Positions 1 to 64,000 of a stretch of 64,000 nt of DNA are shown in pieces. How positions within the stretch are numbered: position 1 is the stretch's first letter; each line of letters opens with the position of its first letter. Source of the DNA: Sediminicoccus rosea (lineage in GTDB: Bacteria > Pseudomonadota > Alphaproteobacteria > Acetobacterales > Acetobacteraceae). The stretch spans positions 2,721,501 through 2,785,500 of the forward strand of contig NZ_CP137852.1 in NCBI RefSeq assembly GCF_033547095.1, read 5' to 3'. A program made the translations under genes and the position numbers. The notes under the pieces are model-generated. The model had not been told where the DNA came from and did no database searches. It saw nothing but the letters and a program-made list of their open reading frames with translations.

Positions 1-1
1 G

Positions 2-433
2 ACCACCTTCGAGGAGGACCTCTCCGACCTCGCCGCGCTGGAGGCGGTGCTCTGGCGGATGAGCGAGAAGCTCGCCGCGCGGCTGGCGGGGAAGGGGCTT
101 TCGGCCGGGGGCGTGGTGCTCAAGCTCAAGACCGCCGGCTTCGAAAGCCTGACCCGCAGCGCCCGCCTGCCGGGCCCGACCCTCCTGCCCGAGACGCTGT
201 TTGACGCGGCGCGCCCGCTGCTGGCCCGCGCGGCCGATGGCTCGCGCTACAGGCTGCTGGGCCTGGGTGCCGCGCCGCTCTGCCCGGCGGAGGAAGCGGA
301 CCGCGGGGATCTCGCCGATCCGGGTGCCCCACGCCGCGCGGCCAAGTGGCGCGCCGTTGAGGCGCTGCGGGAGCGCTTCGGTTCGGCCAGCGTGGTGGCC
401 GGACGATCCTTGCGGAATACGGACAAATCCTAA
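2..433 (+). CDS. dinB: DNA polymerase IV, C-terminal part (5' end outside window)
   Basis: The reading frame is open from the first bases of the window and ends at 433. The translation (about 143 residues) matches the little-finger domain and tail of Y-family DNA polymerase IV: a helical start followed by the segment GVVLKLKTAGFESLTRS, the DNA-binding beta sheet that is well conserved in DinB. The catalytic palm and finger domains would lie upstream of the window. DinB carries out error-prone translesion synthesis past damaged bases. The identification rests on this C-terminal domain only, so a DinB-like paralogue cannot be excluded. Confidence 0.85.
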   Translation, partial: TTFEEDLSDLAALEAVLWRMSEKLAARLAGKGLSAGGVVLKLKTAGFESLTRSARLPGPTLLPETLFDAARPLLARAADGSRYRLLGLGAAPLCPAEEADRGDLADPGAPRRAAKWRAVEALRERFGSASVVAGRSLRNTDKS

Positions 434-499
434 CGATCACGAAAAGAAAAGGAGCCTATCTTCACAGCCGGTGCAACTTTCAGTTGGGGGAAGAATTCA

Positions 500-1423
500 A
501 TGTTCATGTTTCATGGCGTGCCGACGCGGCCACGGCTCTCACACGCTCTGGGGGCCATCGCGGTCCTGGGTCTTGCGGGGGCTTCCGGCGCGGCGGCCCA
601 GGCCCCGGCCGGTGACTTCGCGGTCCCGACCCAGGGCCTCTACATCGGCGCCGGCGGCGCCTTCAACGTCACCCGCTTCGGCACGCAAAACGTCTATGCC
701 CTCGGCATTTCGGACGTCTACCAGAACGGCGTCCGCGTCTCGAGCGGCTCGGCCGCCGGCCCGGCGCGCGTACCGCTCGGCACCGAGACGGGCTTCGCGC
801 CGGCGGCGCAGATCGGCTATTTCCAGAACTTCGCCGAAAGCCGCTGGCTCTGGGGCGTGAAGGCCTCCTACAGCTACCTCGGCACGACGGCGAGCACGCC
901 CAATGCGCTGCTGCCGCAGGCGGGTGCCTTCACCGATGCCAGGACGGGGGCGAGCACCCCGTTTCTTGGCAATGCGGTCGTGCGCTCCTTCGAGCAGAAG
1001 GCGGAGCACCAGATCACCCTCACGCCCTTCATCGGCCATGCCCATCAGAGGGGCTTCCTCTATCTGGGCGGTGGGCCCACGCTGACGCGCCTCAGCACCC
1101 AGATGAACGGCCTGGTGGGCTTCGCCGACATCAACGGGAACCGAAGCGAGATCTCCGGGCCTCCGCAGAATTTCTCGAGCGCGGCCTGGGTCTGGGGGGC
1201 GATGTTCGTCGCCGGCGTCACCTATTTCGTGGACGCCAACTGGTTCCTGGACGTGACCTACACCGCCTCGACCACGCAGCGGCAGACAGGCCAGTACTTC
1301 AGCACCTTCACCAATGCCGGCGGCCCGGGCGGCAGCGTCACCACGGGCTCGCTGATCGGCAATTCCTCCAGCGCGCCCCTCGTCTCGCAGGGGGCCATGC
1401 TGACCCTCAACCGGCGCTTCTGA
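500..1423 (+). CDS. Outer-membrane beta-barrel protein, exported
   Basis: This 307-residue protein has a clear Sec signal peptide: a basic start, a hydrophobic core at about residues 14-30, and a likely cleavage after ASGAAAQA near residue 34. The rest is rich in alternating aromatic and glycine beta strands (LYIGAGGAFNVTRFG, FLYLGGGPTLTRLS), and the protein ends in the phenylalanine typical of outer-membrane barrels (LTLNRRF). It resembles the OmpA/OmpW-type small barrels of alphaproteobacteria, but no specific family motif was recognised and the substrate is unknown. A purine-rich ribosome site (GGGGGAAG) precedes the ATG. A strong hairpin at 1433-1470 follows the stop. Confidence 0.75.
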   Translation: MFMFHGVPTRPRLSHALGAIAVLGLAGASGAAAQAPAGDFAVPTQGLYIGAGGAFNVTRFGTQNVYALGISDVYQNGVRVSSGSAAGPARVPLGTETGFAPAAQIGYFQNFAESRWLWGVKASYSYLGTTASTPNALLPQAGAFTDARTGASTPFLGNAVVRSFEQKAEHQITLTPFIGHAHQRGFLYLGGGPTLTRLSTQMNGLVGFADINGNRSEISGPPQNFSSAAWVWGAMFVAGVTYFVDANWFLDVTYTASTTQRQTGQYFSTFTNAGGPGGSVTTGSLIGNSSSAPLVSQGAMLTLNRRF

Positions 1424-1432
1424 GGTCCTTCG

Positions 1433-1470
1433 GGGCAGGGCGGGTGACGAAGGCTTAACCCGCCCTGCCC
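1433..1470 (+). terminator. Perfect 13-bp hairpin after the outer-membrane protein gene
   Basis: GGGCAGGGCGGGT at 1433-1445 pairs without mismatch with ACCCGCCCTGCCC at 1458-1470 around a 12-nt loop. It begins 9 bases after the stop codon and 11 bases before the next start. There is no T tract, so it could instead be an attenuating or mRNA-stabilising hairpin. Confidence 0.6.
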
Positions 1471-1481
1471 ATCCTCCGCCC

Positions 1482-2459
1482 GTGCCGCGCCCCGATCCCT
1501 CCACCTTCGATCCCGTTCGCTTCCCGGGCCTCCGCCCCGGCGAGCCCTGGCCACCGGACGCCTTCGACTTCTCCGCCCCCTGGCTGCGCCACCGTGACCT
1601 GGCCTTCGAGCGCGGCCTGTCGGGCGAGGTGGTGCTGGTGCGGCGCTGCGAGTCACTGCGCCTCGTGCTGGACATCGAGACGGCCCATTCGGCGCTGGAC
1701 GTGGAGCCGAAGAGCCGGGATTTCCGCCTGCTGCGCCTTGTCCCCTCGGCACTCTGCCTGGTCGAGACCGTGGCGCCGGGTGATCCCGTGCCGCCCAGCC
1801 TGCGTGGCCTGCCGCCCCCGCCGCCCGAGGAACATCACGTCTATGCGGCCACCACCGCCCTGGTTGCGGCCCTGCAGCGTGGCGCGGGCGAGGCGGGCGG
1901 CGCCTTCCTCGACGCGCTGCGCCGCACCCCCCCGGGCGTGGGCATGTTCGAGGCGGCGGCGGCCCAATGCATCCGCCAGAGCGGCTTCGGGCTGGAGCGC
2001 ATCGCGAACCTCGCCCGCGGCTTGCAGCGCCTCGCCAATGCCCATGCCGAGGTGCTGGCCGCCGATGCGACCCGCCCGGACTATGCCGGCATGGAGCGCA
2101 TGGTCGCCGCCACGGCGCGCACCATGAGCAATGATGCCGGCTGGTCTCGTGACCTCCTCGCGCATGGGCTGCGCCAGATCGCCCCGCTCATCGCCCGCCC
2201 GCGCCAGGCGACGGAGCAGCTGCGCGACGCGGCCGCCGCCCTGCTCGAGGCGGGCGGCACCCTGGGCGATGCCGGCCGCCTCGCCTATGCCCAGGGTCTC
2301 TACCGGGACCGGCTGACGGAAATCAGCATCTTCTGGCGGCGGCTCGCCGCGGCCTGGGCCAGCGTGCACCCCAAGATGACCGACCGGCAGGAGATCGACA
2401 TGCTCTGCCGCAACGCGCTGCGCCGCCTGTCGCTGAAGGATCTCTACGAACCGCTCTGA
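1482..2459 (+). CDS. Uncharacterised 325-residue helical protein
   Basis: I do not recognise a family. The frame begins with a GTG at 1482, 11 bases after a strong hairpin, and the protein is 325 residues long. The first third is mixed and proline-rich (a PPPPPE run near residue 110). The rest is alanine-rich and mostly helical. There is no signal peptide and no convincing transmembrane segment, so it is probably cytoplasmic. It ends 7 bases before the convergent stop of a TctC gene. Long uninterrupted coding with host-like codon use supports a real gene. The start is uncertain because no in-frame ATG lies close by. Confidence 0.6.
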   Translation: MPRPDPSTFDPVRFPGLRPGEPWPPDAFDFSAPWLRHRDLAFERGLSGEVVLVRRCESLRLVLDIETAHSALDVEPKSRDFRLLRLVPSALCLVETVAPGDPVPPSLRGLPPPPPEEHHVYAATTALVAALQRGAGEAGGAFLDALRRTPPGVGMFEAAAAQCIRQSGFGLERIANLARGLQRLANAHAEVLAADATRPDYAGMERMVAATARTMSNDAGWSRDLLAHGLRQIAPLIARPRQATEQLRDAAAALLEAGGTLGDAGRLAYAQGLYRDRLTEISIFWRRLAAAWASVHPKMTDRQEIDMLCRNALRRLSLKDLYEPL

Positions 2460-2466
2460 CGACCGC

Positions 2467-3438
2467 TTACTCCCGCCAGGGCCGGCGCTGCCAAAGGGCG
2501 CGCAGCTGATCCTCCGTGCGCTGGGCCATGGCGCGATACTCGGCGCCAACCATGGGGTTCAGCGGCATGAACTGGCGCTGCGCCTCGCGCAGGAATTCCG
2601 GATCGCGCAGGGCCACGGCGAAGGCCTGGGTCAGCCGCTCGGTGATGGGCGCGGGCAGGCCGGGCGGGCCCACGATGCCGCGCGCCGCGCCATGCAGGAT
2701 GTCGAACCCCACCTCGCGGAAGGTCGGCACGTCGGCCGCCTCGGCCGAGCGGGTGGCGCTCGCCTGGGCCAGGATGCGCAGCCGGCCCTCGCGCTTGAGC
2801 TGCAGCGCGTCCCCCACATTGATCGCCGCCACATCCACATGCCCACCCAGCAGCTGCGGGATCAGGGGTGCCGCACCGGCGAAGGGCACGTGCACCAGCG
2901 GTGGCACGTTCGCCAGCTGCTCGAAGGCCAGCATGAAGAGGTGGTCGTCCGAGCCGACGCCGGTCGTCGCATAGGTCATCTGGCCGGGGCGGGCCCGGGC
3001 GGCGGCGATGAGGTCGGCCACCGAACGGAGCGGGCTGTCGGCGCGCACGTAGAAGCAGTTCGCGTCCTCGACGATGTTGGCGAGGAAGGTGAAGTCCATG
3101 GCGCGGAAGCGCGCGGGGCGTTCCATCGGGATGGCGTTGTGTGCGGGCAGGGTGGTGGCGCCGAGCGTGTAGCCGTCGGGGGTGGCGTTGAAGGTCGCCT
3201 CCAGCCCGATCTGCCCGGCCGCGCCGCTGCGGTTGGTGACGATGTGGCGCATGCCCGGGATCTGTGCGGACACCAGCGGCATGACGAGGCGCGTCATCAC
3301 ATCCACGCCGCCGCCCGCCGGGAAGGGGACGATGACCTCGACGGGTCGCTCATTCGGCCAGGCGGGCTGGGCGCGCGCGACAGCGGGAATGGTCAAGGCC
3401 GCGGCCGTGCCTGCGAGCCAGGTGCGACGCTGGATCAT
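2467..3438 (-). CDS. Bug/TctC-family periplasmic substrate-binding protein
   Basis: This 323-residue protein is of the tripartite tricarboxylate transporter receptor (Bug) family. A Tat/Sec-like leader ends near AVARAQ (residue 24), followed by the family hallmark WPNERPVEVIVPFPAGGGVD and the second-lobe signature in DGYTLG. Family members are extracytoplasmic receptors for carboxylates and other small organic anions. There is no tctA or tctB membrane gene beside it, so it is an orphan receptor. It lies 73 bases downstream of a paralogue on the same strand. The ligand cannot be told from sequence. Confidence 0.9.
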   Translation of the reverse strand: MIQRRTWLAGTAAALTIPAVARAQPAWPNERPVEVIVPFPAGGGVDVMTRLVMPLVSAQIPGMRHIVTNRSGAAGQIGLEATFNATPDGYTLGATTLPAHNAIPMERPARFRAMDFTFLANIVEDANCFYVRADSPLRSVADLIAAARARPGQMTYATTGVGSDDHLFMLAFEQLANVPPLVHVPFAGAAPLIPQLLGGHVDVAAINVGDALQLKREGRLRILAQASATRSAEAADVPTFREVGFDILHGAARGIVGPPGLPAPITERLTQAFAVALRDPEFLREAQRQFMPLNPMVGAEYRAMAQRTEDQLRALWQRRPWRE

Positions 3439-3511
3439 CGTTGTCCTCCCTGTATTGGGCGGGAGGGTGGGGCATCGCGCTTCCCGGAGGCAAGAATTGT
3501 TTCGCGGGCGG

Positions 3512-4465
3512 CTATTCCCGCCAAGGCCGGCGCTGCCAGAGCGCGCGCAGATTGGCGTAGTCCGCCGCCATCATCTGCCGATAGGGGCGCCCCACCAGCG
3601 GGCGCATGGGAAAGCCCTGCTGTGCCGCGTCGCGGAGGAAATCCGGGTCGGCCAGCATGGCGGTGAAGGCCAGCTCGTATTGCAGCGTGATCTCGGGGTG
3701 GAGGCCGGGCGGCGCCGCGATCCCGCGCGAGGAGCCGCCCAGCACGTCGAACCCCGCCTCGCGGAAGGTGGGCACCGGGCCGAGCGGCGCCCAACGCTCG
3801 GGCCCGCCCTGCGCCAGGCCACGGATGCGCCCATCCCGCAGCAGGGTCAGCGCCTCGCTGCCGTTGAAGGCGCCGATGGCGAGCGTGCCAACCAGCAGGT
3901 CACGCTGGATGGGGGCGGTGCCGGCGTAGGGCACATGCAGCAGGTTCACGCCCGCCGCAGCCTCGAAGGCCAGCAGGAGCATGTGGTCATCCGAGCCGAT
4001 GCCGGCGGTGCCGACACCGATTTCGCCCGGACGCCCGCGTGCGGCCATCCGCAGGTCGTCCAGCGTGCGCAGGGGGCTGCGCGTGGTGACCCAGAAGGCG
4101 CCCGGGTCATCCACCACATTGGCGATCAAGGTGAACTCGTCCGGCCGGTAGCGGGGGCGGCGCTCGATCGCGATGGCATGCATGGCGGTGTTGGTGGCCG
4201 CGCCGATGGTGAAGCCATCGGGCGCCGCGTTGAACAGCGCCTCGAAGCCGATCTGCCCGCCGGCCCCGGGCCGGTTGATGACCGCGGTGCGCGCACCGGG
4301 CAGGTGGCGCGGCAGGTGATGCGCGACGAGGCGGCCCATCTGGTCCACGCCGCCGCCGGGCGGAAAGGGGATGATGACCTCGATCGGCCGATCCTGCGGC
4401 CAGGCGGCGCGCGCGATGCCGGGGAGGGCCAAGCCCCCCGCTGCCAGAAGCGTCCTGCGCCGCAT
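3512..4465 (-). CDS. Bug/TctC-family periplasmic substrate-binding protein
   Basis: This is a 317-residue paralogue of the next gene downstream, with the same C-terminal LRALWQRRPWRE. The ATG at 4465 gives a signal peptide (MRRRTLLAAGGLALPGIARA) and then the Bug signature RPIEVIIPFPPGGGVDQMG. The frame is open much further upstream, but that part runs antisense to a thioesterase gene and is not coding. The identical C-terminal tail shared with the 2467-3438 protein points to a tandem duplication. It lacks adjacent tctA/tctB genes. Confidence 0.9.
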   Translation of the reverse strand: MRRRTLLAAGGLALPGIARAAWPQDRPIEVIIPFPPGGGVDQMGRLVAHHLPRHLPGARTAVINRPGAGGQIGFEALFNAAPDGFTIGAATNTAMHAIAIERRPRYRPDEFTLIANVVDDPGAFWVTTRSPLRTLDDLRMAARGRPGEIGVGTAGIGSDDHMLLLAFEAAAGVNLLHVPYAGTAPIQRDLLVGTLAIGAFNGSEALTLLRDGRIRGLAQGGPERWAPLGPVPTFREAGFDVLGGSSRGIAAPPGLHPEITLQYELAFTAMLADPDFLRDAAQQGFPMRPLVGRPYRQMMAADYANLRALWQRRPWRE

Positions 4466-4549
4466 GCCTTGCCTCCTCGCCGTTTCGGGGCAGGGTGGAT
4501 GCCTGGGCCGATTTCGTCCAGCTTGGCGGGACAGGTCAGGAGGACATCT

Positions 4550-4987
4550 ATGCACGGATCGCTGCTGGAGGAATTCGGCGTCGAGGGCGAGTGGAACGTG
4601 GCGGTACGGCACCGCATCCGCTGGGCCGAATGCGACCTCTACGGCCATGTGAACCACGCGGCCTATCTGGTGATGTTCGAGGATCTGCGCGTCGAGCACT
4701 GGCGCTCGTTGGGCCAGGTGCTGCGGGCGGACCAACCGGGGCCGGTCGTGGCCAAGCTCGAGGCGCGCTATGTGCGGGCCACCGGATTCGAGGATGACGT
4801 GCTGCTGACGCTGCGCGTGCCGAGCCTGCGGAACACGAGCTTCGTGCACGAATACGCGATGTGGAAGGACGGCCTCTGCTTCGAATGCAAGGCGCTGCTG
4901 GTCTGCGTGCAGAACGGGTTGAGCACGCCGATTCCGGAGGCGGCGCGCAAGCTGATGATCGAACGGGACGGGGCGAAGGCCGGGTGA
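4550..4987 (+). CDS. Hotdog-fold acyl-CoA thioesterase
   Basis: The 145-residue protein matches the 4-hydroxybenzoyl-CoA thioesterase/YbgC-like hotdog family. The motif RIRWAECDLYGHVNHAAYLVMFED carries the conserved Asp and His/Asn region (D-x-x-G-H-V-N) that begins the catalytic helix. It would hydrolyse an acyl- or aroyl-CoA to the free acid and CoA in the cytoplasm. The ATG at 4550 follows AGGAGG (4537-4542) at a good spacing. It is divergent from the TctC gene at 4465, leaving about 84 bases for both promoters. A hairpin starts at the stop codon. The physiological substrate is unknown. Confidence 0.85.
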   Translation: MHGSLLEEFGVEGEWNVAVRHRIRWAECDLYGHVNHAAYLVMFEDLRVEHWRSLGQVLRADQPGPVVAKLEARYVRATGFEDDVLLTLRVPSLRNTSFVHEYAMWKDGLCFECKALLVCVQNGLSTPIPEAARKLMIERDGAKAG

Positions 4988-5004
4988 GGGGGCGCTGCCC
5001 CCTC
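4986..5004. terminator. Hairpin between convergent genes
   Basis: GAGGGGGC (4986-4993) and GCCCCCTC (4997-5004) form an 8-bp stem with a 3-base loop, overlapping the stop codon of the thioesterase. The next gene (5048-5341) converges on it, so the hairpin may serve both strands. There is no T tract. Confidence 0.5.
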
Positions 5005-5047
5005 CCACTCCCTCGCCATAGGCCGAAAGGCCCTTCGCACCCGGATG

Positions 5048-5341
5048 CTACCCCGCGTAGCCCTCGATGAGGGCGACGTGGGAGACCGTGCAGGATTCGC
5101 GCAGCGCCAGCAGGGGTGCGTAGTCGGCGCCGTGGTAGAAGCGCTTCAGCGTCTCCATGTCTGGGTATTCCAGGACCACGACGCGATCGAGGCCCGGTTC
5201 GCCCTCCACAACCGTCACCGCGCCACCGCGGATCAGGTAGCGCCCGCCATGGGCGGCGATCATGGGCGAGACCTTCTCGCGATATTCGGCGAAGCGCGCC
5301 GGGTCCTTCACCGTGATGTTGGCGATCAGATAGGCGGCCAT
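5048..5341 (-). CDS. DUF1330 family protein
   Basis: This is a 97-residue protein of the DUF1330 dimeric alpha/beta-barrel-like family. The pattern AAYLIANITVKDPARFAEYR, the central GGRYLIRGG and RVVVLEYPDMETLKRFYH is characteristic. The fold is ferredoxin-like; no enzymatic function is established for the family. The ATG at 5341 is preferred over the longer open frame because it begins the conserved domain and sits 5 bases after the stop of the TctC gene upstream, which suggests co-transcription. Confidence 0.85.
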   Translation of the reverse strand: MAAYLIANITVKDPARFAEYREKVSPMIAAHGGRYLIRGGAVTVVEGEPGLDRVVVLEYPDMETLKRFYHGADYAPLLALRESCTVSHVALIEGYAG

Positions 5342-5346
5342 CGCGC

Positions 5347-6342
5347 TCACTCGACCTTGATGCCGGCGGCGCGGATGATCGGCTCCCACTTACCGATCTC
5401 GGCGCGCAGGAAGGCCGCCGCGCTGTCGGGCGTGCTGTCGGTCACCACCTGCATGGTCATCTCCGTCAGGCGGTTCCGGATCGCCTCGACCGCGACGGCG
5501 CGGTTCACCGCGGCGTTGATGGCGCGCACCACCGGCGCCGGCGTGCCCGAGGGCACCAGCACCATGTGCCAGGTATAGGCCTCGTAGCCGGCCACGCCCT
5601 GCTCGATGAAGGTCGGCACCTGCGGCACCAGCGGGCTGCGCTCCTTGGTCGAGATGGCGAGCGGGCGAAGCTCGCCCCGCTGGATGTAGGGAATGGTGGC
5701 GGCGGCCACGTCCAGCATCATCGGGATGCGGCCGGCCAGCACATCGGGCATGGCGGCGGAGGAGCCGCGGAAGGCGATGTGGTTCATGCGCAGCGGCCCC
5801 TGCGGACCGCCCGCCATGTGCAGGAACAGCTCGGACGCCAGGTGCACGGCGCCGCCATTGCCGCTGCTCGCATAGTCGAACCGGCCCGGATTGGCGCGGA
5901 CGAGGGCGATCAGCTCCGGCAGGGTGCGCGCCGGGAAGTTGTTGTTCACCATCATGATCATCGGGATCTGGCCGACCAGCGCGACCGGCGTGAAATCCGC
6001 GATGGGGTCGAAGGGCACGCGCTCGAACAGCGCGCGCACCACGGCGTGGCCGACCGTGGTGTAGAGGACGGTCAGCCCGTCCTTCGGTGCCTTCGCCACG
6101 AGATCCGTGCCGATGATGATGCCCGAGCCGGTGCGGTTCTCGACCACGATGCGGTTGGGCAGCGTCTTCGACATTTCCTCCGCGATCATGCGCGCGGGAA
6201 TGTCGGTGGGCCCGCCGGCCGCGAAGGGGACGATGAAGCGCACCGGGGCGGTCGGCCAGTCGGTGGCGACCTGTGCCTGCGCCGAGGCGATCAGCGCGGG
6301 GGAGGCAAGGGCGGTAAGGGCCAGGGCCCGGCGGCGAAGCAT
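5347..6342 (-). CDS. Bug/TctC-family periplasmic substrate-binding protein
   Basis: The 331-residue protein has a signal peptide (MLRRRALALTALASPALIASAQA) and the Bug-family hallmark WPTAPVRFIVPFAAGGPTDIPARMIAE. It is a periplasmic receptor for small organic acids or similar ligands and has no tctA/tctB nearby. The gene lies between the ugp ABC transporter operon (stop at 6396) and a DUF1330 gene 5 bases downstream, all on the minus strand, so read-through from the ugp operon is possible. The ATG at 6342 is chosen because it starts the signal peptide. Confidence 0.9.
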   Translation of the reverse strand: MLRRRALALTALASPALIASAQAQVATDWPTAPVRFIVPFAAGGPTDIPARMIAEEMSKTLPNRIVVENRTGSGIIIGTDLVAKAPKDGLTVLYTTVGHAVVRALFERVPFDPIADFTPVALVGQIPMIMMVNNNFPARTLPELIALVRANPGRFDYASSGNGGAVHLASELFLHMAGGPQGPLRMNHIAFRGSSAAMPDVLAGRIPMMLDVAAATIPYIQRGELRPLAISTKERSPLVPQVPTFIEQGVAGYEAYTWHMVLVPSGTPAPVVRAINAAVNRAVAVEAIRNRLTEMTMQVVTDSTPDSAAAFLRAEIGKWEPIIRAAGIKVE

Positions 6343-6395
6343 GGACGTGATCTCCCGTTTGGTTGTCCGGGAGATTGGCGCTTCCGCCCCGCGGG

Positions 6396-7469
6396 TCAAT
6401 CCCGCGCGTCGAGCCGCTTGCCGGTTTCTCCGTCAAACACGTGCAGCGATTCGAGCGGCAGGATCACGCCCATGGGGCCATCGGCGTAATTCGCCCCCGG
6501 CAGGCGCGCGGTGAGCGCGGTGCCATCGGGCAGGCGGCCATGCAGCACGCTCTCGCCGCCCAACGGCTCGACAAGCTCCACCCTCACGTCGAGGCCGCCC
6601 TGGCCGATCTGCAGGTGTTCGGGCCGGATGCCGAGGGTGAGTTTGCGCCCCGCCACCCCGGCGCGCGGCCCATCCGCAAAGGGCAGGACAAGGCCATTGG
6701 TGTCGAGGCGCGCTGCGCCGCCGCCTTCCATCAGCGTGGCGGGCAGGAAATTCATCGAGGGACTGCCGATGAAGCCAGCCACATAGGTGTCGGCCGGCCG
6801 GGCCCAGATCTCCATGGGGGTCGCGATCTGCGCGGCGTGGCCGGCATGCATCACCACCAGGCGGTCGCCCAGCGTCATCGCCTCCACCTGGTCGTGGGTC
6901 ACGAAGAGACTGGTGACGTTGAGGCGCCGCTGGAGCTGCCGGATCTCGGCGCGCATCTGCACGCGCAGCTTGGCGTCGAGGTTGGAGAGCGGTTCGTCGA
7001 ACAGGAAGAGCTTGGGGTTGCGCACGATGGCGCGGCCCATGGCCACACGCTGCCGCTGCCCGCCCGAGAGCTGGCGCGGCTTGCGCTCCAGGAGCTGGCC
7101 GATGCCGAGCAGCTTCGCCGCCTCATCCACGCGGCGGATGATCTCCTCGCGCGCCATGCCGCGGATCTTCAGGCCATAGGCCATGTTCTGGAAGACCGAC
7201 ATGTGCGGATAGAGGGCGTAGTTCTGGAAGACCATCGCGACATCGCGATCGGCCGGCTCCAGCGGCGTCACATCCTGGCCGTCGATGATGACGCCGCCCG
7301 AGGTCGCGGTCTCAAGGCCCGCCACGATCCGCAGCAGGGTGGACTTGCCGCAGCCCGAGGCGCCGACGATGACGATCATCTCGCCGTCGCGCACCTCGAG
7401 GTCCACGCCGTGCAGCACGGCGGTTTGCCCGAAGGACTTCTTCACATCGCGGAGGGTCAGCGTCGCCAT
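6396..7469 (-). CDS. ugpC: ABC transporter ATPase, glycerol-3-phosphate/sugar (UgpC/MalK type)
   Basis: This 357-residue ATPase has Walker [10 protein letters not shown] (about 36-44), signature LSGGQRQRV (about 134), Walker B LFLFDEP (about 154) and a C-terminal TOBE/OB regulatory domain ([13 protein letters not shown]) as in MalK/UgpC. It energises sugar or glycerol-phosphate import from the cytoplasmic side. The ATG overlaps the stop of ugpE by one base (TAATG), so the genes are translationally coupled. The assignment to Ugp rather than another sugar importer follows from the operon order B-A-E-C and is less certain than the ATPase call. Confidence 0.9.
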
Positions 7470-8356
7470 TACTTCTCGGTCTCCGTCAGGCCCTTCACGA
7501 ACCATCGCTGCATGAGCACGACTACGGCGACGGGCGGCAGCAGGGCCAGCACGGCGGTCGCCATGATCACATTCCATTCATTCTGGGAGTCGCCGCTGCC
7601 GATCATCTTGGTGAGGCCGACCACCACCGTCTCCATGCTGCGGTCATTCACGATGAGCAGCGGCCAGAGATACTGGTTCCAGCCATAGATGAAGAGGATG
7701 ACGAAGAGGGCCGCCACATTGGTGCGGCTGAGCGGCAGGATGACGTCGAGGAAGAAGCGGATCGGCCCCGCGCCGTCGATCTTCGCGGCCTCCACATACT
7801 CGTCCGGGATGGTGAGGAAGAACTGGCGGAAGAGCAGCGTCGCCGTCGCACTCGCCACCAGCGGGATGATGAGGCCCTGGTAGGAGTTGGTCATGTTGAG
7901 GTCCACCATCACCTGGATGGTGGGGATGATGCGGACTTCAACCGGCAGCATCAGCGTGATGAAGATCAGCCAGAAGAACAGCATCCGGAAGGGGAAGCGG
8001 AAGAACACGACGGCATAGGCCGAGGTGAGTGAGATTGCGATCTTCCCGACGGCAACGCACATCGCCATGATGATGCTGTTCATCAGCATGACGCCGGCGG
8101 GCACGCCCATGAAGCGGCCACCGCCCACACCCCAGGCCTGGCTGTAATTGGCCACCGCCTCGCCACCCGGCAGCAGCGGCACGTCGCCGCGGCCGATCGT
8201 GTTCACATCATGGGTGGAGCCGATGATCGTCAGGTAGATCGGGAAGGCGAAGATCAGCACCCCGATGACGAGGCAGGCATGGGTGACGAAGGCCTCACGC
8301 CGCTGCCGGCGGCGCGTGCGGTCGGCCAGCGCATTCACATCCATGGCGGCGGCCAT
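7469..8356 (-). CDS. ugpE: ABC transporter permease, UgpE type
   Basis: This 295-residue inner-membrane permease has about six transmembrane helices. The cytoplasmic EAA loop ([25 protein letters not shown]), which contacts the ATPase, is intact. The N-terminus carries a first helix after a basic stretch ([12 protein letters not shown]). It matches the MalG/UgpE class. The start at 8356 overlaps the ugpA stop (TGATG). It pairs with the next upstream permease to form the import channel. Confidence 0.88.
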
Positions 8357-9237
8357 CAGTAGTGCACCTTCCGCTCGACATAGCGGAACTGCACCATGGT
8401 CAGCACGATGACGAGGATCATCAGGATCACGCTCTGCGCGGCGCTGGAGCCGAAGTTCAGGTTCATCACGCCATCCGTGTAGACGCGGTAGATCAGGGTT
8501 TCCGTGGCCTTGCCCGGGCCGCCCTGGGTCAGGCTGTGGATCGTGCCGAAGGTGTCGAAGAAGGCGTAGACGAGGTTCACCACCAGCAGGAAGAAGGCCG
8601 TCGGGCTCAGCAGCGGGAAGACCACCGTCCAGAAGCGCCGCATGGGCCGCGCGCCGTCGATGGCCGCCGCCTCCAGAACGGATTTCGGGATGCTCTGCAG
8701 CCCGGCCAGGAAGAAGATGAAGTTGTAGCTGACCTGCTTCCAGGCGGCGGCGAGGATGATCAGCAGCATCGCCTGGTTGCCATTCAGCTTGTAGTCCCAT
8801 GGCACGCCGAAGGCGTTCAGCATGCGCCCGAAAATGCCGATATTCGGGTGGAACATGAAGAGCCAGAGCACGGCGGCGATGGCCGGTGCCACGGCATAGG
8901 GCCAGATCAGCAGCGTCTTGTAGGTATCGGCGCCACGGATGTGCTTGTCTGCCTGCACGGCGAGGAAGAGGGCCGCGCCCAGCGCCAGGATGGCGACCGA
9001 GCTCGAAAAGATCAGCGTCCGCAGCGCGGAATCGAGCCAGGTCGGGTCGCTCAGCACATCGGTGAAGTTCTCGAAGCCGACGAACTGGCTGGAGAGGCCG
9101 AAGGCATCCTCCCGCAGGAAGGATTGCCGCACGGCTTGCGCCGCCGGCCAGAAGAAGAACAGGCCCGTGATGACGATCTGCGGCAGCAGCAGCAGATAGG
9201 GCAGGGCGATGCCCTTGAAATAGACCTTCTTCTCCAT
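8356..9237 (-). CDS. ugpA: ABC transporter permease, UgpA type
   Basis: This 293-residue inner-membrane permease of the MalF/UgpA class starts [20 protein letters not shown], has six predicted helices, and contains the EAA motif [23 protein letters not shown]. It is the partner of UgpE. Between it and the binding-protein gene upstream are two strong hairpins (9289-9347), which probably set a lower expression of the permeases than of the receptor. Confidence 0.88.
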
Positions 9238-9288
9238 CGCCACCCCAAACCTGTCGTGCGGCGAAGCCGCCTTCCGCCCCCTGATGCC

Positions 9289-9311
9289 CCTCGGTGGCTT
9301 GGCCACCGAGG
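9289..9311 (-). promoter_or_regulatory. Intercistronic hairpin 1 between ugpB and ugpA
   Basis: CCTCGGTGGC (9289-9298) and GCCACCGAGG (9302-9311) make a perfect 10-bp stem with a 3-base loop. It lies in the 116-base gap between the binding-protein and permease genes, a usual place for RNA structures that protect the upstream message or partly terminate transcription. Confidence 0.55.
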
Positions 9312-9317
9312 GATGAG

Positions 9318-9347
9318 CCGTCCTGGGCAAGGCGAAACCCAGGACGG
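9318..9347 (-). promoter_or_regulatory. Intercistronic hairpin 2 between ugpB and ugpA
   Basis: CCGTCCTGGG (9318-9327) and CCCAGGACGG (9338-9347) pair perfectly around a 10-base loop, 6 bases after the ugpB stop codon. With the second hairpin alongside, it may act as a processing or attenuation site. Confidence 0.55.
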
Positions 9348-9353
9348 GGAGAA

Positions 9354-10715
9354 CTACCCGCGGTTCGTCCGCTCGAAGTTCCGCAGCACGACGTTGCCGC
9401 GGGTGACGGAGTTGTCCATCGCCTGCTGGGCCGTCTGCTGGCCCTGCAATGCGCGCTCCATCTCCTCCTGCATCGCGGTGCGGATCTCGACGAAGCCGCC
9501 GAGGCGGATGCCGCGGCTGTTGCCCGTCATCTGGCCGCCGCCGCGCAGCAGCTGCTGGATCGGCACATCGGCGCCGGGGTTCTGGGTGTAGAAACCCGTC
9601 GCCTGCACCTCGCGGAAGGCGGTCTGCGTCACCGGCAGGAAGCCCGTCTCGGTGTGCCACGCGGCCACGATGCGCGGCTGCGCCAGGAAGGCGAAGAACT
9701 CCGCGATGCCACGGTTCTCATCAGCCGAGCGGGTCGCGTTCGGCCCACGGTTCATGGCCCAGAAGGCCGCGCCGCCGATGATGGAGTTGATGGGGGCACC
9801 CTGCACGTCGTCGTAATAGGGCAGCATCGCCGCGCCCATGTTGGCCAGGCCGCCGGGCAGCTCGCGCACGAAGCGCGCCCGCGCGCCGGAGGAGGCGAAG
9901 ATCATGCCCGAGGACCCGTTGGCGAAGAGCGCATCGCCCGCGCCGTCACGGCCACCCCAGCGGAAGGTGCCCTCGCGGCCCATCTCCATCAGGGTGTTGA
10001 TGTGGCGGACCATCAGCGGGTTGTTGATCCGCAGCTCGGCGTTCAGGCCGCCGAAGCCGTTGTCGAGCGTGGCCAGCGGGATGTTGTGGATGGCGCTGAA
10101 CTGCTCCACCTGCGTCCAGGTCGGCCAGGCGGTGGTGACGGGCGTCTCGATGCCGGCCGCGCGCAGGCGGGTGGCGGCGGCGCGCATCTCGGCCCAGGTC
10201 CGCGGCCCCTGGTCGGGGTTCAGCCCGGCGCGGCGGAAGGCGTCCTTGTTATAGAACATGATGGCCGTGGAGGAGTTGAACGGCATCGCCATCATCCGAC
10301 CATCCGCCAGGCTGTAGTAGCCGCGGACGGCGGGCAGGTAATCGTCGAAGTTGATGGTGACGCCCGTCTCGCGCAGCAGCTCGTGCAGCGGCTTGATGGC
10401 GCGGCCCGCGGCCATCATCGTCCCGGTGCCGACCTCGAACATCTGCACGATGTGCGGCGCGGTGCCCGAACGGAAGCCGGCGATCGCGGCGACCATGGTC
10501 TCGGGGTAGGAGCCGCGGAAGCTCGAGACGACGCGGAAGCGGTTCTGGCTCTGGTTGAACTGGTTGGCGATGCCCTCGAGGATGCCGCCCAGCGGCTGCG
10601 CGAGCCCATGCCAGAACGAGATCTCGACCGGGCCGGACTGCGCCAGGGCAGGGGCGGCGAGGGGCGCGGCCAGGGGGGTGGCAAGGACGGCCTTGCCAAG
10701 GGTGCGACGCAGCAT
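9354..10715 (-). CDS. ugpB: ABC transporter periplasmic binding protein, UgpB type
   Basis: This 453-residue extracellular solute-binding protein (family 1) has a signal peptide ([26 protein letters not shown]) and then the motif [14 protein letters not shown], typical of UgpB. Internal segments such as GGAAFWAMN and [12 protein letters not shown] also fit the sn-glycerol-3-phosphate receptor. The ATG at 10715 begins the signal peptide. It is the first gene of the ugpB-A-E-C operon and would deliver glycerol phosphodiesters or glycerol-3-phosphate. There is a 91-base gap to the ammonia-lyase gene upstream. Confidence 0.88.
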
Positions 10716-10806
10716 GAAGGGGCTCTCCCAGGAATTGCGATGGGTGGCGCCTAAGCCCCCACCATTGCCCCCATGTGACACTAAAAAGTCACTTTCGTGA
10801 AGCGGG

Positions 10807-11943
10807 TTACTCCGTCGTAAGTTTTTCATAGAGTTCCGGGTCGGTGGCGCCCTCGGTGCCGAAGATCAGCACGCGACTCTCGGGCGTCAGCCCCAGCGCC
10901 TCACAGGCGGAGGGGTTCCCGAGCGCCCCCTGCAGGGCGATCAGTCCCGCGACGGCCGATTCACCCGCCTCGATCCCTTCCGCCTTCAGCGCCCGCATGG
11001 CCGGGCCCACCAGCTCATCCGGCACGGCCATGGCGGCATAGGCGCTCCGCTCCAGCTCCTGCCACGCGAGCAGTGACGGCTCGCCGCAGGCCAGGCCCGC
11101 CATGATGGTGTCGAGCGCCCCGGTGACGACGCGCAGCTCGCCCGCCTCCAGGCTGTCGGTCAGGCAGGCGGCCTGGTCGGGCTCGGCGATGATCAGGCGT
11201 GGGGCCGTGCCGCACATCGCGCGCAGCTGGACGGCGACGGCCGCCGCGACGCCGCCCACACCGCCGGGAACGAAGACATGGGTGGGGATCACGCCGCCCA
11301 TCTGGGTGATCGCCTCCTCCGCCATCAGGCGGTAGCCCTGCATCACGTCGCGCGGCGGCTCGGTGTAGCCGGGATAGGAGGTGTCGCTGATGACGAACCA
11401 GCCATTCTCGTCGGCCGCATGCTGCGCGGCGCGCACGCTGTCGTCGTAATTGCCCGGCACCACCCGGATCTCCGCGCCATAGCGGGCGATGGCGTCGCGC
11501 CGGCCCTGGGACACGTTCTCATGCACGAAGATGACGCAGCGCGCGCCGAAGCGCTGCGCGCCCCAGGCGACGGAGCGGCCGTGATTGCCATCCGTCGCGC
11601 AGGTGACGGTGATCTGCTCGGTCGCATGGGCGTATTGGCCGGATTCGAGCGCCGCGCCATCGGCATTGTTGGCGGTGCCGCGCCGCGCGAGCTCCGCGCC
11701 CAGCAGCTTGCAGACGGCATAGGCCCCGCCCAGCGCCTTGAAGCTGCCGAGGCCGAAGCGCCCGCTCTCATCCTTGAAGTGGACGGAGGCCAGGCCCTCC
11801 ATGGCCAGCGCATGCAGCGGCGTCGGCGTATAGCCGGGCCAGGAGGTGATCTCTCGCCGGGCGCGGCGATAGCCTCCCTCGGGCAGGACGATGATGCCGG
11901 GGGTGCCGTGGTGGCGATTCAGGACGAGGCGGAAGGGGTGCAT
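10807..11943 (-). CDS. Diaminopropionate ammonia-lyase-like PLP enzyme
   Basis: The 378-residue protein belongs to fold-type II PLP enzymes. The PLP lysine is in FKDESGRFGLGSFKALGG (Lys69), and the asparagine-containing site is TCATDGNHGRSVAWGAQ. The glycine-rich phosphate loop is VPGGVGGVAAA. This set is closest to diaminopropionate ammonia-lyase (YgeX), which converts 2,3-diaminopropionate to pyruvate and ammonia. The start at 11943 is the only ATG that keeps the N-terminus short and avoids overlap with the divergent epimerase gene. A threonine dehydratase-like activity on another amino acid remains possible. Confidence 0.82.
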   Translation of the reverse strand: MHPFRLVLNRHHGTPGIIVLPEGGYRRARREITSWPGYTPTPLHALAMEGLASVHFKDESGRFGLGSFKALGGAYAVCKLLGAELARRGTANNADGAALESGQYAHATEQITVTCATDGNHGRSVAWGAQRFGARCVIFVHENVSQGRRDAIARYGAEIRVVPGNYDDSVRAAQHAADENGWFVISDTSYPGYTEPPRDVMQGYRLMAEEAITQMGGVIPTHVFVPGGVGGVAAAVAVQLRAMCGTAPRLIIAEPDQAACLTDSLEAGELRVVTGALDTIMAGLACGEPSLLAWQELERSAYAAMAVPDELVGPAMRALKAEGIEAGESAVAGLIALQGALGNPSACEALGLTPESRVLIFGTEGATDPELYEKLTTE

Positions 11944-11989
11944 GCGGGCGAGCTTGGCGTGGCCCGCGCGCGCGGGCAATCTGCCCGGC

Positions 11990-12961
11990 ATGCAGATCAC
12001 CATTCTCGGCGGCGGGGGCTTCCTCGGCCGCAAATTCGCCGAGCGCCTCGCGGCCCAGGGCCATCTGGGCGGCGCGCCCGTCACGGGCCTCGTGCTCTTC
12101 GACCTCGCGGCACCGAAGCCGCTGGCCGCACCCTTCCCGGTGACCTGCCTGGGCGGCGATGTCGCGAGCCTCGCGGATGTCTCCGCCGCGATCCCGCCGG
12201 GCACGGGGCTCGTCGTGCATCTGGCGGCCGTGGTGAGCGCGGCCGCCGAGGCGGATTTCGACCTGGGCATGCGGGTGAACCTGCATGGCACGCTGGCGGT
12301 GATCGAGGCCTGCCGGAAGCTGGACACCCCGCCCCGCCTGCTCTTCACCTCGAGCGTCGCAAGCTTCGGCGGCGGGCAATCCGCGCTGCTGCCCGATGAC
12401 GCGCGGCAGGTGCCGACCAACTCCTACGGTGCGCAGAAGGCGGCAGCCGAACTGCTGCTGCAGGACGCGAGCCGAAAGGGCTTCCTCGACGCCGTCTCGA
12501 TCCGCCTGCCCACGGTCATTGTCCGCCCCGGGCGGCCGAACAAGGCGGCCTCCTCCTTCTTCTCGGCCATCCTGCGCGAGCCGCTGCTCGGCCTGAAGAC
12601 ACCGCTGCCGGTCGAGGATGCCTTCCGCGTCTGGGTCTGCTCGCCCCGCCGCGCCGTGGATTGGCTGTTCCACGCGGCCGTGATGGACACAGCACCGCTC
12701 GGCGTGGATCGCGGTATCAACCCGCCCGGCCTCGCCGTCAGCGTGGGCGAGATGCTGGCCGCCCTCAGCACCGCCGAACGCGCCCTGGTGAAGCGCGAGC
12801 CCGACCCCGCCATCGCGGCCATCGTCGGCGGCTGGCCGGCCGAATTTGCGGCCACCCGCGCCCGTGCCCTGGGCTTCGCCCCGCAGGAGGGCGTGCCGGA
12901 GATCCTCGCCGCCTTCCGCGCCGATGACCTCGAAGCCACCCGCGCCGATCGGGGGCTCTGA
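11990..12961 (+). CDS. NAD-dependent epimerase/dehydratase, D-erythronate dehydrogenase-like
   Basis: This 323-residue extended SDR protein has the N-terminal dinucleotide-binding motif GGGGFLG (residues 7-13), HLAA at 77-80, catalytic Ser near 121 and the YxxxK pair Y146/K150 (YGAQK). The sequence DFDLGMRVNLHGT and the LPTVIVRPG segment resemble DenD (D-erythronate dehydrogenase), which oxidises D-erythronate at C2 with NAD. It is divergent from the ammonia-lyase gene and 2 bases ahead of a ridA gene. The substrate assignment is inference from similarity in pattern. Confidence 0.78.
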   Translation: MQITILGGGGFLGRKFAERLAAQGHLGGAPVTGLVLFDLAAPKPLAAPFPVTCLGGDVASLADVSAAIPPGTGLVVHLAAVVSAAAEADFDLGMRVNLHGTLAVIEACRKLDTPPRLLFTSSVASFGGGQSALLPDDARQVPTNSYGAQKAAAELLLQDASRKGFLDAVSIRLPTVIVRPGRPNKAASSFFSAILREPLLGLKTPLPVEDAFRVWVCSPRRAVDWLFHAAVMDTAPLGVDRGINPPGLAVSVGEMLAALSTAERALVKREPDPAIAAIVGGWPAEFAATRARALGFAPQEGVPEILAAFRADDLEATRADRGL

Positions 12962-12963
12962 GC

Positions 12964-13353
12964 ATGGAGATCACCCGCTTCCTGCTGGGGGATGGCCCGA
13001 AGCGCGTCGCCCCCTTCAGCCATGCCGTGCGCGCTGGCGATTTCCTCTTTGTCACCGGCCAGATGCCAACGGAGCCCACGGACAACACGCGCTGCGTGCC
13101 CGGCGGCATCGAGGCGCAGACGCACCAGGTGATCGCCAACCTCAAGGCGGTGCTGGCCGGCTGCGGCGCGGATTGGAACCGCACCATCATGGCCCGTATC
13201 TACCTGACCGAATTCGCGCGCGACTACGCGGCGATGAACGCGATCTGGGAAAAGAGCTTCCCCGAGGGTGGACTGCCGGCGCGCACCACGGTGGGCGTGA
13301 CCGGCCTCGCACTCGGCGCGCTGGTCGAGGTGGACCTGATCGTCGCGCTCTGA
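12964..13353 (+). CDS. ridA: RidA family reactive intermediate deaminase
   Basis: The 129-residue protein has the YjgF/YER057c/UK114 pattern: an N-terminal SHAVRAGDFLFVTGQ, a central IEAQTHQVIANLKAVLAG and a C-terminal ARTTVGVTGLALGALVEVDLIV. The Arg of ARTT binds the carboxylate of 2-aminoacrylate-type imines in the family. RidA proteins hydrolyse reactive enamine/imine intermediates released by PLP dehydratases, which fits its position near a PLP ammonia-lyase. It starts 2 bases after the epimerase stop and is likely co-transcribed. Confidence 0.9.
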   Translation: MEITRFLLGDGPKRVAPFSHAVRAGDFLFVTGQMPTEPTDNTRCVPGGIEAQTHQVIANLKAVLAGCGADWNRTIMARIYLTEFARDYAAMNAIWEKSFPEGGLPARTTVGVTGLALGALVEVDLIVAL

Positions 13354-13419
13354 CACCGAATCGCCTTCACGCGCCGCGGCGTGCGTGGGAGCGTGCCAGG
13401 CAATGAGGGGGAGATGACG

Positions 13420-13941
13420 ATGCTCGGTCCGCGCCTGGGAGTGCTGCTGCTCTTGCTCACCGGCTGTGCGGCGGTCACGCCCCCGCAGGCGCCGCCGCCC
13501 GAACCGGCGCCGGCCCCCGTCGTCGCGACCCCCGCCGTCGCGCCGCCGACGCTGGCCCTGGCCCCGCGCCGGCAATGGCGCCGCATCCCGCTCACCCGGG
13601 GCACGCGCATGGCCGAGGCCTTCGTCGCCTCCGAGATCGTGACCAACCCGGACGGCACGCGCCGCGTCTGGATGGTGATCAACCTGCTTGAGCCGATCCG
13701 CCTGCCCGAGACCGGCGGATATGCCCGCAGCGCCGCCTATCTGGCGGATTTCCGCTGCGACCCGCATGCCTGGAATCCCATTCAGGGCGTCTGGTACAGC
13801 GGGCGCAATGCGGTGGGCGAGGCGCTGCGCGAGCAGGAGCGCGGCCCGGGCGGTATCCGTGACGTGGGGGAAGGGACCTTCGTGGACCTCTTCGTCAACG
13901 CCGCCTGCGGCACCCTGCCGGCGCGCCGGACCCGCCGGTAG
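13420..13941 (+). CDS. Uncharacterised lipoprotein
   Basis: A 173-residue lipoprotein whose signal peptide ends in the lipobox LLTGC. It continues with a proline/alanine-rich linker (residues about 20-45) and a small folded domain with two cysteines. The ATG at 13420 has AGGGGGAG 6-7 bases upstream; an ATG at 13414 would be too close to that site. The protein is probably tethered to a membrane and faces the periplasm. No family was recognised. Confidence 0.65.
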   Translation: MLGPRLGVLLLLLTGCAAVTPPQAPPPEPAPAPVVATPAVAPPTLALAPRRQWRRIPLTRGTRMAEAFVASEIVTNPDGTRRVWMVINLLEPIRLPETGGYARSAAYLADFRCDPHAWNPIQGVWYSGRNAVGEALREQERGPGGIRDVGEGTFVDLFVNAACGTLPARRTRR

Positions 13942-14035
13942 CCGGCGCCGATCGGCGCCATCGGCCTGGGGCTATCGCGGCGGTCGCCCCGCTTCGGCAT
14001 GATGCCCTTCCGAACCCCGGAAGGAGTGCCGAAGG

Positions 14036-14425
14036 ATGATCCGCCGCCTTGCCCTCGCCCTGATGCTCGCCGCCCCTGGCCTTGCCGCCCCCGGCCTCGC
14101 CGCCGCCCAGATGCAGGATTGCGTCGCCGCCGGCCTGCTGGCTGTGGACGAGGTGACCTATGGCACGCAGCGCATCCCGCGCGATCCCAACAACCCCGCG
14201 AGCCGGGACCAGATCACGCTCAGCGTGGGCGTCCGTAACATCTCGCCCGCGACGCAGAACTTCACGGCCATGTTCTCGGCGCCGCCCGTGCAGCAGGACT
14301 TCCTGGGGGGGCAGCGCTGGACGCTGGCGCCCGGCGCCCGCACCACGATCATCGTCGCCAATGTGCTGCGGCCGGCCATGTCGGTGGAACTGGTGCGCAG
14401 CCGCCTGCGCCTGGTCTGCGGCTGA
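14036..14425 (+). CDS. Uncharacterised exported protein
   Basis: A 129-residue protein with a cleavable signal peptide (MIRRLALALMLAAPGLA, probable cleavage after AAAQ near residue 25). The mature part has two cysteines (DCVAAG near 28 and the penultimate residue) that could form a disulfide, and an immunoglobulin-like beta pattern (DQITLSVGVRNISPATQNFTAMF). No known family was recognised. A ribosome site GGAAGGAGTG precedes the ATG. Confidence 0.65.
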   Translation: MIRRLALALMLAAPGLAAPGLAAAQMQDCVAAGLLAVDEVTYGTQRIPRDPNNPASRDQITLSVGVRNISPATQNFTAMFSAPPVQQDFLGGQRWTLAPGARTTIIVANVLRPAMSVELVRSRLRLVCG

Positions 14426-14431
14426 GGCGCG

Positions 14432-15616
14432 TCAGACCGGGCCTGCCGCCGCCGCATCCGCCGGGAAGACGGCCACGGGCCGGCCCGCCTGCCATTGCAG
14501 CAGCACCGGCCGGGCGCGGCTGTTCTGGCCGCGATCCTCCAGGCGGAAGCCCCAGCCATTGGCCCATTGCCCCTCGGGCTGGTCGAGGGCCGCGAGGCTT
14601 GCACGCAGCGGCCCGCGTTCGAGGTTCGGCTGGCTGAGCACGGCCAGCGCCCCCGCATAGGCCGCGAGCGAGAGGCCCGAGCGCGGCGCGCTGCCCCAGC
14701 GGCGCTGATAGGCCTCGGCGAAGGGGCGGGCGCCCATCGCCCAGCGCTCGGCGGTCTCGATGGGCGGCATGTCGAGCGCGAAGCAGGCCTCGAGCCCCGG
14801 GCCCACGGCGCGTGCGAGGTCCGTCAGGCCCCAGGCGGGTCCCGCGCCGATCACCGCGGCCGGGCGCCAGGCAGCATCCTGCATGGCGCGGAACAGGGCC
14901 ACCGCATCGCTTTCCGCCGCCGCATGGATCAGCACATTCACCCCGGCGGCGCGCAGCCGCTGCACCATGGCCGGCATCTCGGGCGTGCGCGTCGCATGCG
15001 GCAGACGCTCGGCGACAACGAGGCCCGCCTCGCGCAGCTTCGCCTCCAGATGCGTCGCGATGCTCTCGGGCGAGGCGCTGGATTCGTGCAGGATCGCGAT
15101 CCGCAGAACGTCGGCCGGCTGGCCGAGGTGATTGGGCAGGAAGCGGGTCAGGGCATCGGCGCCGAGCTGGCCGTAATCCAGCGCGGCGGGGGCGGTGCGG
15201 ATCACATGCCGCGCCCCGCGCTCGATCAGCGCATCGGCCGCCGCCGCCAGTTCGACATAGCTGGAATCGAGCGACTCCGCGGCCTGGGAGGCAGCGAGCC
15301 CGATCGGCGCGGAGACGCTGCCGAAGAGCAGCGCCACACGCTCGGCCTGGATCAGCCGCCGCGCCTCGGCCAGCGCCTGCGCTGGTTCCGTCACATCGGC
15401 GCGCATCAGCCGGATCTGCCGCCCGCCCGCGGCATTGCGCTCGGCGATGGCGAGTTCGAGGCCGCGCGCCGCCTCGTCGCCGAGCAAGGCATTGGCGCCG
15501 GAGAGCGGGAACAGGCCTCCCACGCGCAGTTCGGGCGGCGCGGGCTGGGCCAGCGCCGGGGCGGCCAGCAGGCTCGCCAGCAGCGCGCGGCGCGAAGGAG
15601 GGCGGCGATTCGTCAA
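14432..15616 (-). CDS. Periplasmic ligand-binding protein, LpoA/branched-chain amino-acid receptor type
   Basis: This protein of about 394 residues has the type I periplasmic binding fold. After a basic leader and signal peptide ([12 protein letters not shown]) comes RVGGLFPLSGANALLGDEAARGLELAIAERNAAGG, the entry signature shared by LivJ-like receptors and the penicillin-binding-protein activator LpoA family. The TTG at 15616 gives a normal-length signal peptide, while an ATG 60 bases further upstream adds a non-signal extension and has no clear ribosome site. It has no ABC transporter genes beside it. Whether it binds amino acids or activates wall synthesis cannot be decided here. Confidence 0.72.
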   Translation of the reverse strand: MTNRRPPSRRALLASLLAAPALAQPAPPELRVGGLFPLSGANALLGDEAARGLELAIAERNAAGGRQIRLMRADVTEPAQALAEARRLIQAERVALLFGSVSAPIGLAASQAAESLDSSYVELAAAADALIERGARHVIRTAPAALDYGQLGADALTRFLPNHLGQPADVLRIAILHESSASPESIATHLEAKLREAGLVVAERLPHATRTPEMPAMVQRLRAAGVNVLIHAAAESDAVALFRAMQDAAWRPAAVIGAGPAWGLTDLARAVGPGLEACFALDMPPIETAERWAMGARPFAEAYQRRWGSAPRSGLSLAAYAGALAVLSQPNLERGPLRASLAALDQPEGQWANGWGFRLEDRGQNSRARPVLLQWQAGRPVAVFPADAAAAGPV

Positions 15617-15723
15617 GGCACGTCCAGTTTCCGCCGCATCGCGGCGCGATGCAATCAGCCGGCCGCGCTTGACCAACGACGCCCGGGCGCGGAACGTGCC
15701 GGCCCAACCCGGAGGAGCCCGCC

Positions 15724-16734
15724 ATGAGCCAGACCATGACCCACATCGCCCATGGCGCCGGCGGCGCAGCCGAGGTGATGGTGCTGGCCCAGGGCCCGCG
15801 CCCGACCCCTGCCGCCGACGAGGTGCTGATCCGTGTCGAGGCGGTGGGCGTGAACCGGCCGGACGTGCTGCAGCGTTCCGGCGCCTATCCCCCGCCGCCC
15901 GGCGCCTCGCCCATTCTCGGCCTGGAATGCGCGGGGGAGGTGGTTGCCGTGGGGGCCGATGTCACGGCCTACAAGCCGGGCGACAAGGTCTGCGCGCTGA
16001 CCAATGGCGGCGCCTATGCCGAGTACTGCACCGCGCCCGCCGCGCAGACGCTGCCCTGGCCCCGCGGCTATGACGCGCTTGCCGCGGCCGCCCTGCCCGA
16101 GACCTTCTTCACCGTCTGGGCCAATCTCTTCGGCACGCCGCACGCGACCGGCGGCCGGCTGGCGGCGGGCGAGACGGTGCTGATCCATGGTGGTTCCTCG
16201 GGCATCGGGGTCGCCGCGATCCAACTCGCCAAGGCCTTCGGCGCGAGCGTCATCACGACCGTCGGCAGTGCCGCGAAGTGCGAGGCGGTGCAGCGCTTCG
16301 GCGCCGACCACGCGATCAACTACCGCGAGCACGACTTCGCCGAGGAGGTGAAGCGCATCACCGGCGGCAAGGGCGTGGACGTGGTGCTGGACATGGTGGG
16401 CGCCCCCTATTTCGGCCGCAACCTCCGCAGCCTGCGGATGGACGGGCGCCTCGTCCTCATCGCCTTCCTGGGTGGCGAGATGGCGGAGAACCTCGATCTC
16501 CGTCCCATCATGCTGAAGCGCCTGACCGTGACCGGCAGCACCATGCGCCCGCGGACCACCGCGCAGAAGGGTGAGATCGCCGATGCGCTGCGCAGCAAGG
16601 TCTGGCCGCTGCTCGAAGCCGGGCAGTGCCGCCCGCATATCCACGCGACCTTCCCGCTGGCCGAGGTGGCGGCCGCGCACGCCCTGATGGAGAGCAGCCA
16701 GCACATCGGCAAGATCATGCTGACGGTGGGCTGA
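15724..16734 (+). CDS. NAD(P)H quinone oxidoreductase (zeta-crystallin/PIG3-like)
   Basis: This 336-residue zinc-independent medium-chain reductase has the GroES-like N-terminus with [13 protein letters not shown] and the cofactor loop [20 protein letters not shown], typical of PIG3/QorA-type NADPH:quinone oxidoreductases. It would catalyse electron transfer from NADPH to quinones in the cytoplasm. A strong Shine-Dalgarno (GGAGGA) sits 8 bases before the ATG. An EamA transporter gene follows after 36 bases on the same strand. Confidence 0.9.
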
Positions 16735-16770
16735 TCGCGCTTGTCGCAAGGCCCAAGGTCCCAAGGCGCC

Positions 16771-17643
16771 ATGTCTCAAGGCAGGGCGCTCCAGCTCCTT
16801 TTCCTGTCGGTCTTCCTCTTCGGCGGCGTCTGGCCGGTCACCAAATACGCTTTCGCCCACGCGACGCCGCTCTGGTTCGGCTTCACGCGGGCGGCGCTGG
16901 CGGCCCTCTCGGCCGCGGTGATGATGGCGGCGATGGGGCGGCTGCGCGTGCCGCGGCGCGAGGACTGGCCGGGGCTCTGCGCGATCGGCCTGCTGCAGAT
17001 CGGCGCGTTCTTCGCGCTGGCGCATGTGGCGCTCTCGCTGGTGCCGGCCGGGCGCACGGCGATCCTTGGCAATGTCACCATCTTCTGGCTGGTGCCGCTC
17101 TCGGTGCTGCTGCTGGGCGAGCCCGTCTCGCGGCAACGCTGGATCGCGGCCGGGCTCGGGCTGGCCGGCGTCGGCGTGATGATGAGCCCCTGGGGGATGG
17201 ACTGGTCCGCCCCCGGCGCGGTGTTCGGCCATGCGCTGCTGCTGCTGGCCTCGCTCTGCTGGAGCCTCGCCATCCTCATCACGCGCCTCAATCCGCCGCG
17301 CACGCCCATCGCGGACCTGATCCCGTGGATGTTCGCCCTCGGCGCGCTGCTGATCCTGCCGATCGCCCTCTGGCTGGAGCCCATCTCCGCGGGCGGCGGC
17401 GTGGGGCAGGGGGCCTGGCTCATCGCGGGCTTCATCGGGCTGGTCGCGGCGCCCATCGGCACCTGGGCGACGGTGGAGGCGGGGCGGCACCTGAATGCCG
17501 TGCTCGCCTCGGTCGGCTTCCTCATGGTGCCCTTGGTGGGGCTAGTGCTGGCCACCACATGGCTGGGCGAGCCGCTGGGCTGGGATCTGATCCTGGGCGG
17601 CGGGCTTGTGGTCTTGAGCGTCATCGTCGCGGCCCGGGGCTAG
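16771..17643 (+). CDS. EamA/DMT family transporter
   Basis: A 290-residue inner-membrane protein with about ten hydrophobic segments arranged as two EamA repeats. The first ends near MMSPWGMDW and the second begins HALLLLASLCWSLAIL. This matches drug/metabolite exporters of the RhaT/YdcZ group; the substrate is unknown. The ATG at 16771 is preferred to a TTG at 16741 because it directly precedes the first transmembrane helix. It is followed after 19 bases by a hydrolase gene. Confidence 0.85.
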   Translation: MSQGRALQLLFLSVFLFGGVWPVTKYAFAHATPLWFGFTRAALAALSAAVMMAAMGRLRVPRREDWPGLCAIGLLQIGAFFALAHVALSLVPAGRTAILGNVTIFWLVPLSVLLLGEPVSRQRWIAAGLGLAGVGVMMSPWGMDWSAPGAVFGHALLLLASLCWSLAILITRLNPPRTPIADLIPWMFALGALLILPIALWLEPISAGGGVGQGAWLIAGFIGLVAAPIGTWATVEAGRHLNAVLASVGFLMVPLVGLVLATTWLGEPLGWDLILGGGLVVLSVIVAARG

Positions 17644-17662
17644 GATATTGGGAGGCAGGGCA

Positions 17663-18418
17663 TTGCGCCTGAATGTCATCGAGATGGGGGAAGGCAGCCC
17701 CGTCGTGCTGCTGCATGGGCTGTTCGGCGCCGGGCGGAACTGGGGCGGCATCCAGAAGCGCCTCGCGCAGCGCCACCGCGTCCTGGCGCCCGACCTGCGG
17801 AACCATGGCGAGAGCGGGCACGCCACCCGCATGGACTATCCCGCCATGGCCGAGGATGTGGCGGAGCTGATCGCCCGGCGCAGCCTCGGTTCGACGACTG
17901 TCCTCGGCCATTCCATGGGCGGCAAGGTGGCGATGGCGCTCGCGCTCACGCAGCCGGGCCTCGTCTCGCGCCTCGTGGTCGCGGACATCGCGCCGGTGCG
18001 CTACCCGCCCGCGCTGCGCGGCTATGTGGCGGCGATGCGGGCGCTGCCCCTCACGCCCGGCCTTACCCGGCGCGAAGCGGATGCAGCGCTCGAGACCGCG
18101 ATCCCGGAATCCGGCATCCGCGCCTTCCTTCTGCAGTCGCTGGAGTTCGGCGGCGATACGCCGGCCTGGAAGCTCGGCCTCGCCGAGATCGCCGCCGCCA
18201 TGCCCGAGATCGAGGATTTCCCGGTCGGTGGCCGCCATGAGGGCCCGGTGCTGGTCCTGGCGGGCGAGCGCAGCAGCTACATCCAGCCCGAGCACCGCGC
18301 GATCTTCCGCCGCCTGTTCCCCGCCGCGCGCTTTGCCCAGGTGGAGAAGGCCGGGCATTGGGTGCATGCCGACAACCCCCACGCCTTCCTGGCGCTGACG
18401 GAGCCCTTCCTCGCATGA
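17663..18418 (+). CDS. Alpha/beta hydrolase, YbfF-like esterase
   Basis: A 251-residue alpha/beta hydrolase. The oxyanion/HG motif is LLHGLFGAGRNWG, the nucleophile elbow is GHSMGG (Ser84), and the catalytic His is in AGHWVHADNP near the C-terminus. The pattern is close to the YbfF esterase group. The translation start is TTG at 17663: GGAGG at 17651-17655 lies 7 bases upstream, and the protein then begins at the conserved strand. The stop overlaps the next start by 4 bases (ATGA). Confidence 0.85.
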   Translation: MRLNVIEMGEGSPVVLLHGLFGAGRNWGGIQKRLAQRHRVLAPDLRNHGESGHATRMDYPAMAEDVAELIARRSLGSTTVLGHSMGGKVAMALALTQPGLVSRLVVADIAPVRYPPALRGYVAAMRALPLTPGLTRREADAALETAIPESGIRAFLLQSLEFGGDTPAWKLGLAEIAAAMPEIEDFPVGGRHEGPVLVLAGERSSYIQPEHRAIFRRLFPAARFAQVEKAGHWVHADNPHAFLALTEPFLA

Positions 18419-18810
18419 CCGCGCTTCCGATCACCTCCTTCTACGCGGCCTTCTTCGGGCTGCTGCTGTTCGCGCTCTCGGTGCTGGTGATCCGCGCGCG
18501 CGTCACCTGCCGTGTATCCATCGGGCTCGGCGAGGATATCCGCATGCTGCGGGCCAGCCGCGCGCAGGGCAATTTCGTCGAATACGCGCCGATGATCCTG
18601 ATCCTGCTCGGGCTGCTGGAACTCGCGGGCACCGGGCCCTTCCTGCTGCACGCGCTGGGCGGCCTCGCGCTCGCCGGGCGGGTCGCGCATGCCATGGGCA
18701 TCTCGCGCGAGCCGGAGAACCTGAAGCTGCGCCAGCTCGGCATGGCGCTGACCTTCACGGTGCTGGGCCTCGCGCCGCTGCTCCTGCTGCTGCGGATCGC
18801 CTTCGCCTGA
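18415..18810 (+). CDS. MAPEG family membrane protein
   Basis: A 131-residue protein with four hydrophobic helices, fitting the membrane-associated eicosanoid/glutathione metabolism superfamily. The conserved RASRAQGNFVEYAPMILILLGLLE motif spans helix 1-2, and GRVAHAMGI is its second conserved stretch. Bacterial members are of unknown substrate but related to microsomal glutathione transferases. The ATG overlaps the esterase stop by 4 bases, so the two are co-translated. Confidence 0.88.
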   Translation: MTALPITSFYAAFFGLLLFALSVLVIRARVTCRVSIGLGEDIRMLRASRAQGNFVEYAPMILILLGLLELAGTGPFLLHALGGLALAGRVAHAMGISREPENLKLRQLGMALTFTVLGLAPLLLLLRIAFA

Positions 18811-18846
18811 GCTTGCGGGTTTGGCGATCCGTCCCAGTTGGGGCGG

Positions 18847-19989
18847 ATGATCGCCAAACCCACCCGCGCCGCCGCACGCGCGCGCCTCGCCGAATTCGCC
18901 CCGCGCATGGGCCGCGACTATGCCGCGCTGCGCAACACGGATGGCGGACCCGAAGGCCGCTGCGTCTCCGCTCTCTCGCCGCATGTGCGCCACCGCCTGG
19001 TTTCCGAGAGTGAGCTGGTCGGCGTGGCGCTGACCGAGCACGGGCCGGCCCGGGCGGAGAAATTCATCCAGGAGGTGTTCTGGCGCTCCTACTGGAAGGG
19101 CTTTCTCGAGTTGCGTCCGGCGATGTGGCGCGATTACCGGGCAGCGGTGGCGCGGATGGAAGCGCCGCCCGGCCTCGCCGCCGCCATGGCGGGCGAGACG
19201 GGGATCACCTGCTTCGATGCCTGGGCACGGGAACTGGTGGAGACCGGCTGGCTGCACAACCACACCCGCATGTGGTTCGCCAGCATCTGGATCTTCACCC
19301 TGCGCCTGCCCTGGGAACTGGGGGCGGAGTTCTTCCTGGCCCATCTGGCCGATGCCGATGCCGCCTCCAACACACTTTCCTGGCGATGGGTCGCGGGCAT
19401 CCAGACGCCGGGCAAGCATTACCTGGCGCGGGCCGAAAACATCGCGCGCTACACCAATGGCCGCTTCAATCCGCGTGGCCAGCTGGATGAGGCGGCGCTG
19501 CCGATCGAAGCGCCACCGCCACCCCCCGCCGGCCGCCTGCGCGCCGCCGATGCCACGCCCGGCGGGCGTGTGGCGCTTCTGCTGCATGCCGATGACCTGG
19601 GCTTCCAGCCCGAGGGCTGTGAGGTGATGGGCGTCGCCGCCCTGGCCGACACCGCCCCGCGCAGCCGCTTCCCGCAGGGGCGCGTCGCGGCCGCGTTCAC
19701 CGCCGCCGCCCTGGCGGATGGCGGGCGGCCTGTCCTGTCCGCGCAGGAGACCGTTGCCTGGGCGAGGAAGCTCGGCGTCACCCGCATCGTCACCCCCTGG
19801 GCGCCCATCGGCTGGACGGCGCCCGTGCTCGATGAGGTGCAGGCGCTCTGCGCCGCCGAGGGGCTCACGCTCTACCGTCTCCGCCGCGACTGGGATGCAG
19901 CCTGCTGGCCGCTCGCCCAGCGCGGCTTCTTTCCCTTCCGCACCGAGATCCCGCGCCTGATCGCCGAGCTTCGCCCCGCGCCCCCTTGA
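18847..19989 (+). CDS. Photolyase-like FAD-binding protein with unusual domain order
   Basis: This 380-residue protein begins directly with the FAD-binding helical domain of the photolyase/cryptochrome family: EKFIQEVFWRSYWKG (about 75-90), GWLHNHTRMWFASIWIF (about 135-152) and DADAASNTLSWRWVAGIQ, the tryptophan-rich FAD pocket. The alpha/beta antenna domain that normally comes first is missing at the N-terminus. About 150 residues after the FAD domain resemble a Rossmann-type alpha/beta domain (VALLLHADDLGF through FFPFRTEIPR). Whether it repairs DNA or senses light is not known. ATG at 18847. Confidence 0.78.
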   Translation: MIAKPTRAAARARLAEFAPRMGRDYAALRNTDGGPEGRCVSALSPHVRHRLVSESELVGVALTEHGPARAEKFIQEVFWRSYWKGFLELRPAMWRDYRAAVARMEAPPGLAAAMAGETGITCFDAWARELVETGWLHNHTRMWFASIWIFTLRLPWELGAEFFLAHLADADAASNTLSWRWVAGIQTPGKHYLARAENIARYTNGRFNPRGQLDEAALPIEAPPPPPAGRLRAADATPGGRVALLLHADDLGFQPEGCEVMGVAALADTAPRSRFPQGRVAAAFTAAALADGGRPVLSAQETVAWARKLGVTRIVTPWAPIGWTAPVLDEVQALCAAEGLTLYRLRRDWDAACWPLAQRGFFPFRTEIPRLIAELRPAPP

Positions 19990-20129
19990 CGCGGGGGCTA
20001 GGCTCCCGCCATCTGGCGTGTATGTTGACGACGCTCACATGAGGCGCGCAGGGCGAAAACCGCGCGGTTGGTCCCCCTGGAGCCAGGGCGAGCCTTGCAC
20101 CGCGCGGGCGGCATCGCGATGTTGGGGGC

Positions 20130-20258
20130 ATGGAGAAGAACCGCCCCTCGCCGGACCGCCTGATCGCCAGCATCCCCGTGCCGATGCGCGTGATGCTGGG
20201 CCTCGGTCTGCTGGGCCTCTGCGCCTGGCTGCCGGCGGCCATCGCGCTGTTCCGCTGA
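20130..20258 (+). CDS. Small single-pass membrane protein
   Basis: A 42-residue open frame (MEKNRPSPDRLIASIPVPMR followed by a hydrophobic helix of about 20 residues). It ends two bases before the ATG of the XpaC-like gene and lies in the same operon as telA. Its position and clean single-helix composition support it, but a protein this short has little independent evidence. A GTTGGGGG stretch just upstream could serve as a weak ribosome site. No family is recognised. Confidence 0.5.
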   Translation: MEKNRPSPDRLIASIPVPMRVMLGLGLLGLCAWLPAAIALFR

Positions 20259-20260
20259 CC

Positions 20261-21016
20261 ATGGGCCTCAAGAGCGCCGTGAAGCGGCAGATGCGCGAGG
20301 CCGCGCGGCAACCCGTCTTCGGCTGGCGGGTCTGGCTGCTGCCGCTCTTCTTCTGGCCGCTCGCCTTCGACGTGCCGGTCGAGATCATCCGCGGTGGCGG
20401 CACGCGCCTGGTCGGCGCGCTGCTGGGGCTCGGCCTCGCCTGGTATGCGGCCGCCCTCATGGCACAGGGCCGCCGGCGCAATGGCGCCAAGCTCTTCGGC
20501 GTGGCAGCCGGCCTCACCGCGGGCCTTGCCGCCGGCATCACGCCACCGATCGCCGTCGGCCTCGGCTTCGGCGCCTGGTTCGGCGCCCGCCTGCTGACCG
20601 CCGACCTGCCCGAGGTCGCGCCCCCGCCACCTCCGCCAGAGCCCGCCCGGCCCGATCCGCTCGAAGGCCCCCGCGCGCAGCTCTCCCGCATCGCCGCCGC
20701 TGCGCCGCGCCTGCCGCTTGGCACGCTGCTGCTCGAAGCCGCCGGCGCCATGCAGGGCGTGGTGGAGGAGCTGGAGGCCCGCCCCGCCCGGCTGCATGAG
20801 GCGCGGCGCTTCCTCGCGGTCCATCTCGATGGCCTCTCGCGCATCGTGGACCGTCTGGAGGCGGGCGCCGCCCCGCCCGAAACCCTGCCTAGCCTGCTGA
20901 CCGACCTCGCCGCCTCCGCGCGCAAGCTGCGCAGCGAGTTGCGCGTGGCCGAGAGCGAGGCCCTTGAAATCCAGGTGAAGGTGCTGGCCGAGCGGCTGCG
21001 CCAGGAGGAACCATGA
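20261..21016 (+). CDS. XpaC-like (5-bromo-4-chloroindolyl phosphate hydrolysis) family membrane protein
   Basis: A 251-residue protein with two or three N-terminal hydrophobic segments, a proline-rich linker (residues about 122-135), and a helical C-terminal domain. This architecture matches the XpaC family that is usually encoded just before TelA in tellurite/toxic-anion resistance operons. The C-terminus overlaps the telA start by 4 bases (ATGA). The biochemical role of the family is unsettled. Confidence 0.7.
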   Translation: MGLKSAVKRQMREAARQPVFGWRVWLLPLFFWPLAFDVPVEIIRGGGTRLVGALLGLGLAWYAAALMAQGRRRNGAKLFGVAAGLTAGLAAGITPPIAVGLGFGAWFGARLLTADLPEVAPPPPPPEPARPDPLEGPRAQLSRIAAAAPRLPLGTLLLEAAGAMQGVVEELEARPARLHEARRFLAVHLDGLSRIVDRLEAGAAPPETLPSLLTDLAASARKLRSELRVAESEALEIQVKVLAERLRQEEP

Positions 21017-22089
21017 GCGACATCCAACCCACCGCCGCACCCGTGCGTGAGGAAGAGGTGGCCCGCCTTGCCGCCGCCATCGACCTGAAGGACCCCGGCA
21101 CCATCCTGCGCTTCGGCGCCGCCGCGCAAAGCCGCGCCCAGGCGGCCGCCGACGCCATGCTGGAAGGTGCGCAGAACCGCGAGACGGGGGAGGCGGGGCA
21201 GACCCTCTCCTCCATGCTCACCGCGCTGCGTGGCTTCGACGTGACGAACCTGGCCGAGAAGCCCGGCTTCTTCCAGCGCCTGTTCAACAAGGCCGGCAGC
21301 GAGGCCACCGCCATCGTCCAGCGCTATGAGGGCGTGCGCGACCAGGTGCAGGTGATCGGCGACAAGCTCGACCAGCACCGCACCAAGCTGCTGGAGGATG
21401 TGGAGCGGCTGGAGCGCCTCTACACCGCGACGCTCGACTGGTTCCACGCGCTGGCCGACCACATCGCCGCCGGCGAGCGCGTGCTCAAGCACACCGACAG
21501 TGTCGTGATCCCCGCCCTCGAGGCCGCCGCCCTGGATGCGGGCGATCCGCTCGCCCCGCAGGCCCTGCGCGACGGCCGCGCCGCGCGCGACGAGCTGGAA
21601 CGCCGCGTGCATGACCTGCGCCTGACCCGCCAGGTCGCCATGCAGGCGCTGCCCTCGATCCGCCTGATCCAGGAGAACGACAAGGCGCTCTCCGCCAAGA
21701 TCCAGTCCGTCCTCGCCAACACTGTCCCGCTCTGGTCGCAGCAGCTGGCCCAGGCGCTGGCGATCCACCGCATGCGCGAGGCAGGCCAGGCCGTGAAGGC
21801 GGCCACCGACCTCACCAACAAGCTGCTCGTCGCCAATGCCGAGACACTCCGCACCGGCAACGCCGAAGCCCGGCGCGAACTGGAGCGCGGCACCTTCGAC
21901 ATGGAAGCCATCAAGCAGGCGAACGCCGCCCTCGTCGGTACCATCGAAGACAGCCTCCGCATCGCCGACGAGGCCCGCGTCCAGCGCCGCACCGCCGAAG
22001 CGGAACTCGCCAAGTGCGAACAGGACATCCGCCGCGCCCTCAGCGCCGCCAAGGCACGCGAGCAGGCGGCTCCGCCCGCGCGCGGTTGA
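21013..22089 (+). CDS. telA: TelA/toxic-anion resistance family protein
   Basis: A 358-residue, largely helical protein with the TelA pattern: an FFQRLFNKAG segment (about 89-98), long coiled-coil stretches (QVIGDKLDQHRTKLLEDVERLERLY) and the conserved LPSIRLIQENDKALSAKIQSVLANTVPLW core. Family members are linked to resistance to tellurite, cell-envelope agents and bacteriocins; the mechanism is not established. It is the last gene of the small-protein/XpaC/TelA unit and is followed by a convergent hairpin. Confidence 0.9.
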   Translation: MSDIQPTAAPVREEEVARLAAAIDLKDPGTILRFGAAAQSRAQAAADAMLEGAQNRETGEAGQTLSSMLTALRGFDVTNLAEKPGFFQRLFNKAGSEATAIVQRYEGVRDQVQVIGDKLDQHRTKLLEDVERLERLYTATLDWFHALADHIAAGERVLKHTDSVVIPALEAAALDAGDPLAPQALRDGRAARDELERRVHDLRLTRQVAMQALPSIRLIQENDKALSAKIQSVLANTVPLWSQQLAQALAIHRMREAGQAVKAATDLTNKLLVANAETLRTGNAEARRELERGTFDMEAIKQANAALVGTIEDSLRIADEARVQRRTAEAELAKCEQDIRRALSAAKAREQAAPPARG

Positions 22090-22166
22090 GGGCGGCGGAT
22101 CCCGGAGAGAGGCCTCGCCTCCCTCCAGCCATGTTTCCAAAGGCCCCTGGCCGTTGGTGGGGAGCG

Positions 22167-22193
22167 CTTGAGAGCGGCAAAGCCCCTCTCAAG
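22167..22193. terminator. Hairpin between telA and the convergent tctC gene
   Basis: CTTGAGAG (22167-22174) and CTCTCAAG (22186-22193) form an 8-bp stem with an 11-base loop in the 116-base gap between converging genes. It may end transcription from both sides. No T run is seen. Confidence 0.5.
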
Positions 22194-22205
22194 TGGCGCA
22201 TTCCC

Positions 22206-23183
22206 TCAGCTGCGCGCGAGGCCGGCGGCTTTCATCGCGTCACCGAGGGAGGCGTCGGCGGCGGCCAGGTGCCGGCCGAAGCCCTCTGCATCGGCGTAGC
22301 TCATGCCGAAGCCGCGGTTGTTCATGAAGGCGACGTATTCGGCCGAGCGGAAGACGCGGCCGAGGGCGGCGTTCATGGCGTTGCGGGCTTCGGCCGGGAT
22401 GTTGAGGGGCCCCGCGATGCCGCGCCATGCGCCGGTCGCGTAGTCGATGTTCATTGCTTCCTTGAGGGTGGGGATGTTCGGGAAGGCGCCGAGGCGTTCA
22501 CCGGACATGACGGCGAGGCTGCGGGCGCGGTTCGCGTCCAGCATGGCGCGCGCCTCGACGACGGAGTTGGTGGTGAAGTCGAGGCCGCCGGCCGCGAGGT
22601 CCTGCATGGCGGGGGCGGCGCCGTTGGAGGGCACCCAGCGCACATGGTTGGCGGGCAGGCGCATGGCCATGAGCCAGCCGGCCAGCGCCAGGTGCCAGAT
22701 GCCGCCCTGGCCGGTGCCGCTGGCCTTGAGCTGGCCCGGGCGGCTCGCGCGGATGGCGTCGGCCAGTTGCTGCACGTTCTGGTAGGGCGCGCTGACATTG
22801 ACCTGGATGCCCGGCGGGTCGTTGTTCATGAGGCCGAGCGGCGTGTAGTTGCGGAAGGTGAGTTCGGTCAGGCCCTGCCAGTGCAGCATGCAGATCTCGG
22901 CCGTGATCATGCCGAGCGTGTAGCCATCGGGTGCGGCCTGCGCGATGGCGGCGTGACCGACGACGCCCGAGCCGCCGGTGCGGTTGATGACGTTGAAGGG
23001 CTGGCCCAGTTCCTTCTCCAGCAGGCTTGCGATGATGCGCACCACGGCGTCCGTGCCGCCGCCCGCTGCCCAGGGGCAGAGGAGCTGCACGGGGCGCACG
23101 GGCCAGCGCGGCTGGGCGAGGGCGGGCGCGGCGATCAGGGCCGGCGTGGCGCCGAGGATGAGGCGGCGTGAGGTGATGACCAT
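22206..23183 (-). CDS. tctC: Tripartite tricarboxylate transporter receptor
   Basis: A 325-residue Bug-family receptor with a signal peptide (MVITSRRLILGATPALIAAPALA) and the family entry motif RWPVRPVQLLCPWAAGGGTD. It is the only TctC gene here that sits with the transporter genes tctA and tctB on the same strand (gap of 31 bases to tctA), so it most likely feeds that transporter. Ligands of family members include citrate, tricarboxylates and other small acids. The start at 23183 is the first ATG of the signal peptide. Confidence 0.92.
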   Translation of the reverse strand: MVITSRRLILGATPALIAAPALAQPRWPVRPVQLLCPWAAGGGTDAVVRIIASLLEKELGQPFNVINRTGGSGVVGHAAIAQAAPDGYTLGMITAEICMLHWQGLTELTFRNYTPLGLMNNDPPGIQVNVSAPYQNVQQLADAIRASRPGQLKASGTGQGGIWHLALAGWLMAMRLPANHVRWVPSNGAAPAMQDLAAGGLDFTTNSVVEARAMLDANRARSLAVMSGERLGAFPNIPTLKEAMNIDYATGAWRGIAGPLNIPAEARNAMNAALGRVFRSAEYVAFMNNRGFGMSYADAEGFGRHLAAADASLGDAMKAAGLARS

Positions 23184-23214
23184 GTCGTTTCTCCCTTGAG
23201 TTGCTTGTGTCGGT

Positions 23215-24711
23215 TCAGGCGGAGGCACGGCGGCGCGACAGGCGCATCCAGGCCCAGGCGAAGAGCGGCCAGAGCAGGGCGCTGAAGGTCAGCGCCGCGA
23301 GGAAGGAGGAGACGGGCCGCTCGAAGAAGGGCAGCACGTCGCCGTCGGACTTGATGAGGCTGGTGACGAAGCTCTGCTCCAGCATGCTGCCCATGACGAT
23401 GCCGAGCACGAGCGCCGCGACCGGATAGCCGTTCTTCTCCATCACGAAGCCCAGCACGCCGAAGAGGGCCACGAGCAGCACGGCGAACAGGTTGTTGCCG
23501 GTCGCGAAGGCGCCGACCGCACAGAGCAGCAGGATGACGGGCATGACGGCCGAGCGCGGCGCGCGCAGCACCGTGGAGGCGGCGCGGATCATCAGGATGC
23601 CGAGCGGGATCATGATGATGTTGGCCATGATGAAGATGATGTAGAGCGCGTACATGGAGGAGGCGCGCTCGGTGAAGAGCGTGGGCCCCGGGTTCAGCCC
23701 CTTCATGTAGAGCACGCCGATGGCGATGGCCGTGATGGTGTCGCCCGGGATGCCGAAGAGCAGCGAGGGCACCCAGCCCGAGGCGAGCGAGGCGTTGTTG
23801 GAGGAGCCGGCCTCCACCAGCCCTTCCGGGTGGCCGGTGCCGAATTTCTCCGGCTCCTTCGAGAATTTCTTGCTCATGGCGTAGCTGACCCAGGCCGCCA
23901 TGTCGGCGCCCGCACCCGGCAGCACGCCGATGATGATGCCGACGAAATTGCCCCGCCACATGGGCCATTGGTACTTCTTCGTCAGCGCCCACTGGTTGGC
24001 CAGGATCGAGCCGAACTTGCGGCGCGGCAGCTTGGGCGGCTCGGCCTCGGCCATGGCGCGCATCACCTCGCTGACGGCGAAGACGCCGACCAGCGCCGGG
24101 ATGGGCTCGATGCCGCCCAGCAGGTCGGGGATGCCGAAGGTGAAGCGCGGCGTGCCGGCCGGATTCTCCATCCCGATGCAGGCGATGAGCAGGCCCAGCA
24201 GCATGGAGGCGATGGCCTTGATGGGCGAGGAGCGCGCGACCAACGTCGCGCACATCAGCCCGAGCAGCGCCAGCCAGAAATACTCATAGGTCGAGAAGGA
24301 GAGGGCGATCTCGGCCAGCGCGGGGGCCAGCAGCATGAGCGAGATGGTGCCGACGATGCCGCCGATGGCGCTGAACCAGAGGCCGGCCCCCAGCGCCAGT
24401 TCAGCCTGGCCCTTGCGGGTCAGCGCATAGGCCTCGTCCGTATACGCCGCGGAGGCGGGCGTGCCGGGGATGCGGAGCAGCGCACCCGGGATGTCGCCCG
24501 AGAAGATCGCCATGGCCGAGGCCGTGATGATCGTGGCGATGGCCGCGATGGGCGAGAGCCAGAAGGTGACGGGCACCAGCAGCGCGGTCGCCATGGTGGC
24601 CGAGAGGCCCGGCAGCGAACCCACGACGAGGCCGTAGATGGCGGAGGCGAAGATGGCGATGAGCACATCCGTCGCCATCACCAGGCGGAAGCCTTCGAGC
24701 AGCGCCTCCAT
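23215..24711 (-). CDS. tctA: Tripartite tricarboxylate transporter large permease
   Basis: A 498-residue inner-membrane protein with about eleven hydrophobic segments. It has the TctA family features: an N-terminal GLVVGSLPGLSATMATALLVPVTF, the repeated PGALLRIPGTPASAAYTDEGY-type loop (here PGALLRIPGTPASAAYTDEA), and LPGAGADMAAWVSYAMSKKFSK in the middle. The large subunit carries the ion-coupled substrate pathway. Its ATG starts the base after the tctB stop, so they are translationally linked. Confidence 0.93.
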   Translation of the reverse strand: MEALLEGFRLVMATDVLIAIFASAIYGLVVGSLPGLSATMATALLVPVTFWLSPIAAIATIITASAMAIFSGDIPGALLRIPGTPASAAYTDEAYALTRKGQAELALGAGLWFSAIGGIVGTISLMLLAPALAEIALSFSTYEYFWLALLGLMCATLVARSSPIKAIASMLLGLLIACIGMENPAGTPRFTFGIPDLLGGIEPIPALVGVFAVSEVMRAMAEAEPPKLPRRKFGSILANQWALTKKYQWPMWRGNFVGIIIGVLPGAGADMAAWVSYAMSKKFSKEPEKFGTGHPEGLVEAGSSNNASLASGWVPSLLFGIPGDTITAIAIGVLYMKGLNPGPTLFTERASSMYALYIIFIMANIIMIPLGILMIRAASTVLRAPRSAVMPVILLLCAVGAFATGNNLFAVLLVALFGVLGFVMEKNGYPVAALVLGIVMGSMLEQSFVTSLIKSDGDVLPFFERPVSSFLAALTFSALLWPLFAWAWMRLSRRRASA

Positions 24712-25182
24712 CTACCAGGGCGCCGGGATCAGGCCCTCGGGCAGGGGCACCCGAAGCAGTTTGGCAAAGGCGAGGTGCACCAGCACTGGCGCGCCGAGCG
24801 CCACCGGGATGGCGATGGACAGGCGCGAGCCGAGGGCAAGGCCCGCGACCAGCACCATGATCGCCGCCGTCAACAGGAAGCCCAGTGTCTCGGAGGCGAG
24901 GACGTAGAAGAGCAGAAGTGCCGGCGGGATGATGACGCCGATGGCGCCGAGGCGCGGCCTGGGCGCGCCCGAAGGCTCGGCCGGCTCAGGCGCCTCGAAG
25001 CTCTGGCCGATGCCGAAGGCGATCAGCGCGCCGCAGGCGATCAGGCCGAAACCGATCATCATGGGAAAGACGGCGGGGCCGATATCCTGGCCGGGCACGG
25101 CCGGCAGGCGGGAGCCGAACCAGGCCGCCGCCGCACCCAAGGCCACCAGCACGCCGCCGGTGATCCGGTCGGTCACTTGCAC
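24712..25182 (-). CDS. tctB: Tripartite tricarboxylate transporter small permease
   Basis: A 156-residue protein with four hydrophobic helices, matching the small TctB subunit that partners TctA. The start is a GTG at 25182, giving MQVTDRITGGVLVALGAAAAW, typical of TctB N-termini. A 9-bp hairpin covers the purine-rich ribosome site directly upstream. Order B-A-C on the minus strand. Confidence 0.85.
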   Translation of the reverse strand: MQVTDRITGGVLVALGAAAAWFGSRLPAVPGQDIGPAVFPMMIGFGLIACGALIAFGIGQSFEAPEPAEPSGAPRPRLGAIGVIIPPALLLFYVLASETLGFLLTAAIMVLVAGLALGSRLSIAIPVALGAPVLVHLAFAKLLRVPLPEGLIPAPW

Positions 25183-25190
25183 GCCGCTCT

Positions 25191-25212
25191 CTCCCTGAAG
25201 TCTTTCAGGGAG
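25191..25212 (-). promoter_or_regulatory. Hairpin over the tctB ribosome-binding site
   Basis: CTCCCTGAA (25191-25199) and TTCAGGGAG (25204-25212) pair perfectly (9 bp, 4-base loop). On the minus strand the hairpin ends 8 bases before the GTG start, and its 3' arm contains the likely Shine-Dalgarno GGGAG. This could hide the ribosome site, or simply end transcripts from the nitroreductase gene upstream. Confidence 0.5.
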
Positions 25213-25257
25213 TGTTGCGACCTTGCCCCGCTTTGGCGAGTGAAATTGTAGGCAGGT

Positions 25258-26097
25258 TCAGCGCAGCGGGAAGCCCAGCGCGCGCAGTACGTCGGCGAGC
25301 TTGTCGCGCCCGCCCATGGCGGTGAGCTTGCCCATGCGGGCGATGACGCGCTGGCTCCAGCTCGTCGCGGCCATTTCGTTGCGCCTGGAGAACTCCGCCA
25401 TCTTCGCGTCATAGGCGGCGCGCAGCGCCGGCTCACCCGCCGCGTCATAGCGGTCGTGGAACAGCACGGCGGGCTGGGCGAGGCGCGGCTTCACCTCGCT
25501 GGTCACGCCGGGCGCCGCATAGCCGACGCAGAGGCCAAAGACGCCCATGACGCCGGGCGGCAGGCCCAGCAGTTCCGTCACCAGCGCGGGGTCGTTGCGC
25601 AGCGCGCCGATATAGACGGTGGAAAGCCCGAGCGATTCCGCTGCCACCACCGCATTCTGCGCGGCCAATGCGGCGTCGATCGCGGCGACCAGGAAGGTCT
25701 CGAGATAGGGCAGGGTGGGGAGTTCCGCACCCTCCTCCTGGCCCAGCCGCGCATTGCGCGAAACATCGGCGCACCAGACGAGGAAAAGCGGGCATTGCTC
25801 GATGTGCTTCTGGTTGCCGGCGGCCTTGGCCATGGCCGCCCGCGCCGCCGGATCATGCACCGCGACCACGGACCAGGTCTGCAGGTTGGAGCTGGTGGCG
25901 GCCGATTGCGCGGCGGCGACCAGCGTCTCCAGCGTGCCCTTGGGCAGCGCATCCGGCCGGTAGCCGCGCACCGAGCGGTGCGAGAGCAGCAGCGCGATGT
26001 GGTCGTTCCAGGGGCCGGCGGCGGGAATGGCGTCGGCGCCGTAGCGCAGGGCCAGGGCTTCCTGCGCGGTGGCAGGTCGGGGGGCGGAAATGTCCAT
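25258..26097 (-). CDS. Nitroreductase family oxidoreductase
   Basis: A 279-residue FMN-dependent nitroreductase-fold protein. The segment LLLSHRSVRGYRPDALPKGTLETLVAAAQSAATSSNLQTWSV carries the FMN-binding Arg and Ser/Asn positions of the NfsA/FRP group. A second conserved patch is GLSTVYIGALRNDP. Family members reduce nitro groups, flavins or quinones with NAD(P)H. It lies upstream of the tct operon but is separated by a hairpin, so it need not be part of it. Confidence 0.85.
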   Translation of the reverse strand: MDISAPRPATAQEALALRYGADAIPAAGPWNDHIALLLSHRSVRGYRPDALPKGTLETLVAAAQSAATSSNLQTWSVVAVHDPAARAAMAKAAGNQKHIEQCPLFLVWCADVSRNARLGQEEGAELPTLPYLETFLVAAIDAALAAQNAVVAAESLGLSTVYIGALRNDPALVTELLGLPPGVMGVFGLCVGYAAPGVTSEVKPRLAQPAVLFHDRYDAAGEPALRAAYDAKMAEFSRRNEMAATSWSQRVIARMGKLTAMGGRDKLADVLRALGFPLR

Positions 26098-26126
26098 GGG
26101 GAGCCTTCGTGCTTGCGGAGACGTGT

Positions 26127-26876
26127 CTAGCGCCGGAACTTCAGATCCAGGCCCTGCCGCCGCCAATTGGCCTCGATCGCATCCATGTTGGTGCTGCCCG
26201 AGGGGTGGGCGCGGCTCGGCTGGTTGCGCAGCCCGGGGGCGCGCGTCAGCCGCCAGAGCTTGAGCAGGCGCTCCAGCTCATCGAGCGGATTCGCGTGGTC
26301 ATCCACGCGCAGGTCGATGTCGGGGAAATCCTCTGTGGTGACCAGCTTCAGGGCCGCCGATTGCCGGCCGCGCTTGTCGCCGCCCGCCACCTCGCCCGCC
26401 TGCAGCGCCTGGAGCATGCGCTCGGGCAGGGCCAGTTCCTGGCGGGCAAGGAAGCTCGCCAGCGTATCGGCGATGACCGCCTCGCCCGAGAGCATGTTGC
26501 CCGCGATGGACCAGCCCGTGCCCGAGCGCGCGCCGGCCCATTCCACGCAGTTCTGGCCGGTCCAGGCGGCACTGCGGCCGTGGCTGTCGATGGCGTGGAT
26601 CTGCCGAAGGTTCTTGCCGTCATCACCCACCAGCGCGCCCTCGATGGCGGCGGCCGGCGAGAGGCCGCGGGCCATGGCGTCGAGCACGGCGGGGCCAAGA
26701 TAGCGGTTGGTGATGGACTGGGTGGAGACGGCGCCCACGCCCGCACGCACGAAGGGGCAGGAGGCGCCGACGGCCAGCGCGCAGGTGGTGACGGCCACCG
26801 CGAAGCTTCCGGTCTCGGGTTCGTGCGCGAGCAGTGACCAGGTCAAGGCGAAATCCTCATGTCGGCGCGATGCCAT
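26127..26876 (-). CDS. DUF1028 family protein
   Basis: A 249-residue protein of the DUF1028 family. The pattern TWSLLAHEPETGSFAVAVTTCALAVGASCPFVRAGVGAVSTQS followed by GNMLSGEAVIADTLASF is characteristic, and the fold is Ntn-hydrolase-like in related proteins. The enzymatic function is not established. The gene is 29 bases upstream of the nitroreductase and divergent from a tctC paralogue starting at 26961. Confidence 0.85.
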   Translation of the reverse strand: MASRRHEDFALTWSLLAHEPETGSFAVAVTTCALAVGASCPFVRAGVGAVSTQSITNRYLGPAVLDAMARGLSPAAAIEGALVGDDGKNLRQIHAIDSHGRSAAWTGQNCVEWAGARSGTGWSIAGNMLSGEAVIADTLASFLARQELALPERMLQALQAGEVAGGDKRGRQSAALKLVTTEDFPDIDLRVDDHANPLDELERLLKLWRLTRAPGLRNQPSRAHPSGSTNMDAIEANWRRQGLDLKFRR

Positions 26877-26960
26877 GCTTGCATGCAGAGAGTGGGCAGG
26901 GCAAAGCCCCGGTCAAGAAGGCCCGGGGCGCATCCATGGGCCAAGCGGGAGAATACGTCC

Positions 26961-27938
26961 ATGCACCCCACCCCTCGCCGGAACCTCCTCGCCGCTGCCG
27001 GCACGCTGCTGGCGGCGCCGGCTCTCGCGCAGAGCCCCTGGCCGGACCGTCCGATCCGCCTGATCGTGCCGTTCGGCGCAGGCGGTGCGGTGGATACGCT
27101 GAGCCGCACGGTGGCCGCGCGCTTCGGTGAGCACACCGGCGGGCAGACACTGGTGGTCGAGAATCGGCCGGGTGCGGGCGGCACCATCGCCGGCGCCTTC
27201 GTGGCGCAGCAGCGGCCGGATGGCCTCACGCTCATGATGTCCGATGTCGGCGCCAATGCGATCGGCCGGCTGCTCTACCCGAACCTGCCCTATGACCCGA
27301 TGACGGCCTTCACGCCCATCGTGCACCTTGTGAACCTTCCGGGCGTGCTGATGGCCCACCCCTCCGTGCCGGTGACGACGGCGGCCGAGGTGATCACCGC
27401 GGCGCGCGCCCGCCCTGATGGCTTCACCTTCTCCTCCGCCGGCAACGGGAATGGCAGCCATCTTTTCATGGAGCTCTTCCTGAAGCGGGCCGGCCTCAAG
27501 ATGGTGCATGTGCCCTATCGCAGCGGCGCCGAGATGGTGACGGCGCTGATCCGCGGCGATGCGCAGTTCGGCTTCCCGACCGTCTCCTCCGGGCTGAACA
27601 TGATCCGCGAGGGCCGGGCGAAGGCGATCGCCATCAGCACGCCCGGCGGGACGCCCGCGCTACCCGGCATTCCGGCGCTGGCCGACACGCTGCCCGGTTT
27701 CAACACCGCCGTCTGGCACGGGATCGTGGCGCCGGCAGGGATGGAGCCGGGCCTCGTCGCCCGCATCAACGAGGTCTTCACCAAGATCATCACGATGAAC
27801 GAGGTGAAGGAGCAGGTGTTCCGCGCCCAGGCCGGCACCGTGGTGCCCGGCACGCCGGAGCAGTTCGCCACCTTCATCCGCCGCGAATACGACACCTGGC
27901 TGCCCATCATCCGCGAGGGGAACATCCGGGCGGAGTAG
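26961..27938 (+). CDS. Bug/TctC-family periplasmic substrate-binding protein
   Basis: A 325-residue orphan receptor. The ATG at 26961 opens a signal peptide (MHPTPRRNLLAAAGTLLAAPALA), followed by SPWPDRPIRLIVPFGAGGAVDTLSRTVA, the Bug signature. It is divergent from the DUF1028 gene and 33 bases ahead of a Nudix gene. No tctA/tctB genes accompany it, so it may share the transporter at 23215-25182. Confidence 0.9.
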   Translation: MHPTPRRNLLAAAGTLLAAPALAQSPWPDRPIRLIVPFGAGGAVDTLSRTVAARFGEHTGGQTLVVENRPGAGGTIAGAFVAQQRPDGLTLMMSDVGANAIGRLLYPNLPYDPMTAFTPIVHLVNLPGVLMAHPSVPVTTAAEVITAARARPDGFTFSSAGNGNGSHLFMELFLKRAGLKMVHVPYRSGAEMVTALIRGDAQFGFPTVSSGLNMIREGRAKAIAISTPGGTPALPGIPALADTLPGFNTAVWHGIVAPAGMEPGLVARINEVFTKIITMNEVKEQVFRAQAGTVVPGTPEQFATFIRREYDTWLPIIREGNIRAE

Positions 27939-27971
27939 CCGGCCGGCGCGGGCTGCGCTTCACTGCCGGGC

Positions 27972-28712
27972 ATGAGCACACCTGTCCTGCCCCGCCCGGC
28001 CGCCACCATCCTCCTGCTGCGCGACGGCAGGGAGGGTCTCGAAGTCCTCATGGTCGCCCGCGCGCGGGAGGTGGATTTCGCCTCTGGCGCGCTGGTCTTT
28101 CCCGGCGGGCGTGTCGAGACCACGGATGCGGCCCTGGCGCCGCCCGACGATCCGCTGGGCGCCTTCCGGGTTGCGGCCATCCGTGAGGCCTGGGAGGAAT
28201 CGGGCATTCTGCTGGCGCATCCGCCCGGTCCCGAACTGCCGCCCGAGGGCGAATTCCTGGCCCATCTGCACGCACGCGGCGTCCGGCCGAGCCATGCGGC
28301 GCTGACGCCCTTCGCGCATTGGATCACGCCGGCGCACAGCCCCAAGCGCTTCGATACGCATTTCTTCCTGGCCCATGCGCCCGAGGACCAAGAGGCGATC
28401 CATGACGGGCGGGAGGCGGTGGAAGCCGTCTGGATCCGGCCCGAGATCGCCATCGCGGAAGCCGATGGCGGGCGGCGGACCCTGGTCTTCGCCACGCGCC
28501 TGAACCTGCAGCGCCTCGCGCGGCATCGCGCGGCCGAGGAGGCGATCGCGGCGGCCCGCACCACACCCATCGTTACCGTGATGCCTGAGCCGCTGCCTGA
28601 TGGCGCGGGCGGCACGCTGCTGCGCATCCCGGAAGCCGCGGGCTATGGCGGCAGCCTCTTCGCGGCCAAGGGCCCGCCCGCCTCGGGCGGGCAATGGCCC
28701 GGCCAGAGATAG
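27972..28712 (+). CDS. Nudix hydrolase (NUDT19-like)
   Basis: A 246-residue Nudix-fold protein. The catalytic helix is REAWEESGILL with the conserved RE and EE; the first glutamate of the classic box is replaced by a glycine, as in many NUDT19/acyl-CoA-type members (GAFRVAAIREAWEESG). The family hydrolyses CoA derivatives or nucleoside diphosphates linked to another moiety. It is followed after 11 bases by a pirin gene on the same strand. The substrate is not resolved. Confidence 0.83.
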   Translation: MSTPVLPRPAATILLLRDGREGLEVLMVARAREVDFASGALVFPGGRVETTDAALAPPDDPLGAFRVAAIREAWEESGILLAHPPGPELPPEGEFLAHLHARGVRPSHAALTPFAHWITPAHSPKRFDTHFFLAHAPEDQEAIHDGREAVEAVWIRPEIAIAEADGGRRTLVFATRLNLQRLARHRAAEEAIAAARTTPIVTVMPEPLPDGAGGTLLRIPEAAGYGGSLFAAKGPPASGGQWPGQR

Positions 28713-28723
28713 GGGTTCCAGGG

Positions 28724-29599
28724 ATGATCGAGAGCGTGATCCTGCCGCGCGCGCATGACGTGGGCGGCTTCGAGGTGCGGCGTGCCCTGCCGGCGCGCGA
28801 GCGCCAGATGATCGGCCCCTTCATCTTCTTCGACCAGATGGGCCCGGGCGAGTTCCTCACCGGCCAGGGCCTGGATGTGCGGCCCCACCCGCATATCGGG
28901 CTTTCCACCGTCACCTATCTCTTCGAGGGCGAGATTCTGCACCGGGACAGCCTGGGCTCCGAACAGCCGATCCGGCCCGGGGCGCTGAACTGGATGACGG
29001 CCGGGCAGGGGATCGCCCATTCGGAACGCACCGCCCCGGCGCTGCGGGCGCACGGCAACCGCCTCTTCGGCATCCAGTCCTGGGCGGCGCTGCCGGCCGC
29101 GCTGGAGGAGACGGCGCCCAGCTTCGCGCACCATCCGGCCGAGGCGCTGCCGATGATCGCCGATGGGGGCGCGCGGCTGCGCCTGGTGGCGGGCGAGGGC
29201 TGGGGGCTGCGCGCCCCGGTCGAGACGCATTGGCCGCTCTTCTACGCCGATCTCGAGTTGGCGCCGGGTGCGGCCTGCCCCCTGCCGGACGGCCATGAAG
29301 AGCGCGGCGCCTATGTCGTGCAGGGCACCGTCACGGTGGCGGGCCAAGTCTTCGAGGCCGGGCGGATGCTGGTGTTCCGTGCAGGGGACCGGCTTTCGAT
29401 CCGGGCCGAAGGGCAGGGGGCGCGCCTGTTGCTGCTGGGGGGCGCCGTGATGGACGGGCCGCGGCACATCTTCTGGAACTTCGTCTCTTCCCGGCGGGAG
29501 CTGATTGAGCAGGCGAAAGCGGACTGGGCAGCGGACCGCTTTGCGCGGGTCCCGGGCGATGATGAGGAATTCATACCCTTGCCTTGGCGCAAGGACTGA
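28724..29599 (+). CDS. Pirin family protein
   Basis: A 291-residue bicupin. The N-terminal cupin has the metal-binding pattern HPHIGLSTVTYLFEGE with HRDSLG, and the C-terminal cupin includes HEERGAYVVQGTVTVAG. Pirins bind Fe(II), and some bacterial members (YhhW) have quercetinase activity. The ATG at 28724 is chosen because it starts the conserved N-terminal strand. It is convergent with mazG, 10 bases away. Confidence 0.9.
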   Translation: MIESVILPRAHDVGGFEVRRALPARERQMIGPFIFFDQMGPGEFLTGQGLDVRPHPHIGLSTVTYLFEGEILHRDSLGSEQPIRPGALNWMTAGQGIAHSERTAPALRAHGNRLFGIQSWAALPAALEETAPSFAHHPAEALPMIADGGARLRLVAGEGWGLRAPVETHWPLFYADLELAPGAACPLPDGHEERGAYVVQGTVTVAGQVFEAGRMLVFRAGDRLSIRAEGQGARLLLLGGAVMDGPRHIFWNFVSSRRELIEQAKADWAADRFARVPGDDEEFIPLPWRKD

Positions 29600-29609
29600 T
29601 GTCCCAGGA

Positions 29610-30416
29610 TTATAGGCCTCGCCGCTTGGCCTGAATCCATTCCTGCTCCATCTCTTCCAGCGTCGCATCCGCCGGGCTGCGGCCTTGGGCGGCCAGCGCG
29701 GTCTCGACAGCGCCGAAGCGGCGCTCGAACTTCGCATTGGCCTGGTGGATACAGCCCTCGGGGTCGAGGTCGAGCTTGCGGGCCAGGTTGGCGAGAACGA
29801 AGAGCAGGTCGCCCACTTCATCGGCCAGGCGGGCGGGCTCGGCGGCCGGGAGCTCGGCCCGCAGCTCGGCCACTTCCTCGTCCAGCTTGTCCAGCACGGC
29901 GCCGGCATCGGGCCAGTCGAAGCCGATCCGGGCGGCGCGGCGGGTCAGTTTGGCCGCCCGGGTCAGGCCGGGCAGGGCCGTGGCCACCCCGGCCAGCACG
30001 CCGGTTTCCGCCCTCGATGCGCGCTCGGCGGATTTCTGGACCTCCCAGGCCTCGGTCTGGGCCTCGGCGGTTGCGATCTCGGCGCTGCCGAAGACGTGCG
30101 GATGGCGGCGGATCATCTTGGCAGTGACGCCGGCCGCCACATCCTCGAAGCGGAACCAGCCGCGCTCCTCGGCCATGCGGGCGTGATAGACGACCTGTAG
30201 CAGCAGGTCTCCCAACTCGTCCTGGAGCGCCGCGGGGTCCGGCCCGCGCTGGATCACATCGGCCACTTCATGCGCTTCCTCGACCGTGTAGGGCGCGATG
30301 GAAGCGAAATCCTGCACGATATCCCAGGGGCAGCCGGTCGCCGGATCGCGCAGCCGCGCCATCACATCGAGCAGGGCCCGCATGCCCGAGGGGGAGGAGT
30401 CGGCGGGGTCGGTCAT
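29610..30416 (-). CDS. mazG: Nucleoside triphosphate pyrophosphohydrolase
   Basis: A 268-residue MazG. The catalytic helices show the EExxE...ExxD pattern in ELGDLLLQVVYHARMAEE and EVGDLLFVLANLARKL, giving the usual two MazG domains. It removes pyrophosphate from non-canonical nucleoside triphosphates in the cytoplasm. The N-terminus starts with a serine/proline-rich segment; the ATG at 30416 is preferred over an in-frame upstream ATG that adds a short non-conserved stretch. Confidence 0.93.
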   Translation of the reverse strand: MTDPADSSPSGMRALLDVMARLRDPATGCPWDIVQDFASIAPYTVEEAHEVADVIQRGPDPAALQDELGDLLLQVVYHARMAEERGWFRFEDVAAGVTAKMIRRHPHVFGSAEIATAEAQTEAWEVQKSAERASRAETGVLAGVATALPGLTRAAKLTRRAARIGFDWPDAGAVLDKLDEEVAELRAELPAAEPARLADEVGDLLFVLANLARKLDLDPEGCIHQANAKFERRFGAVETALAAQGRSPADATLEEMEQEWIQAKRRGL

Positions 30417-30429
30417 CGGGCAGCTCCGG

Positions 30430-30501
30430 TTATGCACAGGTGGAATTGTCGCATAATCTTTATTATGGAAATAAAAGGCCTGGGGAAAAGCCTGTGGATG
30501 G
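30430..30501. other. AT-rich intergenic patch with DnaA-box-like sequences and a dyad
   Basis: The gap upstream of mazG is unusually AT-rich for this genome. TTATGCACA (30430-30438) matches the DnaA-box consensus TTATNCACA, and TGTGGATGG (30493-30501) is a 7/9 inverse match. Between them is a 6-bp dyad CATAAT/ATTATG (30452-30467). It probably contains the mazG promoter; an origin function is only a possibility. Confidence 0.35.
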
Positions 30502-30503
30502 GC

Positions 30504-31307
30504 TCATCCGGGCACCTCGAGGGTCAGGCCATCGAAGCCGAGCTCGACCCCTTCCGGGAGTCGGGCCGAAATCCGGGCGTAATCCATCCGGTCGCCGAGA
30601 TGCGTCAGCACTGTGCGCCGTGGCCGGATCTCGCGCTGCCAGGCGAGCACCTGGTCTAGGCCCGCATGCACCGGGTTCTGGTCACCGGGCTGCATGCAGC
30701 TGACGACCCAGGTGTCGAGGCCGTGAAGCCGTGCGAGGCTGTCGGGCGGCATGCGGATCACGTCCGTCGTGTAGGCGAAGCGGCCGATCCTCAGCCCGAG
30801 GCTGCGCATGGACCCGTGGTCCATGTCCAGCAGTTCGCCATGGAAGCCGCCCAGGGTGACCGATCGGCCAGGTGCGACCACCTGCCCGTCCAGCACCGGG
30901 CGGTAGAAGAAGCCGGTGGGCGCCAGGAAGGCATAGCCGAAGCGCGCCCTCAGCTCCTCGAGCGTCGCGGCGCTGGCATAGAGCGGCAGCACCGCGCCCA
31001 TGGAGCGGTTCACCGCCCGCAGTTCATCGAGGCCCGCGACATGGTCGGCATGGGCGTGGGTGATGAGCAGCCCGTCCAGCCGCGTGACCCGCGCGCCCAT
31101 GAGCTGCACCCGGACATCGGGCCCCGCATCCACCAGCAAGGCGCGTCCATCGGCGGATTGCACCAGGGCCGAGGTCCGCATGCGGCGGTTGCGCGGCTCG
31201 CCGGGATCGCATTCGCCCCACAGGCCCGTCCCGTCCGGGCCGCCCACCGCCGGCACGCCCTGGGAGGGGCCGGTGCCGAGCAGCGTGACCCTGAGCGCGG
31301 CCGTCAT
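30504..31307 (-). CDS. MBL-fold metallohydrolase, PhnP-like
   Basis: A 267-residue beta-lactamase-fold hydrolase. The metal site is THAHADHVAGLDEL, and the N-terminal LLGTGPSQGVPAVGG and C-terminal THLGDR complete the pattern of the PhnP/cyclic-phosphodiesterase group. The ATG at 31307 overlaps the tatD stop by 4 bases. It is the last gene of the conserved alphaproteobacterial metG-tatD-MBL unit. The substrate is probably a phosphodiester, by analogy. Confidence 0.88.
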   Translation of the reverse strand: MTAALRVTLLGTGPSQGVPAVGGPDGTGLWGECDPGEPRNRRMRTSALVQSADGRALLVDAGPDVRVQLMGARVTRLDGLLITHAHADHVAGLDELRAVNRSMGAVLPLYASAATLEELRARFGYAFLAPTGFFYRPVLDGQVVAPGRSVTLGGFHGELLDMDHGSMRSLGLRIGRFAYTTDVIRMPPDSLARLHGLDTWVVSCMQPGDQNPVHAGLDQVLAWQREIRPRRTVLTHLGDRMDYARISARLPEGVELGFDGLTLEVPG

Positions 31308-32074
31308 GCGGCCTTGGGATAGAGGCGCAGGAAATTCTCGGTGGTGATGCGCCCGATCTCCTCGAGGCTGACACCGCGGCATTCCGCCAGCACCCTGGCG
31401 GTATGGGCCGTGTAGCCGGGCTCGCACCGCTTCCCGCGGAGCGGCACGGGCGCGAGGTAGGGCGAATCCGTCTCCAGCAGCAGCCGGTCGAGCGGCAACC
31501 GCGCCGCGACCTCGCGCAACTCGGTGGATTTCGGGAAGGTCAGGATGCCTGAGAAGGAGATATAGCCACCCATCTCTACAGCCTGATCAGCAAGTTGTGG
31601 GGTGGAGCTGAAGCAATGCAGCAAGAAGGGGAAGGCGCCCCCTGCCCGCTCTTCGGCCAGGATCCGCGCGATGTCCGCATCTGCCTCGCGCGCATGGATG
31701 GCCAGCGGCAGGCCGGATTCCCGGGCGGCGCGACAATGGCGGCGGAAGCCCTCCTGCTGCACGTCGCGCGGCGACTTGTCGTAGAAGTAGTCGAGGCCGC
31801 TCTCGCCCAGTCCGATGATGCGCGGATGGTCCGCCAGCGCGATGAGGTCGGCGACGCTTGGCATCACGCCCTCGGCCGCGCGATGCGGATGGACGCCGAC
31901 CGTGCCCCAGACCTGCGGGAAACGCTCCACCAGGGCGCGAACCGCGGCGGCCTGCGGGACGGAGGTGCCGATGGTGACCATGCGCGTGACGCCGGCGGCG
32001 GTGGCGCGCGCCAGAATCTCCTCGATCTCGGCTTCGGAGAAATAGTCCAGGTGGCAGTGAGAATCTACGATCAT
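31304..32074 (-). CDS. tatD: TatD family metal-dependent deoxyribonuclease
   Basis: A 256-residue TIM-barrel metal-dependent hydrolase. The N-terminal motif VDSHCHLDYF, the central GEIGLD-like GESGLDYF, LPLAIHAREADADI and the C-terminal LLETDSPYLAP fit the TatD/YcfH group. It acts on DNA 3' ends. The start at 32074 begins the metal-binding strand; the frame extends far upstream, but that part is antisense overlap. It is 7 bases after the metG stop and overlaps the MBL gene by 4 bases. Confidence 0.92.
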   Translation of the reverse strand: MIVDSHCHLDYFSEAEIEEILARATAAGVTRMVTIGTSVPQAAAVRALVERFPQVWGTVGVHPHRAAEGVMPSVADLIALADHPRIIGLGESGLDYFYDKSPRDVQQEGFRRHCRAARESGLPLAIHAREADADIARILAEERAGGAFPFLLHCFSSTPQLADQAVEMGGYISFSGILTFPKSTELREVAARLPLDRLLLETDSPYLAPVPLRGKRCEPGYTAHTARVLAECRGVSLEEIGRITTENFLRLYPKAA

Positions 32075-32081
32075 CAATATT

Positions 32082-33608
32082 TTATCCGGCGTTCTCAACC
32101 TTGCGAAACAAGGGCGAGGGCGGCGGCAGCGCATGGCCCTCGGGCAGCGGTGTCGCCAGGGCGGCGAGGCTGCGCGCATCCTGCGGCACACCAAGCTGGT
32201 CGAGCAGCGCGGCCATGCTGCCAGGCATGAAGGGTTGAAGCACGGTGGCATAGGCGCGCAGCGCGGTGTGCAGGTGCCGCAGCACCTCCGTCATCCGCAC
32301 CGGGTCGGTCTTCTTCAGCGCCCAAGGCGCTTGCACGGTGATATAGCCATTGGCGCCGCGCACCTGGGCGAAGATCTCTTCCAGCGCCAGATGATATTGC
32401 TGGCTCTCCAGCAGCTTGCCGACTGTCTCGGCGATGCTCCCGAGCGGCGTCAGCAGCACGCCATCGGCATCGGCTGGCGGTGCCAGCGCAGGCAGCCTCC
32501 CCTCGCAATTGCGCTGAATGAGCGAGAGGGTGCGGTTGGCGAGGTTGCCCAGCACATCCGCCAGCTCGCCATTCAGCCGGTTCACCAGCGCGCCGCGGGC
32601 GAAATCGCCATCCTGGCCGAAGGGCACTTCGCGCAGCAGGAAGTACCGCACGGGGTCGAGGCCGAACTCCTCCACCAGCGCCAGGGGATCAATGACATTG
32701 CCGAGGGACTTGCTGATCTTCTGCCCCTCATTGGTCCACCAGCCATGCGCGAAGACGCGCCTCGGCGGCGGCAGGTCGGCCGCCATCAGGAAGGCCGGCC
32801 AGTAGATGGCGTGGAAGCGCAGGATGTCCTTGCCGACGAAATGCACATCAGCCGGCCAGAACTTCCAAAGTTCCGATTTTTCATCAGGATAGCCCAAGGC
32901 CGTGATGTAGTTTGTGAGGGCATCGAGCCAGACATACATCACATGAGCGTCATCCCCCGGCACCGGCACGCCCCAGCGGAACGAAGTGCGAGAGATGGAG
33001 AGATCCGACAGTCCCGACTTGATGAAGCTGATCACCTCGTTCCGTCGGCTGGCCGGGGCGATGAAATCAGGGTTGGTTTCGTAGTATTTCAGTAGCTTGT
33101 CGGCCCAAGCTGAAAGTCGGAAGAAATAAGAGGGCTCCCGCACCCATTCCACCGGCGCGCCCGAGGGGGCGTATTTCACGCCATCTCGCTCGGTGAGCTC
33201 GTCCGGGCCGTAGAAGGCCTCGTCGCGCACCGCGTACCAGCCCTCATAGGCGCCGAGATAGATCTGGCCGCGCTCGACGAGGCGCTTCCACAGCGCCTGG
33301 CAGGCTTCGTAATGGCGCTTCTCCGTGGTGCGGATGAAGCCGTCATTGGAAAAGCCCATCGTGACCGTGAGGTCGCGGAAGGCCTGGCTGACACGGTCGG
33401 TGAAGGCCTGCGGGTCCTCGCCCGCATCCTGCGCGGCCTTCTCCACCTTCTGGCCATGCTCGTCCGTGCCGGTCAGGAAATAGACCTCCCGCCCCGCCAG
33501 CCGGTGCCAGCGGGCCAGCACATCGGTCGCCAGGCTCGTATAGGCGTGGCCGATATGCGGCTTGTCATTGACGTAATAGATCGGGGTGGTCAGGTAGATC
33601 GGGCTCAT
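32082..33608 (-). CDS. metG: Methionyl-tRNA synthetase
   Basis: A 508-residue class I synthetase. HIGH is at residues 18-21 and KISKS lies near residue 300. The insert between them lacks the cysteine zinc knuckle, which marks the MetG2 type common in alphaproteobacteria. It charges tRNA-Met with methionine. It is 20 bases downstream of holB and 7 upstream of tatD on the minus strand. The ATG at 33608 starts the conserved IYLTTPIYYVN strand. Confidence 0.97.
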   Translation of the reverse strand: MSPIYLTTPIYYVNDKPHIGHAYTSLATDVLARWHRLAGREVYFLTGTDEHGQKVEKAAQDAGEDPQAFTDRVSQAFRDLTVTMGFSNDGFIRTTEKRHYEACQALWKRLVERGQIYLGAYEGWYAVRDEAFYGPDELTERDGVKYAPSGAPVEWVREPSYFFRLSAWADKLLKYYETNPDFIAPASRRNEVISFIKSGLSDLSISRTSFRWGVPVPGDDAHVMYVWLDALTNYITALGYPDEKSELWKFWPADVHFVGKDILRFHAIYWPAFLMAADLPPPRRVFAHGWWTNEGQKISKSLGNVIDPLALVEEFGLDPVRYFLLREVPFGQDGDFARGALVNRLNGELADVLGNLANRTLSLIQRNCEGRLPALAPPADADGVLLTPLGSIAETVGKLLESQQYHLALEEIFAQVRGANGYITVQAPWALKKTDPVRMTEVLRHLHTALRAYATVLQPFMPGSMAALLDQLGVPQDARSLAALATPLPEGHALPPPSPLFRKVENAG

Positions 33609-33628
33609 GCCTGACCTATGAAGCGCCT

Positions 33629-34618
33629 CTAGCGTCCCCGCAAGCTGTCCATGGCCACCAGGACGGCCTGGCGGCGGTCCAGCGAGAGGCGTTCCGTCTC
33701 CTGCACCAGCTTCGCCACCGCCTCCGCCGCCTCCACCCATTCGGCGAGCGGGCGCTGGCCGAGCCAGGGCGCGGCCGGCTCGCCGCGCGCCGCGGCGCGC
33801 ACCGCCTGGGAGAGGCCCCGCAGCAGCAGGTTGAAGAAGGCCGGAAAGGCCAGCGCCGCCTCCCGCCCCGCGATCCGGTCGGCGAGCGCATGGGCGGCCA
33901 GGCCGCGCGGCAGGTCCTGCAGGGTGGCATCGGCCAGGCGCGCCAGCTCAACCCCCTCCCCCTGCGCCAGTTCCAGCGCCCGCCCGGGCGAGCCCTCGGC
34001 GAGGCGGATCAGCTCCATCCGGTCCAGGCGCGGCAGGTCGGGCAGCCACTCGCCGAGCAGGCGCTCCATCGCCGCATCCTCAAGCGCGAAGAGGTCGAGG
34101 CGCCGGCAACGGCTGCGGATGGTGGGCAGCAGCCGCCCGGGCGAGGCCGTGATCAGCAGCAGGACGGTGCGCGGCGGCGGCTCCTCCAGCGTCTTCAGGA
34201 TGGTGTTGGCGGAGGCCGCCTCCATCGCCTCCACCTCATCCATGATGACGACGCGCCAGCCGCCCTCGGCCGCGGTGAGGTTCAGGAAGGCGCGGGCCTC
34301 GCGCGCCTCGTCCACCTTGATGATGCGGCGCTTGCCAGGCTCGGCCTGGGGTTCCAGCACCATGAGGTCGGGATGGCTGCCGGCGGCGACGCGGCGGAAG
34401 ACCGGGTCCGTCTCCGCAACATGCAACGGCTCCGCGCCAGGCGGCTGGCCGGCGAGCAGCCAGCGCGCGAAGCGATAGGCCAGCGTCGCCTTGCCGATCC
34501 CGGGCGGCCCGCAGAACAGCCAGGCATGGTGCAGCCGGCCTGAACGCGCAGCCGCGCCGAGGCTGGCCGCCGCCTGCTCATGGCCTGCAAGGATGGGATT
34601 CCCGCGCGGCAGGATCAC
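33629..34618 (-). CDS. holB: DNA polymerase III delta' subunit
   Basis: A 329-residue clamp-loader subunit. The P-loop-like GPPGIGKATL is at about 37-46, VIMDEVEAMEAASANTILKTLEEPP contains the DExx region, and the SRC motif (RSRCRRLDL) is present. The subunit helps load the sliding clamp on DNA. Its ATG overlaps the tmk stop by 4 bases. The cluster tmk-holB-metG-tatD is typical of alphaproteobacteria. Confidence 0.94.
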   Translation of the reverse strand: MILPRGNPILAGHEQAAASLGAAARSGRLHHAWLFCGPPGIGKATLAYRFARWLLAGQPPGAEPLHVAETDPVFRRVAAGSHPDLMVLEPQAEPGKRRIIKVDEAREARAFLNLTAAEGGWRVVIMDEVEAMEAASANTILKTLEEPPPRTVLLLITASPGRLLPTIRSRCRRLDLFALEDAAMERLLGEWLPDLPRLDRMELIRLAEGSPGRALELAQGEGVELARLADATLQDLPRGLAAHALADRIAGREAALAFPAFFNLLLRGLSQAVRAAARGEPAAPWLGQRPLAEWVEAAEAVAKLVQETERLSLDRRQAVLVAMDSLRGR

Positions 34619-35235
34619 GGCAAGCCAAGCCTGGCGCGCGTGGTGGCGATCACGGCCTCGGTGACGGCGGCGAGGGGGGCCGAGGCGTCGATCACGGCAA
34701 AACGTCCTGGCTCGGCGGCCGCCTGTGCCAGGAAGGATTGCCTGATCCGCTCATGGAATTCGAGGCCGAGGCGGTCATAGCGGTTCGCATCCCCTCGCTC
34801 CATCGCGCGCGACACGCCAAGCGCCACCGGCACGTCCAGATAGAGGGTGAGGTCCGGCGCCACATCACCCAGGGTGACGGCCCGCAACCCCTCCCAGGCC
34901 GCGCGCGGCGCCCCCTGCCCGGCCACCTGATAGGCCAGCGTGCTGTCGAAGAAGCGGTCACAGACGACAAAGCTGCCGGCGGCGAGACTGGGCTGGATGC
35001 TGCGGGCCCAGTGCTCGCGTCGCGCGGCGAAATGCAGCGCCATTTCCGCCACGGGGTCCCAGCCCGAACGGCCGAGCAGCAGTCCGCGGATGGCTTCGGC
35101 CCCCGCGGATCCCCCCGGCTCCCTGGTGCGAAGGACGGAATACCCAGAAGCGGCAAGCCAGGCGGCAAGATTTTTTCCCTGGGTTGTCTTTCCTGAGCCC
35201 TCACCGCCCTCGAGCGTGATGAACTTGGGATTCAA
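34615..35235 (-). CDS. tmk: Thymidylate kinase
   Basis: A 206-residue dTMP kinase. The P-loop is EGGEGSGKTTQ (about 9-18), followed by the DR(F/Y) motif VVCDRFFDST, and then the LID region ERGDANRYDRLGLEFHERIR. It makes dTDP from dTMP. The start is TTG at 35235, which overlaps the dacA stop (TTGA); no ATG lies at a reasonable position. The overlap suggests strong coupling to dacA. Confidence 0.92.
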   Translation of the reverse strand: MNPKFITLEGGEGSGKTTQGKNLAAWLAASGYSVLRTREPGGSAGAEAIRGLLLGRSGWDPVAEMALHFAARREHWARSIQPSLAAGSFVVCDRFFDSTLAYQVAGQGAPRAAWEGLRAVTLGDVAPDLTLYLDVPVALGVSRAMERGDANRYDRLGLEFHERIRQSFLAQAAAEPGRFAVIDASAPLAAVTEAVIATTRARLGLP

Positions 35236-36446
35236 GTCCCGCCACCCATCATCCGGCCGATCACCGCGGGAATGCGCGCCAGCAGACCCAGCCGCTCCAC
35301 ATCCGCACCCGCATAGAGCGGCAATGCCATCGGCGGCACGCCGCGCCCCGAGATTTCGAGGCGGCCCAGTTCTTGCCCCTTCACCACCGGGGCCGGCACC
35401 GGCGCTTCGAAGCGGATGCGCGCCTGCAGGCTGTCCCGCCAGCCGCGCGGGACGGTCGCCACCACCTCGCGCCCGCCGATCAGCGGCACGGTGCGGCGCT
35501 CGCCCAGATGGACGGGCACCTCCTCGATCGTGTCGGCCGCGCGGAACAGGACGACATTGTCGAACTCGCGGAAGCCCCATTCCATGAGGCGCTCCGCCTC
35601 CTCGCCGCGCGCCCGCATGGTGGGCAGGCCGCCGACGACGAGGATCAGCCGACGCTCGCCACGCCGGACGCTGGCGGTCAGGCCGTAGCCCGCCTCCTCC
35701 GTATGGCCGGTCTTCAACCCATCGGCGCCGGCGACGCGGCCCAGCAGCGGGTTGCGGTTCTCCTGCGTGATGTTGTTCCAACGGAAGCTGCGCTCGCTGT
35801 AGAAGCGGTAGAATTCCGGATGGTCCACGATGATCCGCCGGGCCAGCGTGGCAAGGTCCCGCGCGGTCATCCGGTGCTCGGGGTCGGGCCAGCCGGTCGC
35901 GTTGCGGAAGGTGCTGGAGGTCAGGCCGATCTGCCGGCCCATCGTCGTGATCATCTCCGCGAAGGCGCGCTCGGAGCCGGAGATGTGCTCGGCGAAGACC
36001 ACGCAGGCGTCATTGCCCGACTGGATGATGACCCCGCGGGAGAGTTCCTCCACCGTGGCCGTGCTGCCGCGCTCCAGGAACATCTTGGAGCCGCCCATGC
36101 GCCAGGCGGCCTCGCTCACCGTGAGCGACTGGTCCATTCGCAGCCGGCCCGACTTCACCTGATCGAAGACCGCATACATCGTCATGAGCTTGGACATGGA
36201 GGCGGGCGGCATGCGCTCATCCGCCTGCTTGTTCAGCAGCGTGGCCCCGGTCTCGAAATCCACCAGCAGGACCGAGCGCGCGATGGTGTCCACCGGGCCG
36301 ATGGGCGATTGCGCCGGTGAACTCGGCGGTCCGGCCGGGCGGGCGGGCTGCTGGCGTTGCGGCTGGGCGGGGGGGCGGTTCTGCGCGAGGGCCGGGGCGG
36401 CAAGCCCGAGCCCGGCGGAGGCCCCGATCATGGTCCGGCGAAACAT
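35232..36446 (-). CDS. dacA: D-alanyl-D-alanine carboxypeptidase
   Basis: A 404-residue penicillin-binding protein of class C. The catalytic SMSK motif is at 83-86, SGN at 143-145 and KTG at 245-247. It has a signal peptide (MFRRTMIGASAGLGLAAPALA), a glutamine/proline-rich linker and a C-terminal beta domain of the DacA type. It trims the terminal D-Ala of peptidoglycan stem peptides in the periplasm. The ATG at 36446 starts the signal peptide. It is the gene just upstream of tmk, with a 4-base overlap. Confidence 0.94.
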   Translation of the reverse strand: MFRRTMIGASAGLGLAAPALAQNRPPAQPQRQQPARPAGPPSSPAQSPIGPVDTIARSVLLVDFETGATLLNKQADERMPPASMSKLMTMYAVFDQVKSGRLRMDQSLTVSEAAWRMGGSKMFLERGSTATVEELSRGVIIQSGNDACVVFAEHISGSERAFAEMITTMGRQIGLTSSTFRNATGWPDPEHRMTARDLATLARRIIVDHPEFYRFYSERSFRWNNITQENRNPLLGRVAGADGLKTGHTEEAGYGLTASVRRGERRLILVVGGLPTMRARGEEAERLMEWGFREFDNVVLFRAADTIEEVPVHLGERRTVPLIGGREVVATVPRGWRDSLQARIRFEAPVPAPVVKGQELGRLEISGRGVPPMALPLYAGADVERLGLLARIPAVIGRMMGGGT

Positions 36447-36488
36447 CTCAATTCCCTCGGCGACGAGTGCAGGCAATACGCCGCGGCT

Positions 36489-37346
36489 CTATTCCACCGC
36501 AAGCCGCAGGTCGGGCTGGCCCATGGCGATGGCGCGGGCGAGCGCCGCATCCGCCTCGGCGATGCTGGAATAGGGCCCGGAGCGCACGCGCCATTGCTGC
36601 TGCCGCCCGGGCGGGCCGAAGGGTTCCGCGCGGCCGCCGATGCGCGCCGCCTGGGCCTGGGCCAGGTCGCGGCGGAAGAATCGCCCTGCCTCCAGCCAGA
36701 TCCGGCCGGGATTGGGCACGCCCGGTATCACCTGCTCCGGCAGGCGCTCGGGCTCACGCGCGGTCGGGCCGGCGGCCTCGGCCATGGTGCGGGCCGCGGC
36801 CGGGGCGACTTGCGCTGCGCCGCGCGCGCCCTCGGGCGGGGCGAGCGATTCGCGCTCCACCCGGCCGACCGGCGCCGTCGCGATGGGCAGCGGCGCCGCC
36901 TGGCCCGCCAGCCCCTCGATCGCCGCGCGGGAGGCGTTGCCGTCCAGCACGATGCGCGCGCGGAACGGCCCTGCCGCCCCCAGAAGCTGCGCCGCCCGCG
37001 GCGAGACGGCGATGACCCGCCCCGCCTGGCTCGGTCCGCGGTCATTCACCCGAAGGCGGAGCGAGCGGCCATTGTCGAGGTTGGTGACGGTGACGATGGC
37101 GGGCAGTTGAAGCGTCCGGTGCGCGGCGACCATGCCGTTGGCGTCCCGCACCTCGCCATTGGCGGTCAGCCCCTCGGCGCGGGGCATGATGGCGGCGATG
37201 CCGCTCTCATCGAGCGCGAATTCCTCCTTGGGGTAGGCCCAGAGGCCACCGGCGCGGTAGGGCTCGCCCAGGAAGTATCTCGGCTGGGGCTGCGGCGGGG
37301 CCGCACAGCCAGCCAGGACCAAAAGCCCAAGGATTAAAAGCCTCAC
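36489..37346 (-). CDS. rlpA: RlpA family septal lipoprotein with SPOR domain
   Basis: A 285-residue lipoprotein: the signal peptide ends in the lipobox LAGC, followed by the RlpA double-psi barrel (AAHRTLQLPAIVTVTNL through LRVNDRGP, about 73-105) and a C-terminal SPOR domain (WRVRSGPYSSIAEADAALARA). RlpA is a lytic transglycosylase acting on denuded glycans at the division site. It overlaps the MltB-type gene by 4 bases and lies 42 bases upstream of dacA, forming a wall-remodelling operon. Confidence 0.9.
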   Translation of the reverse strand: MRLLILGLLVLAGCAAPPQPQPRYFLGEPYRAGGLWAYPKEEFALDESGIAAIMPRAEGLTANGEVRDANGMVAAHRTLQLPAIVTVTNLDNGRSLRLRVNDRGPSQAGRVIAVSPRAAQLLGAAGPFRARIVLDGNASRAAIEGLAGQAAPLPIATAPVGRVERESLAPPEGARGAAQVAPAAARTMAEAAGPTAREPERLPEQVIPGVPNPGRIWLEAGRFFRRDLAQAQAARIGGRAEPFGPPGRQQQWRVRSGPYSSIAEADAALARAIAMGQPDLRLAVE

Positions 37347-38323
37347 GCCACCCGATCCGACAGTAATCCTACAGCCGTCGCGTAGAAGTTGGACGGATTG
37401 TAGCGGCGGATCGCCATGAAGTTGGCGCCCACGACGAAGGCCTGGTCATCCCCGCGCGAAAGCCCAGGAATGACGATCGCCCAATCCCCGGGGCTGCCCG
37501 GCAGCCCGCCGCCGCTCGCCCGCACCACGCCCATCCGCGCCCATTCGGCCATGGCGCGGGGCTGCCGGTGGTCGGCCAGGGCGGTGTCGAAGCCGCGCGG
37601 CAGCAGCACCTCGAAGCCCCAGACCTCCCCTTCCCGCCAGCCGTTGCGGGCCAGGTAGTTGGCGATGGAGCCGAGCGCATCGGCCTTGCTGTCCCAGATG
37701 TCCCGCCGTCCGTCGCCGTCGAAATCAACGGCGAGGCGTTCGAAGCTGGTCGGCATGAATTGCGGGTGGCCCATGGCGCCGGCATGGCTGCCGCGCATCC
37801 GCTCGAAGCTGACATTGCCGGCATCGAGGATGCGCAGCGCCGCCAGCAGTTCCGCCCGGAAGAAAGCGGCCCGTCGGCCTTCCCAGGCCAGCGTGGCGAG
37901 CGCCTCGATCACGTTGAAATTGCCGGTGAACCCGCCGTAGTTCGTCTCCATCCCCCAGATGGCGACGATGACGCGCGCACTCACCCGGAAGCGGGACTGG
38001 ATGCCCTCCAGCAGGGTCCGGTTCTCGGCATAGGCGCGGCGCCCGGCCTCGACCCGCGTGGGAGAGAGGCGTGCATCGCGGTATTGCGGCCAGGTCTGGG
38101 TGAATTCGGCCTGTCGGCGGTCCAATTCCAGCACGCGCTCATTGGGGCGCAGGCCGCTCAGGGCCCGGTTCAGCGTGGCCGGCCGCACGCCGCCGCGGCG
38201 TGCCTCGGCGCGGACGCCATCGAGGAAGGCCTCGAAGCTCCCCTGCCCCCTTGCGTTGCGGGCCAGGGCCGGGGAGCCCAGGAGTGCCAAGAATCCAGCG
38301 GGCAGGACACGACGCTTCAACAT
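37343..38323 (-). CDS. mltB: Lytic murein transglycosylase, MltB family
   Basis: A 326-residue SLT-2-type transglycosylase. After the signal peptide (MLKRRVLPAGFLALLGSPALA) come the MltB features: IWGMETNYGGFTGNFNVIEALATLAW with the catalytic glutamate in GMETNYG, and GAMGHPQFMPTSF. It cleaves peptidoglycan strands, producing 1,6-anhydro ends, in the periplasm. The ATG at 38323 is the start of the signal peptide. It is the first gene of the wall cluster on the minus strand. Confidence 0.93.
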   Translation of the reverse strand: MLKRRVLPAGFLALLGSPALARNARGQGSFEAFLDGVRAEARRGGVRPATLNRALSGLRPNERVLELDRRQAEFTQTWPQYRDARLSPTRVEAGRRAYAENRTLLEGIQSRFRVSARVIVAIWGMETNYGGFTGNFNVIEALATLAWEGRRAAFFRAELLAALRILDAGNVSFERMRGSHAGAMGHPQFMPTSFERLAVDFDGDGRRDIWDSKADALGSIANYLARNGWREGEVWGFEVLLPRGFDTALADHRQPRAMAEWARMGVVRASGGGLPGSPGDWAIVIPGLSRGDDQAFVVGANFMAIRRYNPSNFYATAVGLLSDRVA

Positions 38324-38457
38324 GCAGGCTTGGTGCCATTTCCAGCCCCCCGCCGCAACGCGGAAGCGCGGCGGTCCGCCATCGCCACGGCGCATGGCGT
38401 CTGGTCGGTTCGGTAGGGCTATGGTTTGATCGCCAAAACCGCCTTGAGGATGACGCC

Positions 38458-39858
38458 ATGACCGCCGTGACAGCCACCTTCGCCCGCTATGCCGCGAATA
38501 TCCGCCATGAGGACCTGCCGGCCGAGGTCGAGACGCGGACGCGCTTCCTCATCCTGGACCTGCTCGGCAACATCGTCCGTGGCCGGCATGATGCCGAAAG
38601 CAGCCAGCCCCTGATGGCGGCCGCGCGGGCGATGGGCCTCGCCCACGGCAACCACGCCGTCTTCGGCGAGACCAGCCGCTGGTCCCCCGCGGGGGCCGCG
38701 CTGCTGAACGGCGCCTTCGCCCACAGCCTCGATTTCGACGACACGCATGCCGCGGGCACCCTGCACCCGGGCGCCCCGGTCATCCCGGCGGCCCTCGCCG
38801 CCGCCGAGATCTGCGGCGCCTCGGGCAAGGACATCATCGCCGCGATCGTGGCCGGCTATGAGGTGACGAACCGCCTGGCCGTGGCGCTTCCGGGCGGCGA
38901 CCATTACGACCGCGGCTACCATCCGACCGCCACCTGCGGCGTCTTCGGCGGGGCGGCGGCCGCCGGCCGCGTCTTTGGCCTCAGCGAGGCGCAGATCGCC
39001 GATGCGCTGGGCATCGCCCTCAGCCAATCGGCCGGGAGCCTGCAATTCCTCGCCAATGGGGCCTGGACCAAGCGGTTCCAGGTGGGCTGGGCGGCCATGG
39101 CCGGCCTCTCCGCGGCACTCCTGGCGCGCGAGGGCTTCCGCGGGGCTGCCGAGGCGCTTGAGGGCAAGGCCGGGTTCCTGCGCGCCTATGCGCCGAATCC
39201 GAACCCTGAGCGCGCCATCCGCAACCTGGGCACCGAGTTCGAGCTGATGGAGACGGCGGTGAAGCCCTATCCCTCCTGCCGCTACGGCCATGCCAATGTG
39301 GATGCGGCGCTGGCGCTGCGCGCCGAACACGGGCTGAAGGCCGAGGAGATCGAGAGCGTCACCATGGGCCTGCCCAACAAGGGCATGCTGCTGGTCGGCG
39401 CGCCACTGGCCTACAAGCAGCACCCGAAGAATGTGGTGGACGGCCAGTTCTCCGGCCCCTTCGTCGTCGCCTGCGCCCTCGCCCACGGCCATTTCGGATG
39501 GGACAGCTACCCGAAGATGGATGCGCCCGAGCTGCGCGCCCTCATGCCCAAGATCACCTGCGAGGAAGACCCCGAGATCCAGGCGGAGTTCCCGGCCAAC
39601 ATGTCGGGCAAGCTCACCATCCGCGCCCGCGGCCAGGTCTTCGTGAAGAAGGTGGTGGTCCCGAAAGGCGAGCCCGCGAACTTCCTGACTGAAGCCGAGC
39701 TGCGCGCGAAGTTCCATGGCCTGGCCGATGCCGTGCTCGGCGCCGAGGGCGCCAAGGCGCTGGCCGATGCGGTCGTGAGCCTCGCTTCCGCGCCGGATGT
39801 GCATGGACTGATGCGCCTCGGCGCGCCGCAGGCCGCGCTTCGCCTCGCCGGCGAATGA
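38458..39858 (+). CDS. MmgE/PrpD family protein
   Basis: A 466-residue protein with the MmgE/PrpD pattern: AHSLDFDDTHAAGTLHPGAPV, FGGAAAAGRVFGLSEAQIADALGIALS and PSCRYGHANVDAALALR. Related proteins include 2-methylcitrate dehydratase PrpD and the immune-responsive cis-aconitate decarboxylase; the substrate here is not known. The next gene starts within its last 4 bases (ATGA), so it forms an operon with the SDR gene. The ATG at 38458 starts the conserved domain; the long open frame upstream is antisense to mltB. Confidence 0.9.
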   Translation: MTAVTATFARYAANIRHEDLPAEVETRTRFLILDLLGNIVRGRHDAESSQPLMAAARAMGLAHGNHAVFGETSRWSPAGAALLNGAFAHSLDFDDTHAAGTLHPGAPVIPAALAAAEICGASGKDIIAAIVAGYEVTNRLAVALPGGDHYDRGYHPTATCGVFGGAAAAGRVFGLSEAQIADALGIALSQSAGSLQFLANGAWTKRFQVGWAAMAGLSAALLAREGFRGAAEALEGKAGFLRAYAPNPNPERAIRNLGTEFELMETAVKPYPSCRYGHANVDAALALRAEHGLKAEEIESVTMGLPNKGMLLVGAPLAYKQHPKNVVDGQFSGPFVVACALAHGHFGWDSYPKMDAPELRALMPKITCEEDPEIQAEFPANMSGKLTIRARGQVFVKKVVVPKGEPANFLTEAELRAKFHGLADAVLGAEGAKALADAVVSLASAPDVHGLMRLGAPQAALRLAGE

Positions 39859-40628
39859 GCGCGCGCGTCGCCCTCGTCACCGGGGGCGGGCGGGGCATCG
39901 GCCTCGCCACCGCGCGTCGCTTCCTCGAGGAGGGCTGGCAGGTCGCCCTCCTCGACGTGAATCCGGATGTGCTGGCGAGCGGGGTGGCGTCCCTCCCCTC
40001 GCCCGTTCTCGAACTCCTTTGCGATGTCTCGGATTCGGCGGCCGTCGCCGAGGCCATCCGCCGCGTGCGCGAGCGCTTCGGGCGGCTGGATTCGGTGGTG
40101 AACAACGCCGGCATCGCCATCTTCAAGCCGCTGCTGGAGACGACGGAGGAGGATTGGAGCCGCGTCCTCGCCGTCAACCTCACCGGGCCCTTCCTGATGA
40201 CGCAGGCGGCGGCGCCCCTGATGGCCGAGGGCGGCGGCGGCGCCATCGTCAACATCGCCTCCATCTCGGGCCTGCGTGCCTCCACGCTGCGCGTCGCCTA
40301 TGGCACCAGCAAGGCCGCGCTGATGCACCTGACCAAGCAGCAGGCCGTCGAGCTCGCTTCCCTTGGCATCCGCGTGAATGCGGTCGCACCCGGGCCGGTG
40401 GACACCGCCATGGCCAAGGCGGTCCATACCCCCGAGATCCGCGCCGACTACCACGCCGCCATGCCGCTCAACCGGTACGGCCTCGAGAGTGAGTTGGCGG
40501 CGGCCATCTTCTTCCTCTGCGGCGACCAGTCCCACTACATCACCGGCCAGGTCATCGCCGTGGATGGCGGCTTCGAGGCGACGGGCATCGGCCTGACCAC
40601 GCTGCGTGCCGAGCGGCGGAACCTCTGA
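39855..40628 (+). CDS. Short-chain dehydrogenase/reductase
   Basis: A 257-residue classical SDR. TGGGRGIG (10-17) binds the nucleotide, NNAG is present (VVNNAGIAIF), catalytic Ser is in INIAS-like IVNIASISG, and YGTSK carries Tyr and Lys. The Asp in LLDVNP after the second strand favours NAD. It starts inside the MmgE gene's last codons and overlaps the phosphoesterase gene by one base. The substrate is unknown. Confidence 0.92.
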   Translation: MSARVALVTGGGRGIGLATARRFLEEGWQVALLDVNPDVLASGVASLPSPVLELLCDVSDSAAVAEAIRRVRERFGRLDSVVNNAGIAIFKPLLETTEEDWSRVLAVNLTGPFLMTQAAAPLMAEGGGGAIVNIASISGLRASTLRVAYGTSKAALMHLTKQQAVELASLGIRVNAVAPGPVDTAMAKAVHTPEIRADYHAAMPLNRYGLESELAAAIFFLCGDQSHYITGQVIAVDGGFEATGIGLTTLRAERRNL

Positions 40629-41368
40629 TGCGCATCGCCGTCATCTCCGACATCCACGGCAACCTCATGGCGCTGGAGGCCGTGCTCTCGGACCTCGCGA
40701 GCCGGGGCGTGGATGCCACCATCAACCTGGGTGACTGCGTGGCCGGCCCGCTCTGGCCGCGCGAGACCTTCGAACTGCTGGCCGATCTCGGCATCCCGAC
40801 GGTGCGCGGGAATCACGACCGCTGGATCGTGGATCGCCCGGACGCCCAGATGCCGCCCGCGGGTCTCTTCGCGCGCCAGGCGCTGACCGAGGCGCAGCGC
40901 GCCACCCTGCACGCCCTGCCCGCCACGCTGCAATTCACGCCGGACATCCTGGCGGTGCATGGCACGCCCGCCGATGACAGCGCCTATCTGCTGGAGGAAA
41001 TGACGGAGGACGGACGCCTTGCCCCCGCCCGCCGCGCCCTCCTGGCCGAGCGCCTGGGCGAAGCGGCGGCCTCGCCCGTGGTGCTGTGCGGCCATTCGCA
41101 CCGGCAGGCGGTGGTGACGGGCCCGGGCGGCGGCATGATCCTGAACCCGGGCAGCGTGGGCTGCCCGGTCTTCGCGGATTCCCCGGCCGCGGCTGGGCTG
41201 GAGCATCGCTCGCCACATGCGCGCTATGCGGTGCTCACGCGCCACAATGGCCGTTGGGGGGCGGAACTGCTCGCGCTCGAGTATGACTGGGACGCGGCGG
41301 CACGCCGCGCGAATGAGCTGGGCTGGCCGCGCTGGGCGCGCGCGCTGGCCACCGGGAGCGTGGAATGA
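40628..41368 (+). CDS. Metallophosphoesterase family protein
   Basis: A 246-residue calcineurin-like phosphoesterase. The metal-binding motifs are SDIHGN, GDCV (GDxx), GNHDR and GHSH. The fold and length match the YfcE/diadenosine-type small phosphoesterases. It overlaps the SDR stop and the HpaI start (4 bases), so the four genes from 38458 to 42117 are a single transcription unit. The substrate is unknown. Confidence 0.9.
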   Translation: MRIAVISDIHGNLMALEAVLSDLASRGVDATINLGDCVAGPLWPRETFELLADLGIPTVRGNHDRWIVDRPDAQMPPAGLFARQALTEAQRATLHALPATLQFTPDILAVHGTPADDSAYLLEEMTEDGRLAPARRALLAERLGEAAASPVVLCGHSHRQAVVTGPGGGMILNPGSVGCPVFADSPAAAGLEHRSPHARYAVLTRHNGRWGAELLALEYDWDAAARRANELGWPRWARALATGSVE

Positions 41369-42117
41369 CCAACAGGATGAAGGCCCTTTTTGCGGCGGGG
41401 AAGCCGGCACTCGGCTGCTCGCTGATGTTTCCCTCGGCGCCCATCGTCGAGATGCTGGGCCATGCGGGCTTCGACTGGGTGCTGCTGGATTGCGAGCATG
41501 GTTCGCTCTCGCTCGCCGATGTGGAACTGATGTGCATGGCCGCCGATGCGGTGGGCATCACCGCCATCGGCCGGCCGCGGAGCAATTCGGCGGCCGATAT
41601 CCAGCAGATCCTGGACCGCGGCGTGGCGGGCGTGCAGATCCCGCACATCAACACGGCGGAGGATGCGCGCCGTGCCGTCGCCGCCGTGAAGTTCGGCCCC
41701 GGTGCCGGCCGTGGCATGGCGGCCGGCACGCGGCCGGATCGCTGGGGGATGGGTGCCAAGATGCCGGATTTCGCCGCGCAGGCGAACGCGCATTCGCTGG
41801 TCTGCGTGCAACTCGAGCACGAGGAGGCCATCGCCAATGCCGAGGAGATCCTGAAGGTCCCGGGCATTGATGTCTTTTTCATCGGCCCCTCCGACCTCTC
41901 GCAATCCATGGGGCATCCCGGCAATCCGAAGGCGCCGCCGGTCGCGGCCGCGATCGAGGCCACGCTCGCCCGCATCCGCGCCGCGGGGATGACGCCCGGC
42001 ATGCCCGCCACCACCGAGACGCTGCCTGAGGTGTTGGCAAGCGGCTGCCGCTATATTTACACCCACCTGCCGCGCGTGCTGGGCGCGGGCGCCAAGGGCT
42101 TCCTCAGCGCGCGGTGA
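41365..42117 (+). CDS. HpcH/HpaI aldolase family protein
   Basis: A 250-residue class II pyruvate aldolase. Catalytic features are DCEHGSLS, the metal site around VQLEHEEAI, and IPHINTAEDARRA. The family includes 4-hydroxy-2-oxoheptanedioate aldolase and 2-keto-3-deoxy-L-rhamnonate aldolase, cleaving a hydroxy-keto acid into pyruvate and an aldehyde. The exact substrate is not clear. It is the last gene before the tRNA-Ser locus. Confidence 0.9.
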   Translation: MTNRMKALFAAGKPALGCSLMFPSAPIVEMLGHAGFDWVLLDCEHGSLSLADVELMCMAADAVGITAIGRPRSNSAADIQQILDRGVAGVQIPHINTAEDARRAVAAVKFGPGAGRGMAAGTRPDRWGMGAKMPDFAAQANAHSLVCVQLEHEEAIANAEEILKVPGIDVFFIGPSDLSQSMGHPGNPKAPPVAAAIEATLARIRAAGMTPGMPATTETLPEVLASGCRYIYTHLPRVLGAGAKGFLSAR

Positions 42118-42170
42118 AGGGCGGACGGTGATTGACGGGTGGGCGCGATCCGCGCGACGAAGCGGCATCC

Positions 42171-42260
42171 GGACAGGTGGCCGAGTGGTTTAAGGCAGCG
42201 GTCTTGAAAACCGCCGTGGGGGTAACTCCACCGTGGGTTCGAATCCCACCCTGTCCGCCA
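42171..42260 (+). tRNA. tRNA-Ser (anticodon UGA), integration site
   Basis: A class II tRNA with a long variable arm. The acceptor stem is GGACAGG (42171-42177) with CCTGTCC (42250-42256), discriminator G and an encoded CCA. The anticodon stem GCGGT/ACCGC holds the loop CTTGAAA, so the anticodon is TGA at 42205-42207. The last bases of the gene form the left attachment site of the integrated element, and the tRNA remains complete. Confidence 0.96.
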
Positions 42261-42261
42261 G
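42245..42261 (+). repeat. attL, 17-bp tRNA-Ser 3' end
   Basis: CCCACCCTGTCCGCCAG at 42245-42261 covers the tRNA T-stem end, acceptor and CCA. The same 17 bases recur at 51591-51607. Such a direct repeat at the tRNA 3' end is the standard mark of tyrosine-integrase insertion; an integrase gene starts 160 bases later. Confidence 0.9.
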
Positions 42262-42308
42262 CCCTTCCCTCACGACACCCCCTCATAGCCCCATAAATCG
42301 CTGATTTA

Positions 42309-42328
42309 CCTCAAAAGAGGCCGATTTT
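42309..42328 (+). terminator. Possible terminator after tRNA-Ser
   Basis: CCTC-AAAA-GAGG followed by CCGATTTT, about 50 bases after the tRNA, is a short hairpin with a modest T run. It lies in the element side of attL, so it arrived with the element. Confidence 0.3.
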
Positions 42329-42386
42329 CCGGCCCTTCGGACCCCCTTTCGCATTCCGCTTGACCCACAGCGACCCATAAAGCTAT

Positions 42387-42402
42387 GGGGTCAAACTATG
42401 GG
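42387..42402 (+). repeat. Arm-type direct repeat, left
   Basis: GGGGTCAAACTATGGG at 42387-42402 recurs with one change at 51513-51528. Nearby inverted versions of the core (GACCCATA at 42372-42379) surround it. It is just upstream of the integrase start, where arm-type integrase sites usually sit. Inference. Confidence 0.45.
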
Positions 42403-42421
42403 ATTGGGAGGACACTTTTCC

Positions 42422-43690
42422 ATGGCTAAGGCGGCGGCGGGTCTGACGGTGGCGAAGGCGAAGTCTCTCCTGACCAAAGGCGAGCCTGGGAAGCATGCCG
42501 CCGGCGGCGGGCTCTACCTCATGGTGAAGAAGCCTGGCGTGGCGGTTTGGGCCTTCCGGTTCACGGTGGCCGGCAAGCTGCGCGAGATGGGCCTAGGGCC
42601 GGTGGACCTGGAAGGGCGCAGCGGTGGCGTCACGCTGCGCGAGGCCCAGGACCGGGCCGCGGACGCAAAGCGCCTCCTCCGCGATGGGGTGGACCCGATT
42701 GACCAGCGCAAGGCCGAGCGGGCGGCGAAGGCCGAGGCGGACCATTCGGGCAAGACCTTCAAGGAAGCGGCCGAGGCCTACATCGCCACCCATGGCACCG
42801 CTTGGCGGAACCCCAAGCACCGCGCCCAATGGGATGCGAGCCTGAAAACCTACGTCTTCCCCAAGATCGGCGAGAAGGCGGTGGGGCAGGTCACGCGCGA
42901 GAACGTGCTGGAGATCCTGCGGCCGATCTGGACGACGAAGCGCGAGACGGCCCGCCGGGTGCGGCAGCGCGTCGAAATGATCTTCGCCTTTGCCTCCGCA
43001 CAGGGCTGGCTGGAAGGCATAAACCCCACGCCTGACCCCAAGCTGGCCATGCTGCTTCTCGGCAAGGTGGCGAAGGACGTGAAGCACCACGCGGCGCTGC
43101 CGTGGCAGGAAATCGCCCCCTTCATGAAGCGGCTGCGCGCCCAAGGTGGGACCGCCGCGCGGGCCCTGGAGTTCACCATCCTGACCGCGGCGCGGACGGG
43201 CGAGGTCATCGGCGCGAAGTGGTCCGAGATTGATTTGCAGGCCGGCGTCTGGACGGTGCCGGGCGTGCGGATGAAGGCGAAGAAGGAGCATCGCGTCCCC
43301 CTCTCCGTCCCTGCCCTGGCGCTGCTGGCTTCCATGCTGCCCCTCAAGCCTGAGGAGGGCGATGGCTACGTCTTCCCTGGCCAGCGCAAGGGCAAGGGCC
43401 TGAGCAACATGTCCATGCTCAAGACCCTGGAGCGGATGAAGGCCGGCGAGATCACGGCCCATGGGTTCCGTTCGACGTTCCGCGATTGGGCGGGCGAGGC
43501 CACGGCGCATCCGCGCGAGGTGGTGGAGATGGCCCTGGCGCACACGATCGAGAACAAGGTGGAAGCGTCCTACCGGCGCGGCGATGCCTTCGAGAAGCGG
43601 CGCGTCCTGATGGATGAATGGGCCGCGTTCTGCGACCGCGAGCCCGGCGAGGTGGTGCCCCTGCGCCCGGTGGCAGCGGTGGTGGCCTGA
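42422..43690 (+). CDS. int: P4-type tyrosine integrase
   Basis: A 422-residue site-specific recombinase. After the DUF4102 N-terminal domain (AAGGGLYLMVKKPG) and SAM-like core-binding domain, the catalytic set is R258 (TAARTGEVIGAKW), H347-x-x-R350 (HGFRSTFRDW), H374 and Y384 (EASYRRGDAFEKRR). The ATG at 42422 is preferred over 42398 because GGGAGG lies about 10 bases before it. It inserts the element at the tRNA-Ser 3' end 160 bases upstream. Near-identical neighbours include P4-like integrases of genomic islands. Confidence 0.95.
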   Translation: MAKAAAGLTVAKAKSLLTKGEPGKHAAGGGLYLMVKKPGVAVWAFRFTVAGKLREMGLGPVDLEGRSGGVTLREAQDRAADAKRLLRDGVDPIDQRKAERAAKAEADHSGKTFKEAAEAYIATHGTAWRNPKHRAQWDASLKTYVFPKIGEKAVGQVTRENVLEILRPIWTTKRETARRVRQRVEMIFAFASAQGWLEGINPTPDPKLAMLLLGKVAKDVKHHAALPWQEIAPFMKRLRAQGGTAARALEFTILTAARTGEVIGAKWSEIDLQAGVWTVPGVRMKAKKEHRVPLSVPALALLASMLPLKPEEGDGYVFPGQRKGKGLSNMSMLKTLERMKAGEITAHGFRSTFRDWAGEATAHPREVVEMALAHTIENKVEASYRRGDAFEKRRVLMDEWAAFCDREPGEVVPLRPVAAVVA

Positions 43691-43784
43691 CGAGATCCGC
43701 GCCCGGCGGTTCCGGGCATCTGAGGGCGGCGGGTTCGGGTGCTGGAACACCCTGGCCCGCCTGACCGCGAGCATGGAGACGACC

Positions 43785-44219
43785 ATGAACGAGGCTGGAA
43801 TGCCGAATAGCGCAGGCCAAGGCGGGCAAGGGATGGCCGGCGGGGCGCTCGCTACCCTTCGGGCGCTGGCTGATGCCACCCGAACGCCCCCGCCCGCGAC
43901 CGGCAACGACGCGCGCCTAGTGGCGCTGCTGGCCGAGAGCCATGCGGCGGAAGCAGCGCATGGTGTGGCCTGCAACGCGACGGCCGATCTGTCGAACGCC
44001 GCGATTGATGAGGCGTTGGACCGTCTGACCGCGGTGCTCACCACCATGGCCGAGACGCCGGCCGACACCCTGCTTGGCATCGCCGTGAAGGCTGCTCGCA
44101 TCTGCTACACGCTGAACGATAACGGCGGGCACTCCATCGGGAGCGATGACGAGCTGGTGGCGCGAAGCATGGCCGAGGATATCGAGCGGCTTTTGCCCGG
44201 CCTTGGGCCCACGCTGTAG
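43785..44219 (+). CDS. Unknown element protein, 144 residues
   Basis: No family was recognised. The protein is mostly helical (ALATLRALADATR, AIDEALDRLTAVLTTMAE) and acidic at the end. The ATG at 43785 is preceded by GGAG at a 5-base spacing; 43773 is an alternative start four codons upstream. It is the second gene after the integrase. The length, base composition and position support a genuine gene of the element. Confidence 0.55.
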   Translation: MNEAGMPNSAGQGGQGMAGGALATLRALADATRTPPPATGNDARLVALLAESHAAEAAHGVACNATADLSNAAIDEALDRLTAVLTTMAETPADTLLGIAVKAARICYTLNDNGGHSIGSDDELVARSMAEDIERLLPGLGPTL

Positions 44220-44230
44220 GGCGGCGCGGC

Positions 44231-44839
44231 ATGCCAAAGGCGAAGGCCCCGGACGGGGAAGCGGAGGCAGCGTCCTCCGTATCAGCACAGAAACGGCGGG
44301 CTGCGGCGCTGCTGACTGAGCCCACCCCCAATGCGGCCCATCGTGGCGCGTCGGATATCGTCACGGTGGAGGGCCTGGCCGATCTGGCGCGGCGGCACTT
44401 GTCCGAGGATGAGCGGCGCGAGCTAGCGAAGTCATTGGTGGCTGATATGCCGAAGCGTCGGCAAGGCAAGCCGGCCGGGGCTGTCACATTCAATCGGGAT
44501 CCACTGGTGTGGGCCTTTCTGCACCGGCAAGCGGCTGCGGTCGCAACCCTCGGAAGCCGCCTCCCTGTCGAGACTGCCGCGCGCGAAGTCGCCGAGAATT
44601 GGGCCGCATGGTTCGCTGAGAACGGCGGCGAGCTTCCCGGCTACGGAAAGCGGCGGGACGTGTTTGGCGGGATGGACTGGGACGACCCGGAAGGCCGGCG
44701 CGCTTTGTTTCAGGCCATCCGCCGCGGCTACCAGAAGAAGCGGGCCTTCCATGACTATGTGATTGCCGAGTTTGCGGCTGCCCTCGGCGCTGAGGCGTGG
44801 CCATGGCCGCGCCCTCCTGTGACAAATAGGACCGAATAA
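44231..44839 (+). CDS. Unknown element protein, 202 residues
   Basis: A 202-residue protein that I do not recognise. It begins with a basic/alanine-rich segment, then a charged helical part (DLARRHLSEDERRELAKSLVADMPKRRQG), and a C-terminal domain rich in tryptophans (ENWAAWFAENGG, GMDWDDPEGRR, EAWPWPRPP). There is no signal peptide. A possible terminator follows directly. It could be a DNA-binding or regulatory protein, but nothing shows that clearly. Confidence 0.55.
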   Translation: MPKAKAPDGEAEAASSVSAQKRRAAALLTEPTPNAAHRGASDIVTVEGLADLARRHLSEDERRELAKSLVADMPKRRQGKPAGAVTFNRDPLVWAFLHRQAAAVATLGSRLPVETAAREVAENWAAWFAENGGELPGYGKRRDVFGGMDWDDPEGRRALFQAIRRGYQKKRAFHDYVIAEFAAALGAEAWPWPRPPVTNRTE

Positions 44840-44845
44840 GCCGCA

Positions 44846-44867
44846 CGCCCAATCTGCGGGCGCTTTT
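44846..44867 (+). terminator. Short hairpin with T run after gene at 44839
   Basis: CGCCC (44846-44850) and GGGCG (44858-44862) form a 5-bp stem with a 7-base loop, followed by CTTTTG. It separates the 43785/44231 pair from the next group of element genes. Confidence 0.45.
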
Positions 44868-44918
44868 GCCATTCCTTTCCTCGTCGTTGCCCCCTGGCAG
44901 CGTCTGGAAAGGAAGAGC

Positions 44919-45245
44919 ATGCATCCCCAATCCGACACCCCTTCCCGCCCGCGAGGTCGCCCGCCCGTGCGGGTTTCCATCGTGGCCGCCGAGCCCGCTG
45001 CTGACAAAGCTGATGCCGTGGAGCACCGCCCCCGGACGGTGGGCCTTCCGGTTCAGCGGAGCGTCACGGGCATCAGCGAGAACACCCTTCGCCGCATCCA
45101 CGCCGATGAGATCGCCGCCGGCCGGCCTGGCTTCCTCATCAAGGCCGGCCGCGCCACGCTGTTGAGCGTGGACGCCTGGGGCCGCTGGGTTGAGCGCCAG
45201 CCGCCCGCGCACATGCTGTCCGATCGCAAGGCGACCGCGGCATGA
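44919..45245 (+). CDS. Small DNA-binding-like element protein
   Basis: A 108-residue protein with a basic, proline-rich N-terminus (SRPRGRPPVR, an AT-hook-like patch). Its C-terminal segment SENTLRRIHADEIAAGRPGFLIKAGRATLLSVDAWGRWVE looks like the winged-helix fold seen in AlpA/excisionase-like proteins. This is a structural guess; no exact family was found. The ribosome site AAAGGAAGAG is good. The stop overlaps the next gene by 4 bases. Confidence 0.5.
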   Translation: MHPQSDTPSRPRGRPPVRVSIVAAEPAADKADAVEHRPRTVGLPVQRSVTGISENTLRRIHADEIAAGRPGFLIKAGRATLLSVDAWGRWVERQPPAHMLSDRKATAA

Positions 45246-45802
45246 GCGGCGACATCGCAACGGCCGCGCTGCTCAAGGCCGATACCGTGACGAAGGAGGC
45301 GACCGTCAAGGTCTATTCCCCGGACGTGCAAGCGTCGCCCCTCGCGCTGCGCGCGGCGGTGGCCGAGCAAGGGGAAGCCGCCCGCACGCAGGTCATGATC
45401 CAGGCTGCGGCCCGGGCTTCCACCCCGAACCCGATGGACGCGCCTCTCACTGAGGCCACGGTGGGCGGCTGGGCTGACGTGAGCGAGAAGGAGACGCGCG
45501 CGGCGCTGGTGCAGGCCAGCCAAGCCTACCGCATCCCCGCCCAACTCCTCCGCGCGGCCTGGGATGACGCCAGCCGCATGAAGCAGATCGAGGCCCGCGG
45601 CGGCGACGCACAGGCCGAGGGGCTGCGCGTCGTCCATGGCGCGCTGGGCAAGGATGCGCCTGCCGCGCTGGCTGCCGCGAAGGCCCTGGTCAGCCGTGAC
45701 CCCAAGCTTCGCAATTTCCTGGCCGAGACCGGCCTGGGCAACTCGGCCTGGATGGTCCGCCACCTGGCGACCGAGGCCCGCAAGCGGGGGATCGCCCGAT
45801 GA
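45242..45802 (+). CDS. Unknown element protein, 186 residues
   Basis: A 186-residue, largely helical and alanine-rich protein. The C-terminal part (NFLAETGLGNSAWMVRHLATEARKRG) resembles phage structural or scaffold-like helical proteins, but I cannot assign it. It is coupled to both neighbours by 4-base overlaps (45242-45245 and 45799-45802), so it belongs to the same operon as the virion-like protein at 46509. Confidence 0.6.
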   Translation: MSGDIATAALLKADTVTKEATVKVYSPDVQASPLALRAAVAEQGEAARTQVMIQAAARASTPNPMDAPLTEATVGGWADVSEKETRAALVQASQAYRIPAQLLRAAWDDASRMKQIEARGGDAQAEGLRVVHGALGKDAPAALAAAKALVSRDPKLRNFLAETGLGNSAWMVRHLATEARKRGIAR

Positions 45803-46518
45803 GCGCCACCAATCAGCAGGAAGACACCATGGAACCCGCGACCCTGAACGAGCCGCGCTCGCTGCTTGATGTTCCCCCCGCTATGCCCCGCCCTGCGGCG
45901 AAGATCCTGACCGAGGCCGCGCCGGTCGTGAGCCTGGCGCAGCAGATCGGCGGCCGGATTGATGCGCTGGCGGCGAAAGAGGCGGCGAAGATCGCGGAAT
46001 GGCAGGAAGCCAACCTCGACGGCGCGGACCATGAGACGCTGGCCCGCCTCGACGCTGACCGGAAGGCCATCCGCGCAGAGATCGAGGGGCTTGAGGGCGC
46101 TCGCGATGCGCTTCATCGCCGCGAGGCTGCCGAAACGGCCCGCGCGGAGCGTGCCGCGCTAGAGGCGAAGGGGGCGGAAGCGGCGGCTGCGTTCGACGCC
46201 TTCGCTGCTGAGGGCGCCACGGAGCTGGGGGGCGTGGTCTCGGCGGTCCAGGCCCTGACGGGCGTCCTCTCCCGCCTGGAGGCCCTGCCGCTGGCCGGCC
46301 AACTTCCGATGGAAACCCGCATCAACCTGCGGGATCGGATCACGGCGACGCTGGGCTTTGCGTTCCGCGGGCTGCTGGCCATCCCGTCCCCAACGGTGAT
46401 GCCGGATTGCCCATTCACCCGGTTCGCTGCCGATGCCCGCGCCGATCTGGCCCGCGTCGGCCTGCCGATGCCCGCCCCCACCATCGCCGCCGGCGAGGGC
46501 AAGCAGCCATGTGCGTGA
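45799..46518 (+). CDS. Coiled-coil element protein
   Basis: A 239-residue protein with a long charged coiled-coil section (about 60-125: EAAKIAEWQEANLD, DRKAIRAEIEGLEGARDALHRREAAETARAERAAL). The C-terminal part is hydrophobic and proline-rich. No family is recognised. It overlaps the previous gene by 4 and the next gene by 10 bases, which suggests a structural role together with the internal virion-like protein. Confidence 0.6.
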   Translation: MSATNQQEDTMEPATLNEPRSLLDVPPAMPRPAAKILTEAAPVVSLAQQIGGRIDALAAKEAAKIAEWQEANLDGADHETLARLDADRKAIRAEIEGLEGARDALHRREAAETARAERAALEAKGAEAAAAFDAFAAEGATELGGVVSAVQALTGVLSRLEALPLAGQLPMETRINLRDRITATLGFAFRGLLAIPSPTVMPDCPFTRFAADARADLARVGLPMPAPTIAAGEGKQPCA

Positions 46519-47477
46519 CTGCGGCAACCGCCCTCACCGCCGTCTCCGCTGGCGCCTCTGTCGGCGGTTCGGTGTTCTCCGCACAGGGACAGATGAGGGC
46601 GGCAAGCGACGCCGCGGCCAACTCCTTCGCCGCGGCCCTGACCAACGCGCAGATGCAGATCGAGGCGGCGCGGGCCAACGCTGCGGCAGCCGAGGAAGCC
46701 GCGCGGGCCAATGCCGAGGGCAGCATTGCCATTGCGGGGCTCAATGCCGAGGCCGAGCGGACGGCCGCGCTGCTGAACGTGAACGCCATCAACGAGACCG
46801 CGGCGGCAACCATGCGGATTGCCGAGAGTAACGCGCTTCGCTTCGACACGGCAGCGGCTGCCACGGCGGCGGCCGGCGAGGCCGAGGAGGCCCGGCGCCG
46901 GCTGCGGTCGCAGTTCATCCTGGCGGACCAGCGGGCGCGCTACGGCGCGTCGGGCGTGACCATGGAAGGCTCGCCGCTAGAGGTGCTGGCGTTCAGCGCC
47001 GGACAAGAAGAGCTTGAGGCCCTGACCATCCGGCACAACACCGGCATGCGGGTGAACGACCTCACCATGCAGGGCGCGGCGACGCGGCTGGAAGGCTCGC
47101 TGGAGGTGCAGCAGTTCGGCACGCGGGCGCGGAACCTGCTGGCGGACGCGGTGCTGCGCGGCGAGACCGGCACCCGAGCGGCGCGCATTGCGGGCCTGAC
47201 CGAGATCGACAACGCCCGGACCGGCGGGCGGGCTCGAATGGCGGACGCCTATGCGAGCGTCCAAGGCATGCTGGCCAATGCCAGCGCCGGGGCGGCGGGC
47301 ACACTCGCCGCTGGCCGCGCGTCTGCTACCAGCACGCTCATCTCTGGCCTGACCCAGGCGGCGCAGACGGCCGGCAGCTACGCGCTTGCCGAGATGCCGC
47401 GGGGCACGCGCGGCAGCGCACGGAAGTCGTTCCACTTCGCCAATTCGCGCGGGGCTTCAAGCGGGATGGATGTCTGA
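46509..47477 (+). CDS. Internal virion protein (T7 gp14-like)
   Basis: A 322-residue protein that begins MCVTAATALTAVSAGASVGGS and continues with long alanine-rich helices. The motif RYGASGVTMEGSPLEVLAFSAGQEELEALTIRHN matches the pattern in podovirus internal virion proteins (gp14-like), which form the ejection channel after DNA entry. The evidence is pattern recognition, without alignment. The start overlaps the previous gene by 10 bases. No portal, capsid or tail gene is present in the element. Confidence 0.65.
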   Translation: MCVTAATALTAVSAGASVGGSVFSAQGQMRAASDAAANSFAAALTNAQMQIEAARANAAAAEEAARANAEGSIAIAGLNAEAERTAALLNVNAINETAAATMRIAESNALRFDTAAAATAAAGEAEEARRRLRSQFILADQRARYGASGVTMEGSPLEVLAFSAGQEELEALTIRHNTGMRVNDLTMQGAATRLEGSLEVQQFGTRARNLLADAVLRGETGTRAARIAGLTEIDNARTGGRARMADAYASVQGMLANASAGAAGTLAAGRASATSTLISGLTQAAQTAGSYALAEMPRGTRGSARKSFHFANSRGASSGMDV

Positions 47478-47920
47478 TGATGCGGACGAGGCATCCGCCC
47501 AACTCGCGCCCGCGTGGCAGGGAAAACCTTGCCCCGGTGGCGGCGGTGGCTGGAAACCCACTGTCCAGCCCCCCAATCCCGCCGGCCGGATGGCGAAACG
47601 CCCCCGTGCAGGAGCCGATGGAGGGCGCGGTCTTCACGCGCATCTTCGCCGCCCATGGTCGAGGCGAAGGGCCGGCGCTGCAAGCCATCGTCTGGCGCGA
47701 CACCTTCGCCCATCCCTTCTACGTCACGGTCTCGGCCCCTGGCCTGCTGGTCCGCCCGGTGCGGGCCCGCCTGGGCTTTCGGAGCGCGGGTCAGCCGGTG
47801 GCGCGGCGCGACCTGGCGCTGGCCGGCGTCGTCCTGCGACGCGGCGAGGAGGTGGGCGCGAGCTTCCCCACCTTCGATGCGGTCAAGGGCTTCCTGCGCG
47901 ACCTGTGGGCGATCGCATGA
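47477..47920 (+). CDS. Unknown element protein, 147 residues
   Basis: A 147-residue protein with a basic, proline-rich start and a folded part rich in beta strands (FAHPFYVTVSAPGLLVRPVRARLGFRSAG). It is not recognised. The start codon overlaps the preceding stop by one base and its stop overlaps the next gene, typical of phage-type tight packing. It may be another virion-associated protein. Confidence 0.5.
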   Translation: MMRTRHPPNSRPRGRENLAPVAAVAGNPLSSPPIPPAGWRNAPVQEPMEGAVFTRIFAAHGRGEGPALQAIVWRDTFAHPFYVTVSAPGLLVRPVRARLGFRSAGQPVARRDLALAGVVLRRGEEVGASFPTFDAVKGFLRDLWAIA

Positions 47921-48210
47921 TGTTCCCCACGCCAAACGCCCCCAAGGCCGCGCCCAAGCATGCCAGCCGACCGGGCGCATGCGCCGCCATCTGGCGCGAG
48001 CAATCCAACGCCACACGCCGCGAAGCGCGCTGGCTCCTCATCCATGCGGGCGACCGGCTGACCCTGGACGAGCGGGCCATGCTGGTGGCGGTGCTGGGCA
48101 TCCGCGGCAAGATCACCGCGTCGGGCATGGGCCGAGTGCTGGCGCTCTACCGCCGCGTCACGGCTGCCGATGGGGGCGGTAACGGACAGGACACCCATGC
48201 GCGGCCGTAG
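47917..48210 (+). CDS. Unknown element protein, 97 residues
   Basis: A 97-residue basic helical protein (AIWREQSNATRREARWLLIHAGDRL). The start overlaps the previous stop by 4 bases (ATGA). A segment TLDERAMLVAVLGIRGKITASGMGRVLALYRRV could form helices around a DNA-binding turn, but this is not established. No family was recognised. Confidence 0.5.
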   Translation: MMFPTPNAPKAAPKHASRPGACAAIWREQSNATRREARWLLIHAGDRLTLDERAMLVAVLGIRGKITASGMGRVLALYRRVTAADGGGNGQDTHARP

Positions 48211-48409
48211 GATCATCCTCCGCACCCGCTTGGCAGGACGGCATTCCACCCATGAAGCCGGGCAGGCTTTCCGCGCTGCGCTGCGGCATTTGCGGCCGAG
48301 TTGGGATGACGCCCGGACACTGAACCTATGGCCGCATGTGAGCCTCACACTCCATCGGTCTGTTACGCAGACACAATTCCAGCACCGGAGGGCATTCCGA
48401 AATGGCTGA
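48197..48409 (+). CDS. Possible small basic protein
   Basis: A 70-residue arginine- and histidine-rich frame starting at 48197 and overlapping its neighbours by 14 and 8 bases. There is only weak support: CAGGAC is near the start, and it fills the only sizeable gap of the element. It may be spurious. Confidence 0.25.
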   Translation: MRGRRIILRTRLAGRHSTHEAGQAFRAALRHLRPSWDDARTLNLWPHVSLTLHRSVTQTQFQHRRAFRNG

Positions 48410-48722
48410 GAAACTCGACGCGGCGGCGCTGCGCGGGAAGGTGATCCGGCTGCACATCCTGCCGAAGCCCGAGCCCTACCGGCATATGGTCTGCATCGGT
48501 GACGATGTGGCGATGGCCCGGCCCGAGGGTGTGGTGGCAGGCCGCGGCAAGACCCATGCGTTACTGACGCACGATGAAGGCCGGGACTGGCCCAATGCCA
48601 TGGGCGAGGTCATCGCCCTGGATGCGCTGGAGCACGAAGGCGTGGTGATCCTCGCCTTCGAGACCATGCGGGACGCGCGGGCGGCGCTGCGGCGCGCCAC
48701 GGGCGAAGGGCGGGCCCGCTGA
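48402..48722 (+). CDS. Unknown element protein, 106 residues
   Basis: A 106-residue protein with no known family. It has a compact alpha/beta look (KVIRLHILPKPEPYRHMVCIGDDVAMARPEG). A good ribosome site (GGAGGG, 8 bases ahead) precedes the ATG, and the stop overlaps the helicase start by one base, which suggests that it works with the helicase. Confidence 0.6.
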   Translation: MAEKLDAAALRGKVIRLHILPKPEPYRHMVCIGDDVAMARPEGVVAGRGKTHALLTHDEGRDWPNAMGEVIALDALEHEGVVILAFETMRDARAALRRATGEGRAR

Positions 48723-50137
48723 TGGATGGCGTGCGAGAGGCTTGGTTGCGCGCCAAGGAGCAACTGCAGCCGAGCGGCCTAGACCTGGCGCTGGATGAGG
48801 CCAAGGCGCGCGTGCAGCGCGGGACCGTCTCATTCTCGGATGACGATATCGCCTGGTCCTTCACCGATCGGCACCACGCGCACCTGCTCTACGTCCCCGA
48901 ATGGGGCCACTGGCTGCGATGGGACGGGGCGCGCTGGGCCAAGGACAAGACACTCGCCGTCTATGACATGGTGCGCCGGGTGTGCCGGGAGCATGCCCAT
49001 GCGGCGCAGTTCGAGGGCAAGGCCGGCAACGAGAAGGGCCTGGCCATCGCCAGCGCGCAAAAGGTCGCCGCGGTGGAGCGCATGGCACGATCCGACCCGC
49101 GCCACGTCCGGGAGGCCGAGCTGTTTGACGCGGACCCCTGGGCGCTGAACACCCCCGGTGGCGTTGTGGATCTTCGGACGGGCGAGCTACGGCCGCACCG
49201 GCAATCCGACCACTTCACCAAGGTGACGGGCTCCACGCCCGCCGGCACCTGCCCCCGGTGGCTGCGCTTCCTGGATGAGATCACGCAAGGGGATGCGACC
49301 GTTGTCGCCTACCTGCAGCGGTGGGCCGGCTACATCTTGACCGGCACCACGCGGGAGCATGCGTTCCTCGTTCCCCACGGGCCGGGCGGCAATGGCAAGG
49401 GCGTGATGGTCAACACCCTGGCCGGCGTCATGGGGGATTATGCCACGACCGCGCCCATGGAGACCTTCATGGCCAGTCAGCACGATCGCCACCCGACCGA
49501 CCTAGCCGGGCTGCGTGGCGCGCGCCTGGTTGTGGCGCAAGAGACCGAGGCGGGCCGGGTGCTGGCCGAGGCGCGGGTCAAGGCGCTGACCGGTGGCGAC
49601 AAGATCGCGGCGCGCTTCATGCGTGGCGACTTCTTTGAGTTCACGCCCGTCTTCAAGCTGGTGATGGTCGGCAATCACCGGCCTGTCATCCGCAACCCGG
49701 ACGACGCCATGCGGCGGCGCCTCCACCTGCTGCCCCTCACCTTCAAGCCAACCCACCCGGACCACACGCTGCCCGAACGCCTCAAGGAGGAGATGCCGGG
49801 CATCCTCGCCTGGGCTGTCCAGGGGTGCCTCGCCTGGCAGCGCGAGGGCCTGGGCATGCCCGAGATCGTCCGGGACACCACGGCGGACTACTTCGCGGAG
49901 CAAGACCTTCTCGGCCAATGGCTGGCCGAGCGGTGCAAGATCGAGCCTGCCACCCTGACGGCATCGGCGGCGCTGTTCCGCGACTGGTCCGCCTGGACGA
50001 AGGACCGGGGCGAGAACCCAGGGACCAACAAGGCATTTTCGGCGGCGATGGAGCAACACCACGCCAAGCGGCGGACCAGGGAGGGCGCCATGTTCGTGGG
50101 CGTGCGCCTCCTCCCTTCCGATCGAGGGGTGGTCTGA
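48722..50137 (+). CDS. D5/P4-type phage helicase (primase C-terminal half)
   Basis: A 471-residue protein with the D5_N-like and P4 helicase domains. The region DPWALNTPGGVVDLRTGELRPH is the D5 N-terminal signature. Walker A is GPGGNGKG at 220-227, the Walker B-like segment is ARLVVAQETE near 260-270, and VGNHRP carries the sensor residue. The primase domain seen in longer P4-alpha-like proteins is absent; the first 130 residues are short and not primase-like. It would unwind DNA at the element's replication origin. Directly downstream is a large inverted repeat. Confidence 0.88.
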   Translation: MDGVREAWLRAKEQLQPSGLDLALDEAKARVQRGTVSFSDDDIAWSFTDRHHAHLLYVPEWGHWLRWDGARWAKDKTLAVYDMVRRVCREHAHAAQFEGKAGNEKGLAIASAQKVAAVERMARSDPRHVREAELFDADPWALNTPGGVVDLRTGELRPHRQSDHFTKVTGSTPAGTCPRWLRFLDEITQGDATVVAYLQRWAGYILTGTTREHAFLVPHGPGGNGKGVMVNTLAGVMGDYATTAPMETFMASQHDRHPTDLAGLRGARLVVAQETEAGRVLAEARVKALTGGDKIAARFMRGDFFEFTPVFKLVMVGNHRPVIRNPDDAMRRRLHLLPLTFKPTHPDHTLPERLKEEMPGILAWAVQGCLAWQREGLGMPEIVRDTTADYFAEQDLLGQWLAERCKIEPATLTASAALFRDWSAWTKDRGENPGTNKAFSAAMEQHHAKRRTREGAMFVGVRLLPSDRGVV

Positions 50138-50148
50138 TGAGGGGCGCT

Positions 50149-50244
50149 GTGACGGGTGTGACGGGTTCCCCCTTATCGACGTTCCGCGCGTGCGCGTGTG
50201 CGCGCCCGATACGCTTGAAATGGGAGACCCGTCACACCCGTCAC
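50149..50244. repeat. Iteron-like inverted repeat, candidate replication origin
   Basis: Two copies of GTGACGGGT in tandem at 50149-50166 and the exact complement, ACCCGTCAC twice, at 50227-50244. The 18-base arms are a perfect inverted repeat separated by 60 bases rich in alternating CG/TG. The unit repeats make iterons in both orientations, placed 11 bases after the helicase stop. This is the layout known for satellite and plasmid origins. A terminator or operator is an alternative. Confidence 0.6.
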
Positions 50245-50263
50245 ACGCGGAGAGGAGCTGACC

Positions 50264-50728
50264 ATGGATGATGTTCTGGACGGGGCGACCTGCCCCGAAA
50301 ATCCGGCCGAGTATCGGGACCAGCGCGGGCGGTTTCAGCCTGGCAATCCGGGCCGTCCGCCGGGCAGCAAGCACCCGGCATTGAAGCTGCTCGACCAGAT
50401 CGGCGAGGACAACGCGGAAGCGATCATGCAGACCCTCTGCGAGAAGGCGAAGGGCGGCGATGTGCGGGCGGCGGAAGTGCTGCTGACGCGCCTATGGCCC
50501 GCCCGGAAGGGCCGCCCCGTCACCTTCGACCTGGGCAAGCTGGAGACGGCGAAGGACGCGGCCGATGCGGCGGCGGCGGTGCTGCGCGAGGTCGCGGTGG
50601 GCAAGCTCTCGCCCGAGGAGGGCGCGGCTATCGCCGGGCTGCTCGCCGCGCATCGTGACGCCACGCAGATGGCCGAGATGGAAGCCCGGCTGGAGCGGCT
50701 GGAAGCCATCCGGGGGGCGGGCCGATGA
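50264..50728 (+). CDS. DUF5681 domain protein, terminase-neighbour type
   Basis: A 154-residue protein with the DUF5681 hallmark RFQPGNPGRPPGSK near residues 25-38, which precedes terminase and integrase-linked genes in many phages. The rest is helical and acidic, ending in a coiled coil (MAEMEARLERLEAIRG). Some phage genes of this kind act as a small terminase; here that is inference. Its stop overlaps the next gene by 4 bases. Confidence 0.7.
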   Translation: MDDVLDGATCPENPAEYRDQRGRFQPGNPGRPPGSKHPALKLLDQIGEDNAEAIMQTLCEKAKGGDVRAAEVLLTRLWPARKGRPVTFDLGKLETAKDAADAAAAVLREVAVGKLSPEEGAAIAGLLAAHRDATQMAEMEARLERLEAIRGAGR

Positions 50729-50976
50729 AGGGCCTCGACGGCATGCTGCGCCGGCTCGATCGGCTGGAGGCAGCAACCCCGGAAGTGCTGGCCCCTCGCC
50801 CGTCCTGGGTGCCTGACGCGCCCGTGGCAGCATGGCCGGCGAGCGTGTGGCGGGACCTGGCGCGATGGGTGGCCGAGCTGCGCGCCAATGGCGTGAAGCG
50901 GCCCCTCGCCTGGATGCGGACGGCCGAGCTGGTGGCCGCGCGGGATCACCTGGCAGCGATGGAGGGCGGCACATGA
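50725..50976 (+). CDS. Micro-protein of the MKGLD pair, copy 1
   Basis: An 83-residue protein beginning MKGLDGMLRRLDRLEAATPE and ending in a helix. The N-terminal block is repeated in the next gene (MKGLDAMLKRLEKLEEAA), so the two probably arose by duplication. The first 17 residues are a leucine-rich coiled-coil. No function is known. It overlaps its neighbours by 4 bases on both sides. Confidence 0.6.
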   Translation: MKGLDGMLRRLDRLEAATPEVLAPRPSWVPDAPVAAWPASVWRDLARWVAELRANGVKRPLAWMRTAELVAARDHLAAMEGGT

Positions 50977-51161
50977 AGGGCCTCGATGCGATGTTGAAGC
51001 GGCTGGAGAAGCTGGAGGAGGCCGCGGCGGGCGGGCTGCATCTGCTGTGGCAGGAGCCGGGCGTCTCGGCCGAGGCACAAGCGGCGGCCTATCGCCGGGC
51101 GAATGGCTTGCCTGAGACGGCCGAGGTGTTCGTCCTGTGCTATGCGGATGGGACGTGCTGA
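50973..51161 (+). CDS. Micro-protein of the MKGLD pair, copy 2
   Basis: A 62-residue protein starting MKGLDAMLKRLEKLEEAA. After this shared N-terminal helix the sequence is different (LLWQEPGVSAEAQAAAYRRA) and ends VFVLCYADGTC. The start overlaps the copy-1 stop by 4 bases. No family was recognised. Confidence 0.6.
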   Translation: MKGLDAMLKRLEKLEEAAAGGLHLLWQEPGVSAEAQAAAYRRANGLPETAEVFVLCYADGTC

Positions 51162-51212
51162 GGGCGGGGGCGATCTGCTAGCCTTGTCTCCTCACACCTG
51201 CGAGGGGCGCTA

Positions 51213-51443
51213 ATGGAAGACGACTTCAGGCACACGGTTGCGGGCGAGGTCGTCGCCTTGAAGGTCATCGTTCTACACCTGCTGGGGCGCTCGCCTGAAT
51301 TGCTGCCGGAACTGGCTGACGTTTTGGCTCGCCCCTTCCTTTCGCCAGACGATCCTTTGAGCCCACGAGTTGAAGCGGCGTGCGATGAGTGGCGGCGTCG
51401 GATCTTGGATGGTCGGATACCTTTGCGCGGCGAAGGTGATTGA
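51213..51443 (+). CDS. Small element protein, 76 residues
   Basis: A 76-residue acidic, helical protein (EVVALKVIVLHLLGRSPELLPELADVLARPFL). Unknown. A ribosome-like GAGGGG lies 7 bases before the ATG. It is the last gene before the right attachment region. Confidence 0.55.
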   Translation: MEDDFRHTVAGEVVALKVIVLHLLGRSPELLPELADVLARPFLSPDDPLSPRVEAACDEWRRRILDGRIPLRGEGD

Positions 51444-51512
51444 GGCGCGACCATCCGCCCGGCCCTATGGGTTTGGCGGACCTTTTCAGCCGGCAAGCGG
51501 ATTATTTTTTCT

Positions 51513-51528
51513 GGGGTCAAACGATGGG
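51513..51528 (+). repeat. Arm-type direct repeat, right
   Basis: GGGGTCAAACGATGGG matches the left repeat at 42387-42402 in 15 of 16 positions. It lies about 60 bases inside attR. Close by, GTTTTGACC (51528-51536) is a partial inverse. It is a plausible integrase arm site. Confidence 0.45.
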
Positions 51529-51590
51529 TTTTGACCGACAAAAATCCATCTTACGACAGTAATTCAAATGCTTATGGCAGACATTGGGAG

Positions 51591-51607
51591 CCCACCCTGT
51601 CCGCCAG
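51591..51607 (+). repeat. attR, 17-bp direct repeat of tRNA-Ser 3' end
   Basis: CCCACCCTGTCCGCCAG, identical to 42245-42261. It marks the right boundary of the element. Confidence 0.9.
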
Positions 51608-51727
51608 TTCCGATGCGAGCCGCACTCTCCGCCTGACCGACCGCCGCGCTGAGTGGCAGATTTCCTGGGGTTTTCGGGGCGGACCTGTTGACTAGCAGGA
51701 CGCGGAGACGGCGGAAAATCGCTCTCC

Positions 51728-51752
51728 GGAGGTCAATTCTCTCCGGACCTCC
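51728..51752. terminator. Hairpin right of attR
   Basis: GGAGGTC (51728-51734) and GACCTCC (51746-51752) pair around an 11-base loop. There is no T tract. It might end minus-strand transcription from the defence operon. Confidence 0.3.
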
Positions 51753-51821
51753 TGACTTGGCCGATTTAGTACGGAACTCAAAAACCTAGGTAAATGGCCC
51801 GTTTCAGCGCGCTCGGCGCTT

Positions 51822-51848
51822 GCCGTGGTTCGAACCCCACTTGCCCGA
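51822..51848 (+). repeat. Degenerate tRNA-Ser-like 3' fragment
   Basis: CCGTGGTTCGAACCCCAC followed by TTGCCCGA resembles the tRNA-Ser T-arm and acceptor (CCGTGGGTTCGAATCCCAC, then CCTGTCCG), with one missing base and several changes. It is not foldable as a full tRNA. It may be an older integration scar. Confidence 0.35.
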
Positions 51849-51895
51849 AATCCGTACTGCGAGAGCGAACACTTCGGTACGGCCGGTCGGGCGGA

Positions 51896-52813
51896 TCACT
51901 CCTCCTCCGAGAAAAAATCTTCGTCGAGACGCTTGAACTCAACGGTTCGGCTGATTCGCACCCCGACACCGTGCTCGACCATCAGTTCGGTTAAGCGCTT
52001 CCCGTTGATCAGCACCACGCGCTGCGGGATCCTCGATGCAAAGTCGATGGCCTGGGCCGAGAACGCGGAGGTCGTCACAAAGACCCCCTTCGAGGCGCCG
52101 AGGCCGACGAGGCTACCGGTAAATGCCTGGATCTCCGGCCGCCCGATGGTGCTGCCAGGCGCGTGCCGCTTGGCCTGCACATAGACCCGATCGAGACCGA
52201 GGACGTCCTCATTGATCACGCCATCGACGCCGCCATCACCGGACTTGCCGAGCTGCTCCGCAGCATTCAGACGCGATCCCCCGTAGCCCATGGCCACCAG
52301 AAGTTCGACGATCAATTGCTCAAAGAAGGCAGGGCTATTCTGCAGGATTCTTCCCAAGAGTTCATCGCGCAGTGCCGCCTGAAGGGCTTTATGGGCAGCG
52401 TCAACGACTTCTTCGGGTGTCGCGACCGGTGGCTCCACCTCCATGACCGGATGGGCGGCACCGGCTTCCTCCTCGCCGCGGTAGAAGTCGCGGAAGGCCG
52501 GGATTGCCAGTAGGTATTTCGTATTGAGCTCTGGCGGCGGGCTGGCGAGCACTTTTCTGCCCGCATCGGTAATCACAAAGCGGCCCCGCTTTGGGCTTTC
52601 GAGCAAACCTGCCTTGGTCAGATAAAATTTGGCCCAGTGCAGCCGGTTGTGCAGGATCCGCTGCTTTCCGCTGGGGAGCATTTGCTCGCGTTCTTCGGCG
52701 GTGAGACCAAAGCGCTGTCCAATCTCGTCGGCTGCCAAAGGAACCGAGGACTCACCCTTCGCGCCGATCTCGAGAACCGGCAGCATGAGGGATTGGTAAT
52801 CAGGCATCGCCAT
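51896..52813 (-). CDS. mrr: Mrr-family restriction endonuclease
   Basis: A 305-residue protein with the Mrr architecture: an N-terminal winged-helix (Mrr_N; LHNRLHWAKFYLTKAGLLESPKRGRFVITDAG, about 54-85) and a C-terminal PD-(D/E)xK domain. Catalytic residues are visible in FEQLIVELLVAMGY (Glu165 region), GDGGVDG (Asp193/Asp197) and QAK (213-215). Mrr-type enzymes cleave modified DNA. The start at 52813 is the first ATG; a second ATG two codons later is possible. It begins 4 bases after the PLD-like stop. Confidence 0.92.
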   Translation of the reverse strand: MAMPDYQSLMLPVLEIGAKGESSVPLAADEIGQRFGLTAEEREQMLPSGKQRILHNRLHWAKFYLTKAGLLESPKRGRFVITDAGRKVLASPPPELNTKYLLAIPAFRDFYRGEEEAGAAHPVMEVEPPVATPEEVVDAAHKALQAALRDELLGRILQNSPAFFEQLIVELLVAMGYGGSRLNAAEQLGKSGDGGVDGVINEDVLGLDRVYVQAKRHAPGSTIGRPEIQAFTGSLVGLGASKGVFVTTSAFSAQAIDFASRIPQRVVLINGKRLTELMVEHGVGVRISRTVEFKRLDEDFFSEEE

Positions 52814-52817
52814 CGTT

Positions 52818-54119
52818 TCAGTCCCCCGGCGGCCGGCCGGTCCCTGCGCGTTCAGTACCCCGCTGACCGCCGCGGCGGCGGCGCCACGAAAACACAATGA
52901 ACGATCCTGATGAAGGGTCAGCGTCCCACAACACCAACTGGTTTGCCTCCTGTGCGGCGGGGCCGACACGCTGGAGCCCCTGGACGCGCAGCCACCGCTG
53001 CCCTACCCGCGGCAAGAGATCAGCTGGCACAGTGACTTCCTGCCCCCCGTCGATGCGTGAAGGGACCAGAGCATCGTCATAGACCGGCGCCCACTCGGCT
53101 TTTCCTCGGTCGAACAGATACTCAAATGCACCGGGGATACTGCCTTGGACACGAACGCTGACCTGCTGCATTCCAGGTGCCGGCCTTGGGCGAAACGGCC
53201 GCGTCGCGGGCTTGAGATCAGGCTGCCTGCGATTGTCGATGTGGAAATCTGCAAGGAGCTCAACTCCGCCGCGCTCCATCTGTAGCCCGTCAATCACGCA
53301 GACGAGCTTCGCTTTGGCAGAGTCAAGCTGAAGCAATGCCACAGCCGGCGTAGCGGGTAACGGGTCGAAGACGTAGATGTGCACCTCGGGTCGAAGGGAG
53401 TTGAACTCCATGAGTGCCTTCGACATTTCAAAGTAAATAACGTCGCCAATTTTCGGCAGTGGTCCCGATGCGCGGGCCGCGAGGACAACGATGGTCTGCT
53501 TGTTCTCCGTATCGGAGGGCGGACGTCCAATCTCGACCTTCAGTCCCTCGACGTACTGTGTGGTCCACCAAGCGTAGGCTTCCTTCAAATCGCTATCGTA
53601 CGCGGTGGCCTGGGCAACGCACTCGGCGATATGGCGCCGGAGCGCGACAAATTCCGGTTCATCGACGCCGCCCTCGATCAGCACCCCAGCCTCGCCGTTC
53701 AAACCGAGCAGAGCGAAGCCAGTCAGATTGTGTGAGCCAACGAACGCCGACGCCGTGCCGTCAGCCATCTCCAAAAGATAGACCTTGCTGTGCAGCATGG
53801 GGCGGTAGCGGTGGAAGGGATTGTCCCTGCCTCCGCTCGGTCCACTGAACCCGAGATGCACATGCAACCGGTCTGGCGGCACTCCCGCATCCAGGAGGCC
53901 ATCAAAAGCCTGGAAGGCCTGGTAGGTGCCTGCACCGATGACCAGTGCGGTCAGTTTGCCAGGACCCCTATGAAGGGGTTCAGCGATGGCCTCGATTCCC
54001 GCCGAAGTCATGAAGCCCGCTACCAGGGAAGCTGACCGACAGCGGGTGAGTCGGTCGCGCAGGAGCGAGGCGATTTCGTGCTGCGGCTGATCGAACAGAA
54101 TCTGGACGGTGACGGTCAT
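52818..54119 (-). CDS. Phospholipase-D-like nuclease-type protein
   Basis: A 433-residue PLD-fold protein. A single HKD-type motif is at HSKVYLLEMADG (H110, K112) with GSHNLTGFAL at 128-137. One motif only, so activity would need a dimer or a second site. N-terminal 150 residues form the PLDc domain; the C-terminal half (about 250-430) is of unknown fold. The start overlaps the hsdR stop by 4 bases. PLD-fold proteins in defence loci often act as nucleases or phospholipases, but the activity here is inference. Confidence 0.82.
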   Translation of the reverse strand: MTVTVQILFDQPQHEIASLLRDRLTRCRSASLVAGFMTSAGIEAIAEPLHRGPGKLTALVIGAGTYQAFQAFDGLLDAGVPPDRLHVHLGFSGPSGGRDNPFHRYRPMLHSKVYLLEMADGTASAFVGSHNLTGFALLGLNGEAGVLIEGGVDEPEFVALRRHIAECVAQATAYDSDLKEAYAWWTTQYVEGLKVEIGRPPSDTENKQTIVVLAARASGPLPKIGDVIYFEMSKALMEFNSLRPEVHIYVFDPLPATPAVALLQLDSAKAKLVCVIDGLQMERGGVELLADFHIDNRRQPDLKPATRPFRPRPAPGMQQVSVRVQGSIPGAFEYLFDRGKAEWAPVYDDALVPSRIDGGQEVTVPADLLPRVGQRWLRVQGLQRVGPAAQEANQLVLWDADPSSGSFIVFSWRRRRGGQRGTERAGTGRPPGD

Positions 54120-57100
54120 GCTGCGGGCGGCGTCCGATTCTGAGCCCGTTTAGCAGCCGTGAACAGCCGCTCTTGCAGCCACGCCTTGAACGACTTGTCC
54201 GTATTGTAGAGTGCATACAGATCCGTGTGATCGGCTAGGCTGCCTAGCAGCTCATCATCGACGGCCCGGTCGTGTTCGATGCGCGCGTTCTGATTGTCGC
54301 TATTCCGCAGCGCATTTTGCACTCGCCCGTTTGCGCCAATCTTTTCTGGCAACTCCTCAAACAGGAACCGGGTGACACGGTCTTGGTCCCGAAACTCCGT
54401 GGCGCCGAAGCGTTCATTGAAGTCACGAATCACGCTGCTGAGTTGGTCGACATCTGGCTCCGGGCGGCCGCCCGCGGCACCCGTGGGAACGGGCTCGATC
54501 TCCGCATCGGCGTCTGCCAAGGCGATCTGCATGGCCGCCTCGATTTCGACCCGATAGCTGTCCATGTCGATCGTTTGGAGCACGTCGACCGGCGTTTCGT
54601 TGCTCGTGGGACTTGGCAACTTCGGGATCAGTAGCTTTAGGAAAGTCGATAGCTTCTCCCATTCGGGCACGGCATACGGCAGGATCGCGCCGAGGAAGGC
54701 ATAGGTCCGAACGAACGCCTTGGCCGCACCCTTGAACGCAATCTGGTCGTCTTCCGGAAGCCCTTCGTAGTGCGCTGAGCATGCATCGAGGATGGGGTCC
54801 ACCTGGTCGCGGGGCGCCGCTTGCAGGAACAGTGCGACTAGGGCCTCGACGTCGGCGTCAGTGTAGACGCCTGCCTCGTCGAGACCACGTTTCAGGTCGT
54901 GAAGCTTGTTGGGATCGGTCTCGCCCGAGAGGATTGTCGTTCGATAAAAGTCCGAAAACGCGGCTTCGATGACGGCGGCATCATTGCGAAAGTCCAGCAC
55001 GACCGGCTCGGTCTTCCCCGGCCGAGAGCGGTTGAGCCGTGACAACGCCTGCACCGCTTTGACGCCGGCAAGCGTCTTGTCGATGTACATCGCGAACAGT
55101 TTAGGCTGATCAAACCCGGTCAGATATTTGTCCGCGACGACCAGGAATCGATAGGGGTCGGCGTCGAACTTTTCCTCCAGATCGCTGCTCGGAAATCCGT
55201 TAAACGACGCCTCCGTACGCTGCTGGCCTGCGTCATCGACGCTTCCGGAAAATGCGATGATCGCCTTGTAGGGTGAGCCGCGCTTAGCAAGAGCTGCGTT
55301 GATCGCCCGCCAATAATCGATCGCCCGCTCGATGCCGTCTGCAGCCATCATTGCGCGTGCTTCGCCGCCGACCTTACGCCGGGCAATCACTTGGTCGAGG
55401 AAGTGATCGACGACGATTCCGGCCTTCGTGGCGACCGCGTGGTCATGCCCTTCGACGTAGTGGCGCAAGGCTTTCAGCGTGCGGGACACATCGACTTCGG
55501 GGTCATCAGCCGCCGTCTTGGCGAGGCGGTAATAGCTTGATACCGGCGTGTAGTGCTTCAGAACGTCGAGAATGAACTCCTCCTCGATGGCCTGCTTCAT
55601 CGAGTAGAGGTGGAACGGGCGACGTTTCACCACCCCGTCCGCCTCATAGCGCTCGCCGAACAGCTCCAGGGTCTTGTTCTTCGGCGTCGCGGTGAAAGCG
55701 AAGTAGCTGGCGTTGTCCAGCATACGTCGGCCTTCGATGATGGCGAGGATGCGGTCCTCGGTCGTCATCTCGTCGTCCGCGGCGCTGCCGCCAAGTGCCG
55801 TGTTCAGCGCCCCGGCCGAACGCCCGCCCTGACTGGAATGTGCCTCGTCGATCACGATGGCGAAGCGGCGACCGCGATGGGTGCTGCCGATATCGTCCAG
55901 GATGAAGGGAAACTTCTGCACCGTCGTGACGACGATCTTCTTGCCGCTTTCGATGAAGGTGCGGAGGTCGCCGGATCGCTCGGCATGGCCCATCAGGCGT
56001 GCGGTCTGCGCAAAGCCACCGATGGTATCCTTCAGGTTCTTATCGAGCACCTGGCGGTCGGTCACCACGATGACGGTATCGAAAACCGACGCGCCTGCGC
56101 GCTCCAGCCCGACAAGCTTGTGCACAGTCCAAGCAATGGAGTTGGATTTGCCGGAGCCGGCAGAATGCTGGATCAGGTAGCGCCTGCCTGGGCCGTGTTC
56201 GGTGGCGTTAGCGCAAAGCGCCCGAACGACATCGAGCTGGTGGTAGCGAGGAAAAATCGGCTTACGTGCGGTGACCCGCCCGCGAGCGTCCCGCTCCTCG
56301 ATGATTCCAGCGAAGTTCTCGATGATATCGGCGAGACTGCGCTTGGCCAGCACCTGGCGCCAAAGGTAATCGGTCTTGATGCCCCCGGGATTGGGCGGGT
56401 TTCCAGCGCCGTCGTTCCATCCGCGATTGAACGGCAGGAACCAGCTTTTCTGGCCGGCGAGGTGGCTGCACATCCGCACCTCGCGGTCATCGACTGCGAA
56501 GTGAACCGCGCAACGGCCGGAACGGAAAATGAGCTCCCTGGGGTCACGGTCCGTCTTGTACTGCGCCTCGGCGTGGGCGACGGACTGGCCGGTCAAGCTG
56601 TTCTTCAGCTCGAAGGTGGCAAGCGGCACGCCGTTGACGAACAGGCCCAGGTCGAGCGCGCGTCGCGCAGTATCCTGCGAGTAGCCGAGTTGCCGCGTGA
56701 CAGAGAAGCGATTGGCGGCAAAGCGCGTCTCGGCCTGTGAGTTGCCGGGTGAAGGAAGCGGGAAATAGAGCGTCACCGCGTGCGCGCCATGGCGGACGCC
56801 GGAGCGGAGGACGTCGATGACACCGCGATTGGTGATCTCGTCGCGGATCCGGGCGAGAAAGCCGCGGCGTTGGGGGCCGTCGGAGTCCAGCGAGAGCGTG
56901 CCGACCAACTCGGGCTGGGTAGCGCGGAGGAAGGCGATCAGCTGGACGAGATCGAGCGCGTGGACGCGGTCGTAGTCGTCGCGATGGCCTTCGATATAGC
57001 AATCAGGGGCAGCAGAGGGTGCCCGCCCGTCCGTGACGTCGGGCCTTGCGTGCACGATAGGCACCCCCGTGCCGGTCAGTGCGGCGACAATCAGCGCCTC

Positions 57101-57133
57101 CAGTCCGCCCTCACTCACATCAGTCGACCGCAT
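54116..57133 (-). CDS. hsdR: Type I restriction enzyme R subunit
   Basis: A 1005-residue HsdR. The nuclease core is at the N-terminus: VNGVPLATFELKN (E175-x-K177). The helicase has Walker A AGSGKS at 325-330, DEAH at 429-432, FAFTATP (motif III) and later QALSRLNRSRPGK (motif VI). It translocates DNA and cuts far from the site when the target is unmethylated. The ATG at 57133 has GGAGG 9 bases upstream; it overlaps hsdS by 14 bases. Another ATG at 57142 is possible. Confidence 0.95.
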   Translation of the reverse strand: MRSTDVSEGGLEALIVAALTGTGVPIVHARPDVTDGRAPSAAPDCYIEGHRDDYDRVHALDLVQLIAFLRATQPELVGTLSLDSDGPQRRGFLARIRDEITNRGVIDVLRSGVRHGAHAVTLYFPLPSPGNSQAETRFAANRFSVTRQLGYSQDTARRALDLGLFVNGVPLATFELKNSLTGQSVAHAEAQYKTDRDPRELIFRSGRCAVHFAVDDREVRMCSHLAGQKSWFLPFNRGWNDGAGNPPNPGGIKTDYLWRQVLAKRSLADIIENFAGIIEERDARGRVTARKPIFPRYHQLDVVRALCANATEHGPGRRYLIQHSAGSGKSNSIAWTVHKLVGLERAGASVFDTVIVVTDRQVLDKNLKDTIGGFAQTARLMGHAERSGDLRTFIESGKKIVVTTVQKFPFILDDIGSTHRGRRFAIVIDEAHSSQGGRSAGALNTALGGSAADDEMTTEDRILAIIEGRRMLDNASYFAFTATPKNKTLELFGERYEADGVVKRRPFHLYSMKQAIEEEFILDVLKHYTPVSSYYRLAKTAADDPEVDVSRTLKALRHYVEGHDHAVATKAGIVVDHFLDQVIARRKVGGEARAMMAADGIERAIDYWRAINAALAKRGSPYKAIIAFSGSVDDAGQQRTEASFNGFPSSDLEEKFDADPYRFLVVADKYLTGFDQPKLFAMYIDKTLAGVKAVQALSRLNRSRPGKTEPVVLDFRNDAAVIEAAFSDFYRTTILSGETDPNKLHDLKRGLDEAGVYTDADVEALVALFLQAAPRDQVDPILDACSAHYEGLPEDDQIAFKGAAKAFVRTYAFLGAILPYAVPEWEKLSTFLKLLIPKLPSPTSNETPVDVLQTIDMDSYRVEIEAAMQIALADADAEIEPVPTGAAGGRPEPDVDQLSSVIRDFNERFGATEFRDQDRVTRFLFEELPEKIGANGRVQNALRNSDNQNARIEHDRAVDDELLGSLADHTDLYALYNTDKSFKAWLQERLFTAAKRAQNRTPPAA

Positions 57134-58496
57134 CGAGCGCATCCTCCAGTTCTTCGGCGCCGGTCGCGGCGTCATGGGACAGGTCACCTTCGACGATGGG
57201 TATGACGGCGTTGCGCACATCGAGCTGTCCCGTCACGACGGCGGCAATCAGGCTGTCGCGGTATTCGACGATGAGGTCGATTTCTCGTACGACCTTATCT
57301 TTGGCCGCATCGATCGACCTCAATTCTTCATTGAGCATACGACAAATATCGCCCTGCTCCACTCGCGCTGGTAAAGGAATTACGGCGGTCCCTATTTCGT
57401 TCTTTCCGATGCCGTACCGCGTGATACCGGTAGCGGTCTTGTGGAACTGCCATGTTGTGGGTGCAGCTAGCAGAGCAAAATAAAGATAATCACCGGAGAT
57501 ATGCTCTGTGTTTGGTCGAAGGATCGCTAGATGATATCCGCAAACAGCGTTAGGGATATCATCAGTCACGAGGCATGGAACGCAGATGTCCTTCCAATCC
57601 TCGGAATCCTTAGTTACTAGAACGTCACCAGCCTTCAGCGAGTAGCTGGCATACTCAGATTCTGTTACAGAACCTTCGCGAAATGGCGTGGCAGGTCCGA
57701 CACTGTCATTTTTGTACACGTCGACATAGTGGCAAACGCGGACTTGCCGTTCATGCTCGTAGGTATGCTTGTCGACGCTGCTGAACGATACGCTCGCAAG
57801 CCGCTTAATGGCACGCAATGGCCAATCCGAGTTGCAAGGGGTTGGAGAAAGCCCCGCGTCGCCGAATGCGTAGAGACGGCTCGTGATAATCGAGCGCTTT
57901 CGCTCAATCAGCGCGGCAATGATGCGGCGCTTACCGGCGATGAGGCGCTGGACCTGAGTGGTGTAGGCGTCGAGGTAATCGGCAATCCGCTCTTGCTCTT
58001 CGGGAGGGGGGGCGGGCGACAGCATTGGCTTGAAATACTGCCAATAGAGCCGATTACGATCGGGGACTATCCCCCGGGAGGCGAAATCGACCTCGCGCAT
58101 GTAGGCGGATGTGCGGAACAAATAAGTGTAGAAGCGTGAATCGACGCCATCGAATGGCTTCGCAACGACATAGGCGGGACTGATCAACCCGTCGCAGGGC
58201 GCAATACCCACGGCGCCCTGCCACATCCGCATGATGTTGTAGGCGATATCGCCTTGGGCCGCGCGCTTGTACTTGGCGCGGTCCGCCATCTGCTGCTTGC
58301 GTCCGCCCTCCATGTCACGAATGCGAACTCCTGTCCGCAGTGAGACTTCCAGAATGGGCAGATCGGGAAAGCCTGTCTCGTTGCGCTCGGCAAAAAGGCG
58401 TCCGTTACGCACCACCTCCCAGTGCGTCGGCACCCGCGGAAGCCAGTCGACGCCACTGTCCCGATACTGGGAGTATGGCCTCAGCGCCGTGCTCAT
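57120..58496 (-). CDS. hsdS: Type I restriction-modification specificity subunit
   Basis: A 458-residue HsdS with two target recognition domains separated by conserved coiled-coil regions: PPPEEQERIADYLDAYTTQ at about 163-181 and PARVEQGDICRMLNEELRSID near 375-395. Each TRD reads half of a split recognition sequence; the target cannot be read from the protein. Start overlaps the hsdM stop by 4 bases (ATGA). The C-terminus is acidic and overlaps the hsdR start. Confidence 0.95.
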   Translation of the reverse strand: MSTALRPYSQYRDSGVDWLPRVPTHWEVVRNGRLFAERNETGFPDLPILEVSLRTGVRIRDMEGGRKQQMADRAKYKRAAQGDIAYNIMRMWQGAVGIAPCDGLISPAYVVAKPFDGVDSRFYTYLFRTSAYMREVDFASRGIVPDRNRLYWQYFKPMLSPAPPPEEQERIADYLDAYTTQVQRLIAGKRRIIAALIERKRSIITSRLYAFGDAGLSPTPCNSDWPLRAIKRLASVSFSSVDKHTYEHERQVRVCHYVDVYKNDSVGPATPFREGSVTESEYASYSLKAGDVLVTKDSEDWKDICVPCLVTDDIPNAVCGYHLAILRPNTEHISGDYLYFALLAAPTTWQFHKTATGITRYGIGKNEIGTAVIPLPARVEQGDICRMLNEELRSIDAAKDKVVREIDLIVEYRDSLIAAVVTGQLDVRNAVIPIVEGDLSHDAATGAEELEDALDAVD

Positions 58497-60859
58497 GCCT
58501 CAGCCTCGACAAGCACGACGTCGAGAAGTGCCTGAGTCTGGCGTTCCAACGCGTCGATCTCGGCCTTGATCTCGGCGAGCGGGCGCGGAGGCTTAGGCTT
58601 ATAGAAGTGCCGCGCGAACGAGATTTCATAGCCGATTTTCGTCTTGTCACGGTCGATCCAGGCGTCAGCTGCATGGGGCAGCACTTCGCGCTTGAAGAAC
58701 GCCTCGATGCCGCCGGCCTCGTCGAACGCCACGATCTCGGTATCCGACAGCGCCTTGTCCGGCTCGTAGGCTACCACCGCCGGCTTGCCTTTCATGGTGA
58801 CCGCGAAGAGCCCGCCGTGCGGATCGGCGGCCTTCTTCGATACCGATTTGACGATCGGCTTGGCATCTGCGGCACGCCAGCTCATCGCCCGCGCGATCAG
58901 CCGCGCCTCAGCGGGCTTCAGCGCGAGCTTTTCTGCCTTGATCACAGCGGCAAGCTTCGCTTCGAACGCGGCAAAATCGTCATGCTCGGCCTGGCCAATA
59001 AGTGCCATCAGCCGCTCCGCAGCGCGGTGCAGGCGACGATCACGTGCCCAGGTGCCAGCGTCGAGTAGCTTCTTGATGGTCTTGCGCGGCAGCTTCGGCG
59101 TGGCGTCCTCGGTCTCGGCAGCTGCGTCCTCGCCGTCCGCGCTCGCCTCTTCCTCACCCTCGGCGGCCTCCTCGCCTTCCGGCTCAGGCGGGTCAAGATG
59201 CGCCTTCAGCCGCTCAGCGACGCTGGCGAAATCGTCAAACAGCGCATCGCCGAACTCGGCATGGAGCGCCTCGCGCAGAGCGCGGTGCCCGCTCTGGAAG
59301 CGCAGCGCGTCCACCGCCTCCCGCGTGAAGCGCGAGCGGAGCCGCAGCGGGCGCTCGACGACGATTTTCCAGTAGCCGAAGGACGAGTTGGGCAGCACGA
59401 TCGACGTGTCGCTCGTCTCCATCGTCTCATAGGCATCGAGCACGGCTTGGATGTGCTCGGCGGTCATCTCGCAATTGCGCTTGCCCAGATTCCGACGGAG
59501 CGGTCGGAACCACTTGGTCGCGTCGATGAGCTGCACCTTGCCCTTACGGGCCTCAGCCTTGCGGTTACTCAATACCCAGACATAGGTGGCGATGCCGGTG
59601 TTGTAGAAAATATTGAGCGGCAAGGCGACGATCGCCTCGAGCCAGTCGTTCTCGATGATCCAGCGGCGGACATTGCTCTCGCCTGAACCGGCCTCACCCG
59701 TGAACAGGGCCGATCCGTTGTGAACGTCGGCAATGCGCGATCCGAGCGGGGTGTCCTTCATCTTGGACAGCTTGTTGACGAGGAAGAGGAGCTGGCCGTC
59801 CGACACGCGCGGCAACAGGCGCAGCCGATCGTCTTCGTTGGCCAGCCCCTCATGTTCGACCACAAAGCGGGGATCGTTCGCGGCGGCCTTGCCGCCCATG
59901 TCCGCAAGGTCGATCTTCCAGGTTGTCCCGAACGGGGGATTGGCCATCATGAAGTCGAACTTCAGCCCGTTTCGGCCGTGGACATCGGCGGACAGGGTCG
60001 AGCCGAAGGCGATGTTGCGGGCTTCTTCGCCCTCGCCTTTCAGCAGGAGGTCGGCCTTGCAGATGGCGTAGGTCTCGGGGTTCAGTTCTTGGCCATAGAG
60101 GTGGATTTCAGTCTTCTTCCCCTCCTTGCGGGCGAGCTCGCGCAGCTTGGCTTCGCCGACCGTCAACATGCCACCGGTGCCGCAGGCGTCATCATAGAGA
60201 AGATAGGTGCCGTCGCCGATGCGATCCTTAGCGGGGCGGAACACCAGCTCCGCCATCATCTCCACGATGTCGCGTGGCGTGAACTGTTCACCGGCGCCCT
60301 GGTTGTAATCTTCGTTGAAGCGACGGAGCAGCTCCTCGAAGATCGTGCCCATGGTGTGGTTGTCGAGGCCGGGCAGACGCACTCGGCCCTGATCGTCTCG
60401 GACCGGCGTTGGGGCGAGATTGATCCGCTCATCGCAGAATTTCTCGATCAACGCATGAAGGCGATTATGCTCGGCAAGCCGCCCGAGCTCCTCGCGAAAC
60501 TTGAAGCGCGCGAGGACTTCCCGGACGTTTTCGGAGAAGCCGTCCAGATAGGCCTCGAAGTCGGCCTTCTGTGTCTCGGGGTTGGGTCGGGCCAGAAGCT
60601 GGCGCAGGGTGAAGGGCGAGCGATTGTGAAAAGCTTGACCGGCCGCACGATCGAGTGCGGGACCCTGTGCGGCTTCCGGAACGCCGGCTGCGTCGAGCTC
60701 TGCTTTTCGTGCCAGGACGGCGGCGCGGGTGGGTTCGAGCACCGCGTCCAAGCGCCGGATGACCGTCATCGGCAGGATGATGTCGCGATACTTGGTGCGG
60801 TCGTAAACATGATGGAGCACGTCATCCGCGATGCTCCAAATGAAGCCGTTGATGTTCAT
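58493..60859 (-). CDS. hsdM: Type I restriction-modification methyltransferase subunit
   Basis: A 788-residue N6-adenine methyltransferase. Motif I is DACGTGGM at 224-231 and motif IV is NPPF at 307-310, both intact. The N-terminal HsdM helical domain starts INGFIWSIADDVLHHVYDRTKYRDIILPM. It has a long C-terminal extension of about 250 residues containing an acidic glutamate-rich stretch (near 610-650), longer than typical HsdM (about 500). The ATG at 60859 starts the conserved N-terminus. hsdS overlaps its stop by 4 bases. Confidence 0.95.
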   Translation of the reverse strand: MNINGFIWSIADDVLHHVYDRTKYRDIILPMTVIRRLDAVLEPTRAAVLARKAELDAAGVPEAAQGPALDRAAGQAFHNRSPFTLRQLLARPNPETQKADFEAYLDGFSENVREVLARFKFREELGRLAEHNRLHALIEKFCDERINLAPTPVRDDQGRVRLPGLDNHTMGTIFEELLRRFNEDYNQGAGEQFTPRDIVEMMAELVFRPAKDRIGDGTYLLYDDACGTGGMLTVGEAKLRELARKEGKKTEIHLYGQELNPETYAICKADLLLKGEGEEARNIAFGSTLSADVHGRNGLKFDFMMANPPFGTTWKIDLADMGGKAAANDPRFVVEHEGLANEDDRLRLLPRVSDGQLLFLVNKLSKMKDTPLGSRIADVHNGSALFTGEAGSGESNVRRWIIENDWLEAIVALPLNIFYNTGIATYVWVLSNRKAEARKGKVQLIDATKWFRPLRRNLGKRNCEMTAEHIQAVLDAYETMETSDTSIVLPNSSFGYWKIVVERPLRLRSRFTREAVDALRFQSGHRALREALHAEFGDALFDDFASVAERLKAHLDPPEPEGEEAAEGEEEASADGEDAAAETEDATPKLPRKTIKKLLDAGTWARDRRLHRAAERLMALIGQAEHDDFAAFEAKLAAVIKAEKLALKPAEARLIARAMSWRAADAKPIVKSVSKKAADPHGGLFAVTMKGKPAVVAYEPDKALSDTEIVAFDEAGGIEAFFKREVLPHAADAWIDRDKTKIGYEISFARHFYKPKPPRPLAEIKAEIDALERQTQALLDVVLVEAEA

Positions 60860-60953
60860 GCCGCCATCTCGCAATGAATCAGGCCGTTGATAGGACTCTC
60901 GTATCCCACTGCATACCGATCGCTGAATTTTCCCATGGTGAGCTTGAGCACGG

Positions 60954-62930
60954 TTATGCACCTCCCGAGTAAATCGCGTTTTCTGGAGTGGCCGCGTCCA
61001 TCTCGGGCCAAATCGTCTTCTGTCGTTGAATCAGCTGTTGGCGCATCTCCTGGATCTTTTCCTGCATGTCGAAGATCGCACTCATCTGCGCTGCGATGGC
61101 GCCCTGCGCCTCGGCGGATGGCACCAGCACCGGAAGGCGTCGCAGGTCTGCCATCTGCAGTCCGGAGATCACCGAGCCGACCTTGAGGCTCTGCACCGTC
61201 ACCTGGCCCATGGAGGACGAAAGGAAGCGGAACAGGATGGCCGGGTCGATGATTGGTCCACGTCGACGAAGCCGCAGGATGGCGAAGCTCTGGCTGGCGA
61301 GCCAGGCGGGACCATCGGGGATGTCGCGCACGAAGCCGACCTTTCCGACGCTGCCCTTGATGACGATCAGCACATCGCCGGGCTCCAGTCTCGCGCGCCT
61401 GGTGCGCTGGAGAAGTTCATCGCTGGCAGGAACCGACGTCGTCGGCATGCGCACCACGCCGGCGTCGTCGATGTCGCCGACCCCGACTTCAAGCAGCACG
61501 CCGTCGCTTCTGTCCGAGACATCAGTTTCGCGGCTTTCGCGGCCGGCGCGATCGCGGCCTACCAGCAGCGCCTGCGGACGGCTGATCTCCGCCACGTCTT
61601 CGAGCGGCACAGCTTCGGCGTTTGCCAGAAGGTCACGCATGCGGCGGGCCTCTGAATCGAGCACGTAGCGCTCGACGGAGAGATTGAAGTCGTGCCCGGC
61701 GATCTCGTCGGCAGAAGCCAGTACGGAGAAATCGGTCTCAGTGTGGTGCTGCAGGATGTCAGCGAGGTCCCGAATGGTGGAAAAGCGACCGATCGTGGAT
61801 GGCCGCGACTTATCCCGCTCCCGCTCCGGTCGCCCGTCGACCATGAGGACGCGCTGCTGCTGGCGCATCCACGGATGGACTTTGGCCTTCGGGCGGAAAA
61901 CAAGCATTGCGACCTGGATCAACGACGACGAGGGGAACGCGTCCCTCGGCAGGCTAATGACCGCGTCCAGGCCGAAGAGCCGAATGGCCTGCTCCTTGAA
62001 CGCCTGATCCGCTTTGGTCGTGCGAAAGAGGAAACCAGTCGGGAGAAGGCACACAGCGGCGCGGCGGCCGCGTGCCAGCGCCAGCGCCACGTACTGCCCC
62101 TCTGCCACGCCGGGCTGCGGGAGGTTGGTGCCGAGGCTTCGGTAATCTTCGCCGCGGCTTCGCATGCCAACGGGCGGGAAAACGATCGCGGCATCGTAGC
62201 TTTCCTGTTCCGCGAACAGCTCCTGATCTACGTTTGCTGGCTCGGTTAAGGGGTCGCGTTCCCGGACGATCAGCGGCAGATCATCGGCGACAGCGATGCA
62301 TGCGCAGATGCCTGCAAGCCAGCCCTCCTCAACATCGAGGGTGACCTGGACGCCTCGGGTCTCGGCGATGTGCGTAGCGACGATGGCCGTCATCCCATAG
62401 GCGCAATAGACGTGCTGCGCTTCGGTGGGGTCGATCGCCGTTGCGATGAGCTGGCAAAGCTCGAAGCTGGCAATGGAGGCGGACAGGGCCCGGTCGCCAC
62501 TGGCGGCCAGGAGGGCGCGCCGAATCCAGCCGCGCATCGGCGACACCGCATCTGCCGCCTCCCCCTTCTTGACATGGGTGGCGAGCGCGAGGCGCCTAAG
62601 TCGCTCGAGGTGACCTGGCGGAAGAGGTTGGGATACCGGTGAAAATGTCGCCCCCGGCGCTCGCCAAGCCTGGGGCCATGCGGCAGGCAAACGGTCCAGC
62701 ATCGCTTGCCAGTCGGGGGCCGTCAGCTCCCTCTCCATGTCGAGGAAGCCCATGGCATTCGGGCCAGACACAGGAAGCAGGCGCGCCGCAACGCGCATCT
62801 GCGCCACGGTCAAAACAAGTGACGCTAGATCCTGACCACTCTCGGCTGCGGCGCGCTGCAGCTCGTGCTGGAAGGTCCGGATCAGCTCCATCTGCCCCGA
62901 CGGCGAGGTGAGCTGGTGATCAGCGTGCAT
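60954..62930 (-). CDS. Degenerate N6-methylase fused to an HsdS-like domain
   Basis: A 658-residue protein. The N-terminal part looks like an HsdM-type methylase, but motif I reads YCAYGMTAI (175-183) instead of DPxxGxGG and the catalytic NPPF is replaced by VFPPVG (250-255). So it is probably inactive as a methylase. The C-terminal part (about 440-640) looks like one specificity-subunit half: a TRD-like segment (LEPGDVLIVIKGSVGKVGFV) and a trailing coiled coil (EAQGAIAAQMSAIFDMQEKIQEMRQQLIQRQ). The start at 62930 overlaps the small gene upstream by 11 bases. The role is unknown. Confidence 0.75.
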   Translation of the reverse strand: MHADHQLTSPSGQMELIRTFQHELQRAAAESGQDLASLVLTVAQMRVAARLLPVSGPNAMGFLDMERELTAPDWQAMLDRLPAAWPQAWRAPGATFSPVSQPLPPGHLERLRRLALATHVKKGEAADAVSPMRGWIRRALLAASGDRALSASIASFELCQLIATAIDPTEAQHVYCAYGMTAIVATHIAETRGVQVTLDVEEGWLAGICACIAVADDLPLIVRERDPLTEPANVDQELFAEQESYDAAIVFPPVGMRSRGEDYRSLGTNLPQPGVAEGQYVALALARGRRAAVCLLPTGFLFRTTKADQAFKEQAIRLFGLDAVISLPRDAFPSSSLIQVAMLVFRPKAKVHPWMRQQQRVLMVDGRPERERDKSRPSTIGRFSTIRDLADILQHHTETDFSVLASADEIAGHDFNLSVERYVLDSEARRMRDLLANAEAVPLEDVAEISRPQALLVGRDRAGRESRETDVSDRSDGVLLEVGVGDIDDAGVVRMPTTSVPASDELLQRTRRARLEPGDVLIVIKGSVGKVGFVRDIPDGPAWLASQSFAILRLRRRGPIIDPAILFRFLSSSMGQVTVQSLKVGSVISGLQMADLRRLPVLVPSAEAQGAIAAQMSAIFDMQEKIQEMRQQLIQRQKTIWPEMDAATPENAIYSGGA

Positions 62931-63195
62931 GGATGCGGCCGCGGTCAAAGGAGTCGACGTCGTATGCGGTGATCAGGGCGCCGTCCGCCTGCACGACTAT
63001 GACGCCCCCCTTATCGAGCGCCTGCATGGCAGTGCGCTGCAGATCGCGAAGCTCATCGATGAGCTGCATGAGCCCCCGCCGCCCGAGGACGCATTTGTCC
63101 TGCGCATCCTCTCCAAATTGAAGGGTGAGGTCGACGAGCGCCTGCTTGATCCCGCGCTGGGACATTCGCCGCCCGATGTGTCGTGTCCTAGCCAT
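62920..63195 (-). CDS. Small protein at the head of the RM operon, DUF4258-like
   Basis: A 91-residue protein: RHIGRRMSQRGIKQALVDLTLQFGEDAQDKC, then helical, and VIVVQADGALITAYDV at the end. The H...R..RGI...D pattern and terminal beta strands recall DUF4258/RelE-like folds, so it could be toxin-like or regulatory. GGAGG lies 6-7 bases before the ATG. It starts the operon and overlaps the next gene by 11 bases. Confidence 0.65.
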   Translation of the reverse strand: MARTRHIGRRMSQRGIKQALVDLTLQFGEDAQDKCVLGRRGLMQLIDELRDLQRTAMQALDKGGVIVVQADGALITAYDVDSFDRGRIHAR

Positions 63196-63218
63196 GCCCA
63201 GCCTCCGTCCTGATGGAG

Positions 63219-63249
63219 ATTATCTAGGACGCCAGGATCGGAAAATCAA
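63219..63249 (-). promoter_or_regulatory. Putative promoter of the restriction operon
   Basis: On the minus strand TTGATT (63249-63244) is followed 19 bases later by GATAAT (63224-63219), or 17 bases later by TAGATA. The AT-rich 63200-63300 gap is the only such gap at the head of the operon. The transcript would start about 30 bases before the small gene's start codon. Confidence 0.4.
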
Positions 63250-63357
63250 TCCTTCCTTTTTATGGATGGCGATATTTTATCCGGCTTGCCTGCATGGGGC
63301 GCTTGTTCGTGATACGTTTCCTCCCTCCGGCAATGATATCGACCCCCTGGCAGGTCT

Positions 63358-63756
63358 CTAGGCTGTTGTTTTTCCTTCGATGTTTAATCGCTGGCTCGCC
63401 CACTCCACCGGAAACGGCTCCATCAGCCCCGGCAGGGTCATCCCATCCGCCTGCTGCCCATCCAGGATCGCCGCGACGATGTCCGGCGCCAGCAGCGTGA
63501 GGCGCAGTAGGCGCGACACATAGGACGAGTTGATCTTCTCGGCCGCCGCCAGCTCATTGATCGTGCCGTAGCGGCCCGCCTCCATCATCCGCCGCCACCG
63601 GAACGCCCGGGCCACCGCCTTCACCAGCGTAGTGTCCGAAGCCGAGGCGCCGCGGTTCGCCGGGCTGTTCGGCGCGATCATCAGCTTCCGCCCGCCCCGC
63701 TGCTTCCGGACCGCCAGCGGCACCCGTACCGTCAGCATCTGCGCCGCGCCGGTCAC
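63358..63756 (-). CDS. Recombinase-associated small protein
   Basis: A 132-residue protein with the conserved stretch VARAFRWRRMMEAGRYGTINELAAAEKINSSYVSRLLRLTLLAPDIVAAILDG. This ParB/HTH-like protein is commonly encoded directly after serine recombinases in alphaproteobacteria. The start is GTG at 63756, which overlaps the recombinase stop by 4 bases (GTGA). It may help DNA binding by the recombinase; this is inferred from association. Confidence 0.8.
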   Translation of the reverse strand: MTGAAQMLTVRVPLAVRKQRGGRKLMIAPNSPANRGASASDTTLVKAVARAFRWRRMMEAGRYGTINELAAAEKINSSYVSRLLRLTLLAPDIVAAILDGQQADGMTLPGLMEPFPVEWASQRLNIEGKTTA

Positions 63757-64000
63757 GCTGCCGCCCTCGCTGCTTCGGCCGGCGTCGCCAGGTCCCGCGC
63801 CAGGCTGGCCAGCCCTTCCAGCTTCAGCCGCACGTCGGCGCCGCCTGCCCCAATGTCCACCCGGTCGACCAGGAGGCGGATGATCCGCGCCTGCTCCGCG
63901 GGGAACAGCTCCTCCCACAGCGGGTCCAGCCGCTCCAGCGCCAGCCGGGCCTCGTCCTCCGTCATGTCCGGCGCCGAGGCCCGCGCCGCGCGCCAGGCGC
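63753..64000 (-). CDS. Serine recombinase, C-terminal part (5' end outside window)
   Basis: The frame is open to the window edge, so only the last 82 residues are seen. LWEELFPAEQARIIRLLVDRVDIGAGGADVRLKLEGLASLARDL matches the C-terminal part of large serine recombinases. The catalytic N-terminal domain lies outside. It marks a second recombination system on the right of the defence operon. Confidence 0.75.
   Translation of the reverse strand, partial: AWRAARASAPDMTEDEARLALERLDPLWEELFPAEQARIIRLLVDRVDIGAGGADVRLKLEGLASLARDLATPAEAARAAA

What the first reader, a model, noticed from the sequence alone, without database searches (positions are those of the whole stretch)
51896..63195. Augmented type I restriction operon with PLD-like and Mrr nucleases
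Seen: hsdM, hsdS and hsdR are complete and intact (motif I, NPPF, Walker A, DEAH, ELK) and are followed, with 4-base overlap or gap, by a single-HKD PLD-fold protein and an Mrr-family endonuclease; they are preceded by a degenerate methylase-specificity fusion and a small protein. Known: type I systems need only R, M and S; Mrr cuts modified DNA; PLD-fold proteins occur as DISARM drmC. Inference: the extra genes form one combined defence unit covering unmodified and modified invader DNA. This is the best candidate for an undescribed system in the window.
Basis: partly seen in the sequence, partly recalled or inferred. Interest (0 to 1): 0.72.

Follow-up and report, generated by a model that had tools for sequence, protein, structure and literature searches.

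The report
Toxin-like pair heading restriction operon
An ordinary bacterial DNA-cutting defence operon is headed by a small toxin-like gene paired with a dead DNA-methylase relative, a two-gene module that recurs in front of unrelated defence operons and may guard them; the two extra nuclease genes at the other end look like ordinary cargo.

Summary
All seven genes are real, open and in one direction. [quoted passage not shown] In the genomes searched, the complete seven-gene set occurs in one other only (Roseomonas sp. CECT 9278). Of 24 related hsdR loci from a 385-genome class sample, none shows the PLD gene or the fusion pair; mrr follows hsdR in 2 of the 20 with enough sequence. hsd with mrr at one locus is known from E. 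coli. The only other PLD relative found (49%) stands alone.

The surprising part is the other end. The small protein is DUF4258-like, a family that a 2025 survey lists among RelE/ParE (BECR) toxins. The "degenerate" fusion is no wreck: it is under purifying selection, and methylase motif IV is lost in 19 of 19 members read. The two genes recur as a pair in 17 other loci, mostly in front of type I operons of several kinds. In near relatives the pair stays 93-100% identical while HsdS specificity, or the whole RM system, is exchanged.

Best reading: a toxin-antitoxin-like module with a pseudo-methylase partner, possibly guarding RM islands. No activity is shown, and a structure search did not confirm the BECR fold.

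The parts
62920..63195 (-). small 91-aa DUF4258-like protein (sml), predicted BECR-type RNase toxin
   Evidence: Pfam DUF4258 E 7e-4, 20.3 of 25 bits; 12 of 14 members of its family hit DUF4258 at E <= 0.01, best 1.4e-6; H6, R10, Q13, R14, G63, G64, T76 invariant in 14
60954..62948 (-). M/S fusion: pseudo N6-adenine methylase with a single target-recognition domain; start 62948 (TTG) or 62930 (ATG), overlapping sml
   Evidence: N6_Mtase + Methylase_S; NPPY replaced by FPPV, motif I region CAYGMT; dN/dS 0.18 vs L027
58493..60859 (-). HsdM, catalytic motifs intact (frame opens at 60961)
   Evidence: PADLOC MTase_I 789 bits; DDACGTGG, NPPF
57120..58496 (-). HsdS; its second half (TRD2) differs from the Roseomonas sp. 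CECT 9278 copy
   Evidence: PADLOC Specificity_I 241 bits; identity profile; blastn gap 57277-57896
54116..57220 (-). HsdR (frame start 57220; likely start about 57133)
   Evidence: HSDR_N, SWI2_SNF2, T1R_D3-like; NCBIfam hsdR 181 bits, below its cut-off of 284.55; motifs
52818..54119 (-). single-HKD PLD-fold nuclease-like protein of 433 aa
   Evidence: HSKVYLLEMADGTASAFVGSHNLTG...E; RE_NgoFVII E 0.003; dN/dS 0.11 vs L026
51896..52813 (-). Mrr-type restriction endonuclease
   Evidence: Mrr_N 7.8e-28, Mrr_cat 1.5e-33; mREase_IV 332 bits
63196..63357 (-). region in front of sml; TTGATT-17-TAGATA promoter-like element read by eye just in front of the ATG
   Evidence: sequence; this element is not among the hits of the consensus scan; no supported operator

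Best explanation
The locus is an ordinary type I RM operon (hsdM-hsdS-hsdR) with two cargo nucleases (PLD, mrr) behind it and a separate two-gene module in front. In the module a small BECR-type protein (DUF4258-like, predicted RNase toxin) is paired with a pseudo-methylase/specificity fusion that has lost SAM and catalytic motifs but keeps a DNA target-recognition domain. Most likely the fusion binds and neutralises the small protein and controls the pair's own expression, as an antitoxin does, and the pair stabilises or guards the RM island it travels with. Shown: the pair, its recurrence, the lost motifs, purifying selection on the fusion, and its independence from the RM specificity behind it. 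Inferred: RNase activity, neutralisation, autoregulation, guarding. My estimates: the pair is a real module 0.9; sml is an RNase-type toxin 0.6; the fusion is its neutraliser 0.45; guarding of RM 0.3.
For: Pair: of 13 informative sml loci among the 15 found in the collection of 84,980 species genomes, 11 have the fusion or its split form adjacent; of 10 plasmid fusion loci opened, 6 have sml just in front. In 13 of 17 sml+fusion loci (window and its two near relatives included) type I genes follow in the same direction. Cassette behaviour: L026 keeps sml 100% and fusion 99% while HsdS residues 241-420 fall to 22-33%; L027 keeps sml 99% and fusion 93% but carries another type I system. In L029 the pair, in split form, stands without RM genes; in L031 the order is reversed. 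Dead methylase: no N/D at the first place of motif IV in 19 of 19 read, while all 7 neighbouring HsdMs read have NPPF/Y. Toxin side: DUF4258 is listed as a BECR RelE/ParE family with unknown target (PMC11980606, passages); [quoted passage not shown] H6 in helix 5-13 and T76 in the fourth strand fit this. Relatives sit on plasmids, some of only 8-12 kb; two have a partner with weak RHH-type hits, and one of these two small proteins matches the sml profile at hhalign E 3e-31.
Against: Foldseek of the sml model (mean pLDDT 79.7, but 54 over residues 1-10, where H6 lies) finds no PDB match at E <= 0.001, best 1.2; an HMM search of the PDB finds no RelE/ParE. sml itself is below Pfam's DUF4258 cut-off. 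PMC11980606 gives antitoxin-first order for DUF4258; here the small gene is first. Four of 10 plasmid fusion loci have no sml. Eight opened sml relatives on Acinetobacter, Aeromonas and Moraxella plasmids pair with other genes: two RHH-like, two LRAT, one DUF3944, three unknown; this fits a mobile small gene with many partners. Operator test: the window's palindrome is no better than shuffles, and though 5 of 26 promoters have a strong inverted repeat their spacings differ. The genome scan used a profile built from RM-linked members, so RM linkage is biased upward. Samples of the class and the phylum found the fusion in the own genome only (1 of 385; 1 of 398).
Confidence: 0.45

Rival explanations
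1. DNA-guided effector: the fusion's recognition domain brings the small protein, acting as a nuclease, to specific DNA sites of invaders, so the pair is a minimal defence system of its own.
For: A target-recognition domain is kept (pLDDT mostly 76-93 over residues 481-600); the pair sits among restriction genes, in L038 beside McrBC on the other strand; conserved polar residues in sml.
Against: BECR enzymes are described as endoRNases in PMC5512222 (passages). No methylation partner would protect own DNA, since the fusion is motif-dead and does not follow the specificity of HsdS.
Confidence: 0.2
2. Regulatory or structural accessory of the RM enzyme: the pseudo-M/S joins HsdM or HsdS complexes or represses the hsd promoter, delaying restriction in a new host; the small protein helps.
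For: Directly in front of and co-directional with type I genes in 13 of 17 loci. A small repressor, RptR, in front of type I operons is known (PMC12255303, abstract and passages).
Against: The pair stays 93-100% identical while the RM behind it is of another family or specificity, also precedes an R-M-S operon with EcoEI-type HsdR (L032), and stands without type I genes in the stretch held in L012 and L029. No supported operator.
Confidence: 0.2
3. One reading: all seven genes form one combined defence unit against unmodified and modified DNA.
For: Complete and in order in a second genome, with purifying selection on PLD and HsdR, and Mrr 100% identical.
Against: 0 of 24 hsdR relatives show PLD or the pair, Mrr in 2 of 20; PLD stands alone in G123; no PLD relative in 72,556 plasmid records.
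Confidence: 0.1
4. Decayed remnants: the fusion is a broken leftover of an older RM system with no function.
For: Both catalytic motifs are gone; in L033 the fusion is in several frames.
Against: The same motif loss is found across three phyla with an open frame of 538-664 aa in 17 loci; dN/dS 0.18.
Confidence: 0.05

Closest known systems
DUF4258 toxins of the RelE/ParE (BECR) superfamily, type II toxin-antitoxin
   Same: small size, N-terminal His, C-terminal T-x-Y, tightly coupled two-gene order, relatives on plasmids
   Different: partner is a 540-660 aa pseudo-methylase/specificity fusion instead of a small DNA-binding antitoxin; small gene first, where PMC11980606 gives antitoxin first; weak similarity to Pfam DUF4258
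Type I RM (hsdMSR) with mrr, as in the E. coli immigration control region
   Same: hsd genes and a modification-dependent Mrr nuclease at one locus (PMC12707154 passages; that mrr neighbours hsdR in K-12 is recalled)
   Different: here mrr is co-directional, directly behind a PLD gene, and the sml/fusion pair stands in front
CamA and type IIG BpuSI (single-chain methylase plus recognition domain)
   Same: overall chain order, Foldseek E 4e-11 and 3e-16
   Different: motif I and IV lost, no nuclease domain
RptR and DarTG2 within type I operons
   Same: a small gene at the head of type I RM; a toxin-antitoxin pair within an RM island (PMC12255303, abstract)
   Different: RptR is described as helical; sml is predicted alpha/beta with an enzyme-like residue pattern; DarTG2 is ADP-ribosylation based (recalled)

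Membership tests
Type I restriction-modification system | HsdM with SAM motif and NPPF/Y, HsdS, HsdR with nuclease and helicase motifs | tested here: met
Type II toxin-antitoxin (DUF4258, BECR) | sequence membership of DUF4258 | tested here: inconclusive
   E 7e-4, 20.3 of 25 bits; 12 of 14 relatives hit at E <= 0.01; two plasmid relatives pass the cut-off (L006, L007)
Type II toxin-antitoxin (DUF4258, BECR) | BECR fold | tested here: inconclusive
   secondary structure and His/Thr placement fit; Foldseek finds no match
Type II toxin-antitoxin (DUF4258, BECR) | tightly linked conserved partner gene | tested here: met
   11 of 13 genome loci; 6 of 10 plasmid fusion loci; other partners in 8 of 8 opened Acinetobacter/Aeromonas/Moraxella relatives
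Type II toxin-antitoxin (DUF4258, BECR) | toxicity and neutralisation | not testable with these tools
   needs the bench
N6-adenine methyltransferase (for the fusion) | (N/D)PP(F/Y) and the motif I glycines | tested here: not met
   0 of 19 keep N/D of motif IV; motif I glycines lost in the profile alignment to EcoR124II HsdM
DISARM | drmA, drmB and a true DrmC | tested here: not met
   no DrmA or DrmB in the tables shown (for three of seven proteins only the best 25 rows); PLD scores 15.5 of 133 bits for DrmC
MADS | MAD2 and MAD5 above cut-off | tested here: not met
   39.3 of 720 and 39.3 of 400 bits
Mrr-type modification-dependent nuclease | Mrr_N plus Mrr catalytic domain with D...QxK | tested here: met
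   site description PMC12707154 (passages)

The most novel reading that the evidence does not exclude
A new class of toxin-antitoxin module whose antitoxin is a catalytically dead type I methylase/specificity fusion, specialised to ride at the head of type I RM operons of any family and specificity and to guard them: loss or inactivation of the island, or a phage protein that binds type I enzymes, would free the toxin.
Probability: 0.25. Interest if true: 0.78.

Novelty: new variant of a known kind. Interest (0 to 1): 0.52.

Why it matters
If true, the pair would be a guard module for a very common large defence system, with a neutraliser built from the same protein type that phage anti-restriction proteins bind; phage evasion of type I enzymes could then trigger cell suicide. 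It would also give a function to proteins that NCBI labels only "type I restriction-modification system subunit M/S". The PLD/mrr tail alone would be ordinary.

Tried and rejected
Seven-gene unit: rejected as a general system. The fusion as an active methylase: rejected. The fusion as a pseudogene: rejected. An autoregulatory operator: the window has CGTCCT-N14-AGGACG, but 25 of 60 mononucleotide shuffles give a repeat as good; of 26 promoters, 5 (L006, L007, L017, L024, L029) have a perfect 10-base inverted repeat at p <= 0.02, with gaps from 3 to 21, so no common pattern. BECR confirmation by structure search failed, and by PDB profile search too. DISARM and MADS: rejected. Mobile collections: no PLD relative confirmed in viral contigs (phage records not searched for PLD); two fusion queries found none in viral contigs, although one viral contig with the pair, L025, came in through the small protein; no fusion in phage records at E <= 1e-8; no small protein in phage records. 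"Esub1" (PDB 8vsq/8vsr), a half-HsdS-like structural match to the fusion, could not be followed in the paper library. Literature: DUF4258 with restriction-modification gives 2 papers, neither on this pair in the passages read; the listings showed nothing on it.

The genome scan rests on two peptide patterns.
Full report
What is there. The seven genes of the finding are present, open and co-directional on the minus strand. Domain scans give DUF4258-like (weak), N6_Mtase plus Methylase_S, HsdM, HsdS, HsdR, a PLD-type protein (weak NgoFVII/DrmC similarity) and Mrr. Catalytic motifs of HsdM, HsdR, PLD and Mrr are present. Likely starts are 52813 for Mrr and 60859 for HsdM.

How general is the tail? 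I anchored on HsdR in 385 genomes of the class: 22 genomes, the own one included, match at E <= 1e-100, in 25 places including the window (at most two candidates per genome were scored). I fetched the regions of the 24 others and compared their ORFs of 60 aa or more with the window's and the plasmid proteins at E <= 1e-4. None shows PLD, the fusion or the small gene. Nineteen hold at least 0.8 kb in front of hsdM and 20 hold at least 0.8 kb behind hsdR (not L052, L079, L097, L098). Mrr is the next gene behind hsdR in two of these 20 (L085, 80% identical; L088, 47%). A strict HKD pattern search in these 24 loci and eight others also finds none. PLD relatives: none in 72,556 plasmid records; 2 of 147 genomes, one being the own; in 13 genomes of related loci only L026's genome and G123. 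In G123 the PLD gene (49%) has no window-type neighbour in 19 kb and Mrr is on another contig. The review PMC12707154 (passages) describes the immigration control region as holding hsdRMS with mrr and other type IV enzymes; so hsd with mrr is known.

The one full copy. L026 (Roseomonas sp. CECT 9278) has all seven genes in order: sml 100%, fusion 99%, HsdM 99%, HsdS 61%, HsdR 94%, PLD 94%, Mrr 100%. The HsdS difference lies in the second half (residues 241-420: 22-33%; residues 1-120: 97-98%). dN/dS is 0.08 for HsdR and 0.11 for PLD, so PLD is a maintained gene; Mrr and sml are too similar between the two to measure selection.

The head of the operon. A scan of the genome collection (84,980 species) with a profile of four small proteins (window, L005, L006, L010) found 15 loci. 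In 13 of them the neighbourhood is informative (L030 and L035 end too soon). Eleven have the fusion beside the small gene (L026, L027, L028, L032, L033 in pieces, L036, L037, L038, L040) or as two genes, half-S plus pseudo-M (L029, L031); L034 and L039 do not, and L039's small gene is a fragment. L025, from the viral collection, appears to repeat L027 and is not counted. From the other side, tblastn with the fusion finds 18 plasmid records. I opened 10 (not the two duplicates H3 and H4, nor six partial hits H13-H18); six have the small gene directly in front (L005, L006, L007, L010, L012, L014) and four do not (L009, L011, L013, L015). A second fusion query brought no further full-length plasmid member. 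Together with the window this gives 18 loci with both. Leaving out L031 (a 3.4 kb contig), type I genes follow in the same direction in 13 of 17; in L036 an insertion with a transposase-like frame (recognised by eye) lies between. In L007 they lie in front; in L012, L029 and L038 there are none in the stretch held, though L038 has McrBC on the other strand. The type I systems behind differ: window-like M-S-R, another M-S-R in L027, and R-M-S with EcoEI-type HsdR in L032. Because the scan profile came from RM-linked members, this linkage is biased upward. In even samples the fusion was seen in the own genome only: 1 of 385 of the class, 1 of 398 of the phylum.

A natural experiment. L027 (Roseococcus sp. 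SYP-B2431) shares 91-93% DNA identity with the window genome and L026 from the recombinase genes through the small gene and the fusion, and then breaks off into an unrelated type I system. L026 keeps the fusion at 99% but has another HsdS second half. So the fusion does not follow the specificity or family of the RM enzyme. This speaks against it being a subunit that reads the same sites and for a self-contained cassette.

The fusion is a pseudo-methylase. In the profile alignment to EcoR124II HsdM the NPPY motif falls on fppl and DPAAGSG on a sequence without the glycines. In 17 full-length fusions and 2 split ones, none has N or D at the first place of motif IV; in the pieces of L005, L014 and L033 the site was not aligned, but no NPPF/Y pattern occurs in the pieces searched. 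All 7 neighbouring HsdMs read have NPPF or NPPY. dN/dS between window and L027 is 0.18, between window and L026 0.34 on very few changes. AlphaFold gives a moderate model (mean pLDDT 64; recognition domain mostly 76-93) matching HsdM, BpuSI and CamA.

The small protein. It is weakly DUF4258; 12 of 14 family members reach E <= 0.01. PMC11980606 (passages) lists DUF4258 among BECR-fold type II toxins, target unknown, gene order antitoxin first. [quoted passage not shown] H6 and T76 are invariant in 14 of 14 sequences and lie in helix 5-13 and in the fourth strand, 73-78. Against this, the model is weak at residues 1-10 (pLDDT 54), Foldseek finds no PDB match (best E 1.2) and no RelE/ParE appears by sequence profile. 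On plasmids, 23 records hold relatives: 8 belong to the fusion set and 15 are Acinetobacter, Aeromonas or Moraxella. Of eight of these 15 opened, none has the fusion; partners are weakly RHH-like (L022, L024; that DUF1564 and DUF6290 are RHH-type is recalled), LRAT (L021, L023), DUF3944 (L019) or unknown (L017, L018, L020). The L024 protein is the same family (hhalign E 3e-31).

Mechanism. The tight two-gene coupling, order reversal in L031, copies without RM, plasmid relatives, enzyme-like conservation of the small protein and loss of catalysis in the large DNA-binding partner are what a toxin with a neutralising partner would show. I hold this at 0.45 and the further step, guarding of RM islands, at about 0.3. 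A guided nuclease and a regulator of RM are the main rivals. The operator test gave no support, which weakens the autoregulation part.

Setting. A serine recombinase and a DUF2924 gene lie across and beyond the window end and are shared with L026 and L027. At the other end the block shared with L026 stops at window 51591, at a 17-bp copy of the tRNA-Ser(TGA) 3' end; in L026 it stops at tRNA-Ser(GCT). The operon therefore probably sits on mobile DNA.

Novelty. The searches of the paper library showed no description of the pair in the listings and passages I saw; NCBI annotation calls the large protein "subunit M/S" or "N-6 DNA methylase" and the small one DUF4258 or hypothetical. I rate it a new variant of a known kind: toxin-antitoxin-like logic with an unusual partner, joined to ordinary type I RM.

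Noticed in passing
window 42171-51607: tRNA-Ser(TGA) with a tyrosine integrase at 42398-43690 and a D5-type primase-helicase at 48722-50137, bounded by a 17-bp direct repeat of the tRNA end (42245 and 51591): a 9.3 kb satellite- or prophage-like element abutting the operon. The 16-base core occurs without mismatch at one further place in the genome.
   Followed up: partly
L074 6083-6175: In Roseomonas sp. CECT 9278 the same operon block ends at a different serine tRNA gene, tRNA-Ser(GCT).
   Followed up: partly
G000 contig C2, 15889-16446 (L001): The own genome has a second type I HsdR N-terminal domain on a 16.9 kb contig.
   Followed up: no
L011 9374-9571 and L013 6195-6392: In two cyanobacterial plasmids the fusion has no small gene in front but a 65-aa gene directly behind, possibly another partner.
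   Followed up: no
L021, L022: Relatives of the small gene sit near viperin-family genes, and further fragments of the same small family lie nearby.
   Followed up: no
L019, L021, L023: DUF4258-like genes followed by LRAT or DUF3944 proteins on Acinetobacter and Moraxella plasmids: possible further pairs, literature not searched.
   Followed up: no
L027 12254-14355 and L005 13756-19531: HsdM of L027 reads in two overlapping frames and several RM genes of the Roseomonas mucosa plasmid are in pieces.
   Followed up: no
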